Source: an uncultured Bacilli bacterium (GTDB lineage: Bacteria > Bacillota_I > Bacilli_A > RF39 > UBA660). From it: a stretch of DNA of 64,000 bases. A program made the translations under genes and the position numbers. Within the stretch, counting starts at the first letter, position 1. Each line of letters begins with the position of its first letter. Below are positions 1 through 64,000 of this stretch, one piece after another. Location of the stretch: positions 1-64,000 of the forward strand of contig CALVKA010000004.1 in NCBI GenBank assembly GCA_944332475.1, given 5' to 3'. Under the pieces are notes generated by a model. That model saw only the letters and a list, made by a program, of their open reading frames with translations, was not told where the DNA came from and did no database searches.

Positions 1-665
1 GAATTCTCTATCTTTCTATTATCTTCTTCTGCACTCATATATTCAAAAAATTCTGGATCTTCATTTACCCTCTTTATTTCTTCCATATATTTTGCCACCA
101 TCCTATCTTTCTCAGATAAAAGCCTCAACTCTTCTAGTCCTAAATCTAACATGATAATCTCTTTATTTGCTTCTATCTTTTCTTTGTCTTTAGTATACCA
201 GTAGTTTATATATTTTTCCATATTAATTTCGTAAATGGTAAAGTTTTCCACATAATGCTTATTGCTTTTATCTTGTACATAGTATACCCTCATATCTTCC
301 GTATCTTGTAATCCATAACTAAAATTAATCTGGATTATCTTTGTCTCTTGTGTATAATTTTGTCCCTTCAATACATGATGAGAATATATTGCACACAAAT
401 AAGACATATTCCTTGGTTTTACATAGTTCAAATTAGAAGCATTGACTTCTACTTGAATATTTCCAATATCTGTTTTTAAGAATAAATCAAAGTGTTTTCT
501 TTTAATATAGATATTATCAGAATTTTGTTCTAAATTTAGATACTCTACTTTCTTTATTTTTAATTTTAAAACTCCTTCTAACAAATAGATTAACAAATCT
601 TTATTTGCTTCATTCATAAATACTTCTTTAAATGCTCTGTCATAACGACATGTATAAAACTTCAA
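1..665 (-). CDS. Rpn / PD-(D/E)XK nuclease-family transposase-like protein (3' part outside window)
   Basis: The reading frame is open from here to the window edge, so the C-terminus is missing. The N-terminus reads MKFYTCRYDRAFKEVF, the usual opening of the PDDEXK_2/Rpn family. A D60 and an E73-x-N75 motif in FDLFLKTDIGNIQVEVN match the family's nuclease-like core (D...ExQ/K), followed by the conserved YLCAIYSHHVLKGQNY and IIQINF stretches. Relatives are recombination-promoting nucleases, often multicopy, some linked to phage defence; the role here is unknown. Start choice: AAGGAGG lies one base before the ATG at 671 but seven bases before a TTG at 665, so the TTG start is preferred. No neighbour on the left is visible. 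Confidence 0.8.
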   Translation of the reverse strand, partial: MKFYTCRYDRAFKEVFMNEANKDLLIYLLEGVLKLKIKKVEYLNLEQNSDNIYIKRKHFDLFLKTDIGNIQVEVNASNLNYVKPRNMSYLCAIYSHHVLKGQNYTQETKIIQINFSYGLQDTEDMRVYYVQDKSNKHYVENFTIYEINMEKYINYWYTKDKEKIEANKEIIMLDLGLEELRLLSEKDRMVAKYMEEIKRVNEDPEFFEYMSAEEDNRKIEN

Positions 666-713
666 AAACATGCCTCCCTTCATTTGTATTATTCGAAGAG
701 AAAAATGTTTTCC

Positions 714-740
714 TGACAAAAAAATAGCCTTTCGGCTATT
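714..740 (-). terminator. Rho-independent terminator after the DUF2238-like gene
   Basis: A 7-bp stem (723-729 with 734-740) closes a GAAA tetraloop on the minus strand and is followed by seven T. The stop codon of the upstream gene lies inside the stem. Confidence 0.85.
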
Positions 741-1545
741 CTTCTTTAAATTTTTTTAATACTGGTAAAAATCGTTCTATAAATTGATATTCGTCACGGT
801 CTTTGATATATAGAAATCCTAAAATAGAGAATATCACTGCCCCAATGAAGTTAACGACTAAGTCTTTCATTGTATCATTAATCCCGATATCTAAGTAACC
901 ACCTTCTACTGTAGTTATCTTTTGACTATTATCACTATAGATTTCTGTTTTATTGATATTATTAATAATAACTGGCTCGTTTTTATCCTCAGGGTTTAGT
1001 TTTGTTGAGGAAATTTGCTCTACTATTCTATCTTTTTGCATGTCCAAACCTAAATAGCGATCTGCTGCAAATTCAAAAAATTCCCAAGCAACACCAATGG
1101 TCATGGAAAAGCAGAATGCTACTAAAGCAACAAATACTGGTGTCATTTTTATATGGAACCGTTCTGTTCGATTTAAAATATCGATTAGGGAAAATCCTAC
1201 TGCTGCTGATAAAAAACCATTTAGAGTATGTAACATGGTATCCCAGTGTTTAAAAATTCCATAGAAATTTTGAATTTCCCCTAATATTTCTGCTGCAAAA
1301 ATAAAAAGATAAACAATAATTTCTAGGGTCGTGGGTAGTTTTACTTTAAAGGTTTTAGAGGCAATCGTTGGTAATGTAAATAAAATTAAGGTTAAGAAAC
1401 ATAAGGCAACTCCGTGCCAGTTTCCTTTTAACGATTGCTCTACAATACATATAATTACTAAAAATCTTAATACTAAGTAAACAATAATATTTATTCTTAA
1501 TTGCTTTTTTTCTTGTTTTTTAGTTTTTTCTTTTTCTTTTGGCAT
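736..1545 (-). CDS. DUF2238-like polytopic membrane protein
   Basis: A 269-residue integral membrane protein with a Lys-rich cytoplasmic N-terminus and about six hydrophobic segments. Residues around 100-112 (KHWDTMLHTLNGF) and the later VAWEFFEF stretch resemble the conserved core of the DUF2238/YjdF-like family, whose function is not known. A polar loop of about 60 residues (around 165-225) separates the last helix, in the segment MKDLVVNFIGAVIFSILG. The start is supported by AAGGAG six bases upstream. It lies 9 bp downstream of the lipid kinase gene, whose stop overlaps this ribosome site, so the two are very probably co-transcribed. A link to lipid metabolism is inference from this pairing only. 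Confidence 0.65.
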   Translation of the reverse strand: MPKEKEKTKKQEKKQLRINIIVYLVLRFLVIICIVEQSLKGNWHGVALCFLTLILFTLPTIASKTFKVKLPTTLEIIVYLFIFAAEILGEIQNFYGIFKHWDTMLHTLNGFLSAAVGFSLIDILNRTERFHIKMTPVFVALVAFCFSMTIGVAWEFFEFAADRYLGLDMQKDRIVEQISSTKLNPEDKNEPVIINNINKTEIYSDNSQKITTVEGGYLDIGINDTMKDLVVNFIGAVIFSILGFLYIKDRDEYQFIERFLPVLKKFKEE

Positions 1546-1554
1546 TTGAACTCC

Positions 1555-2475
1555 TTATTTTTCAAATAATTTTTTGGCATTTGTTTTTGGAATTAACATT
1601 TTTACTTTTTGGTCTACTCTAAACTCATATTTAGGGCCTTTGGAAGCATACTCTTCTCCATCTATGCACCAAGAGGTTTTTGGCTTATCTAAAAATTCTA
1701 TTTCAAAATTGTTTGTTTGATAGTAAGTAATTCCTGGAACTTCTTTTACGTCCTTCATGGTTACTTGTACTAGCATTCTTAAAATATCTGGTTTTGTTTT
1801 GGGATTAGCCAAAGCTACTTCAAACATGTTATCATCCATTTTTACATCATAATAAATATCATCCACACCTGCTACACGAGAAGAGTTGGTAATAAAGAAG
1901 AAAGAATATACTCCTTCATGTTCTACACCATCTACTTTATATTTTACATGGTAGCGATGAATACGATTCCTTAGTTGCCTTAGGCCATATAAAATGTAGG
2001 CGATTTTACCGTATTTTTTCTTTAGGTTTCTTGGTGTACTATATGCCATATCAATATAGTCCCCTAAACAAGCAACATAGACAAATGGTGTATTATCTAC
2101 ATAACAGACATCTACTTTTTTTCTTACACCATGTAATAATAGTTCTAGATTCTTTTTATAGTCTTTGGTATATCCATACATATTAGCAACATCATTTGTG
2201 GTTCCCATGGGAAGATTGGCTAGTACTAATTTTTTGTCTCTATGCAAGTTTCCTGTTACTACTTCATTTAGCGTACCATCTCCACCTGCACTGATTACTA
2301 AATCGACATCGTTTTCTAATTCTTCTATGATTCTAGTGGCATCTTTTGGCCCTTTTGTATATCTAATTTCGGCATCGTAACCATGTTTTCTTAAGACATC
2401 ATAAAAGCCTTGTTTACTATTTAAGCTTTTTACCTTTCCGCTCTCCGGGTTCATGATAATGATACATTTTTTCAT
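1555..2475 (-). CDS. Diacylglycerol kinase-family lipid kinase (DgkB/YegS/BmrU-like)
   Basis: A 306-residue cytoplasmic lipid kinase. The N-terminal DAGK catalytic domain has MNPESGK near residue 9 and the nucleotide-binding signature GGDGTLNEVVTG near residue 65, followed by PMGTTNDVA; the C-terminal beta-sandwich ends with the usual SWCIDGEE motif. Family members phosphorylate diacylglycerol or related lipids with ATP, returning the diacylglycerol released by lipoteichoic acid synthesis to phospholipid synthesis. That fits the presence of LtaS and MdoB-like enzymes in this window. The length is typical. The GGAGCGAAG ribosome site and an extended -10 (TGCTATAAT) lie just upstream, divergent from the gene at 2652. 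Confidence 0.85.
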   Translation of the reverse strand: MKKCIIIMNPESGKVKSLNSKQGFYDVLRKHGYDAEIRYTKGPKDATRIIEELENDVDLVISAGGDGTLNEVVTGNLHRDKKLVLANLPMGTTNDVANMYGYTKDYKKNLELLLHGVRKKVDVCYVDNTPFVYVACLGDYIDMAYSTPRNLKKKYGKIAYILYGLRQLRNRIHRYHVKYKVDGVEHEGVYSFFFITNSSRVAGVDDIYYDVKMDDNMFEVALANPKTKPDILRMLVQVTMKDVKEVPGITYYQTNNFEIEFLDKPKTSWCIDGEEYASKGPKYEFRVDQKVKMLIPKTNAKKLFEK

Positions 2476-2563
2476 AATCTTCGCTCCTCGATAGCTATAT
2501 TATAGCATATTCTTAACTTTTAGTACATTTTATTCTTATTTTATCTATTTCACCTAGTTTTCC

Positions 2564-2592
2564 TTGATTTTATAGCATTTTTCCTGTATAAT
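2564..2592 (+). promoter_or_regulatory. Sigma-A-type promoter for the 2652/2971 gene pair
   Basis: TTGATT, a 17-base spacer and TATAAT, 59 bases before the ATG at 2652. It is divergent from the lipid kinase promoter. Confidence 0.7.
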
Positions 2593-2651
2593 GTTAATTG
2601 TTTTTATCTATCTTCTTGTTGTAGATTAAATTTGTTTAAGGATGGTGTTTT

Positions 2652-3023
2652 ATGTTATATGTTTGCTTGTTCTTACCAGCGAGTATTTCTATTTTGGTAA
2701 GTGAAAGAATTAGAAAAGAAAAAAGGAATATTAGTGAGTTGATTATACCATATCTTGGTTATACTTTTATGATTGCCACCATCATGAATATGATTGTTTA
2801 TTTTATTAGTGACGCTGTAACTCCTTGGTATGATATTTCTACATTTACGTTTGCATTTACATTACAATATACTTGGTTAAGTTTAGTAATTGCAGCTGTT
2901 TTACCATGTTTGGTATATATTGTTTCTAAAGTAGTACAAATTAATATTGAAGTAAAGGAAAAGAAAAAAGATGATAAAAAAGTCGTTGAAGACCGTAGGG
3001 AAAATTATAAAAGGAAGCATTAA
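2652..3023 (+). CDS. Small membrane protein coupled to the MdoB-like transferase
   Basis: A 123-residue protein with about three hydrophobic segments (around 1-17, 31-53 and 74-95) and a strongly charged Lys/Glu/Asp tail (100-123). I do not recognise the family. Its last 53 bases overlap the start of the phosphoglycerol transferase gene in another frame, so translation is probably coupled. The ribosome site is a weak AAGGATGG about five bases before the ATG. The context suggests an accessory subunit or membrane partner of the transferase; this is inference. A chance ORF is unlikely, because it has its own promoter and typical membrane-protein composition. Confidence 0.6.
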   Translation: MLYVCLFLPASISILVSERIRKEKRNISELIIPYLGYTFMIATIMNMIVYFISDAVTPWYDISTFTFAFTLQYTWLSLVIAAVLPCLVYIVSKVVQINIEVKEKKKDDKKVVEDRRENYKRKH

Positions 3024-4560
3024 GGTCCTTTTTGTTATTCTGCTATTTATTTGTTTCTTTGTTGCTCAGGCTTTAAAACTTGGAACAGACTGGGCTCTTG
3101 TCAATTATAGTTTTTCTTCTTTTGATGAAATTTTATATACTTTAGGAACATCTGTTACGGCAGCTAGTGAGGGAGTTTTAAAAGATTTTTTTGAATCTAA
3201 TATTTATCCTCCATTGACGATTACTCTTATTAGTTTATCCGTTTTTATTCTAATTTATATATTTTATAAGAAATTTTTTAAAAATAGTTCTGTTTTTTTA
3301 AACTTAAACTTATTTAAAAAGAAATTTTCTATTAAACTAAATATTTTATTACTAGTGATTGTAGGCTTTCTATGCGTTGTTGGCGTTATGCTTAAAAATT
3401 CCGTTGTTTATGCCATGGATTCCTTATATATTAACGAATATATAGAATCTAATATGCAAACTTCCACTTTCTTTGAGGATGAATATGTAAATCCAGATGA
3501 GGTGGACTTGGAATTTCCTGATGAGAAAAGAAACTTGATTTATATTTTCTTGGAATCGATGGAAGCAACTTATTCTGATAAAGATCACGGTGGTGCTTAT
3601 GATTATAACTACATACCTGAACTTACAGATTTAGCAGAAGACAATATTAATTTCTCACCTAATGATGATGTCGGTGGTGCTTATATGGTAACTGGTACTA
3701 CTTGGACCATGGGTGGAATGATTGCAGAAACAGCTGGAGTTCCAATTAAAAATGTTTTTGGAGCTAATGATGAGAGAAGTTATGAAAACGGTTTTGTACA
3801 TGGGGCTGTTTCTTTAGGTGATATCTTAAAAGATGAAGGATACCGTCAATATATTATGGTTGGTTCTGATTTAGAATTTGGTGGTCGTCTTGCCTATTTT
3901 ACAGAACATGGTGATTATGAAGTTTATGATTATAATAGAGCGATTGAAGATGGAGTTATCGATGAGGATTACTATGTTTGGTGGGGTCTAGAAGATGAAA
4001 AGTTATTTGACTGGGCAAGAGATGAGCTTACGGATATTGCTGATAGCGATGAGCCATTTAATTTTACTATGTTGACTGTAGATACTCATGCATCAGATGG
4101 ATATACTAGTGACTTTTGTCCGAATTATTCTAGAGATCCTTATTTAAATTCTATCTATTGTTCTGATATGCAACTTGCTGAATTTATTAGTTGGATTCAA
4201 GATCAAGATTTTTATGAAAATACTACTATTGTATTAACAGGTGATCATATTAGTATGAATAATTATTCTTTTGATAATATTGATGAGGATTATGATCGTG
4301 GAGTTTATAATGCTTATATTAATTCGGCAGTAGAAACCGATCATAATAAAAATCGCAAGTTTACCACTTTTGATTATTACCCTACTACTTTAGCATCTCT
4401 TGGTGTTAGAATTAAAGGAAATCGTTTAGGACTTGGTACTAATTTATTTAGTGACCGTGAAACATTAAGCGAAAAGTATGGAAATGATTATATTAATGAA
4501 GAGATGGGTAAACGTTCTACTTATTATGATCAATGTATCAATTTTGGAAGATGTAATTAA
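2971..4560 (+). CDS. MdoB/LtaS-family membrane phosphoglycerol transferase (sulfatase fold)
   Basis: A 529-residue protein with three to four N-terminal membrane helices (about 15-150) and an extracellular sulfatase-fold domain. Motifs include NLIYIFLESMEATY (metal-binding Glu), GTTWTMGGMIAETAGVP (the place of the catalytic Thr, closer to OpgB/MdoB GxxWTxxGxxxxxxGxP than to classical LtaS), LTVDTHASDG and LTGDHISM (metal-binding Asp-His). Such enzymes move glycerol-phosphate from phosphatidylglycerol onto glycans or a growing polymer outside the membrane. The start overlaps the preceding small gene and has a purine-rich ribosome site. A second family member, the LtaS-like 38740 gene, is in this window, so the two probably have different acceptors. 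The exact acceptor cannot be told. Confidence 0.8.
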   Translation: MIKKSLKTVGKIIKGSIKVLFVILLFICFFVAQALKLGTDWALVNYSFSSFDEILYTLGTSVTAASEGVLKDFFESNIYPPLTITLISLSVFILIYIFYKKFFKNSSVFLNLNLFKKKFSIKLNILLLVIVGFLCVVGVMLKNSVVYAMDSLYINEYIESNMQTSTFFEDEYVNPDEVDLEFPDEKRNLIYIFLESMEATYSDKDHGGAYDYNYIPELTDLAEDNINFSPNDDVGGAYMVTGTTWTMGGMIAETAGVPIKNVFGANDERSYENGFVHGAVSLGDILKDEGYRQYIMVGSDLEFGGRLAYFTEHGDYEVYDYNRAIEDGVIDEDYYVWWGLEDEKLFDWARDELTDIADSDEPFNFTMLTVDTHASDGYTSDFCPNYSRDPYLNSIYCSDMQLAEFISWIQDQDFYENTTIVLTGDHISMNNYSFDNIDEDYDRGVYNAYINSAVETDHNKNRKFTTFDYYPTTLASLGVRIKGNRLGLGTNLFSDRETLSEKYGNDYINEEMGKRSTYYDQCINFGRCN

Positions 4561-4589
4561 AAAAATTTCTCAGTTGTGAGAAATTTTTT
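4560..4589. terminator. Bidirectional terminator between convergent genes
   Basis: A 13-bp stem (4560-4572 with 4577-4589) has A-tracts at its foot, giving a T-run on either strand. It serves the + strand transferase and the - strand fusion gene. Confidence 0.85.
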
Positions 4590-6849
4590 ATTTGGAATAT
4601 TTTTCTAAAATTTTATCTAATTCTGGCTTTAATCCTCGCTTTTCTTCTGAAACAGATTGCATAATCATATAATCTGGTAGTGAAGCATTTCCTTCTACTA
4701 TTATAGGTCCATCTTTTGTAATCGCAACATCAAAACCAATATATCTTACTGTTGGTATTAAATTATAACATTTCTTTACTAGGTCTATGGATTCCTTCCA
4801 ATATGGTATTTTAAATCCTACTAATTTTACTTTTGATACAGGATGTTCTTTATATCTGTGTTTTTTCTTATCTATTGCGGTTGTATTAATTTTTCCTGTT
4901 TTTAAATCTATTCCTGCTGCTATTCCTCCTGCGCAGAAATTATCAACCATTTTATTTACTCCCATTCGTAAGCATGCCGTTAGAATCTTACACTCTTTTC
5001 CTGTATTAAAAATTACAATTCTAAGTGTATTTACAGATGGAGATATTTTCTCTAAATCTGGATGTTGAACAATATAATCTTCAATTATTCCATCCCTTTT
5101 TTCTTTAATCTCTTTGTATATAGCCTTTATATCGTTATGACAATCAAAGATTGTAAAACCTTCACCTAATGCTAAATCTAATGGTTTATATACAATTTTG
5201 TCTTTATCTTGTATAAATTTTTGTAATTGTTTTAATGTTAAATCTTTTGTTGAACAAAAATCTCTTTTGATATAATCCTTGAAAATTGTATCAAATTCTA
5301 CTTTATTTTTAAACTTTTGTAAATCTTTTGCATCATTAAATTTTTTTACAAAGTTTTCCATATATCCATTCGTTAGATATGTGCTTCTTTGGGTGTCATT
5401 TAACTTATCAAAGTCAAAATCTATATAATCTTCAACTGATATATTAAACTTTTTTTTGCATTGTTTGATATCTTTTTTCAATTCATTGAGTGGAATGTTT
5501 GCTTCTTCAGCATAATCTTTTATCATTTTTTCGAACATTTGCTCTTCGTTTTTCTTCTGTTGTCTTTTTACTCTTACCTTCTTTAAATTATTATATAATT
5601 TTGTTTTATAAACTTTATTAGTTAATCTGTATACTCTGGATCTTTTAATATTTTCTAATTCTGCATATAACCAATCAACATCTTTTTCTAATTCTTCTCT
5701 AGTCTTTGGCTCAGCATTTAATGGTTGTTTTGCTAAAAATTCTTGGAATTCTGGTCTTTCTAATAATTTATTATATACGTTTTCATTTGTAGAATGTCCA
5801 TTATGATATAAATAATATATATGATCATCATATATCCATTGAAAATATTCTTCTAAATGATCTTTAAAATATTTTACATCAAAAACATTTTTATAATCAT
5901 CTAAATTCACATTTAACAAATATAAAGATAGTAATTCTCTTCTACATTTTGGGCATTTTCCACAGTTGTATTCCCTAGCAGTACATACATGTACATATTT
6001 TTTATATAAATTTGTTTGATAAATTTTTTTTAATTTATCAAATCTATTAATTCCTCCACCATCTGAATAGATTTTTAAGCCATTATAACTAAAGCAATCT
6101 AAAGACAATAAATCATAGTGTGAGGCTGGACTACTATCATTATCCTGTATATGAAAGTGTGTATAGTCCAATCCTACAGATCCATAATAATATTTTCCCC
6201 ATAATTTTTCTAAGCATAAAATAGCAAATACAGATGAGTATGTACAAGTTAATAAATGATTCTGAGGTATTTCTTGGTAGAAGTTGGAATCTGTTACAAT
6301 AAGTGGAATATTAATATCTTTCGCTAATTGTTTTGATTTTTTTATTCTTTCTTTTCTTACTTTATCAATTCCTGCTTCTTCATAACACTCATTAAAAGAA
6401 CCTACATTGTTAATACATAAATAGTCTATATTAAAATCTGGATTACTATAATTTATATGTCTAGTAATTGCATATAATGAATCTACGCCTCCAGAACATC
6501 CTGTACCAACTTTTCCTGCTGATTGAATAGGTTTTTTAGGTTTAATATCTACGTTAATATTTTTTAACGATTTTGCATGTTGTGATAATACTGGTATAAG
6601 GGTTTCTTGGATTTGATATAATATTTCATCTGTAGCATAACTATCACTTTTAATATCATGACCGTTTCTCATTGCATATGATAACATTCCTACTAATATA
6701 GGATCCACTCTATCATCACATAAATATTTTTCATATTCCTCTTCTACTTCGTACCAAACACTCTTTTTTTCATTATTAATTTCTAAATCAAAAATTAACC
6801 TTGCTTTTTTATCCTTTTTCTTTATATAAGGTTTATGTAAAAAAATCAT
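4588..6849 (-). CDS. QueC-like PP-loop ATPase fused to a sugar-transfer-associated ATP-grasp domain
   Basis: A 753-residue, apparently cytoplasmic two-enzyme fusion. Residues about 110-310 form an adenylating PP-loop domain with SGGVDS at 119-124 and a zinc-type cluster C289, C296, C299, C302 (NCGKCPKC), as in QueC-like enzymes. Residues about 385-470 are charged and helical. Residues about 475-750 match ATP-grasp_ST: YKP with Lys555, IIEDYI, SPSVNTLRIV near 603, LRMGVNKMVDNFCAGGIA, and the metal-binding IGFDV/IVEGN near 704-721. Each family makes acyl-adenylate or acyl-phosphate-type intermediates, and ATP-grasp_ST is known only from surface-glycan loci. The combined reaction is unknown; amide or ester decoration of a glycan precursor is inference. 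It probably has its own promoter (TTGTAA, 16 bases, TAAAAT) between 6850 and 6913. Confidence 0.75.
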   Translation of the reverse strand: MIFLHKPYIKKKDKKARLIFDLEINNEKKSVWYEVEEEYEKYLCDDRVDPILVGMLSYAMRNGHDIKSDSYATDEILYQIQETLIPVLSQHAKSLKNINVDIKPKKPIQSAGKVGTGCSGGVDSLYAITRHINYSNPDFNIDYLCINNVGSFNECYEEAGIDKVRKERIKKSKQLAKDINIPLIVTDSNFYQEIPQNHLLTCTYSSVFAILCLEKLWGKYYYGSVGLDYTHFHIQDNDSSPASHYDLLSLDCFSYNGLKIYSDGGGINRFDKLKKIYQTNLYKKYVHVCTAREYNCGKCPKCRRELLSLYLLNVNLDDYKNVFDVKYFKDHLEEYFQWIYDDHIYYLYHNGHSTNENVYNKLLERPEFQEFLAKQPLNAEPKTREELEKDVDWLYAELENIKRSRVYRLTNKVYKTKLYNNLKKVRVKRQQKKNEEQMFEKMIKDYAEEANIPLNELKKDIKQCKKKFNISVEDYIDFDFDKLNDTQRSTYLTNGYMENFVKKFNDAKDLQKFKNKVEFDTIFKDYIKRDFCSTKDLTLKQLQKFIQDKDKIVYKPLDLALGEGFTIFDCHNDIKAIYKEIKEKRDGIIEDYIVQHPDLEKISPSVNTLRIVIFNTGKECKILTACLRMGVNKMVDNFCAGGIAAGIDLKTGKINTTAIDKKKHRYKEHPVSKVKLVGFKIPYWKESIDLVKKCYNLIPTVRYIGFDVAITKDGPIIVEGNASLPDYMIMQSVSEEKRGLKPELDKILEKYSK

Positions 6850-6913
6850 TTCCTATCACCAATATTATTTTATCATATATTTTATTAATTACAATTCTTT
6901 ATTTTTATATAAA

Positions 6914-6936
6914 AAAAGTTATCAACGATAACTTTT
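6914..6936 (-). terminator. Terminator after the GH25 lysozyme gene
   Basis: A 10-bp stem (6914-6923 with 6927-6936) has a three-base loop and a T-run on the minus strand. It overlaps the lysozyme stop codon. Confidence 0.9.
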
Positions 6937-9088
6937 AATAATAAAATATATTCATATCTACTCTTCCGTTAATTCCTGGAACACTTCCATCACTTGTATA
7001 TTGCCAGCCTTCATATGTTCCTTGGTACGTTAGTTGGGGTCCCCATTGAGCAACCCATCCAACATATGGTCTCAATGATGATGGAAATCTTGTTTCAATG
7101 AAATTTTTAGAGGCATAGATTTTTACTTCTACTCCTAAAGCGGATTCTACTTTGTTTGCAAAAGTATGATACATAGTTTCATAATCGGATTGAGTAATGC
7201 CATCGCTACTCTCACCAGTTGATGAGATATGCCAATCTTCTAAATCGTAATAAATTGAGAAGATATTAGAGGCAATATTAGCTTGACTATTTTTAATAAT
7301 ATTAATTAAATTATCTGCTTCCATACTAGCTTCATTTCCATTTTCTGCATAACTAAATAAATATACTGAATATGGTATTCCGAGTCTGTTAAGTTCTGAT
7401 ACATTATGTAAGAAATAAGTATCCATCCAACTTACTCCATAACCAGCTCTTAGAATAACTGCGTCTACTAAACCACTATTCTTTACTGCCTCCCAATCAA
7501 TATCTTCTTGATGAGCAGAAACATCAATTACAATTCTTTGGTTGACATATTTTTCAAATGCTCCCGTAATTTCGTTAAATTGATAATATCTTCCCGCTAT
7601 TCTTTGAATTCCTGTTGCTAAAGAACCATCTGGATTATAATAGAACATAGATCCATCTTGATAAATAAATCCATCAAGGAAACCATCCTCTCCAAAGGCA
7701 TAATCTCTACCATCGACAGTTTGATTTCCAAAGACTACGGTTCCATCCATATTGGAATAAAAGATTTGTAAATTATCACTAGTTAAGTTTTGCCAACCTG
7801 TTAGTAATGCACCTTTCGTTAAACCAAAGAAATAAGTTTTGCCTTCGATTTCTTTAAATCCTCTTACAAGATAATTATTTTCTACGTAATAGGTTTTTCC
7901 TTCGATTTCTTGCCAACCTTGTTTTACGCTTCCATCTTCATATAGATAGAATCTTCCTTCTGGTAGCTCTTGCCAGCCTGTTAGTAGAGCTCCTTTGGTC
8001 ATTCCGAAAAAGTAAGTTACACCGTCAATTGTATAAAAGTCATGTACTGCATATCCATCTTCTGCTATATAATATTTTTTTCCATCTACTTCTTGCCAAC
8101 CATACAATCTGTTTCCATTTTCATCAATTATAAACACTTGATTATTATCTACAATATATAATCCTGAAACTAATACTCCTGTTTCTTTATTAAATTGATA
8201 TGGGGTTCCATCGATTTCTAATGTTCCTCTTACAATATACTTATCTTTTACATAGTAAGTTTTTCCATCTATTTCTTGCCAGCCTTGTTTTATGCTTCCA
8301 TCTTCATATAGATAGAATCTTCCTTCTGGTAACTCTTGCCAACCTGTTAGTAGCGCTCCCTTAGTAATTCCAAAGAAATAAGTCTTTCCTTCAATTTCTT
8401 TAAATCCTCTTGCTATATAATTATTTTCTACATAGTAAGTTTTCTCTTCGATTTCTTGCCAACCTTGTTTTATGCTTCCATCTTCATATAGATAGAATCT
8501 TCCTTCTGGTAGCTCTTGCCAGCCTGTTAGCAATGCTCCTTTGGTGATTCCAAAGAAATAGGTTTTTTCTTCGATTTCTTTAAATCCTCTTGCTATATAA
8601 TTATTTTCTACATAATAAGTCTTTCCTTCGATTTCTTGCCAACCTTGTTTTATGCTTCCATCTTCATATAGATAGAATCTTCCTTCTGGTAGCTCTTGCC
8701 AACCTGTTAGTAGAGCTCCTTTGGTGATTCCAAAGAAATAGGTTTTGCCTTCGATTTCTTTAAATCCTTTTGTTATGTAATTGTTCTCTACATAATAAGT
8801 TTTACCTTCGATTTCTTGCCAACCTTGTTTTATGCTTCCGTCTTCATATAGATAGAATCTTCCTTCTGGTAAGTCTTGCCAGCCTGTTAGTAGGGCTCCC
8901 TTGGTGATTCCAAAGAAATAAGTTTTTCCATTTATTTCTTTAAAACCATGGACCATTTTTCCATTTTCATAATAATAAGTTTTTCCACCTTCGATTACCC
9001 AGCCATTTTCAGTATTGGCATTTGCAACGATAAATGGTGAAAAAAATAACGTTACAAATACTGCTATTAATATGAATTTTCTTTTCAT
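6935..9088 (-). CDS. Secreted GH25 lysozyme with tandem wall-binding repeats
   Basis: A 717-residue exported muramidase. Residues 1-25 are a signal peptide (ending near VANA). Residues about 28-510 are choline-binding-type cell-wall-binding repeats of the form GWQEIEGKTYY and GRFYLYEDGS. Residues 518-717 are the GH25 domain with IDVSAHQ (Asp522), the catalytic pair in IYYDLEDW (Asp615, Glu617), and the C-terminal GWQYTSDGSVPGI. GH25 enzymes cut the MurNAc-GlcNAc bond. The repeat order is N-terminal and catalytic domain C-terminal, as in several Firmicute wall hydrolases. An AGGGAGGAG ribosome site precedes the ATG. It sits alone between terminators inside the glycan locus, so it may remodel wall where the glycan is attached; this is inference. 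The ligand of the repeats is not known. Confidence 0.9.
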   Translation of the reverse strand: MKRKFILIAVFVTLFFSPFIVANANTENGWVIEGGKTYYYENGKMVHGFKEINGKTYFFGITKGALLTGWQDLPEGRFYLYEDGSIKQGWQEIEGKTYYVENNYITKGFKEIEGKTYFFGITKGALLTGWQELPEGRFYLYEDGSIKQGWQEIEGKTYYVENNYIARGFKEIEEKTYFFGITKGALLTGWQELPEGRFYLYEDGSIKQGWQEIEEKTYYVENNYIARGFKEIEGKTYFFGITKGALLTGWQELPEGRFYLYEDGSIKQGWQEIDGKTYYVKDKYIVRGTLEIDGTPYQFNKETGVLVSGLYIVDNNQVFIIDENGNRLYGWQEVDGKKYYIAEDGYAVHDFYTIDGVTYFFGMTKGALLTGWQELPEGRFYLYEDGSVKQGWQEIEGKTYYVENNYLVRGFKEIEGKTYFFGLTKGALLTGWQNLTSDNLQIFYSNMDGTVVFGNQTVDGRDYAFGEDGFLDGFIYQDGSMFYYNPDGSLATGIQRIAGRYYQFNEITGAFEKYVNQRIVIDVSAHQEDIDWEAVKNSGLVDAVILRAGYGVSWMDTYFLHNVSELNRLGIPYSVYLFSYAENGNEASMEADNLINIIKNSQANIASNIFSIYYDLEDWHISSTGESSDGITQSDYETMYHTFANKVESALGVEVKIYASKNFIETRFPSSLRPYVGWVAQWGPQLTYQGTYEGWQYTSDGSVPGINGRVDMNIFYY
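8221..8941 (-). repeat. Tandem 180-bp coding repeats in the lysozyme gene
   Basis: Four units of exactly 180 bp (boundaries at 8401, 8581 and 8761) are nearly identical in DNA as well as protein. A further, more diverged unit lies at about 7861-8040. Each unit encodes 60 residues, starting GFKEIEGKTYFFG and ending near VENNYI. High DNA identity implies recent unequal exchange or copy-number change. Confidence 0.9.
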
Positions 9089-9112
9089 TTCCTACTCCTC
9101 CCTAGTATTTAA

Positions 9113-9144
9113 ATTATATCATAGAAAAGGATAATTTCTATGAT
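9113..9144 (-). promoter_or_regulatory. Inverted repeat abutting a -10 element upstream of the lysozyme gene
   Basis: A 10-bp perfect inverted repeat (9118-9127 with 9135-9144, seven-base loop) touches a minus-strand TATAAT at 9113-9118. It could be a weak terminator for the GT2-GT4 gene ending at 9149 or an operator for the lysozyme promoter. There is no clean T-run, so the role is open. Confidence 0.5.
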
Positions 9145-9148
9145 TAAA

Positions 9149-11476
9149 TTATCCATTATTTCTATTTCTCATTAATAACTTGTAAAATAAGATAAATACT
9201 GCTGGAATTGATTGAATTAAAAACTTGATAAAATATAGTAAATTCTTTAGAACTTGATATAGTGTCCTTGCAGCATTTAATATTGTTAGTGCTTCTTGTT
9301 TTGCATGTGCTCTATTTAATACTTTAGATACTCTTCTTTTTAGGTAATATAATCTTCCTTTTTTTCTTGGCTTTCTATTTGGATCATAATAAATATCAAA
9401 TTTTGCTTCTAAATAGTTTTTACAATAGTAGAAATATTCCTTAAATAAACTTTCTATTGCTAAATTATATTCCATGTAGTTATTTACTGGATATTTCGTA
9501 TTTTTTTTCTTTTCTTCCTTAATGCTCTCATCAAATATTTTGGAGAATTTTTCTCCCATTTTGTCTAGGGTAAATCCCTCTTGAATTTTCTTCCTACAAT
9601 TCTTTTTTATCTTATCTATATTTTGTATGACTCTTTCTGTTTCTTTTACATAGTTGTTTATTTCTTCTTCATATTCTTCTTCTGTTGCATCTTCATGATA
9701 GTGTACAATTCCTCCTACAGTATCATCAATTAATTCTGTTTGACCACCTACATCTGTAGAGATCACTGGTACTCCCATGGATAGTGATTCATAAGATGTT
9801 AGTGCCAATCCTTCTAGAGAAGAACAGTTTAATGTCATATCACTTAATGCATAGATTTCTTCTGTGTTTTGGATCATTCCTAACATGATAAAGTTATCGT
9901 CTATTTGACTACTTACATCATGATACAAATACCCGTCTCCTGCAATTACAAAATATAAATTAGGATTTTTTTCTACTAATCTTTTACCTATTTCTACAAA
10001 CATTGTTGGTCTTTTTTCATGAGATAATCGAGCAATAAAAGAAATAACAGTCTTGTCTTGTGGAATTTGATATTTTTCTCTCATTTCTTTTTTATCATAC
10101 TTTGCTGGATTGAACTTTTTATCATCCGTCCCAATGTATAATGTTTCTACATTTTTTCTATGATAATCTTTTATTAATTGATTTTTTGTAAAGTTATTAC
10201 ATACATAAGTCATTGTTAAATATGGATCTACATCCATAGAACATCTTCCAAATCCTTCTCTTGGATCTGCTAAATCGATAGAATGGATATAATCAATAAA
10301 TGGTACTTGTGGATATTTTCTTTTTAGATATGGAATCATATAATATCCATATTGCGTATTACTAACCATAACCAAATCTATATTTCTTGATTCCATCATG
10401 TAATCGGCAAAATTGATATAATCGCTTCTTTCTAGGAATGTTGACATATCATATACCTCTGAACAAATTTCTTCATAATCTTGTCTAATTACGTTATCAT
10501 TTGGTGTTGTCATTAAGAGAATCACTTCATATTTTTCTTTATCTAATCTTTTAATTAAATCAATATTAAAGAAATCTGCTCCACCTGTTACAGCCCATGG
10601 GATTATAAATAAGATTTTAGTTTTTTGGTCTTTTTTATATTTAGGCAAGACCATATCAGGATGTGCTTTCACGATATCATATTGTTTTCCTTCTCTTGGA
10701 AATTGAATGATATCAACATCATTAGTAATCCTACTAGCTGTTTCATTTACATAACGCATTGCATTTTCTTTGTTTTTGTTTGCCCTAGAAAATTCTCCGG
10801 AATTTGAATAACGATACCAGAAGATTGGCGCGTTTACTCGGATAGGAACCTTTCCTTTTTCTAAAAGCTTTAACCATAAATTCCAGTCTTCATACATAGC
10901 TTTTTCTTTGATTCCAAAACATCCAACTTCTAATAGGTCTTCTTTTCTAACCATGGTACTAATACAAATCAAGTTTTCTTCTTTTTCGTCATCTACAGTT
11001 AAATATTTTTCCCATAAGAATTCTTTTTCACCAAAGTTTACCATAGTTGCATAAGCAAAAGAGCCTTCTGGATGTGTTTCTAGTGTCCAGTATAGACACT
11101 CTAGCATGGTTTTATCTAGAATATCATCACAATCTAGAAAGAAGATATATTTAGTTTCTGCACTAGCATTATCTATACCATAATCTCTAGCAATAGATGG
11201 TCCTCCATTTTCTTTGTGAAAAACTCTAATTCTTTTATCCATCTTAGCTACTTCATCTAGTTTTTTTAATGATTCTTTATCTTTTGAACCATCATCTACT
11301 ATAATCCATTCAAAATAAGGATAGGTTTGACTAAATACACTATTAGCTGTTTCTAATAATGTTTTTCCACCGTTATAAAATGGTGTAATAATACTAATCG
11401 TTGGTTCTTCTGTATTTTTTATTTCGCCAATTAACTCTATTTCTTTTCCCGGTCTTTTACTGTAATCAAAGTTCAT
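9149..11476 (-). CDS. Bifunctional glycosyltransferase: GT2 domain fused to GT4 domain
   Basis: A 775-residue protein. Residues about 25-240 are a GT2 (GT-A fold) domain with ISIITPFYNGGKTL, IIVDDGSKD and the metal/nucleotide site FLDCDD. Residues about 285-640 are a GT4 (GT-B fold) domain opening with KILFIIPWAVTGGADFF and carrying ISFIARLSHEKRPTMF and ESLSMGVPVISTDVGG. The tail (640-775) has a basic helix pair and a hydrophobic segment (about 735-765), suggesting membrane attachment. Such proteins add two sugars in succession to a lipid-linked or polymer acceptor; the sugars cannot be told. Its first 11 bases overlap the end of the preceding GT4 gene, so it is the last gene of the 15179-to-9149 operon. 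Confidence 0.88.
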   Translation of the reverse strand: MNFDYSKRPGKEIELIGEIKNTEEPTISIITPFYNGGKTLLETANSVFSQTYPYFEWIIVDDGSKDKESLKKLDEVAKMDKRIRVFHKENGGPSIARDYGIDNASAETKYIFFLDCDDILDKTMLECLYWTLETHPEGSFAYATMVNFGEKEFLWEKYLTVDDEKEENLICISTMVRKEDLLEVGCFGIKEKAMYEDWNLWLKLLEKGKVPIRVNAPIFWYRYSNSGEFSRANKNKENAMRYVNETASRITNDVDIIQFPREGKQYDIVKAHPDMVLPKYKKDQKTKILFIIPWAVTGGADFFNIDLIKRLDKEKYEVILLMTTPNDNVIRQDYEEICSEVYDMSTFLERSDYINFADYMMESRNIDLVMVSNTQYGYYMIPYLKRKYPQVPFIDYIHSIDLADPREGFGRCSMDVDPYLTMTYVCNNFTKNQLIKDYHRKNVETLYIGTDDKKFNPAKYDKKEMREKYQIPQDKTVISFIARLSHEKRPTMFVEIGKRLVEKNPNLYFVIAGDGYLYHDVSSQIDDNFIMLGMIQNTEEIYALSDMTLNCSSLEGLALTSYESLSMGVPVISTDVGGQTELIDDTVGGIVHYHEDATEEEYEEEINNYVKETERVIQNIDKIKKNCRKKIQEGFTLDKMGEKFSKIFDESIKEEKKKNTKYPVNNYMEYNLAIESLFKEYFYYCKNYLEAKFDIYYDPNRKPRKKGRLYYLKRRVSKVLNRAHAKQEALTILNAARTLYQVLKNLLYFIKFLIQSIPAVFILFYKLLMRNRNNG

Positions 11477-12755
11477 CTACTTCACCTCTATTTTTCTTTC
11501 TGTCAATTTTTCTAGCAAGTCTTCCGATAATAGACTTTCTTAAATATGCATTTAATTGGTTTATTTCTTTATATAAATCTTGTGTTCTTAAATATAATTC
11601 TTTGTTTTCTTGTTCTAAATTTTTAATTTTTTCTGAATAATAATTAAGTCCTAAAAAAACACTCTCTAAGTTACTTTCTTTTTTTAATGGAGAAATATCT
11701 AGATATACACTACTTGATATAGCTAAATTGTTTGCGACATAATGGTAATTATCATCTAGTATTTCTAATAATTCTTTTTCCGTATAGTTAAACAATTCAT
11801 CTTTATCATTATCTAAGTTAATACCTGTAAAGTTTTCTTCAATTGCTTTCTTTATATTTTTTGGTGTAATCAAGATTACATTTTTTTTGTATCCACAGAC
11901 AACAGCAGGTTTCTTTGAAGCAACTGCTTCTAGCATACACCTATCTACGCCTAGTAAAATATCTGCTTTCTCTATTTCTGGAATCATATCAGAAACAGCA
12001 CCTTTAAAGGTAATGTTTTTATCCTGATATTTATTTACCATTTCTTCAAATAACTCTCCATCTCCTACTATTGTTAAAGTTGCACTAGAATTATATTTTT
12101 CTCTATAATAATTGTAAAACTCAACGGCCGTATCGATAGATGTTCTTTTTTGTTCAGAAATTCTTCCAAACCACATCAATTTATTGAACTTCTTTGGAAT
12201 TTTGTTAACTTTTTTATCAGGATACTTACTAAAATCTAAACTGTTATTGATTACTAAGTATTTTTCTTTTGGTAATTTAAACAGTTCTATGTGTTCTTGT
12301 TTTACTTTATCTGTAATAGCAATTATTTTAGAGGCACATTCAAAATAGATAGGAAATAAAACTTTATATATATCATAATGATCCATAAACCACTCACAAG
12401 TTTTAGGAACAATATTATGTAAATAAGCGATGTATGGAATATTAGTTTCGAATACTACTGGTAAAATATATGGAACGCAAGAAAATTGATGTACATAGAT
12501 AAAATCTATTTTTTTCTCTTTTACAAAGTTTGTAAGCCATTTTACCTTTTCCATGTTAATATTATTTTCTAATTTAAAATCAAACTCTATAAATTCAATA
12601 TTTTTTAATTTTTTTAAATTTTTTGATAATAGCCCTTCTCTAGCTAATACATAACATTTTATTTTTCTTCTTGTAAATTCTTCTACTTGGGTAATTGTAA
12701 AAGTCTCAACCCCACCTATTCCTAATTGTTCTAAACAAATTAATGCTTTTTTCAT
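11466..12755 (-). CDS. GT4-family glycosyltransferase with C-terminal coiled coil
   Basis: A 429-residue retaining glycosyltransferase of the GT-B fold. The N-terminal domain has LEQLGIGGVETFT (the GGxE/A donor-side loop) near residue 8. The C-terminal domain has LMWFGRISEQKR near 193 and a VDRCMLEAVASKKPAVV segment in place of the usual EGxxxxxxEAxxxGxP. Residues about 372-429 form a coiled coil ending in a basic SIIGRLARKIDRKK tail, a pattern repeated in neighbouring enzymes. The start has GGAGG upstream; the stop is UGA and overlaps the next gene. It probably adds one sugar of the surface glycan from a nucleotide-sugar at the inner membrane face. Confidence 0.85.
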   Translation of the reverse strand: MKKALICLEQLGIGGVETFTITQVEEFTRRKIKCYVLAREGLLSKNLKKLKNIEFIEFDFKLENNINMEKVKWLTNFVKEKKIDFIYVHQFSCVPYILPVVFETNIPYIAYLHNIVPKTCEWFMDHYDIYKVLFPIYFECASKIIAITDKVKQEHIELFKLPKEKYLVINNSLDFSKYPDKKVNKIPKKFNKLMWFGRISEQKRTSIDTAVEFYNYYREKYNSSATLTIVGDGELFEEMVNKYQDKNITFKGAVSDMIPEIEKADILLGVDRCMLEAVASKKPAVVCGYKKNVILITPKNIKKAIEENFTGINLDNDKDELFNYTEKELLEILDDNYHYVANNLAISSSVYLDISPLKKESNLESVFLGLNYYSEKIKNLEQENKELYLRTQDLYKEINQLNAYLRKSIIGRLARKIDRKKNRGEVDEL

Positions 12756-12770
12756 ATTTCCTCCAATATA

Positions 12771-15179
12771 TTATCTATGTAAAATTTTATTTAATATATT
12801 TCCTACCTTATCAATAATCTTAAATCTCTTGCTGTTATAGATTTGTTTTATTTGTTCTTCTAGTTCTTTATTTCTATTTATTAACATTTCTTTTTCTTTA
12901 TTATCACTACTCATAATTTTATAATTTGATAAATCAGATAGTATTTTTAACTCATTATTTTCTAAATCATTAAAAACTTGATTTCTTTCTAATGGTCTTT
13001 TTACTGATTCAATTAAAGATGGATTATATTTGATTATATTATTAATATCAGTAGCTATTGTAGTAAAATTGTTTTGAACTTTATTATATAATTTTTTACC
13101 TTTTTCATTTTTCAATATAACAGCTGATACGCCCAAGTTGTCAAAAAGTTCACGATGCACATGATATATTCCCCAGTAATCACCTAATATAATATCTGCA
13201 GGATTGTTGTCTAATCCCTTTGCTGGACAGTTGTAACAACTTTCTCTTAAAGTAAAATTATTAATATAAAGATTCATTAGTGAATCTTCCGTGAAAGTGT
13301 AACTTTTGCGGATTCTTTTAGATTCAAACTCAATTGTTGATTTGTCCCAACCATTTGTTTTAGAGCGGTACTTTACAGACTTCATTTTAGTTTCAAATTG
13401 TTTTTCAAATTCATTAATTCGTTTTTTTAATAATTTATCATTTATAACACCATGACAAATTACACTTACTGTATATAGATTTTCATAATCTTTGTTTAAA
13501 TACTTCTTCAATCCTAGTATTTGACAAGGCGTTCCAGAAAACAATACTTTTTTCTTTTCTTTTAAATCTTTTTGTACTTGTTGAAATATATTATTTAAAT
13601 TACTTTGAGCATATTTAGAACCTTTTATTTTTATTAAATCTTTTTTATTTGTAATTCTAGTATGTTTTACTTTAAAATTATTTAGCTCTGCTCCATAAAC
13701 TATACCATTTTCATCTAGTATTTGTGTTGCTAAAAAGTGGAATACGCCTCCTGATGAACTTGCCTTTCTAACTTCATCTGATTTAGCTTTTACAGCGTAG
13801 CCCTCAATCTCTTCAAATTTGGTTTTTATTGGGTGAAGTGCACTACAATAATTTCGGCACTTATTACAATGAATACATTTATCTAAATCTATTTCTGGAT
13901 ATAAGAACCCTTCTTTATTTTCTACAAATTTAATGGCATTAACAGGACAAATGTTTAGACATGCACTACAACCTGTACATTTATCTTTTGGACAAACATA
14001 TTTTTTATCTAAATAATCTAATCTGTTAAGCATTTCTTTATACAGATTTTTAGCATTTGTTTTTACTACTTTCATCTTTTCTTCTAGAGTTTCTTTTATC
14101 TTTTTCTTATTCTTTTCTATATATTTAAACTTGTTAATTAGTGCATCTTTTTGTAGTTCTTCTGTTGGTAAAACATAATCTTGGTAATTTCCAAATAAAT
14201 CTTCTGCAATTCCACGTGATTTTACACTATAACCAATTACTAAAGTTGGAACTCCTGTTGAATAAGCAGCGATTGAAGCATGAGTTCTGGCAGCAACAAG
14301 CAAATCACATTTTGAAATAATATATTTTATTTCTTGACAATCATATTCACCGTCATCTAAATAAATTCTATCTTCATCTGGGTAAAGTTCTTTTATTTTT
14401 TTCAATACACTTAAATCACTTACTTCTTCTACTGCTACATGTGGTAATAAAGCAATCGAATAAGTAGTATTGTTTAATATATGATCTATAAATTCTTTAA
14501 TTGATTCCTCATTATCTTTTGTTTTGATTGTTAATGGGCTTAAATTTAGTCCAATTACTTTTCTATTTTTATACCATTTTGATAATTTTACTTTTTTAGG
14601 TACTAATGAAAAAGCAGGATCTGGTACTAACATTAATCTGTCTTCATCAATGTATTTTTTTATTGCGTTATAACTTATTTTTTCTCTAATCATTAATAAA
14701 TCATATTTTTTTAAATCATTAATTAATTCTAAGTCATGCATTTCATCATATAAGGAAGCTCCCCATAAAACTGTTTTTTTATTTAATTCTTTAGCTTTTG
14801 TATTTATAGCATAAATCCATTCATTTACACCATAACAATAGTTATCTCCTCCTATATGAATACAAATATCTGAATCTTTCATTTCTTTAATTACGTCACG
14901 CTCATAAAACCATTCGTAGTTATTATAATCAAAAGGAATACTTTTAATATGTTCAAACTCTTTCTTTTCATCTTCATTAAATTCTTCTTCATTTTGTTTG
15001 TGATGATTAACAAAATATTTTATTCTGTCTTTATACATATTTTTATCATGTTCATAATCAAATGTAGCAGCTACTATTTCGACATTTGAATCAATTTGAG
15101 CTATAGTAGAATTTACTAATGCTTCACAGCCTCTATTTTGCAGCGATCCAATTCCATATAATAAAATTTTTTTTACCAT
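12771..15179 (-). CDS. Polysaccharide pyruvyltransferase / 4Fe-4S / FrhB-like fusion protein
   Basis: An 802-residue fusion. Residues about 10-340 match the polysaccharide pyruvyltransferase domain (LLYGIGSLQNRGCEA, IHIGGDNYCYG near 108, AARTHASIAAYSTG near 296). Residues 396-445 hold two 4Fe-4S motifs: C401-C404-C407-C411 and C435-C438-C441-C445. Residues about 455-750 match the F420 hydrogenase/dehydrogenase beta-subunit domains (ASSSGGVFHFLATQ, FSGTPCQILGLKK, NPADIILGDYWG). Residues about 760-802 are a coiled coil with a basic end. Both halves occur separately in capsule and exopolysaccharide loci. The first ketal-links pyruvate to sugars; the second is a flavin/iron-sulfur oxidoreductase of unsettled substrate there. 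It is the first gene of the three-gene operon down to 9149. Confidence 0.85.
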   Translation of the reverse strand: MVKKILLYGIGSLQNRGCEALVNSTIAQIDSNVEIVAATFDYEHDKNMYKDRIKYFVNHHKQNEEEFNEDEKKEFEHIKSIPFDYNNYEWFYERDVIKEMKDSDICIHIGGDNYCYGVNEWIYAINTKAKELNKKTVLWGASLYDEMHDLELINDLKKYDLLMIREKISYNAIKKYIDEDRLMLVPDPAFSLVPKKVKLSKWYKNRKVIGLNLSPLTIKTKDNEESIKEFIDHILNNTTYSIALLPHVAVEEVSDLSVLKKIKELYPDEDRIYLDDGEYDCQEIKYIISKCDLLVAARTHASIAAYSTGVPTLVIGYSVKSRGIAEDLFGNYQDYVLPTEELQKDALINKFKYIEKNKKKIKETLEEKMKVVKTNAKNLYKEMLNRLDYLDKKYVCPKDKCTGCSACLNICPVNAIKFVENKEGFLYPEIDLDKCIHCNKCRNYCSALHPIKTKFEEIEGYAVKAKSDEVRKASSSGGVFHFLATQILDENGIVYGAELNNFKVKHTRITNKKDLIKIKGSKYAQSNLNNIFQQVQKDLKEKKKVLFSGTPCQILGLKKYLNKDYENLYTVSVICHGVINDKLLKKRINEFEKQFETKMKSVKYRSKTNGWDKSTIEFESKRIRKSYTFTEDSLMNLYINNFTLRESCYNCPAKGLDNNPADIILGDYWGIYHVHRELFDNLGVSAVILKNEKGKKLYNKVQNNFTTIATDINNIIKYNPSLIESVKRPLERNQVFNDLENNELKILSDLSNYKIMSSDNKEKEMLINRNKELEEQIKQIYNSKRFKIIDKVGNILNKILHR

Positions 15180-15232
15180 GATATACCTCTTTTCGTTTTC
15201 TTTATACCCTTTCCATCTTTATATCTAAGTAC

Positions 15233-15241
15233 ATTATAACA
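15233..15241 (-). promoter_or_regulatory. Extended -10 promoter element of the pyruvyltransferase operon
   Basis: Minus-strand TGTTATAAT, about 54 bases before the ATG at 15179. No good -35 is seen, as expected for an extended -10 promoter. Confidence 0.5.
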
Positions 15242-15270
15242 AATATAACTATTTATTACAACGAAACAAA

Positions 15271-15290
15271 AAGCAACCAAATGGTTGCTT
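15271..15290 (-). terminator. Terminator of the ABC exporter operon
   Basis: An 8-bp stem (15271-15278 with 15283-15290) with a four-base loop and a following T-rich stretch on the minus strand. It overlaps the permease stop codon. Confidence 0.85.
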
Positions 15291-16062
15291 ACAGTTCTTC
15301 AACAAAACTCTTTTCAAGTTTTTTAAATATTTTATAGCCAATGATAACTAAGAATATACTTCCAATTCCCCAGATCCCTAAAACAGACCAATGTGGCATT
15401 TGATGATAATAAAGTATTGCACGGTAAGCTTCTACTAATTGGGCCATTGGATTTAAATTTAATATCCATTGAAATTTCGCTGGTAACATGTTTGCTTGAT
15501 ATACAATAGGTGTTGCATAAAATCCTAACATTAATATTACACTTACAAAATGGTCAACATCTCTTACAAATACTGTTATAGCAGAAAGAATAAATGTTAA
15601 AGCTAATGTAATAAGATATTGGATTAATACTAATACTGGAAATAGTAATAAATGAATTGAAAAACCTACTCCACTAAATATAATAAAAGCAAACATAATG
15701 ATACAAGTAATTAAGAAATTAACCAATTGACTGGTTGTAACAGAAATGGGAATAATTTCTCTTGGAAAATATACCTTTTTTAAGATAGCTCCGTTAGCAA
15801 CAACACTACCGGTTCCCATTTGAATGGCCGTTGTAAAGAAGTTCCATGGAATTAGAGCAACAATCATAAAGATTGTATAGTTTTCTACATTTACTCTTAA
15901 AATATAAGGGAATACAAAAGAATATACGGCTAGCATTAATAATGGATTTAAGAAGGTCCATAATACTCCTAACCATGATCCCTTATATTTACCACGAATT
16001 TCTTTTTTAATATTGGTCTTTAATAATTCACGATAATTATATAATTCTTTAAATACTTTCAT
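15289..16062 (-). CDS. ABC-2-type polysaccharide/teichoic acid export permease (TagG-like)
   Basis: A 257-residue permease with about six membrane helices. The opening (MKVFKELYNYRELLK...IRGKYKGSWLG) is the standard N-terminus of TagG/RfbA/Wzm-type exporters. It works with the ATPase encoded next to it to move an undecaprenyl-linked glycan across the membrane. The ATG at 16062 is preferred over a GTG at 16071, because AAGGTG is about ten bases from the ATG but one base from the GTG; the stop of the ATPase gene is then one base away. A Wzy/ligase-like protein is also present in the locus, so either two glycans or a mixed route are made here. Confidence 0.9.
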   Translation of the reverse strand: MKVFKELYNYRELLKTNIKKEIRGKYKGSWLGVLWTFLNPLLMLAVYSFVFPYILRVNVENYTIFMIVALIPWNFFTTAIQMGTGSVVANGAILKKVYFPREIIPISVTTSQLVNFLITCIIMFAFIIFSGVGFSIHLLLFPVLVLIQYLITLALTFILSAITVFVRDVDHFVSVILMLGFYATPIVYQANMLPAKFQWILNLNPMAQLVEAYRAILYYHQMPHWSVLGIWGIGSIFLVIIGYKIFKKLEKSFVEEL

Positions 16063-16063
16063 T

Positions 16064-16807
16064 CTATCCACACACCTTTAAGTATTCTTCTAATACATCC
16101 TCTACTTTGCCATCCATTCTAACTTCACCTTTGTATAACCAAACAGCACGATCACAGAATTGTTTTACTTGTTGCATACTATGTGTAACAATTACGATAG
16201 TTTTTCCTTCTTTTTTTAACTCTTTTAATTTATTAAAGCACTTTTCTTGGAAGTGTTGATCTCCTACTGCTAAGATTTCGTCAATTAAAAGGATGTCCGC
16301 TTGTACATTAATCGCAACAGAAAATGCAAGTCTCATGTACATTCCAGAAGAGTATGTTCTTACTGGATTATCAATAAAATCATGTAACTCTGAAAACTCT
16401 ATAATTTCATCGATTTTTTTATCAATTTCTTTTCTTGTTAATCCAAAAATAGATGAGTTAAAGTATATATTTTCTCTTCCTGTAAAGTCTTCATGAAATC
16501 CAGCACCTAACTCTAATAAAGATGTTAGTTTTCCATTGGTAGTAATTTTTCCTTTATTTGGATAGATAATTTTAGTCATTAATTTTAACAGTGTTGATTT
16601 TCCACTACCATTGGTTCCTATTAAGGCAACACTTTCACCTTTTTTGATTGTTAGATTGATATCTTTTAATACATGTAAGATAGAGTCTTTACTTTTATTC
16701 TTTTTGGAAAAAAACAAAATTTTTTCTTTTAAAGTATTTGCTTTATCATAATAAAGTTTAAAGTCTTTTGACACATGTGTTACTTTGATTGCTGTATCTT
16801 TTTCCAC
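16064..16807 (-). CDS. ABC transporter ATPase for polysaccharide/teichoic acid export (TagH-like)
   Basis: A 247-residue ATP-binding subunit with Walker A GTNGSGKST near 66, ABC signature YSSGMYMRLAFS near 150, Walker B ILLIDEILAVGD near 171 and the switch-His in IVTHS. It powers glycan export with the adjoining permease. It is the short form, without the C-terminal carbohydrate-binding extension seen in some TagH/Wzt proteins, so substrate recognition probably lies in the permease or lipid carrier. GAGGT directly abuts an ATG at 16813 but is six bases from a GTG at 16807, so the GTG start is preferred with moderate certainty. Confidence 0.9.
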   Translation of the reverse strand: MEKDTAIKVTHVSKDFKLYYDKANTLKEKILFFSKKNKSKDSILHVLKDINLTIKKGESVALIGTNGSGKSTLLKLMTKIIYPNKGKITTNGKLTSLLELGAGFHEDFTGRENIYFNSSIFGLTRKEIDKKIDEIIEFSELHDFIDNPVRTYSSGMYMRLAFSVAINVQADILLIDEILAVGDQHFQEKCFNKLKELKKEGKTIVIVTHSMQQVKQFCDRAVWLYKGEVRMDGKVEDVLEEYLKVCG

Positions 16808-16865
16808 AACCATACCTCATTTCTGTTTTAACCCTTTAATTTTTTTCATTTTTTATAGCGATATT

Positions 16866-16894
16866 ATTGTAACATATTTTTTTATTACTGACAA
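16866..16894 (-). promoter_or_regulatory. Promoter of the ABC exporter pair
   Basis: Minus-strand TTGTCA, a 17-base spacer and TACAAT, about 60 bases before the ATPase start. It separates the exporter from the long operon ending at 16902, which has no visible terminator. Confidence 0.7.
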
Positions 16895-16901
16895 ATTATG
16901 A

Positions 16902-18206
16902 TTATTTATTCGGTCTTGCGTTTATGGATTTAATTCCAAAATATCTTGCGTAAGTTTTATTGTTAGGATCTTTTTTAGATGGATATAAATCTCCTAGTCC
17001 ATAAGAAGCCGATTGTTTACATCTCGTATACATTGGTTCAAATTCAAACTCTTTAATCCCCTCTTTTTTCCCTTTTTTTATTGTTTCTATTCTGTTTTGC
17101 CAATTATTATAAAAATGATAAGAATCTTTAAATGTTAAAATATAACTACCGACAAATAGAAAGCTTATTATAATGACGGCATCTATTATTATAAATTTTT
17201 TTAATTTTTCTTTTATCTTTATATTGTTAAATAAAATTCCACATAAAATAATCATATAAATAATCATTATGGTCCATGAACGTTCTGGAAAATGAGGAGA
17301 TACTACCATCGAATAAATGGATATTATAAGTCCAATGAAAAAGAAATATATTTTTTTATTTATTTTTTGTTTTTTATAAAAATATATCGTTATTAATACA
17401 ATAAATATTATAATTGGAATTCCTAAAAAATTGGTTGCTGTTTGTGTGATAGACAGTGCTCTTTTCAACCATTTTAAAAGGATAAAGGTGTCATCGTGGA
17501 ATCCATTTCCTCTTATATAATTTCCTGGGGCTACAATCATAATTATAAAACCAATTAATACACCAACAATGCCTGCTATTTGTATTCTCGTTAGTTTTTC
17601 TTTCTTTAATATTTTTATAAACACATAAGCAAGTAACATAAAAACTAGACTTGCTCCTGTATTCTCATTCGTCCATCCAGCGAGAATTCCCAAAACACCA
17701 AATAAGATTACTTTTACTGTGTTATACTCTTTTTCTTTTTCTGTTATTCGTATAAATATATTTAAAAAAATTAACATTATGGTTGTTGTCCATAAGTAAT
17801 TACAAGAGCCAGTTAACCATAAAAATGCTTGCCCAAATGCCGGGGTAAAGAACCACAAAAAGAAAAAGATTAAAATTAGATATAATGGATGATGTTTTTT
17901 CCCTTCTCTTATTATTTCGTATATCAAATATATCATCAGGGTAAACATACCTGCGTTTAAAACATTAAACATAATTTTATTATTCATCAAGAAAAATTGT
18001 GCGAAAATATGAGCAATATTTCGTCCACCCCAGTTAAAATAAAACCATTTTTGATATTCCAATATATCTTTTAAACTATTTATTTTACCATCTAATCCAT
18101 ATGTATAATTAAAGTCATCCATGATTAGTGGTGTAATCATATTTAAAGCAAACATAACGATAAAAATAATAAAAAGAATTATTATTATCTTCTTTTGTGC
18201 TTTCAT
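16902..18206 (-). CDS. DUF6056-like polytopic membrane protein, copy 1
   Basis: A 434-residue protein with about ten membrane helices. The first extracytoplasmic loop has MDDFNYTYG and a FYFNWGGRNIAHIFAQFF stretch, then GQAFLWLTGSCNYLWTT, WTNENTGASL, APGNYIRGN and HFPERSW. These are the conserved points of the DUF6056 family, found in Gram-positive polysaccharide loci; an Asp-rich first loop and this topology recall lipid-phosphosugar-using GT-C glycosyltransferases, but that is inference. A paralogue lies at 20050. It is the last gene of the operon that begins at 27878. Confidence 0.7.
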   Translation of the reverse strand: MKAQKKIIIILFIIFIVMFALNMITPLIMDDFNYTYGLDGKINSLKDILEYQKWFYFNWGGRNIAHIFAQFFLMNNKIMFNVLNAGMFTLMIYLIYEIIREGKKHHPLYLILIFFFLWFFTPAFGQAFLWLTGSCNYLWTTTIMLIFLNIFIRITEKEKEYNTVKVILFGVLGILAGWTNENTGASLVFMLLAYVFIKILKKEKLTRIQIAGIVGVLIGFIIMIVAPGNYIRGNGFHDDTFILLKWLKRALSITQTATNFLGIPIIIFIVLITIYFYKKQKINKKIYFFFIGLIISIYSMVVSPHFPERSWTIMIIYMIILCGILFNNIKIKEKLKKFIIIDAVIIISFLFVGSYILTFKDSYHFYNNWQNRIETIKKGKKEGIKEFEFEPMYTRCKQSASYGLGDLYPSKKDPNNKTYARYFGIKSINARPNK

Positions 18207-18243
18207 TACTTCCTAACTCCTCTCACCAATTGTTAGTTATTTA

Positions 18244-19323
18244 TTATGCTATTTTTTTCTTTAATTGTTTTGTTTTTTTTGCAATAAAATTATATATATA
18301 ATTAAAAATGAATGCTCCTATATAAGACAATATACTTGTTACTACCAAGACAAGTATAATTAACACTATCACATTAATAAATCTATTAGGAACTATAATT
18401 TTTTGAGCATATTTATTTACATATTCTAATACAATTACATGAATCATGTATATATATAAACTATTGGTTGCGATTTTATTGATTAGCTTTTCTAGTTTAT
18501 TGGGAATTTTTAGTTTATCATAATTATTTTTTACTAATAAAAATGCCGAGATAGATGGCATTATTGGAAATATAGAAGAAACTGTGAACATTGCATCGTT
18601 TCTCATATTATCTATATAAAATAAATCAAAAACTGGAAGTAATAAAATACTCAATACTCCTAATATATAGATTTTCTTTCTAGTTTTTTCCTTTATGTCA
18701 TATTTATACAAATAATATCCAACTAATAAATAATTGATACAAATCGTTAGATTGGATAATGATAATCCACTAAATAAAGTTACATCATATCTTTGAGTAA
18801 ATAATTGTATGAAATTGATTCCATTCCCCATAATAAATATAACTATAATCAAATTTCTTAATTCTTTTTTCTTTAATCCTTTTACTAATATACTGATAAA
18901 TGGAAGTAATATATATATTCTAATTATCTCTGCCATGAACCAAAGATGGTATTTAGCTCCACCATATGATGTTAATATTTGAAAGAAGTTTAATAATGAC
19001 ATTGAATCTAATGCATTTCTTTTTTCATATATATAATAAATGATTGTAAAAATTACAAGTGGAATTACTAATTTTGGCAGTCTTTTTTTTAAATAGTCTT
19101 TATAACTAGTTTCATTTTTTTTATTTAACATAAAAATTCCTGTAATCATAAAGAATATTGGAACTGCTACTCTTGTAAAAGAGTCTCCTAGAGATAAAAT
19201 AAAATAATACGTTCTATTAGAATTAATATACAAATCTCTATATATGGCAAACACGTGAATTAAAATCACTAATATAATAGATATTGCTTTTAAAAAATCA
19301 CAATATTTTACTCGTTCTTTCAT
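18244..19323 (-). CDS. Acyltransferase-3-family membrane O-acyltransferase, copy 1
   Basis: A 359-residue protein with about ten membrane helices. It opens with VKYCDFLKAISIILVILIHV, which carries the family's catalytic-type His, followed by RVAVPIFFMITGIFML and HLWFMAEIIRIYILLPFIS. Family members (WecH, OatA membrane domain, WcjE-like proteins) transfer acetyl or other acyl groups to sugars across the membrane. It lacks a fused SGNH domain, but a separate SGNH protein is encoded just upstream in the operon, so the pair may act together as split OatA-like enzymes do; this is inference. An AGAGGT ribosome site supports the start. A paralogue is at 21584. Confidence 0.85.
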   Translation of the reverse strand: MKERVKYCDFLKAISIILVILIHVFAIYRDLYINSNRTYYFILSLGDSFTRVAVPIFFMITGIFMLNKKNETSYKDYLKKRLPKLVIPLVIFTIIYYIYEKRNALDSMSLLNFFQILTSYGGAKYHLWFMAEIIRIYILLPFISILVKGLKKKELRNLIIVIFIMGNGINFIQLFTQRYDVTLFSGLSLSNLTICINYLLVGYYLYKYDIKEKTRKKIYILGVLSILLLPVFDLFYIDNMRNDAMFTVSSIFPIMPSISAFLLVKNNYDKLKIPNKLEKLINKIATNSLYIYMIHVIVLEYVNKYAQKIIVPNRFINVIVLIILVLVVTSILSYIGAFIFNYIYNFIAKKTKQLKKKIA

Positions 19324-19333
19324 GTTACTACCT

Positions 19334-20035
19334 CTACTCTTCTACATATGGATCTAATACTTTTGTTACTTTTAAATACCCTAAATTGCTTAAATGTAGT
19401 CCGTCTGTTGTATAAGCTGTTTTTAGATTTCCATCTTCATCAATCAAATGACTATATACGTCAATATACGTTACGTTATGTTTGTTACATATCTGTTTGA
19501 TGTTCTTATTTACTTTTTGAATGACTTTATTTTCTCTCTTACTAACTGTATCCATATCGATTTTTTCATCATCTGATCTATTTACTGGATAAATAGATTG
19601 AACATATATTTTACAATTTGGTCTATGCTTTTTGATACGCTTTATTATTTTTTCAATATTATCTACTAACTCGTCTTCTCCAGTATTTGTATTTAAATCA
19701 TTTGTACCTATTAATAAAAAGACTTTTGTTGGATTATATTGATATACTAACTCTTCTAGTTCTGGTAATAACTCAAACGTTCTATAACCAGCTTTTCCAC
19801 TATTTACAATTGGGACTGAATCTTCATATAATCCTTCAAATGGACACCAATCTGTAATAGAATCTCCTAAAAAGACAAAATTTTCATTTTTGGCTATTTC
19901 TACAGTTTCATCTATAGTGTTTTCTGTTTTTTGTTCTTGATTTGCTTGGGTATTGGGCATTGTCAAAAATGTTGTTATGGCAATGATATTTAGTATTCCT
20001 ACTAAAATCAATATTTTCTCTATTGTTGTTTTCAT
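19334..20035 (-). CDS. Membrane-anchored SGNH/GDSL-family esterase or acyltransferase partner
   Basis: A 233-residue protein with an uncleaved-looking N-terminal helix (about 8-26) and an extracytoplasmic SGNH domain. Block I is FLGDSITDW (nucleophile Ser), block II has NSGKAGYRT, block III is LLIGTNDLN, and block V is DGLHLSNLGYLKV with the catalytic Asp-His. Enzymes of this family hydrolyse or transfer acyl esters on glycans. Its position between the DUF6056-like gene and an acyltransferase-3 gene points to O-acyl decoration of the surface polymer, either completing transfer or trimming. AAAGGAG lies before the ATG. Confidence 0.85.
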   Translation of the reverse strand: MKTTIEKILILVGILNIIAITTFLTMPNTQANQEQKTENTIDETVEIAKNENFVFLGDSITDWCPFEGLYEDSVPIVNSGKAGYRTFELLPELEELVYQYNPTKVFLLIGTNDLNTNTGEDELVDNIEKIIKRIKKHRPNCKIYVQSIYPVNRSDDEKIDMDTVSKRENKVIQKVNKNIKQICNKHNVTYIDVYSHLIDEDGNLKTAYTTDGLHLSNLGYLKVTKVLDPYVEE

Positions 20036-20049
20036 CTTTTTTCTCCTTT

Positions 20050-21375
20050 CTATTCGGTTTGAGCTTGTATACTTTTAACATTGAAATAATCTGCCAAATC
20101 ATTATTTGGCCAAATATCTTTATCTTCTACAATATCGGATAATCCATACGTTGGATTATGATTGTTTCCTGTATAATAAGGTGATAGCTTAATTTCTGTG
20201 TTTTCTTTTTCTTTTTGCTTTTCTATATATTGTTCACGATATTCCCAGGTGTTTCTTAAATTATTTATATCAATGCCTGTAGATATATATTCACTAATAT
20301 ACATTACTGATAAAACAATACAGAAGTCAACTATAATATATTTATATATCTTATTTAGTTTATCTAAATCATAAAGTAGGATACCACTAGCAATTAATAA
20401 AAATACAATTACTCCTGTCCAAGAACGTTCTGGAAATACTGGAGATAATACCATTGAATATATTGTTGCACCACTTCCAATAATAAAAATATAAGAATCA
20501 TTTTCAACTTTCTTTTTATAATAGACTTTAATAGACATTGCTATTACAATTAAAATTATTAATGGTAATAGATAGTTTTCGGCTGTTATTGTCATTTCTA
20601 CTGCTCGTTTTATTATTTTAAATAATATAAACGTATTATCTTGAACTTCCGTTGCTCTAGCAAAGTTACCTGGTGCTAATATCATGAAGGCAAATCCGAT
20701 TAATGCTCCAAGAAAGGCTACTATTCTTAGTTTGCTAATTTTTTCTTTTTTATTCCATATTTTTGACATTATTATATAAGATAATAAAATGACTAATAAG
20801 CCAGCGGAGGTATTTTCATTGGTCCATCCAGCAAGAACACCTAATAAAAATATCCCTATTAACTTTATGATTGATGGGTCTTGTTTGTTTTTTCTATATA
20901 TCCATAAAAACCATAAAATTAATACTGTCGTCCATAGATAATTACAAGAACCAATTAACCATAAACATGTTTGTCCAAATACTGGTAAGATAAACCATAG
21001 GCCTAAGTGAATTAATAATAAAAATAATGGCTTATCTTCTCTATCTCCTCTAATGTGCAAATACATTAGATAAATTAAGGCAATATAAATAATAGGATTG
21101 GCTATACTAAATACAACTTTCGGGAATAATAGAAAAAATTGTGCTATAGTATGTGCTACTGTTCTTCCTCCCCAATTAAAATAATGCCACCATTGATAAT
21201 TGACAACATCCATTAAACTATTAATTTTAGTCTTATCAAGGTTTAATGAATAAGAATAATCATCAGCAAGTAGTGGAGTTAATAAATTTAGTACTAACAT
21301 CATAAGGAAGATACTAACTAATATGATTATTGTTTGTTGTTTGTTAGGCAGTTTTATGCTTTTTAACTTCTTCAT
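20050..21375 (-). CDS. DUF6056-like polytopic membrane protein, copy 2
   Basis: A 441-residue paralogue of the 16902 product with the same layout of about ten helices. Matching points are LADDYSYSLN, HYFNWGGRTVAHTIAQFFLL, GQTCLWLIGSCNYLWTT, WTNENTSAGL, APGNFARAT and VFPERSW. The C-terminal tail after the last helix (about 370-441) is polar and ends near YFNVKSIQAQTE, like copy 1 (YFGIKSINARPNK), so that tail is conserved and probably functional. The role is unknown; a GT-C-like glycosyl transfer role is inference. An AAGGAG ribosome site is present. Directly upstream lies a decayed glycosyltransferase tail. Confidence 0.7.
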   Translation of the reverse strand: MKKLKSIKLPNKQQTIIILVSIFLMMLVLNLLTPLLADDYSYSLNLDKTKINSLMDVVNYQWWHYFNWGGRTVAHTIAQFFLLFPKVVFSIANPIIYIALIYLMYLHIRGDREDKPLFLLLIHLGLWFILPVFGQTCLWLIGSCNYLWTTVLILWFLWIYRKNKQDPSIIKLIGIFLLGVLAGWTNENTSAGLLVILLSYIIMSKIWNKKEKISKLRIVAFLGALIGFAFMILAPGNFARATEVQDNTFILFKIIKRAVEMTITAENYLLPLIILIVIAMSIKVYYKKKVENDSYIFIIGSGATIYSMVLSPVFPERSWTGVIVFLLIASGILLYDLDKLNKIYKYIIVDFCIVLSVMYISEYISTGIDINNLRNTWEYREQYIEKQKEKENTEIKLSPYYTGNNHNPTYGLSDIVEDKDIWPNNDLADYFNVKSIQAQTE

Positions 21376-21399
21376 GTTTTTCTCCTTAATTATTTTCTA

Positions 21400-21530
21400 A
21401 TTTTCTCTATATAAACTACAATATATTTTAATTGATATTTCATTTTTTTCAATAGTTCCTATGAAAAAAAATCAATTTTCATATTTTTTACTGTCTTTAA
21501 TAGATTTCTAATATGTAATTATATCCATAT
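21400..21530 (-). pseudogene. Decayed GT2 C-terminus, remnant of a duplicated glycan module
   Basis: This non-coding stretch aligns with the 3' end of the GT2 gene at 22667. A 17-base block around 21445-21460 is identical to 22725-22741, and flanking bases match with few gaps. Read on the minus strand it gives KKYEN, a UGA where the intact gene has CGA, then GTIEKNE and KIYCSLYREN against the intact RRTIEKNK and KVYCNIYRRV. The next gene downstream is DUF6056-like copy 2. The remaining bases up to 21583 are AT-rich and show no gene. Confidence 0.75.
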
Positions 21531-21583
21531 GTATTATCATTACTTCAAGTACCTATTGTATTTTTTATCATATTTAACTATAT

Positions 21584-22654
21584 TTATGTTTGTTTTATAG
21601 ATTTATATTTTAGGGTTAATTTTTTTATTGTTTTTATTAATTTATCCCAAATAATAGCAATTATAAATGAAATTATGATTGTTATTATATAATATATTAT
21701 CATCCAAATTATATCCTCTAGAAAACGGGCGTTTATTCTATACTTTAATAATATTTTATTTAATATCTCTACTACTAATACATGCCATAAATATATATAG
21801 AATATATTACCAGCATTATTAGAAATAAAATTATCTATTATATTAGGCATTTTTACTTTAGAATAATTATTTTTAAAGAAAAGGAATACTACTATAGTTG
21901 GCATAATTACAAAAGGAGATGTTCCTCCTAAAAACAAATCTTTAATTCCATCTTTACTTATTATGAAAGAACAAATAGGCATCAAAATAATAGAGATTAT
22001 ACTTAAAATAACCTTTGTTTTTGTAATTTTAATATCATATTTATATACATAATATCCTATAAAAAGATAATTCATATAAATGATTAGATTTGGTAAAGAA
22101 AAATTAATCAGTAATTGTGGTCCAAATGTTAAAGATATAGCAGATATGGCGTTAAAAGTATTACCTAATAAAAATATTATAAGTATTATGATTTCTAATT
22201 CTTTTTTACTTAAAGTCTTTATTAGTTTTTTTAAAAAAGGTATAAATATATAAATTAATATGATTACAGGCATAAACCATAAATGATACATAGGTCGATC
22301 TGAAGTCATTATAGCAAGAAATTCATAAATAGACATATTACTATCAAAATGAGAATATATATAATATATTATAGAAAAAAGAAGATAAGTTAATAAAAAC
22401 TTCAAAACTCTTTTTTTGAAAAATTTAAAATAATTTTCATCCTTTTCCTTTTTAGTAAGCATTAATATACCTGTAAGCATAAAGAACAAAGGTACCCCTA
22501 TCCTGGTGAAACAATCAAAAAAGGTAACTAATGTATATTTCAGAGTACTAGTTGAGAAGTATTGATGTCTAAATATACCTAACACATGGATTAGAATCAC
22601 ATTTAATATTGCAACAAAGCGCAGACCGTCCAAATATTTCACTCTTTTTTTCAT
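21584..22654 (-). CDS. Acyltransferase-3-family membrane O-acyltransferase, copy 2
   Basis: A 356-residue paralogue of the 18244 product with about ten membrane helices. It opens VKYLDGLRFVAILNVILIHV with the catalytic-type His, followed by RIGVPLFFMLTGILML and MYHLWFMPVIILIYIFIPF. The role is probably acylation of a sugar in the surface glycan. The ATG at 22654 has AGGTGA nine bases upstream; the longer frame from a GTG at 22666 would use part of that ribosome site and directly touch the preceding stop, so it is rejected. It follows a GT2 gene by 12 bases and precedes the decayed GT2 tail. Confidence 0.85.
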   Translation of the reverse strand: MKKRVKYLDGLRFVAILNVILIHVLGIFRHQYFSTSTLKYTLVTFFDCFTRIGVPLFFMLTGILMLTKKEKDENYFKFFKKRVLKFLLTYLLFSIIYYIYSHFDSNMSIYEFLAIMTSDRPMYHLWFMPVIILIYIFIPFLKKLIKTLSKKELEIIILIIFLLGNTFNAISAISLTFGPQLLINFSLPNLIIYMNYLFIGYYVYKYDIKITKTKVILSIISIILMPICSFIISKDGIKDLFLGGTSPFVIMPTIVVFLFFKNNYSKVKMPNIIDNFISNNAGNIFYIYLWHVLVVEILNKILLKYRINARFLEDIIWMIIYYIITIIISFIIAIIWDKLIKTIKKLTLKYKSIKQT

Positions 22655-22666
22655 AATTATTGTCAC

Positions 22667-23629
22667 CTATATTCGATTGACTACCCTTCTATATATATTG
22701 CAATACACTTTTGTCAAAAATTTATTTTTTTCAATAGTTCTTCGTAAAAAGCCTCGATTTTCATAATATTTATTATTTTTGTAGTCTGGAATGTTATCTT
22801 TCATGTATTGAAAGGTTCTATCAATAAAATTGAATCCTATCTCTTTGTCTATTTGTACTCTTTGTTGAATCGTATAATTGGTCAGAATCCTTACAGATAG
22901 TTTATCCACAGTTTCTGTGAATTCTTTTCTTTTAGAAAAATAATTTCTAATTTTATCCACAATTTGAATAATATCAAATACTCTTTCATCTCTTACTGTT
23001 GTTTCGCTATTTTTATGAATGACATAATAATTTAACGGTTTCTTTATGTAACCTATTTTTTTTGCTTTATCCATTGTTTCAATTACAAATGGGGCATCTT
23101 CATATTTTAAATTTTCTACAAATTTTATTTTGTTTTTCTTTAAAAGATCTGTTTTATATAGTTTGTTCCAAGGGGCTAAATTTACATCTAATAATAATTG
23201 TTTATTCTCTTTTAACGTTGTATTTTGAAATTCTGGTATTTTTATTTCTTCTTGCTTTTCTGTTTCTTCTTCTACACGATAAAAATTGCAGATTACTAAA
23301 TCTAACTTTTCTTTTTCTGCTTTTGCATATAATTCTTCACAAGCGTGTGTTGCTAGATAGTCATCACTGTCTAGGAACATAATATATTTCCCTGTTGCTT
23401 TATCTATTCCAAAATTTCTTGTTTTACCAATTCCTTGATTTTTATTTTTAAAATATTTTATTCTTTTATCTTTATAGCTTTTTATAATGTCTTCAGATGT
23501 ATCAGTAGAGCCATCATTTACTAAAACAAATTCTAATTCTTGCTTTGTTTGGTTTATTAGTGATTTAATACATTTATTTAAATATTTTTCAGCATTGTAT
23601 ATTGGTACAATAATACTAATGTCGGTCAT
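22667..23629 (-). CDS. GT2-family glycosyltransferase
   Basis: A 320-residue cytoplasmic inverting transferase. The GT-A domain has ISIIVPIYNAEKYL, FVLVNDGSTDTS, GIGKTRNFGIDKATG and the DxD-like site MFLDSDDYL near 88-96; WNKLYKTDLLK near 150 is the usual second half of capsule/EPS enzymes. The C-terminal helices are basic. It uses a nucleotide-sugar to extend a lipid-linked glycan; the sugar is not predictable. The ribosome site is weak (purine-rich GAAGAA), and the gene directly abuts the DPM1-like gene, consistent with coupled translation. Its 3' end is the source of the decayed copy at 21400. Confidence 0.85.
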   Translation of the reverse strand: MTDISIIVPIYNAEKYLNKCIKSLINQTKQELEFVLVNDGSTDTSEDIIKSYKDKRIKYFKNKNQGIGKTRNFGIDKATGKYIMFLDSDDYLATHACEELYAKAEKEKLDLVICNFYRVEEETEKQEEIKIPEFQNTTLKENKQLLLDVNLAPWNKLYKTDLLKKNKIKFVENLKYEDAPFVIETMDKAKKIGYIKKPLNYYVIHKNSETTVRDERVFDIIQIVDKIRNYFSKRKEFTETVDKLSVRILTNYTIQQRVQIDKEIGFNFIDRTFQYMKDNIPDYKNNKYYENRGFLRRTIEKNKFLTKVYCNIYRRVVNRI

Positions 23630-24631
23630 TTATTTTTCTTCTTTCTTACTTTCTTTTTCTTTTAAGTCTTTTTCTGTTTCAGAAGGAATGTAAATTGGTC
23701 TTTTCTTTACTTCTAAGTATAGTTTTGACATATACATTCCAAATACTCCTAGGAAGAACAATTGTACTCCACTAACAAACATAATCATACAGGCTAATGA
23801 TGGCCAACCACTTACTGGGTCTCCAAACGCTAAAGTTTTTACAATAATTACAATTATTAAAATAAAAGCAATTAAGCAAAAAATTAATCCAATGATAGCA
23901 GCCATTACTAATGGTGTTGTAGAGAATGCTAGTATTCCTTCTAGTGCATATTTAAATAATTTCCAAAAGTTGAATTTAGATGTTCCAGCTACTCTATCGG
24001 GTGCTTCATATTCTATCCACTTTGTATTAAATCCTACAAAACTAAATATTCCTTTTGAATATCTATTGTATTCCTTCATATTTACAATGGCATCTACCAT
24101 TTTTCTTTTCATTAATCTAAAATCTCTTGCTCCTGGTACTTGTGGAGTTGATGAGATTTTACCAATTAATTTATACCAACAGTTCGTAAAAAACTTTCTT
24201 AATGGACTATAGCCTTTATGACTTGGACTACAAAGTGCTACACAGTCAAATCCTTCTTCTTTGATGTCATGGTACATTTCCTTTACCATCTCTGGTGGAT
24301 CTTGCATATCTGCATCCATAATTGCAACATAGTCTCCTGTTGCATTCTCAAGTCCGGCATACATACCAGCTTCTTTTCCAAAATTTCTAGAAAAAGAAAT
24401 AAATCGTACTCTTTCGTCTTTTTCTGATAATTCTTTTAATATAGTCAATGTATTATCTTTACTACCATCATTGATAAATAAAAATTCAAACTCTACCTGT
24501 TTCATTTCTTTTGCTATTTTTGTTATTTCTTCATAAAAAATAGGAAGTGATTCTTCTTCGTTATAACATGGAACAACAATTGATATTTTTTCTTTTTTTG
24601 TACTTTTTACATTACTATTTTCTTTTTTCAT
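23630..24631 (-). CDS. DPM1/GtrB-like polyprenyl-phosphate glycosyltransferase
   Basis: A 333-residue enzyme with a GT-A catalytic domain (about 15-235) carrying KISIVVPCYNEEESLP, FLFINDGSKDNT, FSRNFGKEAGMYAGLENATGD (quoted only in part as key points), VAIMDADMQDPP near 100, and DFRLMKR. Two C-terminal membrane helices (about 240-265 and 280-305) match GtrB-type proteins, which load glucose or another sugar onto undecaprenyl phosphate. Such lipid-phosphosugars feed GT-C enzymes outside the membrane, which would fit the two DUF6056-like proteins in the same operon. That functional link is inference. The start is the ATG with GAGGT seven bases upstream, not the TTG at 24637. Confidence 0.88.
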   Translation of the reverse strand: MKKENSNVKSTKKEKISIVVPCYNEEESLPIFYEEITKIAKEMKQVEFEFLFINDGSKDNTLTILKELSEKDERVRFISFSRNFGKEAGMYAGLENATGDYVAIMDADMQDPPEMVKEMYHDIKEEGFDCVALCSPSHKGYSPLRKFFTNCWYKLIGKISSTPQVPGARDFRLMKRKMVDAIVNMKEYNRYSKGIFSFVGFNTKWIEYEAPDRVAGTSKFNFWKLFKYALEGILAFSTTPLVMAAIIGLIFCLIAFILIIVIIVKTLAFGDPVSGWPSLACMIMFVSGVQLFFLGVFGMYMSKLYLEVKKRPIYIPSETEKDLKEKESKKEEK

Positions 24632-24642
24632 ATTCAATACCT

Positions 24643-25563
24643 CTACTTCTTTACTCTATTATAATAAAACTTTGGACTGATAGATACAATCATCTTTTTC
24701 ATTTTTCTAGATAGTGTATCTGTTAGTAGATTATTTTCTACATGGTCCTGTTTTAATTTTTTCTTATATTCTTTATAGTCTTTTTTGTCTAATTCACATA
24801 TTTTTTTTAACATACTATTAGATATATAACTTTTAAATATAGATGTATCCCCTTTTACTTTTTCTATTTCTTTTTTTAAGTACTGATAATGTTCATAAAA
24901 ATCTTTTACTTTTCTCTGTGTCCATTGATAGTCGGATGTATTCATAATACTTCCTGATCTACGATAATAATTATATCCAATAAAAGAAATGGAATTTACT
25001 TTACTTGCTTTTATGACAATTAATGGTGTTAGACCAAAGTCTTCGTGAATTCTATCCTTTTTAAACTTAAAGTTTTCTTTTTCATAATAGCTTCTTTTTA
25101 TTGCATAGCACCAAATACTTTCGATAAAATGAAAGGCGACTATTTTATTAAAAGCATCAATTCCTGATAAACCTGTAAACTCTTCTTCTTTATAATTTGT
25201 TATTTCCTTGTTATCGGTTACTGTTCTTACTTGAAACCTTACTATATCTGGGTTGTTAGCTAAACTTTGATTTATCTTTTCTAATAATTCTTTTTCCCAG
25301 TAGTCATCACTATCTAGAAAGAATAAGTACTCTCCTGTTGCTTGTTTTTCTCCAATGTTTCTTGCTTCACTTACTCCTACTCTTTTACTGTTGATAATTT
25401 TAACATTATATTTTTTGGCAATTTCCATACTTTTATCGGTACAACCATCATTGACAACAAGTACTTCGAAATCTTGATAGGTTTGGTTAAACACACTATC
25501 TAATGTTCTTTTTAAATAGTTTTCTACATTGTAGACTGGTATTACAATACTAAATTTTGGCAT
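24643..25563 (-). CDS. GT2-family glycosyltransferase
   Basis: A 306-residue GT-A enzyme. It has FSIVIPVYNVENYLKRTLDS, VLVVNDGCTDKS, GVSEARNIGEKQATG and FFLDSDDYW near 87-95, then the IWCYAIKRSYYE and HEDFGLTPLI stretch that shapes the acceptor site. The basic C-terminus (KLKQDH...RKMKKMIVSI) could bind the membrane. It probably adds one sugar to the repeat unit. A GGGGTGA ribosome site is present; its ATG overlaps the preceding gene's stop as TAATG, so translation is coupled to the polymerase-GT4 fusion upstream. Confidence 0.85.
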   Translation of the reverse strand: MPKFSIVIPVYNVENYLKRTLDSVFNQTYQDFEVLVVNDGCTDKSMEIAKKYNVKIINSKRVGVSEARNIGEKQATGEYLFFLDSDDYWEKELLEKINQSLANNPDIVRFQVRTVTDNKEITNYKEEEFTGLSGIDAFNKIVAFHFIESIWCYAIKRSYYEKENFKFKKDRIHEDFGLTPLIVIKASKVNSISFIGYNYYRRSGSIMNTSDYQWTQRKVKDFYEHYQYLKKEIEKVKGDTSIFKSYISNSMLKKICELDKKDYKEYKKKLKQDHVENNLLTDTLSRKMKKMIVSISPKFYYNRVKK

Positions 25564-27878
25564 TATATCACCCCGTCAAATAGTTTTTCAAAGTCATCCA
25601 TTCTTGTAGATTGTAATTTTTCAATATCTATTTTCTTTACTTTGGATGTTTTCTTTATGATTTCTTTTATCTGTTTGGTCATTTCTTTTTGATCTTTTGA
25701 AATAATATAAGCATAATCTTTTCCTATTTGTAATTTGTCATCACTAACATCTATTGTGGTGATTAATGGTTTTTGTAGTGTGATTGCTTCTAAGTAAATG
25801 ACTGGGAAGCCTTCATAATCTGAGGTCATAAGAATATAGTCAGCCATTTTCATATATGGATATGGATTCTTTTTTCTTCCTAAGAATTTAACTCTAGATG
25901 TTACCTTTTCTTTTTTTACCAAATCTTCATATTTTTTTCTATCTGGTCCATCTCCAACTAACCATAGTTCCATTTCTTTGATTTCTTTCGTTAATAATAT
26001 GGCTCTTCCTACTTTTTTGGCATCATCGTCTAGTCTTCCAACAAAGACAAATAGTTTTTTATTTGCTGGTTTCTTTTCCTTTATTTTTTCTTTACTTTTT
26101 TCTAAAATATTTTTTGTATCAATGAAATTATTTAATACTAGACATCTGTCTTTTAAATTTGGATAAAGTCTTAGGAATTCTTTTCGATATTCATTAGAAA
26201 CAAATATAATATGACCAAATTTTTCTATTTTACGATTATCAAAGAATTCTTTTTCTTTCTTGTCATCTTTATATAAGTCTTTATAATTATTGTGTACATA
26301 AAAAGCATTATTAGTCGCTGCTAGTTTCGTTAGTTTACTTCCACTTAAGCTATATGTTGCGTAGCAACAACTGAAGTCATAGGTATGATAATTTGTTATT
26401 GTAAATAGTAATCTTTTGGTTAGATTTAATAATTTTCTTATTATTACATTGTTATTATTATATACTTTGTATTCTTTTACTGTAATTTCTTTTTTGACTT
26501 TATCTAGAAAAATACCTTCTTTCTTTTCTAGCAAAATTTCTATTTCATATTTTTCTAGGTTAATACGATTTACTAAATTAATTAGGGCTGTTTCGATTCC
26601 TCCTACATTTAGGTTATAGGCAGTAAATAGTAGTTTTTTCTTTTTTGACTTTACTAGCATCAATAGAAGTATTGTTACTAATATACTTACGGCTGGTGCT
26701 GTTATGATATGTCCTGTAAAGAAGGATAAGAATATACTCAATAAAATACTTACGTATAGCATATATTGTTCAAAATCTAATTTTCTTCTGTCTTTCATTA
26801 CTAAGTAGAAGATATATCCATAAATTCCAAAGAATAGAAGAAAACCTATAATTCCATGACTATAGTAAATATCAAAATAGTCCATCTCTACTGTTTTTGC
26901 TTCTTTCTTTCCATTTAAATAGCCTATTCCAAATAATTTTTGATAAAAACTACTGTCTCTATAGTCATTTTGTCTATCTTCTAAGAATGATAATCTAGAA
27001 CTAAATATAAAATGATCTACCAAATGTTCATCTTCAAATACTTCTGTAATACTATCCAGCTCTAAGTAATTTAGATGTGTTTCAATATTTTTATAAAAGT
27101 TTGTTTTTGGTAATATTAAAATTAGTCCCGTTGTAAAGATAGCTAAAGCTATTAAGCTTATAACGATTCTTTTTATTTTTTTTGCTTTTAATTCTTTATA
27201 AATAAACCATAGATATGCAAAGAAAATGGTGATTGCTAAAGATAGTAGTGGTGTTTTTGTACCGACTGTTAAAATCACATATAAATATATAATAGAAGTT
27301 ATGATGATTGGTATTGGTTTTTTACTATTAACAAATATTAATAACATGATTGGTGTTAATAGAGAAATAATACCACTGATTTCGTTGGCTGAATTAAAAA
27401 ATCCTAGGGTTCCTGCTTTGGTTATTTCATAACTTTCAAATCCTAAATTTAGACAATTTGGTACTAGTATACATACTAAATAAGTGACCAACACTACCAT
27501 TAATGTCATTTTACTAATTTTGATTTCCTCTTTTATACTGTATAAAGCAATTAATAATACTGGGAAATAGAATACTCTACATAGACCTTGTATTTCTTGA
27601 AATAGTCCTACTCCATCTTTGTAGAGAATCATTCCTGCTATATAAAACAGTCCATATATAATTAAAATTCCATAATATAGAAAGTTTTGTTTTCGTTTAT
27701 AAACAAATAAAACAGTATATAGAATAAATAATAAGAAAAGCATCCTTACTATAATTCCGATTGTTATATTCATATTCCATAAATGAATTCCTAACCCTGT
27801 TATTAAATCTAATATTGGTTGTAGTAATATAAAAATAATTAACAATATATTAAAGTTCTTCTTTATCCAAGCATTCAT
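25563..27878 (-). CDS. O-antigen ligase/Wzy-like polymerase fused to a GT4 glycosyltransferase
   Basis: A 771-residue fusion and the first gene of the nine-gene operon. Residues about 1-410 carry about twelve membrane helices with the long extracytoplasmic loop (around 260-325, ending in RQNDYRDSSFYQKLFGIG) typical of the O-antigen ligase/Wzy/RfaL family. Residues about 413-771 are a cytoplasmic GT4 domain with FTAYNLNVGGIETALINLV, FVGRLDDDAKKVGRAI, GRKKNPYPYMKMADY and TSDYEGFPVIYLEA. The first half polymerises or ligates undecaprenyl-linked units outside the membrane; the second adds a sugar inside. Joining both in one chain is unusual but the frame is continuous. AAAGGTG lies before the ATG. 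Confidence 0.85.
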   Translation of the reverse strand: MNAWIKKNFNILLIIFILLQPILDLITGLGIHLWNMNITIGIIVRMLFLLFILYTVLFVYKRKQNFLYYGILIIYGLFYIAGMILYKDGVGLFQEIQGLCRVFYFPVLLIALYSIKEEIKISKMTLMVVLVTYLVCILVPNCLNLGFESYEITKAGTLGFFNSANEISGIISLLTPIMLLIFVNSKKPIPIIITSIIYLYVILTVGTKTPLLSLAITIFFAYLWFIYKELKAKKIKRIVISLIALAIFTTGLILILPKTNFYKNIETHLNYLELDSITEVFEDEHLVDHFIFSSRLSFLEDRQNDYRDSSFYQKLFGIGYLNGKKEAKTVEMDYFDIYYSHGIIGFLLFFGIYGYIFYLVMKDRRKLDFEQYMLYVSILLSIFLSFFTGHIITAPAVSILVTILLLMLVKSKKKKLLFTAYNLNVGGIETALINLVNRINLEKYEIEILLEKKEGIFLDKVKKEITVKEYKVYNNNNVIIRKLLNLTKRLLFTITNYHTYDFSCCYATYSLSGSKLTKLAATNNAFYVHNNYKDLYKDDKKEKEFFDNRKIEKFGHIIFVSNEYRKEFLRLYPNLKDRCLVLNNFIDTKNILEKSKEKIKEKKPANKKLFVFVGRLDDDAKKVGRAILLTKEIKEMELWLVGDGPDRKKYEDLVKKEKVTSRVKFLGRKKNPYPYMKMADYILMTSDYEGFPVIYLEAITLQKPLITTIDVSDDKLQIGKDYAYIISKDQKEMTKQIKEIIKKTSKVKKIDIEKLQSTRMDDFEKLFDGVI

Positions 27879-27898
27879 ATTTTCACCTTTCTCTTTTT

Positions 27899-27927
27899 AT
27901 TTTAACATACTCTTATTTTTTTGTATA
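27899..27927 (-). promoter_or_regulatory. Candidate promoter of the long glycan operon
   Basis: Minus-strand TATACA, a 17-base spacer and an extended -10 TGTTAAAAT, about 20 bases before the start at 27878. The short leader makes the call tentative. Confidence 0.45.
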
Positions 27928-28009
27928 CTTTACAGTCTAGTTTTTGTAATTTGTTTCTATTTCTTTTTTCCTATTATATAATAAATATATAAGATAATGA
28001 GGTGGTTAT

Positions 28010-30004
28010 ATGGATCAGAAGAAGAAATATTCTACTAATCGTTATAGTGAGAATCATTATAATAATGAGCAGCCATTAAAAAAATTAGGTCGTTCTTCTA
28101 AAAACGAAGCTGGTGTCAAAACTCGTAAAGTTAAAAGACATCCCGTTGTCAACTTTTTCTTGTTTTTGACACTTGTTAGTAGTCTTGCTTATTTTGGTAT
28201 TACGTTATGGACTGGAGAAGATAATACTAATTTTTTTGGTACGTTGATTAGTAGTGTTATATTTGTTGTCTTTTCCATTTTATTTATTGCGATATGTGTT
28301 TCCAACCCAAATAGAAAAAAAGGTTCTATTGTATTAGGTAGTTTCTTTTTACTTCTGTTTAATATTTATGGAAGTTTGACAAGTTTAGGAATCGTTCAGG
28401 TTCCAGCATTGGGTCAAGTTGAAAACTTCACGGGAAAAAGTTTAACAGATGTGGTTTCTTGGGCATCTAGCAATGATATTACATTAAATCAAGATTATGA
28501 GTATAGTGATATGGTTCCAGAATATTCTATTATTTCTCAGGATATTGTTGAAGGAACAAAGATTAAAGATATTGACGAGATTACTGTTGCTGTTAGTGAG
28601 GGACCTAATCCAGATAAAGAGATTATCGTTCCTGATATGACTAGTTGGGATAGTGAACGTGTCATTAACTATGTAGAAGATAATTATCTAAATAATGTAG
28701 AGGTTTCTTTTGAAGAATCGGATCAAGCTGAAGATACAGTAATTGAACAAAGTGAATCTGGTAGTATGAGGCGAAGTGATAAATTGGAACTTACTTTCTC
28801 TTTAGGAGAAGAAGCAAATAATAGTGACGTTAAAATTCGTGATTTAACAGATATGAGTGAATTTGCTGCTACTTTCTATTTAAAGCAACACCGTATTCAT
28901 TATGAAATTGAAAGAGATTTTTCTAAAAATATTAACCGCGGTCATGTTTCTGAGCAAAGTGTAAAAGCTGGAGAAATGGTAAAGGTAAATACTGATGATG
29001 AAAAAGTTATTATTACTATTAGTCGAGGTAGAAGTATTACTATACCTAACCTAAAGAAAATGAGTATGGTTGAGATTACAGAATGGGTTATCGAAAACAA
29101 ATTAAAAGTTGAATTTACAAATCGCTATGATGATTCTGTTAAAGAGAATCGAGTAATTGAAGCTAATTACGATACTGGAGAAAAAGTAGAACAAGGTACT
29201 ACGATTGAGGTTGTTATTTCAAAAGGTAGTTTAGTCATGAGAAATTTTGATAGTTTAGAAGAATTTAGAAAATGGGCCGATAAATATAATATCTCTTATG
29301 AAGAAAAACATGAATTTAGTGATGATGTGCCAGAGGGTGAAATCATTTCTTTCTCTTATAAGAAAGGAGATACTATTAAGAATGGTGATAGTATTGTGGT
29401 TACGATTTCTGATGGTAAAGAATGTGAAGTTCCAGATTTAATTGGTATGAGTAGAAAAGAAGCAATTGATGCTTTGGAAGAGGCTGAACTTAACTATAAT
29501 TTTGTTACTCAAAATAGTAATAAATCTAAAAATACGGTTATTAAACAATCTATATCCGCCGGTAGTAATGTCAGCAAAGGGACAACTATTACTGTTACTT
29601 TAAGTAATGGCAAAAGTGTAGAAGCTCGAGAAGAAAATAGTTCTGGAAACAGCTCTTCTACTTCTAATAGTTCCTCTAATTCGAGTAGTTCTTCTAATTC
29701 AAATGGTTCTAGTGGTAATGGAAATTCCAATAACTCTTCTAAGCCTACCCCTGATCCTGAACCAGTATGTAATAGTTGCTCTATCCGTTCGGGAGAATTA
29801 AAAAATGTTATTCTTAATAATACTGGTAGTTTTGATGGAGCTGCAAATGCAGTAAGGAACTTTATTACAGGTAAATGTCCGGGGGTTACCGTTAATATTT
29901 CTGGAGATTCCTCTTCTGGATTTACAGCAGGTAGTTATGTTAGTGGTTTTGAAGGAGGATCTTTTAGTTCCTGTGATACGATTAGTATTACTTTAGCAAA
30001 ATAA
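28010..30004 (+). CDS. Membrane protein with six PASTA repeats and no kinase domain
   Basis: A 664-residue protein. A basic N-terminus (1-45) is followed by three membrane helices (about 46-66, 76-98 and 104-124). About six PASTA repeats follow between 135 and 565, each ending in a motif such as VAVSEGPNP, ITISRGRS, VVISKGS, VTISDGKECEVPDLIG or VTLSNGKS. A Ser/Asn-rich spacer (about 566-604) leads to an 80-residue C-terminal domain with four Cys, probably two disulfides. PASTA repeats bind peptidoglycan or muropeptides, usually on Ser/Thr kinases or PBPs; neither is present here. A wall-sensing or scaffold role is inference. GAGGTGG precedes the ATG, and a TATAAT sits at 27977. Confidence 0.8.
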   Translation: MDQKKKYSTNRYSENHYNNEQPLKKLGRSSKNEAGVKTRKVKRHPVVNFFLFLTLVSSLAYFGITLWTGEDNTNFFGTLISSVIFVVFSILFIAICVSNPNRKKGSIVLGSFFLLLFNIYGSLTSLGIVQVPALGQVENFTGKSLTDVVSWASSNDITLNQDYEYSDMVPEYSIISQDIVEGTKIKDIDEITVAVSEGPNPDKEIIVPDMTSWDSERVINYVEDNYLNNVEVSFEESDQAEDTVIEQSESGSMRRSDKLELTFSLGEEANNSDVKIRDLTDMSEFAATFYLKQHRIHYEIERDFSKNINRGHVSEQSVKAGEMVKVNTDDEKVIITISRGRSITIPNLKKMSMVEITEWVIENKLKVEFTNRYDDSVKENRVIEANYDTGEKVEQGTTIEVVISKGSLVMRNFDSLEEFRKWADKYNISYEEKHEFSDDVPEGEIISFSYKKGDTIKNGDSIVVTISDGKECEVPDLIGMSRKEAIDALEEAELNYNFVTQNSNKSKNTVIKQSISAGSNVSKGTTITVTLSNGKSVEAREENSSGNSSSTSNSSSNSSSSSNSNGSSGNGNSNNSSKPTPDPEPVCNSCSIRSGELKNVILNNTGSFDGAANAVRNFITGKCPGVTVNISGDSSSGFTAGSYVSGFEGGSFSSCDTISITLAK

Positions 30005-30029
30005 AATCGTTACTTAGTAACGATTTTAT
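30001..30029. terminator. Terminator after the PASTA gene
   Basis: A near-perfect palindrome of about 14 bp per arm ends in a T-rich run on the plus strand. It can also stop leftward transcription from the remnant at 30026. Confidence 0.85.
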
Positions 30030-30343
30030 TTTTTAAATTTATATTTTGTAGGATTTGATGACTCAATTAAATTGCAATCTAGTAATAATGCTATTATTTC
30101 TGATGCTCTAGACTTTTTTATTTGTAATATTGTTTCTATATTATCACGATTAAATTCATAGTTATATTGGAATGTTTGAAATATTTTATATACTTGATTA
30201 TATGTGCTTTTTCTTGCATTATTTGGCAATAATTTATGAAGTTTTATAATAAAATAGTCCTCATCATTAACAAAGTTTCCACTATTATCCGGACTTTTTT
30301 TATTGTTAACCGGACTTTTTCCCTTAGAATTATACTTTTCTTC
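30026..30343 (-). pseudogene. C-terminal remnant of a larger DNA-binding/ATP-binding (AlbA-type?) protein
   Basis: The minus frame is open from a UAG at 30344 to the stop at 30026 but has no ATG; a TTG at 30229 is the only plausible start and lacks a ribosome site. The upstream part encodes a polar linker with two KSP-type repeats (GKSPVNN and KKSPDNSG), from a repeated AAAAAGTCCGG in the DNA. The last 65 residues form a winged-helix-like unit (STYNQVYKIF, IKKSRASEIIALLLDCNLIE). This arrangement resembles the end of AlbA_2-domain or RecG-like regulators, so a 5' truncation is likely. Family assignment is tentative. Confidence 0.5.
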
Positions 30344-30371
30344 CTATAAAATATTTGTTAAAAAAAGAGTA

Positions 30372-33300
30372 TTACTCAACTATGAGTTCTACTCTATTTT
30401 CTTTATCTTTATTGATTTTTATTTGATATGTTTTTTCACCTATTTTTATTTCTTGTGTTTTATAAGTTCCAAATGCATCTGTTATTTCACCATAATCTTC
30501 AGCATCTGTTGTTTTGGTATAGACTTGTAAGCTATAAGTTCCTTTTTCTAAATCTGTTAAATCGATTGATTTTTCATACCATACATAAGTTTTATCTTTT
30601 TTATCCTGAGCTGTAATTTCATATGGACCTTTTGTACTTCCTAAGTCTATATATGTTTGACTATAGTCATTTTGATTTTCTAGTATTAGAGTTCTTTTGA
30701 TATCATTTTGTTTTGCATAGGTACCAGCATAATTATAAGAATAACCTAGTACATATAATTTATTATCTTGGAAAGAAATTGTATCAAAATCATTAATCAT
30801 ATTTCTATACGTTGGAGTAGTTGATGTTGTGTATACTTCATCTCTGATATTTAATTCAACAGCTTTTGTTTTGTATTTTTGTAGAACTTTGAAGTTATAT
30901 CCATGTGTTGAATCTTCTCCTCTTTTGTCCATATCTGTGTTAAAAATATTATCAAATAGTTGTTCTGTATAATATTCATCTGTAGATGCTCTCATGTATA
31001 ATTCATAATCTCCATTTGGAATCTCTTTCATATCAAGGTTTCCTTTGAACCATGAATCATTATAACTATTTCCATTCTCTTCTCCTAATTCATATGGAGT
31101 ATCTTCTGTCCATGCATTTACTTTTACAGAATATTCTTGATCAGAATTTTTATCTTTTAATATTAACTCATATTCTTTATTTAAATTGTTAATATCGTAA
31201 ATTATTAGATAACCACTAATTGTGAATTGTTTCTTTGAACTATTCCACTTAAATGAATCTAAGTAAAACTCGCCATCTTTTTCTTCCAATTTCTTTTCTT
31301 CTACTGTTACCGTAATTTCTTTTTCTACTATATTTCCATAAGTATCTTCTACTTTATAGACTACTTTGTAAGTTCCTACTTCTTCTGTATTTACTTCATT
31401 CGTTGTTACTTCAATTTTCTCTATTTTACCATCTTCTGGATCTTCTGCTGTTACTCCATCTAATGGATCAAATTTTTCATTTAAGTAAATTGTTTTATCT
31501 TCTACGTTGATAACTGGTTTTTGGTTTTCTACTACTGTTACAGTAATTGTTTTTGTTGTTTCATTTTTATAACTATCTACTACTTTATAAGTAACTTCAT
31601 ATTTACCAGTTTTATTTTCTTTTACTTCATTTTTTATAACTTCAATCTTTTTAATTTCTCCCTCTTCTTTATCTGTTGCGCTTACATCCTTAAGAGGATC
31701 GAACTCTGTACCTTGTGTAATTGTTTTGTCTTCAGCATTAATTACTGGAGATTCATCTTTTATTACTGTTACAGTAATTGTTTTTGTTGTTGTTTGATTA
31801 TAAGAATCTGTTGCTTCATAGGTAATTTCATAAGTACCTGGTTCTTCTAATTTAACAGTTGACTCTTTTACCTTTACCTCAACTTTTCCATCTTCTTCAT
31901 CTGTTGCACTTACATCTTTTAATTCATCTAGTTCACGATATTGAATTACTTCTTTATCTTCTGCGATAATTACTGGTTTTTTGTTTTCTGTTACTGTAAC
32001 TGTGATGGTTTTTGTCGTTGTTGTATTATTTTCATCTGTTACTTTATATGTTACTTGATAAGTTCCTACGACATCGATATTTACTGTTTTTTCTACGACT
32101 TCTATTTTCTTTGTTAAGTTTCCATCTTCATTATCAGTTGCGCTTACTCCTTCTTTATAGTCAAATTCTGTTCCTTGTACTATTGTCTTGTTAGAGGCTA
32201 CAATGACTGGAGCAGTATTTTCAACTTTGCTATGAAGCTTTTCTACAGATACATTTGGTGCAGAAGCTAATGTCCAACCAAATTCGTTTGTTGTTCCACT
32301 GATATCTACTGGTACTTTATACCATTTGTAACCATTTACTGTTTTTTCTTCTAATATTGGAGCATATGAATTATGATAATGTCCACTGATAAGTGTTGCT
32401 TTTGTATCTTCTGTTGTTGAATTTACCCAGGTATATTGGTTACCTGTTGCAGTAACGGAGAATTTTCCATAGTCACTATCTACAAAACTAATACTATCAG
32501 CTGATACCCAGTGTTTTTGATCATACCAATAATCTGAGGTTACTAAATAGGATACTGCTACCCCATTTTTATCATATGCTGCAGTATAGACCATTACGTA
32601 GCGGTCTTTTAATAAAGTTTGATTTTTCTTTGCTGTTAAAGCAGAGTCATAGTAGAAACTTGTATTTTTTGTACTCTTTGCTACTTTAGGTTTTAATACT
32701 GTATCTTCTACATATAAATCGTATTCATAATCTTTATCCTGATACTCTGTTACGTCATTTGGTGAAATATATCCATTTTTTCCTTCATTTATTTTTTTTA
32801 CATAAGCAGCTGGTACATATACTGTCGCATCCCAGTTGTAATCTCCTGATGTAATTTCATTATAGTTACTATCGATGTTTAAATCACTTACTACTTCATA
32901 CCAAGTGGCATCTCCATTTACTTTTTCTCCTTCTACTTCTCCGACAATTACTAATGCATCTTCCGCTTCAGGATAGGAATAAACTGCTTTTGAACTATTG
33001 CTTGGACTACTCATGGCACTTACTGATTTTGTTACAACTCCTAATTGATAGAAGTTATAATCTTGTAGACCTTTTGCTTTATCAAATGAATAGTATTGTG
33101 CTGCCATTTTTTCACTCCAATAGGTATCGGATGCATATTTTACGTTCATTCCTGTATATTTATCTCCAAATTGAGGCCCAAAATAACGCCAATCTCTCGG
33201 ATGAGCATATCCATAGGTAATCCATTTTGATGCATACCCTAAAATACTACTGGCGTATGATGCGTACCAATTTGCAGATTCCGTTGGTGAACTATCTACA

Positions 33301-34328
33301 GCATTTAAACCAAAGCCATTATTTTTATTGATAGCCAATGAACTACGACCATGAGAGGTTTCATTTCTACTTAAACTCAAAGAAAGAAGTGCATTTACTC
33401 CATATTTTTCTTGTGCGTAGTAATAAAATACTCCTTTTCCATACAATCTAGAATTAGAACCATTACTAGCATTTCCATAAACGTCTTGACTAATTCCCAT
33501 ATTATTTCTTATATATTCATCTATATTTTGACTAGAGTAACTGGTTCTAGTATGATTGGATAAATACATATAATAGTTATAATATTCATCATTTTTGTTT
33601 ACTGCGTTATTATAGTTTCCATTTTTATAATCTTTTAACATAGTTTTTCTATCTTTATAAAAATATTTTCCATCATAACTATAATATGTACCGGTTGAAA
33701 GCATATCAGGTTTTGGTCCTATAATACTTCCTTTGCTGCCACTATAGGTTTCTTGAATTTTATTAACATAATTGTGTTTTATGTCTTCACTTGTTACTGT
33801 ATAGCTACTGGATGATTTTACCCAGGTAAGTGGAACAATTTCGTAAGTTCCAACTTCTATCCATCCTGTAAAATTTCCTATCTTTACTTTCGCAACAAAT
33901 ATTCCTTTTTTTTGTGAATAACTTCCTTCTATAAAGGCACCGTCCACCCCTCCATATAGGGAACCTGTATCCATATAGGTGAATGCTGAAGTAGAATCTG
34001 GTGTTGAATAAAAATAAGTTAGCGTTTGGGGATTCACACTTAAATCTACTAAAGCAAGGTTGGCATCTAGAATTTTCGTTTCTCCACCTACTTTGTTGAA
34101 GATAACTAAATCATCTGCCCCATTATTTCTCATCCAAACTTGTGCCTCTTCTAAACTATTAAAACAGGCAACAGGATCAATTACTCCATCGCTATGCAAG
34201 CCCGCAACTTCATAAGTGCCACATAAAGATTTATTTTTATAATTTTCTGAGGAGAAAGCAAATGTATCTTTTGGTAAACATATGATACACATGATAAATA
34301 AACTAAAAAGCAACAGTTTCTTTTTCAT
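30372..34328 (-). CDS. Secreted GH73-type N-acetylglucosaminidase with Ig-like repeats
   Basis: A 1318-residue exported protein. Residues 1-24 are a signal peptide (ending DTFAF). Residues about 290-440 are a LytB/Atl-type glucosaminidase domain, with the catalytic Glu in SLSRNETSHGRS and the conserved GFGLNAVDSS and YASKWITYGYAHP stretches. Residues about 440-700 contain SH3-like wall-binding segments. Residues about 703-1009 hold four DUF5011-type Ig-like repeats, each with KPVI, GVxAxDxEDG and ITVTV. Residues 1010-1318 are an extra beta-rich region I do not recognise. It would cut GlcNAc-MurNAc bonds in peptidoglycan. No sortase motif or membrane anchor is seen. GGAGGAG and a TATAAT lie upstream, divergent from the LCP gene. 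Confidence 0.88.
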   Translation of the reverse strand: MKKKLLLFSLFIMCIICLPKDTFAFSSENYKNKSLCGTYEVAGLHSDGVIDPVACFNSLEEAQVWMRNNGADDLVIFNKVGGETKILDANLALVDLSVNPQTLTYFYSTPDSTSAFTYMDTGSLYGGVDGAFIEGSYSQKKGIFVAKVKIGNFTGWIEVGTYEIVPLTWVKSSSSYTVTSEDIKHNYVNKIQETYSGSKGSIIGPKPDMLSTGTYYSYDGKYFYKDRKTMLKDYKNGNYNNAVNKNDEYYNYYMYLSNHTRTSYSSQNIDEYIRNNMGISQDVYGNASNGSNSRLYGKGVFYYYAQEKYGVNALLSLSLSRNETSHGRSSLAINKNNGFGLNAVDSSPTESANWYASYASSILGYASKWITYGYAHPRDWRYFGPQFGDKYTGMNVKYASDTYWSEKMAAQYYSFDKAKGLQDYNFYQLGVVTKSVSAMSSPSNSSKAVYSYPEAEDALVIVGEVEGEKVNGDATWYEVVSDLNIDSNYNEITSGDYNWDATVYVPAAYVKKINEGKNGYISPNDVTEYQDKDYEYDLYVEDTVLKPKVAKSTKNTSFYYDSALTAKKNQTLLKDRYVMVYTAAYDKNGVAVSYLVTSDYWYDQKHWVSADSISFVDSDYGKFSVTATGNQYTWVNSTTEDTKATLISGHYHNSYAPILEEKTVNGYKWYKVPVDISGTTNEFGWTLASAPNVSVEKLHSKVENTAPVIVASNKTIVQGTEFDYKEGVSATDNEDGNLTKKIEVVEKTVNIDVVGTYQVTYKVTDENNTTTTKTITVTVTENKKPVIIAEDKEVIQYRELDELKDVSATDEEDGKVEVKVKESTVKLEEPGTYEITYEATDSYNQTTTKTITVTVIKDESPVINAEDKTITQGTEFDPLKDVSATDKEEGEIKKIEVIKNEVKENKTGKYEVTYKVVDSYKNETTKTITVTVVENQKPVINVEDKTIYLNEKFDPLDGVTAEDPEDGKIEKIEVTTNEVNTEEVGTYKVVYKVEDTYGNIVEKEITVTVEEKKLEEKDGEFYLDSFKWNSSKKQFTISGYLIIYDINNLNKEYELILKDKNSDQEYSVKVNAWTEDTPYELGEENGNSYNDSWFKGNLDMKEIPNGDYELYMRASTDEYYTEQLFDNIFNTDMDKRGEDSTHGYNFKVLQKYKTKAVELNIRDEVYTTSTTPTYRNMINDFDTISFQDNKLYVLGYSYNYAGTYAKQNDIKRTLILENQNDYSQTYIDLGSTKGPYEITAQDKKDKTYVWYEKSIDLTDLEKGTYSLQVYTKTTDAEDYGEITDAFGTYKTQEIKIGEKTYQIKINKDKENRVELIVE
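31300..32220 (-). repeat. Four tandem DUF5011-type coding repeats
   Basis: Four units of about 230 bp encode similar Ig-like domains. The DNA around the repeated ITVTV segments is closely alike between copies, while the centres differ. It is part of the glucosaminidase gene. Confidence 0.8.
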
Positions 34329-34464
34329 ATATTCTCCTCCTTATAGTCTCTCAACTATATTATACAATATCTAATTTTTTCCTTCTTTGAAATTTCTTTC
34401 TTTTCGACAATTTTTACACTATTTTACAATCTTAATTTTTTCCTAACGAATTCTTTCGTATGGG

Positions 34465-34493
34465 TTGATAAAATGGACATTTTTAGATATAAT
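34465..34493 (+). promoter_or_regulatory. Promoter of the LCP-family gene
   Basis: TTGATA, a 17-base spacer and TATAAT. The TTG that opens the longest reading frame is the first half of this -35 box, so translation must begin further down, at 34531. Confidence 0.8.
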
Positions 34494-34530
34494 AATAAAA
34501 GCTAAACATAAGATTTGTACGGAGGTAGTT

Positions 34531-36546
34531 ATGGCAAAAAATGAAATAGAGGCTGAAACAAGCGAGAAAAAACCTAAAATTAGAATAGTACTATATATAT
34601 TTCTTATTATAGCTTTATTAACAAGTGCTTTTGCTATATATGAAATATTTTTACTTAGTTCTATTGAGACTCTTATTCGATATATTGTTATGGGGGTTTT
34701 AATCTTCATTGATGTTATCTTATTTATTAAGGTACGGATGGCTTCTAAAAAAAGAAAGAAGAAGAGAAAAAAGAAAATTGGTTTAATTACTTTTATGGTT
34801 CTTTATTCTCTAGTTTGCTTTGCAGTTGGACTTGTCATCGCTTATATTTATGGGCGTCTAGATAATATTAATAAGGAATTTGTTACTTATACATCTGACT
34901 TGATAGTTATGAGTGATAATGAAGCAGAATCTATCGATGATGTTAGTGGTTATACGATTGGGATGTTAAGTGATGAAGAGTCTCCCGAGGGATATATTAT
35001 TCCACAAGAAATGATTGAAGAAAATAATTTAGATAGCGATAATGATATTAAAGAATATGATGATTATTCTACTATGTTAGTTGATTTATATGCCGGTGAT
35101 GTAGATGCTATTTTTATTACAGATAATTATGTAGATATGTTCTCTTCTATTACTGGTTATGAAGAGGTTGGAACAGATACTAAGATTATTCTTTCGAAAG
35201 ATAAAAGGATGAGAAAAGCTGATACCTCTGATAATGAAACAGCTTCTAGTGGTAAATCTCTTACAGAACCTTTTACAATCTTACTTATGGGAATTGATTC
35301 TACGGACGAAGTGTTAAGTGAAAATGCTATTGCAAATGGTGATACATTAATCTTAATTACTTTTAATCCGAAAACTTTAAATGCTACTATGGTTTCTATT
35401 CCACGTGATAGTTATGTACCTATTGCTTGTTGGAGTGATCATGCTGAAAATAAAATTACTCATGCTGCCGGATATGGTACGGATTGTATGATGCAGACGA
35501 TTGAAGATTACTTTGGAATTAATATTGATTATTATGCAAAGATTAATTTTAAGGGATTGGTTAAATTAGTAGATGCTGTTGGTGGGGTTGAAGTTAATGT
35601 AGATGCTTCTCAAACATTATGTACCGATGACTCATCAAGAGGTGGACAAGTATGTATTGAGCCTGGATTACAAACATTAAACGGAGAACAGGCTTTAGTT
35701 TATGCTAGAAATAGAAAACAATTAGTCAATGGTGACTTCGGACGTGGACAACATCAACAAGAAATTGTTATGGCCTTACTTGATAAAATAAAAAGCATTA
35801 CTAAAGTATCTGCATTTATGGATATTTTAGATACTGTTTCTAATAGTTTAGATACTAACTTAACAACACCGCAAATCTTATCATTCTATAATATTGCTAA
35901 AGATATTGCTAAACGTAGTGCAGATGCTGATAATTCTAGTCTTATTAATGTTCAGCAATTGTATTTACAAGGTGAAAGTCAAATGATTTATGATGAACGT
36001 ATGAGAATGGTTTTATATAATTACGTTCCTAATGAAGATAGTAGAGATGATATTGTTGAAGCAATGGAAGAAAACCTTGAGTTAAAAGATCATGAACCAA
36101 TTACAGAGTTTAGTTTCTCTATTAATGAGCCATATGAAAAAGAAGTTATTGGTTATGGTCCATATGACACAAGTTATGCCTATGATTTATTACCTGACTT
36201 TACTGGTGATAGTGAGGCTCAAGCACGAGCAACCGCTAGTCGATTAGGTATTTCTGTTACCTTTGTTGGTGGGGATGGATATGTTATCGACCAAGAGTAT
36301 CCTGCTGGAAAAAGAATCGACAAAATTCGTGGAAGTGTGACATTAACACTTGGTGGTAATACTGCTAGCGAAGAAGAGGAAGAAGAGGAAGAAGAAGTTA
36401 AAGAACCTGATGCTACTGTTCCTCCTGAAGATGAAATTTTAGATGATGATGAAGGAAAAGAAGAACCTGAACAAGGTGGAGAAACGCCTCCTTCACCACC
36501 TGATGCTGGTGGGGAAACTGATACTTCCGTTCCTTCAGAGCAATAA
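34531..36546 (+). CDS. LCP-family (LytR-CpsA-Psr) glycopolymer ligase with SBP-like lobe and PASTA tail
   Basis: A 671-residue membrane protein; the ATG has GGAGG five bases upstream. There are three membrane helices (about 18-40, 48-68 and 84-106). Residues about 118-225 resemble one lobe of a bacterial solute-binding protein (GYTIGMLSDEESPEG, LYAGDVDAIFITDNY). Residues about 240-400 are the LCP domain with LLMGIDST, GDTLILITFNP, VSIPRDSYV, the KITHAAGYG loop and VYARNRKQ, including the Arg and Asp residues that hold the polyprenyl-pyrophosphate substrate. Residues about 545-620 form a PASTA-like repeat, then an acidic, Pro-rich tail. LCP enzymes attach teichoic acids or capsule to peptidoglycan. 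The extra lobes could sense wall or ligand; this is inference. Confidence 0.88.
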   Translation: MAKNEIEAETSEKKPKIRIVLYIFLIIALLTSAFAIYEIFLLSSIETLIRYIVMGVLIFIDVILFIKVRMASKKRKKKRKKKIGLITFMVLYSLVCFAVGLVIAYIYGRLDNINKEFVTYTSDLIVMSDNEAESIDDVSGYTIGMLSDEESPEGYIIPQEMIEENNLDSDNDIKEYDDYSTMLVDLYAGDVDAIFITDNYVDMFSSITGYEEVGTDTKIILSKDKRMRKADTSDNETASSGKSLTEPFTILLMGIDSTDEVLSENAIANGDTLILITFNPKTLNATMVSIPRDSYVPIACWSDHAENKITHAAGYGTDCMMQTIEDYFGINIDYYAKINFKGLVKLVDAVGGVEVNVDASQTLCTDDSSRGGQVCIEPGLQTLNGEQALVYARNRKQLVNGDFGRGQHQQEIVMALLDKIKSITKVSAFMDILDTVSNSLDTNLTTPQILSFYNIAKDIAKRSADADNSSLINVQQLYLQGESQMIYDERMRMVLYNYVPNEDSRDDIVEAMEENLELKDHEPITEFSFSINEPYEKEVIGYGPYDTSYAYDLLPDFTGDSEAQARATASRLGISVTFVGGDGYVIDQEYPAGKRIDKIRGSVTLTLGGNTASEEEEEEEEEVKEPDATVPPEDEILDDDEGKEEPEQGGETPPSPPDAGGETDTSVPSEQ

Positions 36547-36555
36547 TGGTTTATG

Positions 36556-36580
36556 CAAGCTCGGTTGAGCTTGTTTTTTT
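36556..36580 (+). terminator. Terminator of the LCP gene
   Basis: A 7-bp stem (36556-36562 with 36567-36573) has a GGTT loop and is followed by seven T. Confidence 0.9.
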
Positions 36581-36581
36581 G

Positions 36582-36610
36582 TAAAAAAAATAGAACCAAG
36601 TGTTCTATTT
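36582..36610 (-). terminator. Terminator of the redox operon
   Basis: A 9-bp stem (36588-36596 with 36602-36610) with a T-run on the minus strand. It overlaps the rubredoxin gene's stop. Confidence 0.85.
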
Positions 36611-37258
36611 CAATTTTACAAATTTATCTTTACCTACTCCACACATTGGACAAGTCCAATCATCTGGTAAATCTTCAAAATTAATTTCTTCTTTGCTGTC
36701 ATCATAGATATATCCACAAACACTGCATTGATAACGATTGGCTTTCCTGTCTACTTTTTCTTCTTGATATGTAGGTGCTTTTTTGGGAGCTTTTCCTTTT
36801 AATATTTCATGATAATATCTATATGTCATAGGTGGTTCTTCTAATACTTTAGCTGTTTGTTGTACTCTAATTAGGAAAATATCATGAGTTTCTACATCAA
36901 TTACGCGAATTACTTCTCCTATTATATAGCTACATGTATCTTCTAGTACTACTGGCAATTCTTCTATATTTTGATAGTTGATATCTTCAAATTTATTAAC
37001 TTCTCTAGAAGAAAAATATCCGAACTTTGATATTAATTCTTGACTAGCATTTTCTCCTAAGACAGAAATTGCACACTTTCTTGTTTCCTTTAATATTTCA
37101 TTGGTATAGTTTTCTTTGTTTAAGCTAATCGCAATCATAGGATTTTTAGAAGTAATTTGCATGGCTGTATTGATAAAGCAGCCTACTTTTTTGTTTTCTC
37201 TTTTTGTTGTTATAATATACATTCCATAAGAAAGATTATTTAAGACCGATAAATCCAT
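36605..37258 (-). CDS. hrb: Flavin reductase-rubredoxin fusion (high-molecular-weight rubredoxin)
   Basis: A 217-residue cytoplasmic electron carrier. Residues about 1-150 are a FMN-binding split-barrel flavin reductase domain ([34 protein letters not shown]). Residues about 168-217 are a rubredoxin with two CxxC iron ligands, [12 protein letters not shown] and [13 protein letters not shown]. Such fusions pass electrons from NAD(P)H to flavodiiron proteins or superoxide reductase in anaerobes; superoxide reductase is encoded directly upstream. The ATG at 37258 has GGAGG seven bases before it and overlaps the preceding stop as TAATG; an in-frame start at 37279 would include the ribosome site and is rejected. 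Confidence 0.9.
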
Positions 37259-37626
37259 TATTCGACCTCCGTTTTCCATAATCCATGTTTATTGCAGTAA
37301 GCATAAATGATAGCTCCTTTTTCATATGGGACGGTCATTTCTGGTGTATCTTTTGGTTTTAATATCACTTCTGTATTTCCTTTCTCAGTTTTTACTAATA
37401 TCCATTCGATATAATGGTCTTCTTCCATAACATGATTTACTTGAATATGAATATTATCTCCTACTTTTTCATAGGTTGGTACATGTTTTTCAAATGCTGC
37501 ATCTACACTATTTGGTTTTACTGTCTCCATTACTTCTCCACAGCAAATATATTTTCCTGATCCTTCTTCTAATACTTTTACTAGTGCTCCACACTTTTTA
37601 CATCTTTTTAATACTAATTCTTTCAT
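37258..37626 (-). CDS. dfx: Desulfoferrodoxin-type superoxide reductase
   Basis: A 122-residue 2Fe-type superoxide reductase. The N-terminal desulforedoxin domain has RCKKCG near residue 8 and YICCGEVM near 30 (four Cys, centre I). The catalytic centre II ligands are in [25 protein letters not shown] and the C-terminal [10 protein letters not shown] (His residues plus Cys). It reduces superoxide to hydrogen peroxide without making oxygen. Electrons probably come from the rubredoxin fusion encoded next. The ATG at 37626 has GGAGG eight bases upstream; the longer frame to 37656 runs into the preceding gene and is unlikely. Confidence 0.93.
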
Positions 37627-37628
37627 TT

Positions 37629-37985
37629 TTATTCCTCCTCTAATACTTTTTCCCATTCTATTTCCTTAAATCCTGTTAACATACTTTTTTCTGTTATTAG
37701 GATAGGTCTTTTTAATAACATTCCATCCGATGATAATAATTTTAGTTGTTCTTCAAAGGACATTCCTTGCCTTTTTTCTTTTAAATTTAACTCTCTGTAT
37801 TTCATTCCACTGGTATTATACAATTTATCTATTTTAATTTTATATTTTTCTATCCAAGAAGTTAATTCTTCTTTGGTTGGTGTTTCAGTAATAATGTTTC
37901 TGTCGATAAATTCTATATTTTTTTCTTCTAAATATTTTTTTGCTTTTTTACAAGTGGAACATTTTGGATATTCAATAAATATCAT
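37629..37985 (-). CDS. Spx/ArsC-family thioredoxin-like protein
   Basis: A 118-residue ArsC-fold protein with the redox motif PKCSTCKKA at 8-16, the DRNIITETPTKEEL stretch, a LKRPILI segment near 91-97 and a final GFKEIEWEK. This fits the Spx/MgsR/YffB group, whose members either sense disulfide stress with RNA polymerase or act as thiol reductases. Arsenate reduction is less likely, as no ars genes are near. It is the first gene of a three-gene oxidative-stress operon with superoxide reductase and rubredoxin. AGGAGG is upstream. Spx regulator and reductase roles cannot be told apart from sequence alone. Confidence 0.8.
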   Translation of the reverse strand: MIFIEYPKCSTCKKAKKYLEEKNIEFIDRNIITETPTKEELTSWIEKYKIKIDKLYNTSGMKYRELNLKEKRQGMSFEEQLKLLSSDGMLLKRPILITEKSMLTGFKEIEWEKVLEEE

Positions 37986-38087
37986 TTCCTACCTCCTATA
38001 TTCTTTTTGCTTTGATTGTAACTGTTGTTTATTATTCAAAGCATTCTATCTACATGGCATTATTATCACCACTTTTATTATAAAATA

Positions 38088-38116
38088 AAAAGAAAATAGA
38101 AGCAATGCTTCTATTT
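38088..38116 (-). terminator. Terminator of the LtaS operon
   Basis: A 10-bp stem (38094-38103 with 38107-38116) with a three-base loop, followed on the minus strand by a T-rich run. It overlaps the stop of the 38111 gene. Confidence 0.85.
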
Positions 38117-38737
38117 CAATTCTGCTAAAGATAGTTTGATATCTTCATGAATAAACGTTAGAGTTGCTTCTTGTTGGTAATCATCAAAGGCGTCATCTGT
38201 ATACGTCCAAGAGACTTGAACTTCATAAGCTTCTTCATCAGTTGTTTCTCCATAGGCAAATGGAACTTGTTCTACACTATCGATTGTTATTTCATCAACA
38301 ACTGGTAGTTGTTGATTTCTATCATCATAAATATTACTTTCTACATATTTATAATATGTATCTTGAGCATTCTCTAAAAAGTTTTCTAATGATAGTGAAT
38401 AAACAAAGTCTGTTCCTCCCACATCAGTTTGTGAACTTTTATCATTTAGACTATAGAAATCATAAATAAACATCTCTGTAATTTGTCTAACATATTCTTC
38501 TTCATCTACTGAATCTTTACTTAAAATTTTATCTAATTCTTCAAACATATCTTGATATCTTTTTGTTTTGTTATCTTTTAAAGTGTATCCGTATTTGTCG
38601 ATTGTTTTAATAACTTTTGCTTTTTGTACCTCTGGTTGTCCAAAGAAGATGTTATATCCTACAAATCCAATTGCTGCCAATGCGGCAATAACGATTATGA
38701 TAATTAAAATTCTTTTTGGTTTTTTCTTTAGTTTCAT
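38111..38737 (-). CDS. Single-pass membrane protein of unknown function, LtaS operon
   Basis: A 208-residue protein with a basic N-terminus, one membrane helix (about 10-32) and an extracytoplasmic domain of about 170 residues. I do not recognise the family. The domain has an N-terminal helix-rich half (DMFEELDKILSKDSVDEEEY) and a C-terminal beta-rich half (AYEVQVSWTYTD, ATLTFIHED), a layout reminiscent of NTF2-like or cystatin-like folds, but that is only a shape impression. It starts two bases after the LtaS-type gene's stop region, so the two are co-transcribed, and it may assist glycerol-phosphate polymer synthesis. AAAGGAA lies upstream. Confidence 0.6.
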   Translation of the reverse strand: MKLKKKPKRILIIIIVIAALAAIGFVGYNIFFGQPEVQKAKVIKTIDKYGYTLKDNKTKRYQDMFEELDKILSKDSVDEEEYVRQITEMFIYDFYSLNDKSSQTDVGGTDFVYSLSLENFLENAQDTYYKYVESNIYDDRNQQLPVVDEITIDSVEQVPFAYGETTDEEAYEVQVSWTYTDDAFDDYQQEATLTFIHEDIKLSLAELK

Positions 38738-38739
38738 AG

Positions 38740-40830
38740 CTAAGTTCCTTTCTCTTGATTTTCTATTACTCTATTTTCATCCGTTTGATCTTCCTTTAGC
38801 AAATCGAATACAATGATTTCATTCGATACATCTAATAAATCACTTGCATATTGATTGTTCTTATCTATTTCTTCTTGACTGATTGCTTTATCTGTTAATG
38901 CTAGATATTCTCCTTTTTGACTATTATAATATACGTCATTGGTTAACCAATTACCGTTAGGGAATACTACAATATTGTCTTCTTTAATATCAAATATATC
39001 ATGTCCTAATGCATATTCGTTTTCGAATCCAAACATATTACCAAGGGTTGGTTCTACGTCATACATACTCATTACATTTGTATATTCACCAATCAAATCT
39101 TCATCCATATCTTTACTCCATATAATCAAAGGAACTTTTCTTCCTAATTCATATTGGTAAGAATCATATTCCTTATAGTTAGGATCATCTTCATCTAATA
39201 CAGAATCTGTTTCCTTGTCATAATTATATAGACGATTGTAATCAGCTCTAGGAAGTTTTGCATCATGATCTCCGTAAATAATTAATACTGTATTGTCTAA
39301 CAATCCTTCTTCGTCTAATCTATCTACCAATTCTCCAATTGCACCGTCAGCATAATGTGCAGATTTAAAGTAGTTTCCTAATTTTGTCCCTTCCATATAT
39401 GGATATGACACTTCTTCTGTTGTCCCATCTTCATTTGTTACTGTCTCTTTGATATCTACTGGAAAATCTCCATATTTATCTACTTCTGAGAATGGTGTAT
39501 GATTTGATAACATCATCATCATTCCGTACCATTTATCATGTTTTTCTGCAATTTTTGTTAATTTATCTACTGATTGATCAAAGAATGCATAATCATTAAT
39601 ACCAAGACCTACTGTATTTTCCTCTGTTACATCATAATCTGCTTTGCTGTAGAATCTATCATATCCAAGACTCTTATGCATATTTCTTCGATTCCAGAAA
39701 TCAGCATTATTTCCATGCATACTGAATGTATAGTATCCTTGTTCTTTTAGCAATCCTGGTACTGCATTATATGTTCTATCAGAGTATGATACAAAAGCTG
39801 TTCCACTCTTTGTTGGTAATAATGAGGTATTAAACATTAATTCTGCATCGCTACTCGTTCCTACACTAACAGGTGAATAAAAGTTTGAGAAGAACATTCC
39901 CTCAGATGCTAATCTGTTTAGATTTGGAGTAACTTCTTCTCCATTAAAGGATAAATCCATCAAATTGGTCTGTAGACTTTCTCCATGAATTACGATGACA
40001 TTCTTTCCTTCAAATCTACCTGTAAGTTCGTTATCTTCATGAGTTTCTTTATCAGCAAAGTAATCATTGAAGTTTTTCTTTGCCTGATCATATCCAAATA
40101 AAGAATTAATTTTTGGCTGAATAGATGCTATCACATCGTTGGCTTGGTATACATAGATACCATATTTCATAACAATATATTCTCGATTCCATTGTTTTAC
40201 TAATCTAGACATATCTGTTGGAGTTAGGGTAAATAAGAATATGATTGCAAAGACAACACCTACAGCAATCGTCTTTAATGTTTTTTTCTTTCTTTCTGAT
40301 TTTACTTCTACTTTTTTATAGTGATTTTTCTTCTTTAATCTAGAATTGATCACAATTAATAAGACCGGACCTATAATAATGTATAGAAAATCTTTAAAAG
40401 AAATCACTTGTTCTACTACGGCATCTCCTACATCACCTACATATTGTGTTAAAGATAACATTGATACAGATGCAAAAGATGTATAATATGTATAATAAAT
40501 GGAATTAATTACACAAATTAAAGTAAAGAAAATACTAAAACCTAAATAATACGCAAATCTATTTTTAGGTTTTAATAAAAATCCTAAACCTCCTACAATC
40601 GTTATAATAGCTAAGTCTGCTAGAATTGGAGCTATTGCTAAATAGTTTTCTGTTGAATTAATACAGAAAAATCTTAATAATGTTGAGTTGATTACACAGG
40701 AGATGACAAATACTAGAAATAATACATTATTTTTAGCATATTCTCTAATTAAATGTTCTTCTTTGACTCGCTTTAAGTTCTTTTTTAATGATTGGAGCAA
40801 TCTATTCCAACTATTTTTTAAATTCTTCAT
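38740..40830 (-). CDS. ltaS: LtaS-type lipoteichoic acid synthase
   Basis: A 696-residue enzyme with five membrane helices in the first 200 residues and an extracellular sulfatase-fold domain (about 270-640). Key points are NVIVIHGESLQ (metal-binding Glu), VGTSSDAELMFNTSLLP with the Thr of GTSSDAE as expected nucleophile, MHGNNADFWNR, MMLSNHTPFSE and IIYGDHDAKLP (metal Asp-His). LtaS polymerises glycerol-phosphate from phosphatidylglycerol on the outer face. The middle of the domain and length match LtaS better than the MdoB-like 2971 product. It is the first gene of a two-gene operon behind a consensus promoter. The gene symbol rests on motif match, and paralogues with primase roles exist. 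Confidence 0.88.
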   Translation of the reverse strand: MKNLKNSWNRLLQSLKKNLKRVKEEHLIREYAKNNVLFLVFVISCVINSTLLRFFCINSTENYLAIAPILADLAIITIVGGLGFLLKPKNRFAYYLGFSIFFTLICVINSIYYTYYTSFASVSMLSLTQYVGDVGDAVVEQVISFKDFLYIIIGPVLLIVINSRLKKKNHYKKVEVKSERKKKTLKTIAVGVVFAIIFLFTLTPTDMSRLVKQWNREYIVMKYGIYVYQANDVIASIQPKINSLFGYDQAKKNFNDYFADKETHEDNELTGRFEGKNVIVIHGESLQTNLMDLSFNGEEVTPNLNRLASEGMFFSNFYSPVSVGTSSDAELMFNTSLLPTKSGTAFVSYSDRTYNAVPGLLKEQGYYTFSMHGNNADFWNRRNMHKSLGYDRFYSKADYDVTEENTVGLGINDYAFFDQSVDKLTKIAEKHDKWYGMMMMLSNHTPFSEVDKYGDFPVDIKETVTNEDGTTEEVSYPYMEGTKLGNYFKSAHYADGAIGELVDRLDEEGLLDNTVLIIYGDHDAKLPRADYNRLYNYDKETDSVLDEDDPNYKEYDSYQYELGRKVPLIIWSKDMDEDLIGEYTNVMSMYDVEPTLGNMFGFENEYALGHDIFDIKEDNIVVFPNGNWLTNDVYYNSQKGEYLALTDKAISQEEIDKNNQYASDLLDVSNEIIVFDLLKEDQTDENRVIENQEKGT

Positions 40831-40875
40831 AGTTCAACCTCGCTTTTTTTCCTCATCTCGAACTTTGCTTATTAT

Positions 40876-40904
40876 ATTATAGCATTATTATACTACTTTT
40901 TCAA
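40876..40904 (-). promoter_or_regulatory. Promoter of the LtaS operon
   Basis: Minus-strand TTGAAA, a 17-base spacer and TATAAT with an extended -10 TG. A second TATAAT lies inside the spacer. Confidence 0.8.
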
Positions 40905-41005
40905 TTATTTCAACTATCTTTCAAAGCAAAAATTAATATAAGTGTTCTGCTTGATGAATTTGTAGTCTTATTTTTTAAGAGGGTTTATCATTTCTGTTAC
41001 TATAT

Positions 41006-41038
41006 AAAAAGAATGTTATTTTTTTGTCAATAACATTC
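41006..41038 (-). terminator. Terminator of the GGDEF/YihY operon
   Basis: A 10-bp stem (41011-41020 with 41029-41038) with an eight-base loop, followed on the minus strand by T5. It overlaps the 3' end of the YihY gene. Confidence 0.75.
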
Positions 41039-41861
41039 CTGTTCTTTCAATATCGTCTTCTGTTGTATTTCCGGCATTGATTGCCATTCCTAATACAAAA
41101 ATATAAGATAAAATATAGATCCATAATAGTAAGATTACAAGATTGGAAATACTACCATAAAATACATCGTAGTTAGAGAATGTACCTATATAGAATGTAT
41201 AGATTTCTGTTGTTAAAATCCAACTAATCGTTGTAAATAGAGCTCCTTTTGTAGTGGTTTTACTTCTAATTTTTTTATCCGGGGCAAGAACATATAATAG
41301 TTTAATATTTAAATAAATTACTATAATTGTAATTGGATATTTTATGATTTGATAGACCCTATAGATAAAGGTGGTTAGGGCCTGATTTTTGGAATTTTGT
41401 TGGATGATAGTAAAAATTGTATCTCCATAAACAGGAACTAATATTAGGAAAAGAAAAATACCTAATAAAATAGATGTCATTCCTATTGCTTTTAATCTTC
41501 TTTTTAAAACGTTGTCTGATTTTATTTTGTAGATTTCATTTGATGCGATAATCATAGAATGGGTACCATTAGAAGCTAATAAGAAGGCAGAAAAGAAAAA
41601 AACAAATATATTAAAATTGATACTGTCTCTTTCAATTGCGTTTGTAAATAATTCTGCTACAGTTCCTGGTAAAGCGGATAATAAATACTCCTCTAAGGCT
41701 TCCATTGGAATGGAAAATCTTGATGCTATTGCTCCAATTAGGGCAATCAAGGGTATTATGGAAAGTACAAAGAAAAAAGCGAGATGTCCAGGAAGCACTC
41801 TCATTTCAGGCTTTGTAATAATTGAAATGACTTTTTTGAAAAATCCTGTTACTCGCTCCAT
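41016..41861 (-). CDS. YihY/BrkB-family inner membrane protein
   Basis: A 281-residue protein with six membrane helices. The N-terminal GHLAFFFVLSIIPLIALIGA, the ASNGTHSMIIASNEIY stretch and a final LLWIYILSYIFVLGMAIN follow the YihY/UPF0761 family. The biochemical role is not settled; some members were once called ribonuclease BN, which is an error carried in databases. It is the last gene of a three-gene operon with the sensor-GGDEF protein. AAGGGATGAAG precedes the ATG. Confidence 0.88.
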   Translation of the reverse strand: MERVTGFFKKVISIITKPEMRVLPGHLAFFFVLSIIPLIALIGAIASRFSIPMEALEEYLLSALPGTVAELFTNAIERDSINFNIFVFFFSAFLLASNGTHSMIIASNEIYKIKSDNVLKRRLKAIGMTSILLGIFLFLILVPVYGDTIFTIIQQNSKNQALTTFIYRVYQIIKYPITIIVIYLNIKLLYVLAPDKKIRSKTTTKGALFTTISWILTTEIYTFYIGTFSNYDVFYGSISNLVILLLWIYILSYIFVLGMAINAGNTTEDDIERTGMLLTKK

Positions 41862-41877
41862 TTTTTCTTCATCCCTT

Positions 41878-43917
41878 TTACTTCATTTCTTCTTTTGCTG
41901 TTATCATCTCTAGTGTAGCTTCATTAATAGCATCATCTAGTGTTTTAATTTCATCTGTAATCATACTGTAACCGATAGCAGCTCCAAATTCGTGAGGTAA
42001 ATTTTTCATTTCTTTTCCTAGTTTTTTTACATAAGTAGAAACTTGTCTTTCACTATATCCAACTAAATAGATTAGGAATTCGTTACCATCTGTACGTATA
42101 ATTTCACTGTTTTCTAGTTGAGTATTTACTAAAATACCAGCAGCTTTGATAATTAAGTCGTCTCCTTCTTCGTGACCATAATTATCATTGATATATTTTA
42201 CATTGTTTAAATCTACCATAACAATTGCTTGTGGGAAAACTTTTGACTCTTCCCATTCTGGCATTTTGGCATTTAAATAGTTTCTATTTTTTAACGAAGT
42301 TAGCATATCTGTATACTTATGTCTATCACTTGCTTTTACTTTCTTGATTTGTTTTTTCTTTTTAATAATCAAGTAAGCAATTAATAAAATGATTAATGGT
42401 ATAAAGATAATTGCTAACACAATAGTATATACTTGTTGTAAGGTTGAACCCTCTAAGATAGATGCATGTAAATTGGTAATGCCACTATTTCTATAGTTAT
42501 AGTAAGAATTGGTATTGATGATATAATTAAACAAATCATAGAATGCTTCATTATTATTTTTAACCATAAATTTATAATCATTCATCATGGTATCTGTATA
42601 TAATAATTTTAAATCTTTAAATTCATCGTTTTGATAGTATGTATAGATTTCTCTATCCACAACTATTAATCTACTTCCACTTTCTTTTACTAGATCATCA
42701 ATATTATTATAAGTTTTTATTTTTGCCCTAGCATTATTAGAAAAATAATTATATAAAGAGTCATTTTCTAACATTGCTAGACGTTCGTCTTTCATACTTT
42801 CAAAAGAAGTCACAATATGATTGTCTTCTTCTTTTCCTAATACTACGTATTGTTCAATGAAGGTTGATAATGTTGATTTATATTGATCATTATTATAATT
42901 ATAATAATCAAAGTATAAATCTACTTCTCCTTTGTCTACTGCTTTTTTTAGATCTTCTACTGTTTCGTACTCTTGATATTTAAAATTAATACCAGAAAGC
43001 CTTGACATTCTTGCAACGTATTCTCCGGCAATACCAGCCACTTCTCCATTGACCATTTGTTCATATGGTGGATTTTCTACGTATCCATAGGTATAATTTT
43101 TGGAAATTAACTCTGCTTTTGTTTCAGCATCTAATTCATTAGCATTTAGATAATAATCTAAGTAAGCATCATTATATTCATCTACGTAGTTTGTCTGTCT
43201 CCATTTGTTATAATATTTTGTTACAATTTCATTTAATTCATTATTGTTTTTACTTAGTGTTAAAACTATTTTCTTTTGCATTTCTGTGAAGAAATAGTTA
43301 ATAGAATATTTTTCATTGTCAATTGTATAATTTAAATACATAATATTTGGTACAATAACCATATCCACATCACCATCATCTAAAGCTTTATAAATGGCTT
43401 CTATGTTGTCATAGGTTTTATAGGATAAGTTTGTACCACTTTTTAAGTAATAACTGATTTCACTAGAATCATCTTCAAAAATTCCAAATGTAACATTTTT
43501 GAAATCTTTAATATTGTTGATTCTTTGATATGTTTTTCCAACTGCTACATAATTGTCGTTGAATAAACTTAAATCATTATCACTAATTTCTTCATCATTA
43601 TCTAAAATTCTGATTCTAAAACTATCTGTTGAAGTATCAGATTCTTTTAAATATGGAATTCGATTGAATTCTATTCCAATATTATCTTCAAAATCGTCTA
43701 GAAAGTTAAATATAACTCCTTCTCCATTTAAACCATAAAGTGGATAATCATTTACAACTTCGAAATCATATGTTTTATCTGCATTATCTTGTACCCATTG
43801 CTTTTCTCTTACTGTTAATGTAGTGGTAGCATCTTCAGCATTATAATAGCGATAGACAAAGATAAACGCTACTATCGCTATTATAATGGGGATAATTATA
43901 ATTAATTTCTTTTTCAT
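41878..43917 (-). CDS. Double SBP-sensor protein with degenerate GGDEF domain
   Basis: A 679-residue membrane protein. It has an N-terminal helix (4-22), then two extracytoplasmic SBP_bac_3-like domains (about 35-260 and 270-490; LDDGDVDMVIVPN and VDKGEVDLYFDYY are the typical G-x-VD points). A second helix (about 505-530) leads to a cytoplasmic GGDEF domain (about 545-679). The GGDEF domain keeps VDLNNVKYINDNYGH and EGDDL but has RTDGNEF (608-614) where GG(D/E)EF is expected. The Asn at the third position removes a metal ligand, so cyclase activity is doubtful; nucleotide binding may remain. The ligand of the sensor lobes is unknown. It starts exactly at the stop of the preceding gene. Confidence 0.85.
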   Translation of the reverse strand: MKKKLIIIIPIIIAIVAFIFVYRYYNAEDATTTLTVREKQWVQDNADKTYDFEVVNDYPLYGLNGEGVIFNFLDDFEDNIGIEFNRIPYLKESDTSTDSFRIRILDNDEEISDNDLSLFNDNYVAVGKTYQRINNIKDFKNVTFGIFEDDSSEISYYLKSGTNLSYKTYDNIEAIYKALDDGDVDMVIVPNIMYLNYTIDNEKYSINYFFTEMQKKIVLTLSKNNNELNEIVTKYYNKWRQTNYVDEYNDAYLDYYLNANELDAETKAELISKNYTYGYVENPPYEQMVNGEVAGIAGEYVARMSRLSGINFKYQEYETVEDLKKAVDKGEVDLYFDYYNYNNDQYKSTLSTFIEQYVVLGKEEDNHIVTSFESMKDERLAMLENDSLYNYFSNNARAKIKTYNNIDDLVKESGSRLIVVDREIYTYYQNDEFKDLKLLYTDTMMNDYKFMVKNNNEAFYDLFNYIINTNSYYNYRNSGITNLHASILEGSTLQQVYTIVLAIIFIPLIILLIAYLIIKKKKQIKKVKASDRHKYTDMLTSLKNRNYLNAKMPEWEESKVFPQAIVMVDLNNVKYINDNYGHEEGDDLIIKAAGILVNTQLENSEIIRTDGNEFLIYLVGYSERQVSTYVKKLGKEMKNLPHEFGAAIGYSMITDEIKTLDDAINEATLEMITAKEEMK

Positions 43918-44378
43918 TATTCTGTCCCTCTATCTTTTGTCCATGAAAAATCGTCTTTTGCATAATGTTTATATCCTATGATTGGAAAATCACTAGCATC
44001 TGTATCTTTTGTAACAAAGATTTGAATATCATAAAAACCTTTTTCATCTTTATTTAATGCATCAAGAATAATGGTATTTAGTCCTTTGGCAGCATCTACT
44101 GTCGTATCATCTTGTGCCGTAATGATTACTTCAATAATTTTTCCTTGTACACTAACACTTGCTTCTTTTACGCTTTCATTATCTTCTAGGGCAGAGGCTA
44201 TTTTATTTAATTTATTGTTTGAAAGTTCTACCTCTTCTATGCCATCTAAACGATTTCCGTATAGTGCAGTTCCTTCTGCTGGAAAAAACATTCTGACAAC
44301 TTGAAATGCTAAAATCACTAATATTAGGAATACTCCTATTGCTATAATTACGAATTTATTTTTTCTTATAAAACTCAT
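43917..44378 (-). CDS. Single-pass membrane protein of unknown function
   Basis: A 153-residue protein with one N-terminal helix (about 9-30) and an outside domain of alternating strands and helices. The VKEASVSVQGKIIEVIITA and YDIQIFVTK stretches give a beta-alpha-beta rhythm somewhat like Asp23/YloU-type domains, but I would not assign it. It is the first gene of the operon leading to the sensor-GGDEF and YihY proteins; its stop shares a base with the next ATG, so the products are probably made in step. AGGATGTGATG precedes the ATG. Confidence 0.6.
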   Translation of the reverse strand: MSFIRKNKFVIIAIGVFLILVILAFQVVRMFFPAEGTALYGNRLDGIEEVELSNNKLNKIASALEDNESVKEASVSVQGKIIEVIITAQDDTTVDAAKGLNTIILDALNKDEKGFYDIQIFVTKDTDASDFPIIGYKHYAKDDFSWTKDRGTE

Positions 44379-44402
44379 TTATCATCACATCCTAGTATTT
44401 TT

Positions 44403-44431
44403 ATTATACACTATGTACATTTCTTTTTCAA
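44403..44431 (-). promoter_or_regulatory. Promoter of the sensor-GGDEF operon
   Basis: Minus-strand TTGAAA, a 17-base spacer and TATAAT. The -35 box directly follows the gatB stop codon, and no terminator separates the two. Confidence 0.8.
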
Positions 44432-45856
44432 TTATTTGTTTAACTCTTCTTTTAAAACATCCATGGCCATTTTAGGATTTAAGGTTCCCTTACTTTCTTT
44501 CATTACTTGCCCCATTAAATATTTTATAGCACGATCTTTTCCTGCTTTATAATCCGTAACACTTTCTGGATTTGCTTCCATTACTTTTTTTATCATTTCG
44601 ATAATTGCTGAATTATCAGTAATATTTTGAATGCCTGCTTCCTTAGTAATTTCATCTATGCTTTTTTCACTTGTCATTACTTTATCTAATATTTCTTTAA
44701 CGTTTTTGCTAGTTAATGTATTATCGCTTACCTTATTTACTAAATCCATGAATCTTTCTTTTGTTAATGTAGTATCTTTCATTTCTTTTTCTTCTTTGTT
44801 TAGATAAGCGGAAATATCTCCAAGTAATAAATTGCCTGCTGTTTTAAAATCTATCTTTTCTTCTAATAGTTCATTTAGATAGTCACTTAAAGAACGATGT
44901 CCTACTAATTTTTTAGCATTTACTTCGCTGATTCCAAGTGAAATATATTTTTCTCTTCTTGCATCTGGTAACATTGGAATTGTTTTTTTGACTTTGTCAA
45001 TTTGTTCATCTGTTATATATACAAAAGGAATATCAGGTTCAGGGAAATAGCGATAATCGTTTCCTGTTTCTTTGACACGCATCAATACTGTGTCGTTTAG
45101 TTTTGTATCGAATCTTCTTGTCTGTGGTGGGAAGGTTTTTCCTTCGTCATATAATTGTGCTTGACGTTCTATTTCTTTTTCAATACTTAGTTTGACGTTG
45201 GAGATGGAACCAATGTTTTTAATTTCTGCTTTGGTACCAAATGGGTCTGATTCTTGTTTTCTGATAGATACATTAGCATCTGCTCTCATAGAGCCTTCTT
45301 CCATCTTACAGTCAGAAACATCACTATAAAATAATAACTCTCTTAGTTTTTCTAGGTAAAGTTTCGCTTCTTCTCCACTTTCCATGCAAGGTTTTGTTAC
45401 AATTTCAATTAATGGAACACCGGCACGATTAAAATCTAGTAGTGTTTTATCTCCTCTATGCGTACTTTTACAAGTGTCCTCTTCAATATGCATTTCTTCA
45501 ATTTCTATTTTTTTCTTTTTGCCATTTACTTCAATTTCTACATAACCATCATATCCAATTGGGGTTTCTGCTTGCGTAATCTGATAATTTTTAGGATTAT
45601 CTGGGTAGAAATAGTTTTTTCTATCAAAATGCATTTGTCTTCTAATCTTGCAGTTTAGGACTAATGCTGCTTTAATTGCTAAATTGATTACTTCTTTGTT
45701 TAATGTTGGAAGTGTTCCTGGATATCCTAAATCTACTACATTGGTTAAGGAATTTGCCATTTGTCCGTAACCATTTATACTATTGGAAAAAATCTTGGTT
45801 TTTGTTTTTAGTTCGCAGTGTACTTCAATACCGATGGTTGGAAGATAATTAGACAT
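44432..45856 (-). CDS. gatB: Asp/Glu-tRNA(Asn/Gln) amidotransferase subunit B
   Basis: A 474-residue kinase-like subunit that activates Glu-tRNA(Gln)/Asp-tRNA(Asn) for amidation. It shows TIGIEVHCELKT at the start, HFDRKNYFYPDNPKNYQITQ near 85-104, EEDTCKS, DFNRAGVPLIEIVT, MEEGSMRADANVS and RYFPEPDIP. The C-terminal GatB/Yqey tail ends with GxxNPKMAMDVLKEEL. The ATG at 45856 has AAGGGTGAGG upstream and overlaps gatA by eight bases; a GTG at 45865 is less likely. It is the last gene of gatCAB. The pathway implies that Gln-tRNA, and perhaps Asn-tRNA, is made indirectly. Confidence 0.97.
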   Translation of the reverse strand: MSNYLPTIGIEVHCELKTKTKIFSNSINGYGQMANSLTNVVDLGYPGTLPTLNKEVINLAIKAALVLNCKIRRQMHFDRKNYFYPDNPKNYQITQAETPIGYDGYVEIEVNGKKKKIEIEEMHIEEDTCKSTHRGDKTLLDFNRAGVPLIEIVTKPCMESGEEAKLYLEKLRELLFYSDVSDCKMEEGSMRADANVSIRKQESDPFGTKAEIKNIGSISNVKLSIEKEIERQAQLYDEGKTFPPQTRRFDTKLNDTVLMRVKETGNDYRYFPEPDIPFVYITDEQIDKVKKTIPMLPDARREKYISLGISEVNAKKLVGHRSLSDYLNELLEEKIDFKTAGNLLLGDISAYLNKEEKEMKDTTLTKERFMDLVNKVSDNTLTSKNVKEILDKVMTSEKSIDEITKEAGIQNITDNSAIIEMIKKVMEANPESVTDYKAGKDRAIKYLMGQVMKESKGTLNPKMAMDVLKEELNK

Positions 45857-47309
45857 TTTCCTCACCCTTTCTTGAATCTAGATTTAAATTTAATTTTTTT
45901 TCTAGGAAACCTGCTAATTGATAAATCGTTGCTTCATCAAAACTGTTTCCTATGATATGTAGGCCAATTGGCATATGTCCTTTTCCAAAACCGATTGGTA
46001 AGGATAAACCTGGTAATCCTGCCATATTCACTGGAATAACTAAGACATCATCCATAAAACTTTTGGATGGATCATCCATTGGATCTGTTAAATCATATGC
46101 TGTTGTTGTAGTTGTTGATCCAATAATTAAATCATATTCTTTAAAAATTCTGTCAAATTCTTTTTTCATATCATCTCTAATGGATAGGGCTTTATTATAA
46201 TATATTTTGGCATTATCTCCACTTAATAGATATGAGCCCACCATAATTCTTCTTTTTACTTCTTTTCCAAAACCATTTTTTCTGGTCTCTAAATATAAAT
46301 CTTCAATATCTTTTGGATTTTCTTTTGTATATCCGTAGCGAATTCCATCAAATCTTGCTAAGTTGGATGAGGCTTCTCCCATGGCAATAATCTGATATAA
46401 AGTAACAGCTTTATCTAAATATTTCATGTCTACATAATCCACTGTTGCTCCTGATGATTCTAATATTTTTTTCGTATTTTCGACTTCTTTTCTAATCTCT
46501 TCTGATACAATATCACTTCTAAAGTAATTGGGAAGAGCAATTTTCATTCCCTTAATATCTTTTCCAATCTTTCTTGTAAAATCTTCTTGTTCTTTATCTG
46601 CAGAGGTTAAATCCTTGTCATCCATACCGGCGATTACATTTAAAAGTAAGGCATTTTCATAAACGTTTCTTGTCATTGGGCCGGCTTGATCTAGACTGGA
46701 TGCAAAAGCTACAATTCCATAGCGTGATACTCTTCCGTATGTAGGTTTCATGCCAACAATTCCTGTATAACTTGCTGGTTGACGGATGGAACCTCCTGTA
46801 TCGGTTCCTAAAGCAAATAAGACATCTCTAGCGGCAATTGTTGTTGCGGAACCTCCAGAAGATCCTCCGGAAATTTTATTATGATTCCATGGGTTTTTTG
46901 GTGCTCCAAAATAACTAGTTCTACTACTAGATCCCATGGCAAATTCATCCATATTAGTCTTTCCAATAATAATCATATCATTAGCTTTTATTTTTTCTAC
47001 AATCGTAGCGTCATAAATTGGAATAAAATTATCTAAAATATGAGAAGCACAGGTAGTTCTTAAACCTTTTGTTAGAATATTATCTTTTACTGCAATGGGT
47101 AAACCAAACAATAAGTTATCTCCTGCGTCTTTTTGTTCTAAGGCTTCTGCTTGTTTTAGTGCCTCTTCTTTATTTAACGTAATATAGCCATTTAAATTTT
47201 TGCTTTTTTCAATTCTTTCAAAAGCTTCTTCTACTAAGTCCTTTGGTGATATTTCTTTCTTTTTTAGTGCATCATGAATTTCTTGTATTGATTTATCTAA
47301 AAACTGCAT
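45849..47309 (-). CDS. gatA: Asp/Glu-tRNA(Asn/Gln) amidotransferase subunit A
   Basis: A 486-residue amidase-signature subunit that releases ammonia from glutamine or asparagine. The Ser-cisSer-Lys triad lies in the LPIAVKDN Lys (near 78), the GGSSGGSATT glycine/serine loop and LGTDTGGSIRQPA. KPTYGRVSRYG and SSLDQAGPMTR are also typical. The ATG at 47309 has GGAGG six bases upstream; the longer frame to 47324 overlaps gatC and is rejected. It starts just after the gatC stop and passes ammonia to GatB. Confidence 0.97.
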   Translation of the reverse strand: MQFLDKSIQEIHDALKKKEISPKDLVEEAFERIEKSKNLNGYITLNKEEALKQAEALEQKDAGDNLLFGLPIAVKDNILTKGLRTTCASHILDNFIPIYDATIVEKIKANDMIIIGKTNMDEFAMGSSSRTSYFGAPKNPWNHNKISGGSSGGSATTIAARDVLFALGTDTGGSIRQPASYTGIVGMKPTYGRVSRYGIVAFASSLDQAGPMTRNVYENALLLNVIAGMDDKDLTSADKEQEDFTRKIGKDIKGMKIALPNYFRSDIVSEEIRKEVENTKKILESSGATVDYVDMKYLDKAVTLYQIIAMGEASSNLARFDGIRYGYTKENPKDIEDLYLETRKNGFGKEVKRRIMVGSYLLSGDNAKIYYNKALSIRDDMKKEFDRIFKEYDLIIGSTTTTTAYDLTDPMDDPSKSFMDDVLVIPVNMAGLPGLSLPIGFGKGHMPIGLHIIGNSFDEATIYQLAGFLEKKLNLNLDSRKGEENV

Positions 47310-47310
47310 A

Positions 47311-47613
47311 TTAAGCCTCCTCACTTATAACAATAGGAACTGCAATATAATTCCCACTATGTCTTGGTGCGTTTTTTAAGACTTCTTTTGGGTTTAACAT
47401 TTCGCCTGGTTCATCGTCTCTTAAAACAGCATCTCTTTCCCAGGGAGCAATCATTCTCTCTTCGTCATAGCCATCTACTTCTTTTATTTTATCTACATCG
47501 TTTAAAAGTTGTTTTAACTCTACTTGATATTTTTCGATTTCTTCTTCCCCTACTTTAATTCTTGCTAGATGAGCAACATGTAATACTTCTTCTTTTGTTA
47601 ATTTATTATTCAC
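47311..47613 (-). CDS. gatC: Asp/Glu-tRNA(Asn/Gln) amidotransferase subunit C
   Basis: A 100-residue subunit that wraps around and stabilises GatA. It shows EVLHVAHLARIKVGEEEIEKY, LNDVDKIKEVD and LRDDEPGEML, and ends with NAPRHSGNYIAVPIV. The start codon is GTG with AAAGGAGG upstream. It is the first gene of the operon. Confidence 0.95.
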   Translation of the reverse strand: MNNKLTKEEVLHVAHLARIKVGEEEIEKYQVELKQLLNDVDKIKEVDGYDEERMIAPWERDAVLRDDEPGEMLNPKEVLKNAPRHSGNYIAVPIVISEEA

Positions 47614-47638
47614 TGGAATTCCTCCTTTAACTTTAGTT

Positions 47639-47647
47639 ATTATATCA
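47639..47647 (-). promoter_or_regulatory. Extended -10 promoter of gatCAB
   Basis: Minus-strand TGATATAAT, about 26 bases before the gatC GTG. No good -35 is seen. Confidence 0.55.
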
Positions 47648-47672
47648 CAATTTTTAGTATTGGAAAACCGAG

Positions 47673-47702
47673 AAAGAAAAAAAGAAACCCGGGTTTCTTT
47701 TT
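47673..47702 (-). terminator. Terminator of the 47701 gene
   Basis: A perfect 12-bp inverted repeat (47679-47690 with 47691-47702) whose centre forms the loop, with T-rich sequence beyond on the minus strand. It overlaps the stop codon. Confidence 0.85.
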
Positions 47703-48612
47703 AGTTATTATTTATTTTTATTGTAGGTATCGGAGAAGATGAATTTTGTGGTACTTGTGTTGACTCGGGTTGTGGTGTTGCAACGGGTGCTGGTGGAGTA
47801 GGTTGTTGTGGTGGGGCTGAATTCATCATTAGTTGTTGCTGATTATAAAGTGCTTCTTGTTTTGTTTGTGCATATAACTTGCTATAGTATTCTGCATTTG
47901 TTGAAAGTTCTACATTCGTTTTTTTCAATTGTTCTAACTGTTCCATTGAACTTTGGCTTTCTTGTTTGTTTTTTTCTAATTCCTTTTGTAAGTTTGATAC
48001 TGTCTTTTGCAATTCGTTACATTTACTACTTAAAACTGTAATATTTTCAATAGATTCTTGTTTATCTAATACTAATAAAAATATGGTCGTAACTCCTAAA
48101 ATTACTTCTGCAATTGTTGCAATCACATATAATGTAAGAGAAAGAACTGGTACGAAAAGTGATATTACACTCATGATGATAATAGCTACTGTTAAACCAA
48201 CTGTTGCACTACGTAATGTTCTTATGGTATCCGTATCACTAATGGTACTGGATATAAACGTTAGAACTGCTGAAACGCTTGTAAAGATTATTGTCAATAG
48301 GAAAATGATTGCAAGAATATTAGAACTACCATAGTTTAGTCCATATAGACTAAGATTGATTACTCCTAGACTTATTAATATTACAAAGATGATAGAGATG
48401 ATTACTCCAATTACTGTAAAAAAACTAAATACGATACTTACATTATTTTTATTTCCGGTTGAAGCTAGCATTAATGCCACTCCTGCAAGGAACAAAATTG
48501 CTCCCAACATTTGCAAAAAACTTGGCATGGAAGATATTAGAATAGACAATATCATAATAATAGCGCCTAATATAAGTCCTATACCAGAAAAGTATGTTAA
48601 TTTATTTTTCAT
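47701..48612 (-). CDS. Polytopic membrane protein with coiled coil and proline-rich tail
   Basis: A 303-residue protein with about six helices in the first 190 residues, then a coiled coil (about 195-255; NELQKTVSNLQKELEKNKQE) and a Pro/Gln/Thr-rich end (about 260-303). I do not recognise the family. The coiled coil and disordered end could bind partner proteins in the cytoplasm. It has its own extended -10 promoter (TGTTATAAT near 48645) and terminator, so it is a single-gene unit. A distant resemblance in layout to the 57172 product (helices, then a long Pro-rich tail) is noted but is not evidence of homology. Confidence 0.6.
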   Translation of the reverse strand: MKNKLTYFSGIGLILGAIIMILSILISSMPSFLQMLGAILFLAGVALMLASTGNKNNVSIVFSFFTVIGVIISIIFVILISLGVINLSLYGLNYGSSNILAIIFLLTIIFTSVSAVLTFISSTISDTDTIRTLRSATVGLTVAIIIMSVISLFVPVLSLTLYVIATIAEVILGVTTIFLLVLDKQESIENITVLSSKCNELQKTVSNLQKELEKNKQESQSSMEQLEQLKKTNVELSTNAEYYSKLYAQTKQEALYNQQQLMMNSAPPQQPTPPAPVATPQPESTQVPQNSSSPIPTIKINNN

Positions 48613-48729
48613 TTTTACTCACCCAATAATCTACTATACTATTAAGTTTATTATAACATAAAAATTGTAGTATGCATTTTATGAGAGGAATTTTATATCA
48701 ATTTTTATTGTTTTACGTAAATTTTTCTC

Positions 48730-48772
48730 TCCTATAAAAAAATCGTTTTCTAACGATAAAAACGATTTTTTT
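48730..48772 (-). terminator. Terminator of the 48781 gene
   Basis: An inverted repeat with arms of about 11 bp (starting near 48735 and ending near 48771) contains AAAATCGTT and AACGATTTT, with a T-run on the minus strand. Confidence 0.7.
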
Positions 48773-48780
48773 ATTATCTT

Positions 48781-49455
48781 TTATTCAGCAAAACAGTTAC
48801 TCATATTTACAGTGTTGGCCTTGTTAGCTGTTGCGAAAGTAAAATTATCTATGGTACCTAGTACGGTGATTTCCATTCCTTCTTCAAAATTACTGAAGTC
48901 TGTTTTTTCTGCCATTGGACACTCAATTCTTAATGTGTATGTATTATCTGGATCATGGTAACGTAGAACTAATTCATTATCTTTGATTCTAAAGATTCTT
49001 CCTGTAATTCTTACAAACTTACCTGCATATTTTTCGGCAGTTGCTTCTGGTTCATTTCGAAAGTCGATTGCTAAATCAATAGCGTCTACATCTATTGGTT
49101 CTACTGAATATGGCATTGTCCAAAAACCTACTTCTGTATCTCTTCGACCTTGTTCTTGATGATATTTGATTACTTTATATCCTAACCCATAAAAAATTTG
49201 TGTTCCTCCATCATCTAAGGTTGCTGTTCGAAGTGCAAAGTATGGTCCTTTATCGTATTTTACCACACATACCATATCAATCGCTATGATAATACCTATT
49301 GCAATAATGATGATAAAGATTAGATTCATAATAAATCTTGGGCGAGATTCTTTTTCTTCTGTTATTTCTATTTCATCCATATTATTCATGCCATAATTAT
49401 TATAATCTACATAGTTTTCTTCTACTATCTCTTTTTCTTTCTTTTTCTTTCTCAT
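48781..49455 (-). CDS. Single-pass membrane protein with tRNA_anti-like OB-fold domain
   Basis: A 224-residue protein with a charged N-terminus (1-38), one helix (about 42-64) and an outside part. Residues about 68-100 (YFALRTATLDDGGTQIFYGLGYKVIKY) match an N-terminal motif common in small Firmicute membrane proteins and lipoproteins. Residues about 140-224 fit the tRNA_anti-like OB fold (KFVRITGRIFRI, LRIECPMAEK, EGMEITVLGTID). The OB fold binds ligands in general, so no substrate can be given. A consensus promoter and AAGGAGG precede the start. Confidence 0.65.
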   Translation of the reverse strand: MRKKKKEKEIVEENYVDYNNYGMNNMDEIEITEEKESRPRFIMNLIFIIIIAIGIIIAIDMVCVVKYDKGPYFALRTATLDDGGTQIFYGLGYKVIKYHQEQGRRDTEVGFWTMPYSVEPIDVDAIDLAIDFRNEPEATAEKYAGKFVRITGRIFRIKDNELVLRYHDPDNTYTLRIECPMAEKTDFSNFEEGMEITVLGTIDNFTFATANKANTVNMSNCFAE

Positions 49456-49515
49456 ACTTTTTCCTCCTTAAGATGGGATTTTTTGTATGAAGTTCCCCTT
49501 TTGTTACTGCTCGTT

Positions 49516-49543
49516 ATTATACCATAAGAAGTCTTTTTTGTAA

Positions 49544-49544
<1 letters not shown>
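49516..49544 (-). promoter_or_regulatory. Promoter of the 48781 gene
   Basis: Minus-strand TTTACA, a 17-base spacer and TATAAT with an extended -10 TG. The leader is about 55 bases. Confidence 0.75.
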
Positions 49545-51563
<2,019 letters not shown>

Positions 51564-51576
51564 TCATTTTTACTTA

Positions 51577-51605
51577 TTAAAAAAAAGAAAGTTTCCACTT
51601 TCTTT
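51577..51605 (-). terminator. Terminator of the zinc-ribbon protein gene
   Basis: A 9-bp stem (51584-51592 with 51597-51605) with a TTCC loop, followed on the minus strand by T-rich sequence. Confidence 0.85.
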
Positions 51606-51610
51606 CTCTT

Positions 51611-52282
51611 TTATTCTGTCATTTCAATCAACCTTGATACAATACTTGTGGTAGTATCTTTCTGTTTTGTAGTCGATTTTACTTCTGTTGCATCATTTAC
51701 AAAAGGAATGACTCCTTCTACCAATTCTTTTCCCCTCTTGTATGTAGTTGTCATCGATTGCACCCAAAAAACTTTGTCATCACCTGCTTTTTTTATAGCA
51801 ACTACTCCTCGGTAATTCTCCATTTGATAATTTGCAATTATCCAATCTATGTCTTCATATTCTGTCTGTTCTATATCTATAATCATTTCACTAGAATCTT
51901 GGAGTTGTTGAAAGTTAAATAAAACATTGTCATAACTATCTGGATATAATTGTATGCCTACTGCCTCTTCACTAGAAAATCGATCTAATCTAAGTGTTAA
52001 AACATTATTATCTACTGCAGTTTCATAATTCCCTGGGATTTTCATGCTATAGTTGCCTATTGTTACTGTATTTGGTTGCATCTTTTTTATTAATGAAGGT
52101 ACTTCACGGCCTATAAATAAAACGATTAGTACTATTATCACCAAAATAAGAATCATGATAGGTTTTGTTTTGATATTGGCTTGTTTTTTGAATTCAGAAG
52201 TTGCTTCTTGTAGTGGAGCACCACAGTTTTTACAAAACTTATCCCCTATTTTATTTTCGCTTCCACACTGATTGCAAACCAT
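51611..52282 (-). CDS. Zinc-ribbon membrane protein of unknown function
   Basis: A 223-residue protein. Residues 3-20 form a zinc ribbon (CNQCGSENKIGDKFCKNCG, four Cys). One helix follows (about 41-59), then an outside domain of about 160 residues with an EIIIDIEQTEYEDIDWIIANY-like centre (SEMIIDIEQTEYEDIDW). The zinc ribbon is of the common zinc_ribbon_2 type at the start of many Firmicute membrane proteins. The outside domain is not recognised. AAGGTGAAAG lies before the ATG, and it is a single-gene unit. Confidence 0.7.
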   Translation of the reverse strand: MVCNQCGSENKIGDKFCKNCGAPLQEATSEFKKQANIKTKPIMILILVIIVLIVLFIGREVPSLIKKMQPNTVTIGNYSMKIPGNYETAVDNNVLTLRLDRFSSEEAVGIQLYPDSYDNVLFNFQQLQDSSEMIIDIEQTEYEDIDWIIANYQMENYRGVVAIKKAGDDKVFWVQSMTTTYKRGKELVEGVIPFVNDATEVKSTTKQKDTTTSIVSRLIEMTE

Positions 52283-52416
52283 ACTTTCACCTTCTCTACT
52301 ATTATTAGAATATCATGATTTGCTATTGCATGGTCTTTCTTTTTATATTCTTTTACAAGTTTTTACAATATTATGTTACTCGTTTTCTTAATTTATAAAT
52401 TATAGGCATTATAAAA

Positions 52417-52434
52417 GGATGACTTTCATCATCC
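52417..52434 (-). terminator. Weak terminator-like hairpin after the Bax inhibitor-1-type gene
   Basis: A 6-bp stem (GGATGA with TCATCC) with a six-base loop, followed on the minus strand by only four T. Confidence 0.4.
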
Positions 52435-52441
52435 ATATATT

Positions 52442-53092
52442 TTAATCGTTTCTTTTCCCAAATAGTTCTAATAATCTGACAAATAAGTTAATGAAGTCTA
52501 AATATAAGCTAAATGCTCCATAAACTGCTGCTCGATCTTCTCCGGCATAAAGAACTAAATCCTTTACTTTATTTACATCATAAGCGATGTAGGCAACGAA
52601 GATAAAGACTCCTAAAACTGTTATCCCTAAGTTTAATGAGGCATTTCTAAAAATTAACATATTTAACAATTCACCAATGATGGTACCAATTAGAGCAATT
52701 AACAGAATGGTACCTAGCTTTGTCAAATCTCTTTTGGTTGTATAGCCATATAAAGCTAATAATCCAAATATGATAGCGGTAATCATAAAGATTCCTATCA
52801 TAGACGTTAGTTCATAGACAATAAACAGTGTTGCAAAAGTAATTCCTGTTACAATACAATATACAACATATAAGATTTTCATCGTCAGCGGATTCATTTT
52901 TGCTAATCTAATACTTAAAACTATAGCAATTACTAACTCGATTACTATAATAGGAATAATTCCTATTGATAGTATTTGTGATAGTAACGAAAGGTTTTGT
53001 GACAATGCGTACCCACTGGCGAAAGTAATTAGTAAACCTATAAATAACCAGGTAAACATTTTGGGATATACTTCTGTATTATTTTCGTTCAT
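52442..53092 (-). CDS. Bax inhibitor-1/YccA-family membrane protein
   Basis: A 216-residue protein with seven membrane helices. FTWLFIGLLITFASGYALS near the start, YCIVTGITFATLFIVY in the middle and FVAYIAYDVNKVKDL and GAFSLYLDFINLFVRLLELFG at the end follow the BI-1/TMBIM family (YccA, YetJ). The paired Asp residues (FVAYIAYD and LYLDFINLF) match the pH-sensing pair of the YetJ calcium leak channel. The ATG at 53092 has AAGGAG seven bases upstream; a longer frame from 53137 begins in the promoter region and is rejected. Confidence 0.9.
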   Translation of the reverse strand: MNENNTEVYPKMFTWLFIGLLITFASGYALSQNLSLLSQILSIGIIPIIVIELVIAIVLSIRLAKMNPLTMKILYVVYCIVTGITFATLFIVYELTSMIGIFMITAIIFGLLALYGYTTKRDLTKLGTILLIALIGTIIGELLNMLIFRNASLNLGITVLGVFIFVAYIAYDVNKVKDLVLYAGEDRAAVYGAFSLYLDFINLFVRLLELFGKRND

Positions 53093-53170
53093 TTTTTTCT
53101 CCTTTAGTTTTATTTTGATAATTTTTATTATCATCAATACTATATCATATTTTTATATAGAAATAAATAT

Positions 53171-54067
53171 TTAGCTTTTCCACAAGTTCTGTGGATACTT
53201 TTTATCTTCTATCATTTTTCTGATGGCTTTTTTTACCTCTTCTTTATCTTCTTTATATGTGATTCCATACCATTTTGCAGTTGTTGTAATTATATCAATT
53301 ATTTTTTGTTTCTTTGCATGCATCAATACTGTTGGAATTTGATATTCTGCTTTGGATAAATCTTGTTTATTTTCTTCTAGAAAAACATAAAAGTTATCTT
53401 CTAAAATTGTAAAAAAATCTTTTGAGAATAACAAAAAATTCATAGATACTGGTGTTGTTGGTAATACTTTTTTACCTTTTTCTTCCTTTATTGGTGTTGC
53501 AATAATTATGTTGTTTTTCTTTTCTACTTTACATTCTGTAATTTTATCTAGTCTATTTTCTATACAACTACATATTCCTCTTGTACAACTGCCATAATCA
53601 CTTAATGCGTTTGCTATCTCATAAACAATCATTCCATAATGATTATTTGAAATGTCGTCTAAATACTTACTTGCTTTGTTGAATGCATCTTGCCCATAGA
53701 AATCATCAGCATTAATGACGGCAAATGGTTCATTTATTTTTTCTTTAGCACAAAGGATGGCATGGGCTGTTCCTAATGGTTTTTCTCTTTTTTTGATTTG
53801 ATCTTGATATTTTTTTGGTATTAATGTTTCATCTTGAAACACATATTTTGTTTCTATATAGGGCTCTATTCTTTTTCCAATGGTATTTTGAAAAATTTCA
53901 TAATTTTCTTTCTTTATCACAAATACGACTTTGTCAAACCCTGCGTTTTTGGCATCATAAATAGAATAGTCTATGATAAATTCTCCATGGGGTCCCATTG
54001 GTTCTATTTGTTTTAATCCTTTAAATCTGCTTCCCATTCCAGCAGCTAAAATTAATAATGTTTTCAT
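53171..54067 (-). CDS. Sugar-phosphate nucleotidyltransferase-like protein, copy 1
   Basis: A 298-residue GT-A-like nucleotidyltransferase. The N-terminal loop LLILAAGMGSRFKGLKQ carries the GxGxR nucleotide-binding signature. FIIDYSIYDAKNAGFDKVVF, KPLGTAHAILCAKEK and the metal site VINADDFYG follow. The C-terminal part keeps MNFLLFSKDFF and TAKWYGITYKED. Enzymes of this group activate sugar phosphates with NTP, and could supply nucleotide-sugars to the glycan locus; substrate unknown. It is a tandem duplicate of the next gene, one base away, with more diverged middle and C-terminal parts (for example an added Cys-rich SCTRGICSC stretch). Frame and motifs are intact, so it is probably active. 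Confidence 0.75.
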   Translation of the reverse strand: MKTLLILAAGMGSRFKGLKQIEPMGPHGEFIIDYSIYDAKNAGFDKVVFVIKKENYEIFQNTIGKRIEPYIETKYVFQDETLIPKKYQDQIKKREKPLGTAHAILCAKEKINEPFAVINADDFYGQDAFNKASKYLDDISNNHYGMIVYEIANALSDYGSCTRGICSCIENRLDKITECKVEKKNNIIIATPIKEEKGKKVLPTTPVSMNFLLFSKDFFTILEDNFYVFLEENKQDLSKAEYQIPTVLMHAKKQKIIDIITTTAKWYGITYKEDKEEVKKAIRKMIEDKKYPQNLWKS

Positions 54068-54068
54068 T

Positions 54069-54977
54069 TTATTCCTTCCATAGTTTGTTAGGATAAGTTC
54101 TTTGTTTTACTAATGTTTTAATCGCTCCTGTCACTAGTTCTTTATCTTCTTTATAAGTGACTCCATACCAATTGGCAGAAGTTTCTAATACATCTACTGT
54201 TATTTGACCATCATCTACTAAATCGTTAAGTTCAATAGGAATTAAAAATTCACAAGAATCTAAACTGTCTTGGTGTTCATCTAAAAAAGTTGGAAATCTT
54301 TCTTCTAAAGTTGGAAATAAATCTGGTGTAAATAGTAGAAAGTTCATAGAAGCAATAGTATCTTTATTGGTTCTAAAGCTTGGTCCTCCTTCTAGTGGTT
54401 CTACATCAACCATATCTCCATCTAATGTTACCTTGCTTTCTGTCAATTGAACTAATTCATTCTTTTCGTTTACTTCACAAACTCCTCTTTTAGCAGAGCC
54501 ATTAGGTGTTAAAGTATTACCTAGACGATAGGCTACTAGTCCATAATGATTTTCAGGTACATGTTCTAAGTAGTCTGAGGCTTTCTTATATGCATCATAT
54601 CCATAGAAGTCATCGGCATTAATAATCGCAAATGGTTCTCCAACCTTATCCTTAGCACAAAGAATGGCATGTGCTGTACCGAGTGGCTTTTTACGATTTT
54701 CTAATATTTCTCGATAACGCTCTGGCAAATTATCATTTTTTTGGAATACATATTCTGTTTCCATATGAGGTTCCACTCTTCTTCCAATGGTATTTTTAAA
54801 TACATCATAGTTTTCTTCTTTTATCACAAATACAACTTTGTCAAAGCCTGCTCTTTTTGCATCATAAATAGAATAGTCTATGATAAATTCTCCATTAGGC
54901 CCCATTGGTTCTATTTGTTTTAATCCTCCAAATCTGCTTCCCATTCCAGCAGCTAAAATTAATAATGTTTTCTTCAT
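54069..54977 (-). CDS. Sugar-phosphate nucleotidyltransferase-like protein, copy 2
   Basis: A 302-residue paralogue of the preceding entry. It shows LLILAAGMGSRFGGLKQ, EPMGPNGEFIIDYSIYDAK, GTAHAILCAKDK, IINADDFYG and MNFLLFTPDLF, with the C-terminal ANWYGVTYKEDKELV. This copy is closer to the typical Firmicute sequence. It probably makes an NDP-sugar; the sugar and nucleotide are not known. TAGGAGGAAT precedes the ATG. It lies 22 bases downstream of pcrA with no terminator between, so all three genes may be read from the pcrA promoter. Confidence 0.78.
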   Translation of the reverse strand: MKKTLLILAAGMGSRFGGLKQIEPMGPNGEFIIDYSIYDAKRAGFDKVVFVIKEENYDVFKNTIGRRVEPHMETEYVFQKNDNLPERYREILENRKKPLGTAHAILCAKDKVGEPFAIINADDFYGYDAYKKASDYLEHVPENHYGLVAYRLGNTLTPNGSAKRGVCEVNEKNELVQLTESKVTLDGDMVDVEPLEGGPSFRTNKDTIASMNFLLFTPDLFPTLEERFPTFLDEHQDSLDSCEFLIPIELNDLVDDGQITVDVLETSANWYGVTYKEDKELVTGAIKTLVKQRTYPNKLWKE

Positions 54978-54999
54978 AAAAATTCCTCCTATTTTTATC

Positions 55000-57093
55000 T
55001 TAAACTTTTGATAGTTTTTTATGATTTTTCATCAGTTTTTTAATTCCATGAGGATGTTTAAAAGCAACACTTACTAGTGTATTAGTCACTTCTACTACTC
55101 TACCTGTTCCAAAGGTTTCATGGTAGACGTAGTCTCCTACTTGATAATCAACCTCTTCTTTTCTAAACATTTCTTCTGGCTCTATTTTTTGTTCTTGTTG
55201 TGGTAATTCGTCTTTTACATTGGTTTCCATTAAGTCTTTATTAATTTCACCTATGAATCTACTGACGGGATTGATTTGTTCTTTTCCAAATAGTGTTCTT
55301 CGTCTTGCATTTACTAGATGTAAGTCGTCCTTTGCTCTTGTAATTGCTACATAACAAAGTCTTCTTTCTTCTTCCAATTCGCTTGTTTCCATAAGCGAAT
55401 TCATGTGTGGAAATATTCCTTCTTCCATTCCCACGACAAAGACATGATCAAATTCTAATCCTTTGACAGAATGCACTGTCATCAAACTAATTCTATTGGG
55501 ATCATCTTTATATTCTTCTACATCACTAATTAAACTGATTTCTAGTAAAAAGTCCTCTAATGAAACTAATCCTTCTCTTTCTTCAAATGATTTGGTAATG
55601 GATTTAAATTCTTCTAAGTTTTCTAGACGTACTTCTGATTCTAGTGTTTTTTCATTTTCTAATTCTTGTCTTAAGCCAGATGCATCTAATACTTTGTCAA
55701 TTAATTCTGTTAGGGTTAATTCTTCTGATAGGGATTTTAGTTGCTCTATCATGTTTTTAAATTGTAATTCTTTTCCAGAAGATATCGCTTCATAAATGCT
55801 AATTTGTTCTTGGTCTGCTTTAGCGGTTAAGTTTTCTATTGTTCTAAGACCGATTCCTCTTTTTGGAGTGTTAATTACTCTAAGTAGACTGACATTATCT
55901 TTTGAGTTGTGAATTAGTCGTAAATAAGCAATTAAATCTTTAATTTCTTTTCTAGAATAGAAATAAAAACTACCAATAACGCGATATGGCATATTTTCTT
56001 TTAGCATTTCTTCTTCTAGTACACGGGATTGGGCATTGGTTCTATATAGAACCGCAATATCTTTATATTCTACATCCTTGTTTCTTAATTCTTTTATTTT
56101 GCGAATCACATACTGAGCTTCGTCTCGTTCATTATATGCTCTATAATACTTAATTTTTTCTCCTTTTCCGCGAGAAGTCCAAAGATTCTTATCTTTTCTT
56201 TGAGTATTATTTTTTATGACTTGATTGGCTGCATCTAGAATGGTACTAGTAGAACGATAGTTTTCTTCTAATAAAATCGTTTTAGCATCTTTATAATCTT
56301 TTTCAAAATTTAAGATATTTTTATAGTTGGCCCCTCTAAAACTATAAATACTTTGAGAATCATCTCCGACACAGGTTATCTTTCTACTTTTGGCACTGAT
56401 TAATTTAGATAAAATATATTGTGCTTCATTTGTGTCCTGATATTCATCAATTAAAATATATTGATAAAGTTCTTGGTATCTTTGAAGAACACTTGGGTTT
56501 TCTTTAAATAACTTAATTGGTAATAGTAATAAATCATCAAAATCTACAGAGTTATTTTTCTTTAATTTTTCTTCATATTTTTCATAGACTTTGTGCATTA
56601 CTTTTTCGTAATCACTAACTGCATATCGTTCGTACATCTCTGGTGTCATCATTTCATTTTTACAACTGCTAATTTTATTACGAATTGCTCTTGGATTATA
56701 GATTTTTGGATCATAGCCTAAATCTTTAATAATCTTTTTTACTACCGTTAGAGAATCATCGCTATCCATGATAACGAAGTTAGATTCATACCCTAGTTTT
56801 TTATAATTTTCTCTTAATAGTTTTAGACCAAAACTATGAAAGGTAGACACTTGAATTTTTTTGGCTAAATCTCCAATTAGGCCATATAATCTATCTTTCA
56901 TTTCTTTTGCTGCTTTATTTGTAAATGTAATTGCTAAAACATTATATGGATAAGCGAATCCTTCTTCAATTAAATATGCAATTTTCGTAGTTAGGGTTTT
57001 TGTTTTTCCGGCCCCTGCACCAGCTATGATTAGTAATGGTCCTTCATTATAAAGAACCGCTTCTTTTTGTTTGTCGTTTAAGCCTTCTAACAT
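55000..57093 (-). CDS. pcrA: UvrD/Rep-family DNA helicase PcrA
   Basis: A 697-residue superfamily-1A helicase of normal length. Motifs are Q-motif GLNDKQKEAV, Walker A AGAGAGKTKTL (I), AITFTNKAAKEMKDR (Ia), ILIDEYQDTNEAQY (II), CVGDDSQSIYSFRGA (III), LEENYRST (IV), LMTVHSVKGLEFDHVFV (V) and EEERRLCYVAITRAKDDL (VI). The C-terminal tail (about 650-697, YQVGDYVYHETFGTGRVV) is the Tudor-like RNA polymerase-binding domain of PcrA. It unwinds DNA in repair and removes stalled polymerase. The ATG at 57093 has AAGTAGG upstream; a longer frame to 57135 contains the TATAAT promoter element and is rejected. Confidence 0.95.
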   Translation of the reverse strand: MLEGLNDKQKEAVLYNEGPLLIIAGAGAGKTKTLTTKIAYLIEEGFAYPYNVLAITFTNKAAKEMKDRLYGLIGDLAKKIQVSTFHSFGLKLLRENYKKLGYESNFVIMDSDDSLTVVKKIIKDLGYDPKIYNPRAIRNKISSCKNEMMTPEMYERYAVSDYEKVMHKVYEKYEEKLKKNNSVDFDDLLLLPIKLFKENPSVLQRYQELYQYILIDEYQDTNEAQYILSKLISAKSRKITCVGDDSQSIYSFRGANYKNILNFEKDYKDAKTILLEENYRSTSTILDAANQVIKNNTQRKDKNLWTSRGKGEKIKYYRAYNERDEAQYVIRKIKELRNKDVEYKDIAVLYRTNAQSRVLEEEMLKENMPYRVIGSFYFYSRKEIKDLIAYLRLIHNSKDNVSLLRVINTPKRGIGLRTIENLTAKADQEQISIYEAISSGKELQFKNMIEQLKSLSEELTLTELIDKVLDASGLRQELENEKTLESEVRLENLEEFKSITKSFEEREGLVSLEDFLLEISLISDVEEYKDDPNRISLMTVHSVKGLEFDHVFVVGMEEGIFPHMNSLMETSELEEERRLCYVAITRAKDDLHLVNARRRTLFGKEQINPVSRFIGEINKDLMETNVKDELPQQEQKIEPEEMFRKEEVDYQVGDYVYHETFGTGRVVEVTNTLVSVAFKHPHGIKKLMKNHKKLSKV

Positions 57094-57115
57094 TTTATAC
57101 CTACTTTCCAACAAC

Positions 57116-57121
57116 ATTATA
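57116..57121 (-). promoter_or_regulatory. -10 element of pcrA
   Basis: Minus-strand TATAAT, 23 bases before the ATG at 57093. The -35 region is weak. Confidence 0.5.
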
Positions 57122-57144
57122 TCGTATTTTGTCATTTTAGAAAA

Positions 57145-57173
57145 GAAAAATCACTAGTGTTGTCTAGTGATTT
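57145..57173 (-). terminator. Terminator of the adhesin-sortase operon
   Basis: A 10-bp stem (57148-57157 with 57164-57173) with a six-base loop, then T-rich sequence on the minus strand. Confidence 0.85.
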
Positions 57174-58419
57174 ACTTTCTGTTTTCATATAAATCTTTTA
57201 AGGTATCTAGTTTTATCTGTCTATTCTCTGGTCTTTGTTCTATTGCTGCTTGCTTTTTTTCTTGTTGCTGATAATTTTTTAAAATAGCAAGTACTCTTTT
57301 ATAATCATCTAATGTTAATAAACCATCAAAAATATCTAGTGTTGTTTGATTTTTAGATTCTTTTTGTGGCTTAGTTACTGTCATTGCTTGTTTTGTTACA
57401 ACCTTTGGGCCTTCTGTCATTGCGATATTACTTACTTTTTTCGTCTGTTGTATTATAACTGGTTTAGGCTGTTTCTTTGGTGTTGTTTGACTTTTTTGTG
57501 GTTTCATAATTTCTTGATCACGTAGCATAATGTCTAATGCTTGTGGTGCTTCATTTAGAATTGGATCTGGTATATCTGTTAAGTAACTACTATCATTCAT
57601 AGAAATTGGTGCTGGTTCCTTCATGAAATCTATGATGGTTTGTTCTTTTTGCTTTGGTAAATCTTCTACTACGTGTTTTGGTTTTACATTTCCATGAATA
57701 ATGGAAGGTACTTCTGTTTTTCTGATACTATCTGGGAGTTTTCTTTTAAAAATAGTTTCTGTTTTTATAATTGGTTCAGGAGCTGGTTCTCTGATGATAA
57801 TCTTTTCTGGTTCTGGTTTTATAAACTCTTCTGTTTCTGTAACACTATGATTTTGTTGATATATTCTAATTATTTTATAAATTATTAAGAATAAAATCCA
57901 AACAATGAATATCGTACTTGATAATTCAATTAATGCTTGTGCATTCTTATTTTGATAGACAGATGTTTGATCAAAAATGTCTAACTTATTTGTTGTTATG
58001 ATATTCATAATTAATATTAATAAGTAATGGATGATACAAAACATTACTGTATTAATGGTTCTAATCCACTTTGTTATTTTTCGATTAAATACACTAATCC
58101 AAAGAATGATATTGGTCACTATGATTGCTGCAAAATAGATAGCTAAATTAGGAAAATATACTGCAATGAAGAAATTATCCATCATATAATCAAATAAACC
58201 GAATAATTCTTCTCTATAAAATAGGATAGAAGCTATTATGATTGCTCCATAGATAACAACACAAATAATTCTACTTACTTTTTTTGTCTTTGTACTTGTT
58301 GTAATTAGTAGTGCTGCTAATGCTATTAAAATGATAATAGCTACTATAAATAGGCCTGAAGATGATGTGACATCCCCTAGGACTTTTAATTTATCTAATA
58401 GCGATAACTTCGACATCAT
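57172..58419 (-). CDS. Five-helix membrane protein with long proline-rich tail, adhesin-sortase operon
   Basis: A 415-residue protein of unknown family. Five helices lie in the first 190 residues (about 25-47, 52-71, 85-110, 121-143 and 168-188). A tail of about 215 residues follows, rich in Pro, Lys, Glu and Gln (EPEKIIIREPAPEPIIKTE), with a short helical end (LTLDDYKRVLAILKNYQQQ ... LDTLKDLYENRK). Third gene of the operon with the thioester adhesin and sortase, 25 bases after the sortase stop. A run of G (GGGGGG) forms the ribosome site before two ATG codons at 58419 and 58416. A role as a sorting or secretion partner is inference from position. Confidence 0.65.
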   Translation of the reverse strand: MMSKLSLLDKLKVLGDVTSSSGLFIVAIIILIALAALLITTSTKTKKVSRIICVVIYGAIIIASILFYREELFGLFDYMMDNFFIAVYFPNLAIYFAAIIVTNIILWISVFNRKITKWIRTINTVMFCIIHYLLILIMNIITTNKLDIFDQTSVYQNKNAQALIELSSTIFIVWILFLIIYKIIRIYQQNHSVTETEEFIKPEPEKIIIREPAPEPIIKTETIFKRKLPDSIRKTEVPSIIHGNVKPKHVVEDLPKQKEQTIIDFMKEPAPISMNDSSYLTDIPDPILNEAPQALDIMLRDQEIMKPQKSQTTPKKQPKPVIIQQTKKVSNIAMTEGPKVVTKQAMTVTKPQKESKNQTTLDIFDGLLTLDDYKRVLAILKNYQQQEKKQAAIEQRPENRQIKLDTLKDLYENRK

Positions 58420-58443
58420 CTTCACCCCCCTACTTCACTCTTT

Positions 58444-59118
58444 TTATTCTGCTTCTACATTATCTAGTTCAGCAATATAAACTGTCTGTGTTGTTTCGTC
58501 ATTGTTGGTACAAGTTACTAGTGTTAATGTTGTCTTATCATAATTACGATAAATTGCTATTTTACCAGTTTTTGGTTGTTCATATATATTGGTAATTTTA
58601 TATGTATAACGTTTTCCTTTATAGGTTACGTATGCTTCATCGCCTACTTCTAGTTGATATAATTCATTGAAAAAAGCTTTCCATCCTGTTCCTGAATGTC
58701 CTGCTAGAATAAAGTTTCCTTTGTCTACATCAGGATAGGTAGACCCATCTATTACCATGATATTTTTTTCAACATCATTTTCTGAAGAACGTTTATCTAC
58801 AAATCCTTTATTCAAATTAATTTTAGGAATGACTAAATATCCAATATAGTCATCTGTATATGTATCACTTTCTTCTACCCCTTCTATTTGTTCTTCTGTT
58901 TGTCCTTCTGGCTCTTCTGAAATTTGACTAGCTATTTCTTCATTTTCATTTGATTTATAAAAAATATTGGCCATGTAATCATAAGCATATACTTTTTTTG
59001 TTTGAATATAATTATACGAAACAAAGAATCCCCCTGTTAGTGTCAGGATGGCCCCAACGATGGCTACAACACTTGGAGAGATTCTTTTTTTCTTATATTC
59101 TTGATTTCTTTTGAACAA
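58444..59118 (-). CDS. Sortase
   Basis: A protein of about 225 residues with a basic N-terminus, one membrane helix (about 16-36) and an extracellular sortase domain (about 90-225). The catalytic His is in LAGHSGTGWKAFFNEL and the Cys in TLTLVTCTNND. After the Cys the sequence is ETTQTVYIAEL, where the third catalytic residue, Arg, is normally found; here the place is taken by Gln or Thr. That resembles a minority of sortases but deserves a check. Start choice is open: a TTG at 59118 has GGTGG eight bases upstream, while the frame runs to 59145; both overlap the end of the adhesin gene. Its natural substrate is probably that adhesin. Confidence 0.85.
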   Translation of the reverse strand: MFKRNQEYKKKRISPSVVAIVGAILTLTGGFFVSYNYIQTKKVYAYDYMANIFYKSNENEEIASQISEEPEGQTEEQIEGVEESDTYTDDYIGYLVIPKINLNKGFVDKRSSENDVEKNIMVIDGSTYPDVDKGNFILAGHSGTGWKAFFNELYQLEVGDEAYVTYKGKRYTYKITNIYEQPKTGKIAIYRNYDKTTLTLVTCTNNDETTQTVYIAELDNVEAE

Positions 59119-60343
59119 ATTTAATTCCACCGCCGATAATTCCAAGACCTAAAATAACTAGTAATATTGAACTTGCTGTATTTGTATTTGGAACAGATAT
59201 TTCAGGGTAGTTCTCGATGGTAATTTGTTGTGATACATTTTCTGAATCTAATGTGAAAGAAATCACTTTATTACTTTTTTGATATCCTTCTGGTGCTTGT
59301 ACTTCTTCTACTGTATAAGTTCCATCTTTTAAACCAGTTAAAACATATGGATCAGTAGTTGAAGTAAATCTTGCTACTTCATTTCCATCTGCATCTTTTA
59401 TAACAATTACTGCACCTGCTAATGGTTGACCTGTAGATTGATCAATTTTTACGATTGTAACTTTAGATGTTGAAATCGTTAAATCGATAGATGTATTTAC
59501 ATTTTCTTCTACTGGACTAATCACAGATGGCGTAACATTTTGTTGATTATCATTTTCTGGTTGATATTCATAAGCTTTATATACTTTACCAGTTGCACTG
59601 ATGTTTACTTTAATATTTACTAAGCTATCATCTACATCTGATACTGGTACTTGTACTCTGAATGTTTCGTTAGCTGCAAATGTAGTTTTAGCAGTTCCAT
59701 TACTGTCAATTGCAACTGTGTTACTTGGTCCTTCTGCAATCTCTACGTTGTATTCGTCTACATTTGTAGATGATACTGTAATTTCATCTGATACATAATA
59801 GCTACCATCACTAGACATAGATAGTGCATTGTTTGAGATAGTAGCGCTAATTGATGAAGATTGATATCCTTGCTCTTTTGCTACTTTTGCTTTTGCAACT
59901 AAATCTTGAATATATGGTCTTAAATTATATTGATCTGAACCATCTGTTTTGAATGATACAGAAAGATTGGAGCTTCCTGTTGTATCATCTAAATACCACC
60001 ATAATGCAGTTTGTGTAATATAGTAATCTTTTAATCTTTCACCTGTGAAAGTCTTATTTGGATAACCATTTAGCATGATGTAAGCAACTCCAGCATCTAG
60101 TTCTCCTACTAGGTGAGCTGTTGTATTTTGTGCTGTATATTTATGAATGTTTAAACAATACATAAGATCACCATCAATAGTTGTCTTAGTTGTGAAATAG
60201 GTTCCCGCAATATATCCAGGAACTTGCTCTGTACCACCTAGTTCAATTGATTGTGGTACAGCATATACGCTAGTTGTTAGTGTGCAGTAACTAACAATGG
60301 CAACTAAAAATGCTACCAATATTTTTTTTAATTTCTTTTTCAT
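59093..60343 (-). CDS. Thioester-domain surface adhesin with VPNTN sorting signal
   Basis: A 416-residue wall-anchored protein. Residues 1-28 are a signal peptide (ending SVYA). Residues about 40-160 form a thioester domain: the Cys lies in MYCLNIHKY and the Gln in ITQTALWWYLD (TQxAxW), which join in related proteins to form an internal thioester that reacts with host or surface amines. Residues about 175-285 are a beta-rich stalk. Residues about 290-375 are a SpaA/Cna-B-type domain (VTIVKIDQSTGQPLAGAVIV, GLKDGTYTVEEVQAPEGY). The end has VPNTN, a helix and a KKSRI basic tail, a variant LPxTG signal. A consensus promoter and GGAGGGGG lie upstream; it is the first gene of the sortase operon. 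Confidence 0.9.
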   Translation of the reverse strand: MKKKLKKILVAFLVAIVSYCTLTTSVYAVPQSIELGGTEQVPGYIAGTYFTTKTTIDGDLMYCLNIHKYTAQNTTAHLVGELDAGVAYIMLNGYPNKTFTGERLKDYYITQTALWWYLDDTTGSSNLSVSFKTDGSDQYNLRPYIQDLVAKAKVAKEQGYQSSSISATISNNALSMSSDGSYYVSDEITVSSTNVDEYNVEIAEGPSNTVAIDSNGTAKTTFAANETFRVQVPVSDVDDSLVNIKVNISATGKVYKAYEYQPENDNQQNVTPSVISPVEENVNTSIDLTISTSKVTIVKIDQSTGQPLAGAVIVIKDADGNEVARFTSTTDPYVLTGLKDGTYTVEEVQAPEGYQKSNKVISFTLDSENVSQQITIENYPEISVPNTNTASSILLVILGLGIIGGGIKFVQKKSRI

Positions 60344-60369
60344 ATCGTTTCCCCCTCCAATGTGGCTAT

Positions 60370-60398
60370 ATTATACCACAAAACACTATATATTTCAA
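60370..60398 (-). promoter_or_regulatory. Strong promoter of the adhesin-sortase operon
   Basis: Minus-strand TTGAAA, a 17-base spacer and TATAAT with an extended -10 TG. It is one of the best promoter matches in the window. Confidence 0.85.
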
Positions 60399-60479
60399 GA
60401 GAAAGTTTTTTTGACTTTTTTCTCTTTCTCATTGATATTATATTATGTTTTTGGGTGTTTGGAAAGGGCTTTGTCTTAT

Positions 60480-60938
60480 TTAATAATAAAGATTCCAGCT
60501 ACTATCATAATTTACTGTGTCTCCGTCCATTTCGGTTGTATTTTGATAATTGTCTGACGTATTATATTTTTCTAATAAGATATTTGTTGGAATGACAATT
60601 ATAAGCGTTAATAATACCGTAAATAAAACGGTTTCTAAAGCAAAGAAAATACTCTTTTCTTCACTCTCTAATAGCTTTTCTGGTCTTATTTTTCCTCCAT
60701 GACTATAAGCTAGATAGACAATAGCTCCTACTAATCCCAATCCCAATAAAATAATTACTATAATTTGGATAAAGGATAGACTTGGATCAACATTGACAAC
60801 TTGTCTAAGACCATAGGATTGATACACTACTTGACCATTATGTTTAAATGCATAATAGATGGTATAGCTAATTCCTATCAAAGCTATGATTATAATCAAT
60901 AAACATATTCTTACATATTCATTTATTTTATTTTTCAA
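60480..60938 (-). CDS. Small polytopic membrane protein of unknown function
   Basis: A 152-residue protein with three helices (about 9-29, 56-78 and 98-120) and a polar end (NTTEMDGDTVNYDSSWNLYY). I do not recognise it. The start is TTG with GGGAG eight bases upstream; no ATG is available before the first helix. It stands directly upstream of the adhesin operon on the same strand but is separated by that operon's promoter. A polar, Tyr/Asp-rich end facing outside or inside cannot be decided. Confidence 0.55.
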   Translation of the reverse strand: MKNKINEYVRICLLIIIIALIGISYTIYYAFKHNGQVVYQSYGLRQVVNVDPSLSFIQIIVIILLGLGLVGAIVYLAYSHGGKIRPEKLLESEEKSIFFALETVLFTVLLTLIIVIPTNILLEKYNTSDNYQNTTEMDGDTVNYDSSWNLYY

Positions 60939-60957
60939 TTTATCATCTCCCTTTTAA

Positions 60958-60994
60958 ATAAAATACACGCCTTTTGTGAAAAAAACGTGTATTT
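60958..60994 (-). terminator. Terminator-like hairpin after the NUDIX gene
   Basis: A 9-bp stem (60961-60969 with 60986-60994) with a large 16-base loop and T-rich sequence after it on the minus strand. Confidence 0.5.
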
Positions 60995-60997
60995 TTG

Positions 60998-61426
60998 TTA
61001 TTTATATTCTTTTTTTAATGCTTTTTCTATATAAGAAATATTTATTGGTAAAATATTTATTTTCTCTTGTGACAAATTTTTAAGAGCTAATTTTCTTATT
61101 TCATAATAATTATTTTCATTATTTTCTTCTTTTTCTTCTCCACCTAATCGAGGCGTTCCAGAAATAATTTTAGCATGATAATGATAATCCACTCCGTTTT
61201 TTGTTGGATTTTCTCCAAGATATCCTAATAATTTAATATCTACCATAAATTCTTCTTTAATTTCTCTTATTACTGCTTGTTCTGGTGTTTCATTTTCTTC
61301 TATTTTTCCACCTGGAATGGCATAATAAGTAAGTACTTTATTACCTTTTCTTTTTTTACGATATAATAGATAAATATCTTTTTCGTCTTCTGTTAAGATT
61401 ATTGCTCTAGCAGTGTCTCTTCTCAT
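60998..61426 (-). CDS. NUDIX-family hydrolase
   Basis: A 142-residue protein. The NUDIX box lies at about residues 38-60: GGKIEENETPEQAVIREIKE with EEF following, where the usual Gly after the EE pair is replaced (EEFMV). The catalytic Glu residues are present. NUDIX enzymes split nucleoside diphosphates linked to another group; the substrate here is unknown. The start overlaps the stop of the phosphodiesterase gene as ATGA, and that stop is UGA. Confidence 0.88.
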   Translation of the reverse strand: MRRDTARAIILTEDEKDIYLLYRKKRKGNKVLTYYAIPGGKIEENETPEQAVIREIKEEFMVDIKLLGYLGENPTKNGVDYHYHAKIISGTPRLGGEEKEENNENNYYEIRKLALKNLSQEKINILPINISYIEKALKKEYK

Positions 61427-61959
61427 ATTAAGTCCTCTTCTGCGACAATATTATCCTCTACATCGTAAATCGTTGCTTTTTCTTCTTCTAAGATTAAATA
61501 GGTTGGCCTTCCTTCTCTTGGTAAAGAAATAGACCCTGGATTTATATAATAATTTGTTTCCACTTTTTTAATAAATGGAATATGAAAGTGTCCGTAAATT
61601 AATATAGAATTCTCTTTATTCCAATTGCTTTCGTTGTAGATATGTCCGTGTGTAATATAGATATCTTTGCTTTCCATCATAATTAAACTTAAATCTTGAA
61701 TTATTGGAAAGTTTGATACGGATATATCTACTTCTGAATCACAATTTCCTCGCATGCAAATTAAATTCTCTTTCATCGATTCTAAAAATTTTTGAACACT
61801 TGAAATGTCATATCCTTCTATCATTTTATTTCGTGGTCCAATATAGTATAAATCACCTAATACGACTAGTTTGTCACAATCAAATTCTTTATATTTTTCT
61901 TTTATCTTTGGCAAATTTGTTTTTATTCCATGGATATCAGATATCACCATTAATCTCAT
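61423..61959 (-). CDS. YfcE-type metallophosphoesterase
   Basis: A 178-residue calcineurin-fold phosphodiesterase. Metal-binding motifs are ISDIHG (6-11), VLGDLYYIGPR near 33, RGNCD near 70, THGH near 103 and YGHFHIP near 123, with the final NPGSISLPREGRPTYL typical of YfcE/MJ0936. Members hydrolyse phosphodiesters such as artificial substrates; the cell substrate is not known. It overlaps the NUDIX gene by four bases and lies three bases after the acyltransferase gene, so all three are one operon. Confidence 0.92.
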   Translation of the reverse strand: MRLMVISDIHGIKTNLPKIKEKYKEFDCDKLVVLGDLYYIGPRNKMIEGYDISSVQKFLESMKENLICMRGNCDSEVDISVSNFPIIQDLSLIMMESKDIYITHGHIYNESNWNKENSILIYGHFHIPFIKKVETNYYINPGSISLPREGRPTYLILEEEKATIYDVEDNIVAEEDLI

Positions 61960-61962
61960 ATG

Positions 61963-63057
61963 TTATCCTCTCTTTCTTACTTTTTCTTTCTTTTGTTCTA
62001 ATTCTTTTTTTAATTTTCTTTTGATTTTTAGTTTCGGCCAGATTATTTCTGCAATGATATAGGTAAGTATAGCCAGGCTAATTGTCATGCCCCAGTACAC
62101 CATTAAGGTATGATGATAAGATAGATGAATATTATTTTGTACAAAAGTTCGGACTGGAACATTGGCTAAATACATAAGAAAACCAAATTTTCCTAATGAT
62201 TGAAATTTTGGAGATGTAAATATCTTGGATGTATAGCTTTGATTACTGAAAGTAATAGAAATACTAAAGAAAAATATAATCGCAATTAAATAACTTCCAG
62301 CAATACCATAGTGCATGTTCGCAACTAAAAATAGATACATCAAAGTCTCTAATACCGTAATTATTATTTTTTGTTTCCTGGTCCATTCTTTTTTCTTAAG
62401 ATAATTAGAAAACGCATAGGCTAAAACTCCAATATTCATAAAAATTAGCCCTTTGTAGAACCCATCAATAAAAATAAAATTACTTACTAGGGGATCTGTA
62501 ATATTTATGTGTTGATAACGTACTAGACCGTATGTAAATAAAATGATAGCTGGTGATATATAATATATATAGGTTTTTTTATATTTATATACCAATGGAA
62601 ATAATAAGAAAAATAAGACTAACATAACGGAAATATACCAACATCCTAGATTTATTCCCATTCCATTTCCTAAAAAACCTAAAAAGAATAATTCACTGAT
62701 AGTACTGTCTGAAAATAGGATATGATAGTCTAATATGTTTCTATAGTATACTAAAATATATCCTAGTATTGTTATCACAATGATACTGGGAAGTAGTGGT
62801 TTTAATCTGCTCCATACAAATTTTAAATCTAGTTTTCCAATATTTTCTTTTGTTTTTTTCTCGGATATTTTTTCTACGGATTTTATAAATAAAAATCCTG
62901 TTACAATAAAATAAAAATCTACAGCAAAATAGCCTCGATTAAAATACCCTGCCCCAAATACTCCAGTAAATACCCAGCTGTGATATGATACAATCATCAA
63001 GCTGAAAACAAATCTTAAAAAGTCTATATAATAATTTCTATCTTTTTGTATATTCAT
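61963..63057 (-). CDS. Acyltransferase-3-family membrane O-acyltransferase
   Basis: A 364-residue protein with about ten membrane helices. It starts YYIDFLRFVFSLMIVSYHSW, with the catalytic-type His, then YFAVDFYFIVTGFLF and LGCWYISVMLVLFFLLFPLVY. This subtype resembles the acyltransferases found alone in Firmicute genomes more than the two copies in the glycan locus. It probably acylates an extracytoplasmic sugar; the substrate is unknown. GGGTGG precedes the ATG, with an extended -10 upstream. First gene of the operon with the phosphodiesterase and NUDIX genes. Confidence 0.87.
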   Translation of the reverse strand: MNIQKDRNYYIDFLRFVFSLMIVSYHSWVFTGVFGAGYFNRGYFAVDFYFIVTGFLFIKSVEKISEKKTKENIGKLDLKFVWSRLKPLLPSIIVITILGYILVYYRNILDYHILFSDSTISELFFLGFLGNGMGINLGCWYISVMLVLFFLLFPLVYKYKKTYIYYISPAIILFTYGLVRYQHINITDPLVSNFIFIDGFYKGLIFMNIGVLAYAFSNYLKKKEWTRKQKIIITVLETLMYLFLVANMHYGIAGSYLIAIIFFFSISITFSNQSYTSKIFTSPKFQSLGKFGFLMYLANVPVRTFVQNNIHLSYHHTLMVYWGMTISLAILTYIIAEIIWPKLKIKRKLKKELEQKKEKVRKRG

Positions 63058-63074
63058 ACTACCACCCTATATTT

Positions 63075-63083
63075 ATTATAGCA
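63075..63083 (-). promoter_or_regulatory. Extended -10 promoter of the acyltransferase operon
   Basis: Minus-strand TGCTATAAT, 17 bases before the ATG at 63057. The spacing to the ribosome site is short but workable. Confidence 0.45.
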
Positions 63084-63101
63084 TTGATAGATTTCTTTTC
63101 A

Positions 63102-63131
63102 TAATAAAAAGTGACTTTTAGGGTCACTTTT
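63102..63131 (-). terminator. Terminator of the ABC permease gene
   Basis: A 9-bp stem (63107-63115 with 63123-63131) with a seven-base loop and T-rich sequence beyond on the minus strand. It lies about 70 bases after the permease stop. Confidence 0.85.
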
Positions 63132-63200
63132 ATCCGGAAGATTCTTAATTGAGAAATTATTTCTTATTTCTTTTTGTTTTGTGTTTTGTTTCTTTTTCTA

Positions 63201-64000
63201 TTATGCACTTCCTCTTCTTTTTTTTATATAATTTTCTAGACTATCAATTATAATATACATGATATAAGAAATGATTCCTAAAATCACTACTCCTGTGATT
63301 ACTAGGTTAATATTAAAGACTTGGGAACCATACATGATTAAATATCCGAGTCCACTTTTTGATACTAATAATTCTCCCATAATGACTCCTATTAGAGACA
63401 TAGAAATATTAATTTTTAAGGCACTAATTAATGTTGGTACATTGCTGGGTAATACTGCCTTTGTAAATATTTGGCATTTTGTTGCACCAAGGGATTTTAA
63501 TAATGTAATATAACTTTTATTTGTTCTAGCAAATCCTTGATATATCGTCAGGATTGTTACAAAGGTACTAATTAGTAGAGCCATAAAAATAATGGAATTC
63601 ATACTGGCACCTACCCAAATAATAATCAAAGGTCCTAAGGCTACTTTTGGTAGAGAGTTTAATATCGTTATATAAGGGTCAATAATCTTTGCTATTATTT
63701 TGTTACTCCAAAGAATAGTGGCAACGATAAAACCTATTATAGTTGCTACTAAAAAACTTACTATCACTTCGTATAAGGTTATTCCTATATGAGTAAACAG
63801 AGTTTGATCTTTTAATAATTGGATAGTTGTTTCTATTACTTCTGATGGGGATGATGATAAAAATGTATTGATTAATTCAAATCTTGATAACAATTCCCAG
63901 GCAATTAAAAATACAACAATAATTAACAAGCGAAAAAAGAAAACAATTCTTTTTTCCTTTTTTTGTTTTTTTAAATAATCTATATGTTCCTTACTGTATG
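63201..64000 (-). CDS. ABC transporter permease, SsuC/TauC/ThiX-like (5' end outside window)
   Basis: An integral membrane permease of the BPD_transp_1 type with about six helices. The conserved EAA loop is near ITLLKSLGATKCQIFTKAVLPSNVP, of which the key points are the SLGA and the LPSNVP ends. The frame stays open to the window edge, reading YSKEHIDYLKKQKKEKR upstream of a TTG at 63929. This Lys-rich cytoplasmic lead is usual in this subfamily, so the true start lies beyond 64000. Members import sulfonates, nitrate-like ions or thiamine precursors with an ATPase and a binding protein, probably encoded to the right. The substrate cannot be told. Confidence 0.88.
   Translation of the reverse strand, partial: YSKEHIDYLKKQKKEKRIVFFFRLLIIVVFLIAWELLSRFELINTFLSSSPSEVIETTIQLLKDQTLFTHIGITLYEVIVSFLVATIIGFIVATILWSNKIIAKIIDPYITILNSLPKVALGPLIIIWVGASMNSIIFMALLISTFVTILTIYQGFARTNKSYITLLKSLGATKCQIFTKAVLPSNVPTLISALKINISMSLIGVIMGELLVSKSGLGYLIMYGSQVFNINLVITGVVILGIISYIMYIIIDSLENYIKKRRGSA

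Follow-up and report, generated by a model that had tools for sequence, protein, structure and literature searches.

A QueC-like PP-loop domain fused to an ATP-grasp domain at a surface-glycan locus of an uncultured Bacilli bacterium: a candidate glycan-tailoring enzyme

Introduction

The closest described relatives of the protein analysed here are PP-loop enzymes of the QueC superfamily, among them QueC itself (PF06508), QatC of the qatABCD anti-phage defence system and Cap9 of type IV CBASS. Cap9 joins 7-deazaguanine to the N-terminus of a protein (PMC13279940). The survey of the superfamily from which we took the defining motifs of QueC, Cap9 and QatC used PF06508 as its dataset and mentions neither ATP-grasp nor capsules; the only member with a surface-sugar role that it covers is WbpG, which is encoded in O-antigen loci and is a PP-loop enzyme assigned to the QueC superfamily (PMC13329287). 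An ATP-grasp domain that works on a surface glycan is known from Campylobacter, where Cj1438 makes amides on an acidic sugar: a GT2 domain is fused to a C-terminal, TupA-like ATP-grasp (PF14305) that amidates capsular glucuronic acid (PMC11800379).

Here, we describe a gene located in the first 64,000 nucleotides of contig CALVKA010000004.1 of an uncultured Bacilli bacterium (assembly GCA_944332475.1), hereafter referred to as the window. An original prediction, made from the sequence alone, had proposed that the encoded protein joins a QueC-like domain to an ATPgrasp_ST domain (PF14397) and represents a possible new glycan-modifying enzyme. We compared both halves, and the gene neighbourhood, with the systems above.

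Results

The gene (4588..6849, minus strand) starts with ATG, ends with a stop codon and encodes 753 residues. The open reading frame, the PP-loop SGGVDS at residues 119-124 (6478..6495, minus strand), the cysteines 289, 296, 299 and 302 and the motifs TLRIV, DNFCAGGIA and IVEGN, on which the original prediction was built, are all present as described there. Since the same fused open reading frame, 752 residues long and 84% identical, occurs in a second genome (contig CALVJZ010000078 of an uncultured Bacilli MAG; loci L002/L004), the fusion is not an artefact of assembly. Comparison of the two genes gave dN/dS values of 0.070 (QueC-like half), 0.24 (linker) and 0.076 (ATP-grasp half), which are rough values because synonymous sites are close to saturation. 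Strong purifying selection acts on both halves, which are kept working. In a structure model of the full chain (pTM 0.53), they are connected by a long helical linker and their relative placement is uncertain.

As a search for similar folds based on the full chain yielded ATP-grasp structures only, the N-terminal half (residues 1-345; 5815..6849, minus strand) was folded alone, using an alignment of 18 sequences; one row, from an annotated plasmid record, was left out of the structure modelling. The resulting AF2 model (pLDDT 92.4, pTM 0.91) consists of an N-terminal beta domain (residues ~1-110) and a PP-loop core (~111-345). Over the model range 1-345, its best structural match was QatC (9y01; Z 13.4, rmsd 4.8, 291 residues aligned), followed by QueC (3bl5; Z 12.4) and Cap9 (9nto; Z 12.3), while all other PP-loop enzymes, of which TilS, LarE and MnmA came next, reached a Z of 8.7 or less, leaving a gap of 3.6 Z units to the third match. 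These matches were obtained with a second-look aligner applied to Foldseek's own list; plain Foldseek yielded nothing below E 0.001 in PDB or among viral models, and the half is therefore only distantly related to QatC, QueC and Cap9. A sequence search of the PDB returned no real relative, no match was found among Pfam, NCBIfam or PADLOC models, and scores against PHROG were at chance level. In profile comparisons, which were weak tests as the templates were single sequences, QueC was not significant and MnmA was weakly significant over the PP-loop.

Eleven residues (G121, D123, N189, R269, K272, C289, N295, C296, C299, K301 and C302) are invariant in all 18 sequences. They include two residues of the PP-loop, the arginine and lysine of an RxxK motif (6034..6045, minus strand) and the four cysteines of a predicted zinc site, C289-x6-C-x2-C-x2-C302 (5944..5985, minus strand). 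Judging by the order of the motifs, K272 probably corresponds to the conserved lysine that precedes the zinc motif of QueC. Taken together, the PP-loop, the cysteine site and the drop in Z after the third match make it very likely that the N-terminal half, as modelled, is a QueC-like enzyme. The original prediction had named a first half devoid of PP-loop geometry as the finding that would speak against it; the predicted fold instead aligns best with QatC, QueC and Cap9, and both the PP-loop and the four cysteines are conserved. The same comparisons bear on the idea that this half transfers sulfur to a sugar in the manner of LarE, TtuA or ThiI. Such a role would agree with the common PP-loop superfamily and with the Z values of 7.6-8.6 for LarE, MnmA and TtuA, but these values stand against 12-13 for QatC, QueC and Cap9, and the arrangement of the four cysteines is of the zinc type, whereas LarE binds an Fe-S cluster through three cysteines (PMC13329287). 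We thus consider sulfur transfer extremely improbable.

In order to place the half more precisely, it was compared with each named system. With QueC, the window protein shares the SGGxDS loop, the core fold and the C-terminal four-cysteine site, and ATP-dependent activation of a carboxylate, as performed by QueC, may be expected of it as well. The zinc motif is C(x)8CxxCxxC in QueC but C(x)6CxxCxxC in the window protein, although the x8 spacing occurs in two of the 18 relatives. The QueC motifs YxQxHxxE, VPxRN and YPDC are missing from all 18 members, apart from one stray YxQxHxxE close to the C-terminus in L064, and none of the 18 matched the PF06508 profile at E 1, so that the dataset family of the survey does not cover this family. 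With QatC, the full-length fold including the N-terminal extension is shared, as are the PP-loop and the zinc cysteines, at 10% sequence identity; the QatC motifs RxRxxxF/Y and CGxCxxRR are absent from this family, and the fusion to an ATP-grasp domain is a further difference. With Cap9, the core fold is shared but the Y.DC motif is absent. As to gene context, QatC is encoded in an operon with qatA, qatB and qatD, whereas glycan genes and no qat partners were seen at the window locus, and no CD-NTase gene was seen beside the window gene.

QueD catalyses the first committed step of 7-deazaguanine synthesis. Its gene (queD, PF01242) was found in none of the 14 carrier genomes, some of which are incomplete, compared to nine of 14 reference genomes used as control. 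Since the substrate motifs that characterize QueC, Cap9 and QatC are lacking as well, 7-deazaguanine is an unlikely substrate. These observations also weigh on a role in defence or signalling, in which the half would modify proteins like QatC or Cap9, perhaps with 7-deazaguanine. QatC is the best full-length structural match, and the attachment of 7-deazaguanine to a protein N-terminus by Cap9 (PMC13279940) provides a precedent. However, the lack of queD and of the tyrosine-aspartate substrate motif, the missing PADLOC match and a neighbourhood of glycan genes, in which no defence gene was seen, render such protein modification very improbable.

With a profile of the QueC-like half, strong members were recovered from roughly a dozen genomes of the same bacterial family, from one genome of the same class, from Virgibacillus subterraneus and from Paracoccus yeei plasmids. 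Most of them are single-domain proteins of ~400-450 residues, and many share the extended loop SGGxDSxY. This loop, together with the O-antigen-associated PP-loop enzyme WbpG of the QueC superfamily (PMC13329287), which is likewise linked to surface sugars, would suit an enzyme that forms an amidine or an amide at an N-acetyl sugar, in the manner of the N-acetyl sugar amidotransferases of the WbpG/PseA type. Yet the WbpG pattern CxxC(x)6CxC is absent in all 18 members and the NCBIfam models for N-acetyl sugar amidotransferases did not match the QueC-like half, which makes this reading improbable. The profile of DUF6395 (PF19932) matched two relatives weakly (best E 7.9e-5) and did not match the window protein at E 1. 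One relative on a P. yeei plasmid (L028 8461-10137; 558 aa) has an extra N-terminus of ~170 aa and lies among metabolic genes, outside a glycan locus; a pyruvyl transferase identity of this extra region is not supported (E 0.035). We assign the QueC-like half to a branch of the QueC superfamily that is linked to glycan loci and has so far no annotation.

The C-terminal half is a clear member of ATPgrasp_ST, the sugar-transfer associated ATP-grasp family, as had been predicted: PF14397 matched residues 499-747 (4609..5355, minus strand) with 180 bits (E 7.4e-53), the curated cut-off being 31.4. Its best structural matches were RimK (5zct; Z 15.8), ArgX/LysX and cyanophycin synthetase, all of which form amide bonds via an acyl-phosphate. 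The predicted Mg/ATP triad D707, E719 and N721 (4687..4731, minus strand) has the same spacing as D248, E260 and N262, which we take to be the metal triad of RimK. The Campylobacter enzyme Cj1438 resembles the window protein in carrying a C-terminal ATP-grasp in a surface-glycan enzyme; it differs in that its N-terminal partner is a GT2 and its ATP-grasp belongs to the TupA-like family. While the window copy lies in a glycan locus, lone copies of ATPgrasp_ST in this bacterial family are often found outside such loci. In six genomes, a lone ATPgrasp_ST gene directly adjoins a gene recognized by eye as RpiB/LacAB-like (L008, L009, L015, L017, L018 and L022; for example L008 1384-2382 and 2382-2831). 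Our literature search found no mention of ATPgrasp_ST/PF14397 or of DUF6395.

The ATP-grasp fusion was found in two genomes only, and searches of overlapping genome sets of 99 to 398 genomes each revealed no further case. In genome G015, which belongs to the same genus, the QueC-like gene is unfused at the same place, between the choline-binding GH25 gene and a convergent sulfatase gene, and no ATPgrasp_ST gene was found in this genome (73% complete). In G1007, from another genus, a separate QueC-like gene is 53% identical to the window protein over residues 1-409 and lies beside a choline-binding GH25-type gene. The same genome carries two tandem ATPgrasp_ST genes, ~40% identical over residues 378/382-750, which group with the fused half in a tree (support 100/99) and reside in a glycan locus with exporter and glycosyltransferase genes on another contig; as G1007 is fragmented, it is possible that both halves belong to a single locus. 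In G1007, the QueC-like gene is immediately followed by a lysine 2,3-aminomutase-like radical SAM gene (L063 1162-3784), and beta-lysine is a possible amine donor. Given the separate counterparts of each half, we conclude that the fusion arose by end-to-end joining of two complete genes; the similarities to the two separate genes overlap in a junction zone at residues 378-409 (5623..5718, minus strand). Such joining supports a linked role of the halves, short of showing that they act on one shared molecule.

Other fusions of the QueC-like domain were detected as well. In L072 (7753-9981), a degenerate copy without SGGxDS is joined to a polysaccharide pyruvyl transferase, and in L070 the domain is joined to a CoaE-like P-loop kinase. 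The L070 operon (683-9764) further contains PGA_cap, Amidoligase_2 and ATP-grasp_4 genes, as well as genes read by eye as a threonine aldolase, an E1-like and a JAB-like gene; it gives the impression of an amide or peptide pathway not described before. A different ATP-grasp gene, of the TupA-like type, is present at the carrier locus L065. Like Amidoligase_2 and ATP-grasp_4 of L070, it is of an amide-forming type, and the occurrence of such genes at carrier loci speaks for the amide reading proposed below. These data are relevant to the alternative that the two halves of the window protein are independent tailoring enzymes which are merely tethered, the QueC-like half modifying a sugar precursor, the ATP-grasp half a different residue or a lipid-linked chain, with no intermediate in common. 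In favour of this reading, the QueC-like half usually occurs as a single domain, has also been combined with a pyruvyl transferase and a kinase, is encoded separately from its ATP-grasp counterpart in G1007 and is separated from it in the window protein by a long helical linker in a model of low pTM. On the other hand, the repeated fusion to glycan- or ligase-type partners and the strong selection on both halves suggest, without proving it, that the activities are linked, and we regard mere tethering as a serious but rather unlikely explanation.

The surroundings of the gene agree with the predicted surface-glycan locus. Next to it, on the same strand, is a gene for a choline-binding GH25 muramidase-type protein (6935..9088, minus strand), which also adjoins the QueC-like gene in G002, G015 and G1007. 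It is followed by a GT2 + GT4 glycosyltransferase (9149..11476, minus strand) and a GT4 glycosyltransferase (11466..12755, minus strand), both identified by profile matches, a polysaccharide pyruvyl transferase fused to an FrhB-like 4Fe-4S protein (12771..15179, minus strand; PF04230, PF04432) and, as judged by eye, the permease and ATPase of an ABC-2-type polysaccharide exporter (15289..16813, minus strand). Farther along the window, at 53171-54977, a tandem pair of closely similar nucleotidyltransferase-like genes was noted by eye.

Among the 13 carrier genomes assessed, eight have a pyruvyl transferase open reading frame within 6 kb of the QueC-like gene or fused to it, compared to 0.22 expected for random placement within 8 kb, a contrast that is overstated because random placement ignores the clustering of glycan genes. 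For the stand-alone gene of V. subterraneus (L003, 7983-9200), the distance is 1.9 kb. An FrhB-like 4Fe-4S gene directly follows the QueC-like gene in three genera (L064 1856-3004, L065 8631-9764 and L066 6246-7367), and in G015, as in the window, FrhB and the pyruvyl transferase of the locus are joined in one protein; FrhB-like 4Fe-4S proteins and pyruvyl transferases occur together. A second setting was found at five loci (L037, L038, L067, L068 and L069), at which the QueC-like gene occurs with an HMGL-type aldolase and a KdsC-like HAD phosphatase and, where these are in reach, in most cases with a cytidylyltransferase and RpiB. The set with aldolase, KdsC-like phosphatase and cytidylyltransferase, often with RpiB, spans L037 10757-13558, L038 1497-4827, L067 2944-6290 and L069 3950-7284; the gene families of L067-L069 were read by eye from their likeness to profiled genes. 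This set would suit the synthesis of a CMP-activated ulosonic acid, perhaps of an unusual kind. A free carboxylate, the group that is activated by QueC, is present in ulosonic acids and pyruvate ketals alike.

Discussion

No published reaction was found for the combination of a QueC-like and an ATPgrasp_ST domain, in agreement with the original prediction. Its suggestion of a new enzyme holds in so far as the pair is rare and we found no description of it; each half, on the other hand, comes from a known superfamily.

We propose, tentatively and with close to even credence, that the protein is a bifunctional enzyme tailoring a surface glycan, in which the QatC-like half and the RimK-like ATP-grasp half each form an amide. 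The QatC-like half would convert ATP to AMP and pyrophosphate and thereby turn the carboxylate of an acidic sugar, for example that of a pyruvate ketal, into an acyl-adenylate, from which an amine or ammonia would produce the amide. The ATP-grasp half would convert ATP to ADP and phosphate and form a second amide via an acyl-phosphate, most likely joining an amino acid or another amine to the same repeat unit. Of these steps, the acyl-adenylate chemistry is suggested by analogy with QueC and Cap9, the amide product by RimK and by analogy with Cj1438, the nearest counterpart whose activity has been tested, and the acidic substrate by the neighbouring genes, from all of which we infer the scheme. 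Which sugar would own the carboxylate is a guess, as the gene contexts name two different acidic sugars. The two activities should be separable, since most members of the family have no ATP-grasp half and no ATPgrasp_ST gene was found in G015. That PP-loop enzymes also perform sulfur transfer and amidine formation counts against the amide reading.

Extended to the whole family, this proposal becomes less likely: the QueC superfamily may have a glycan branch, as a third beside queuosine synthesis and anti-phage protein modification, in which a QatC-like enzyme makes amides by adenylating the carboxylates of acidic sugars at the surface and has been recruited, through fusion, to different partners (an ATP-grasp ligase, a pyruvyl transferase and a kinase). 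In the window protein, a single chain would then activate carboxylates in two chemically different ways.

That QueC-like enzymes modify proteins in phage defence is a recent finding, and what QatC itself catalyses is not yet known. A QatC-like family tied to surface glycans represents a third setting for the same fold. The unfused copies in Virgibacillus and Paracoccus, for which isolates exist, are tractable test cases. If the amide reading is true, it would add a new type of decoration to those of bacterial surface polymers, together with a marker gene by which to find it.
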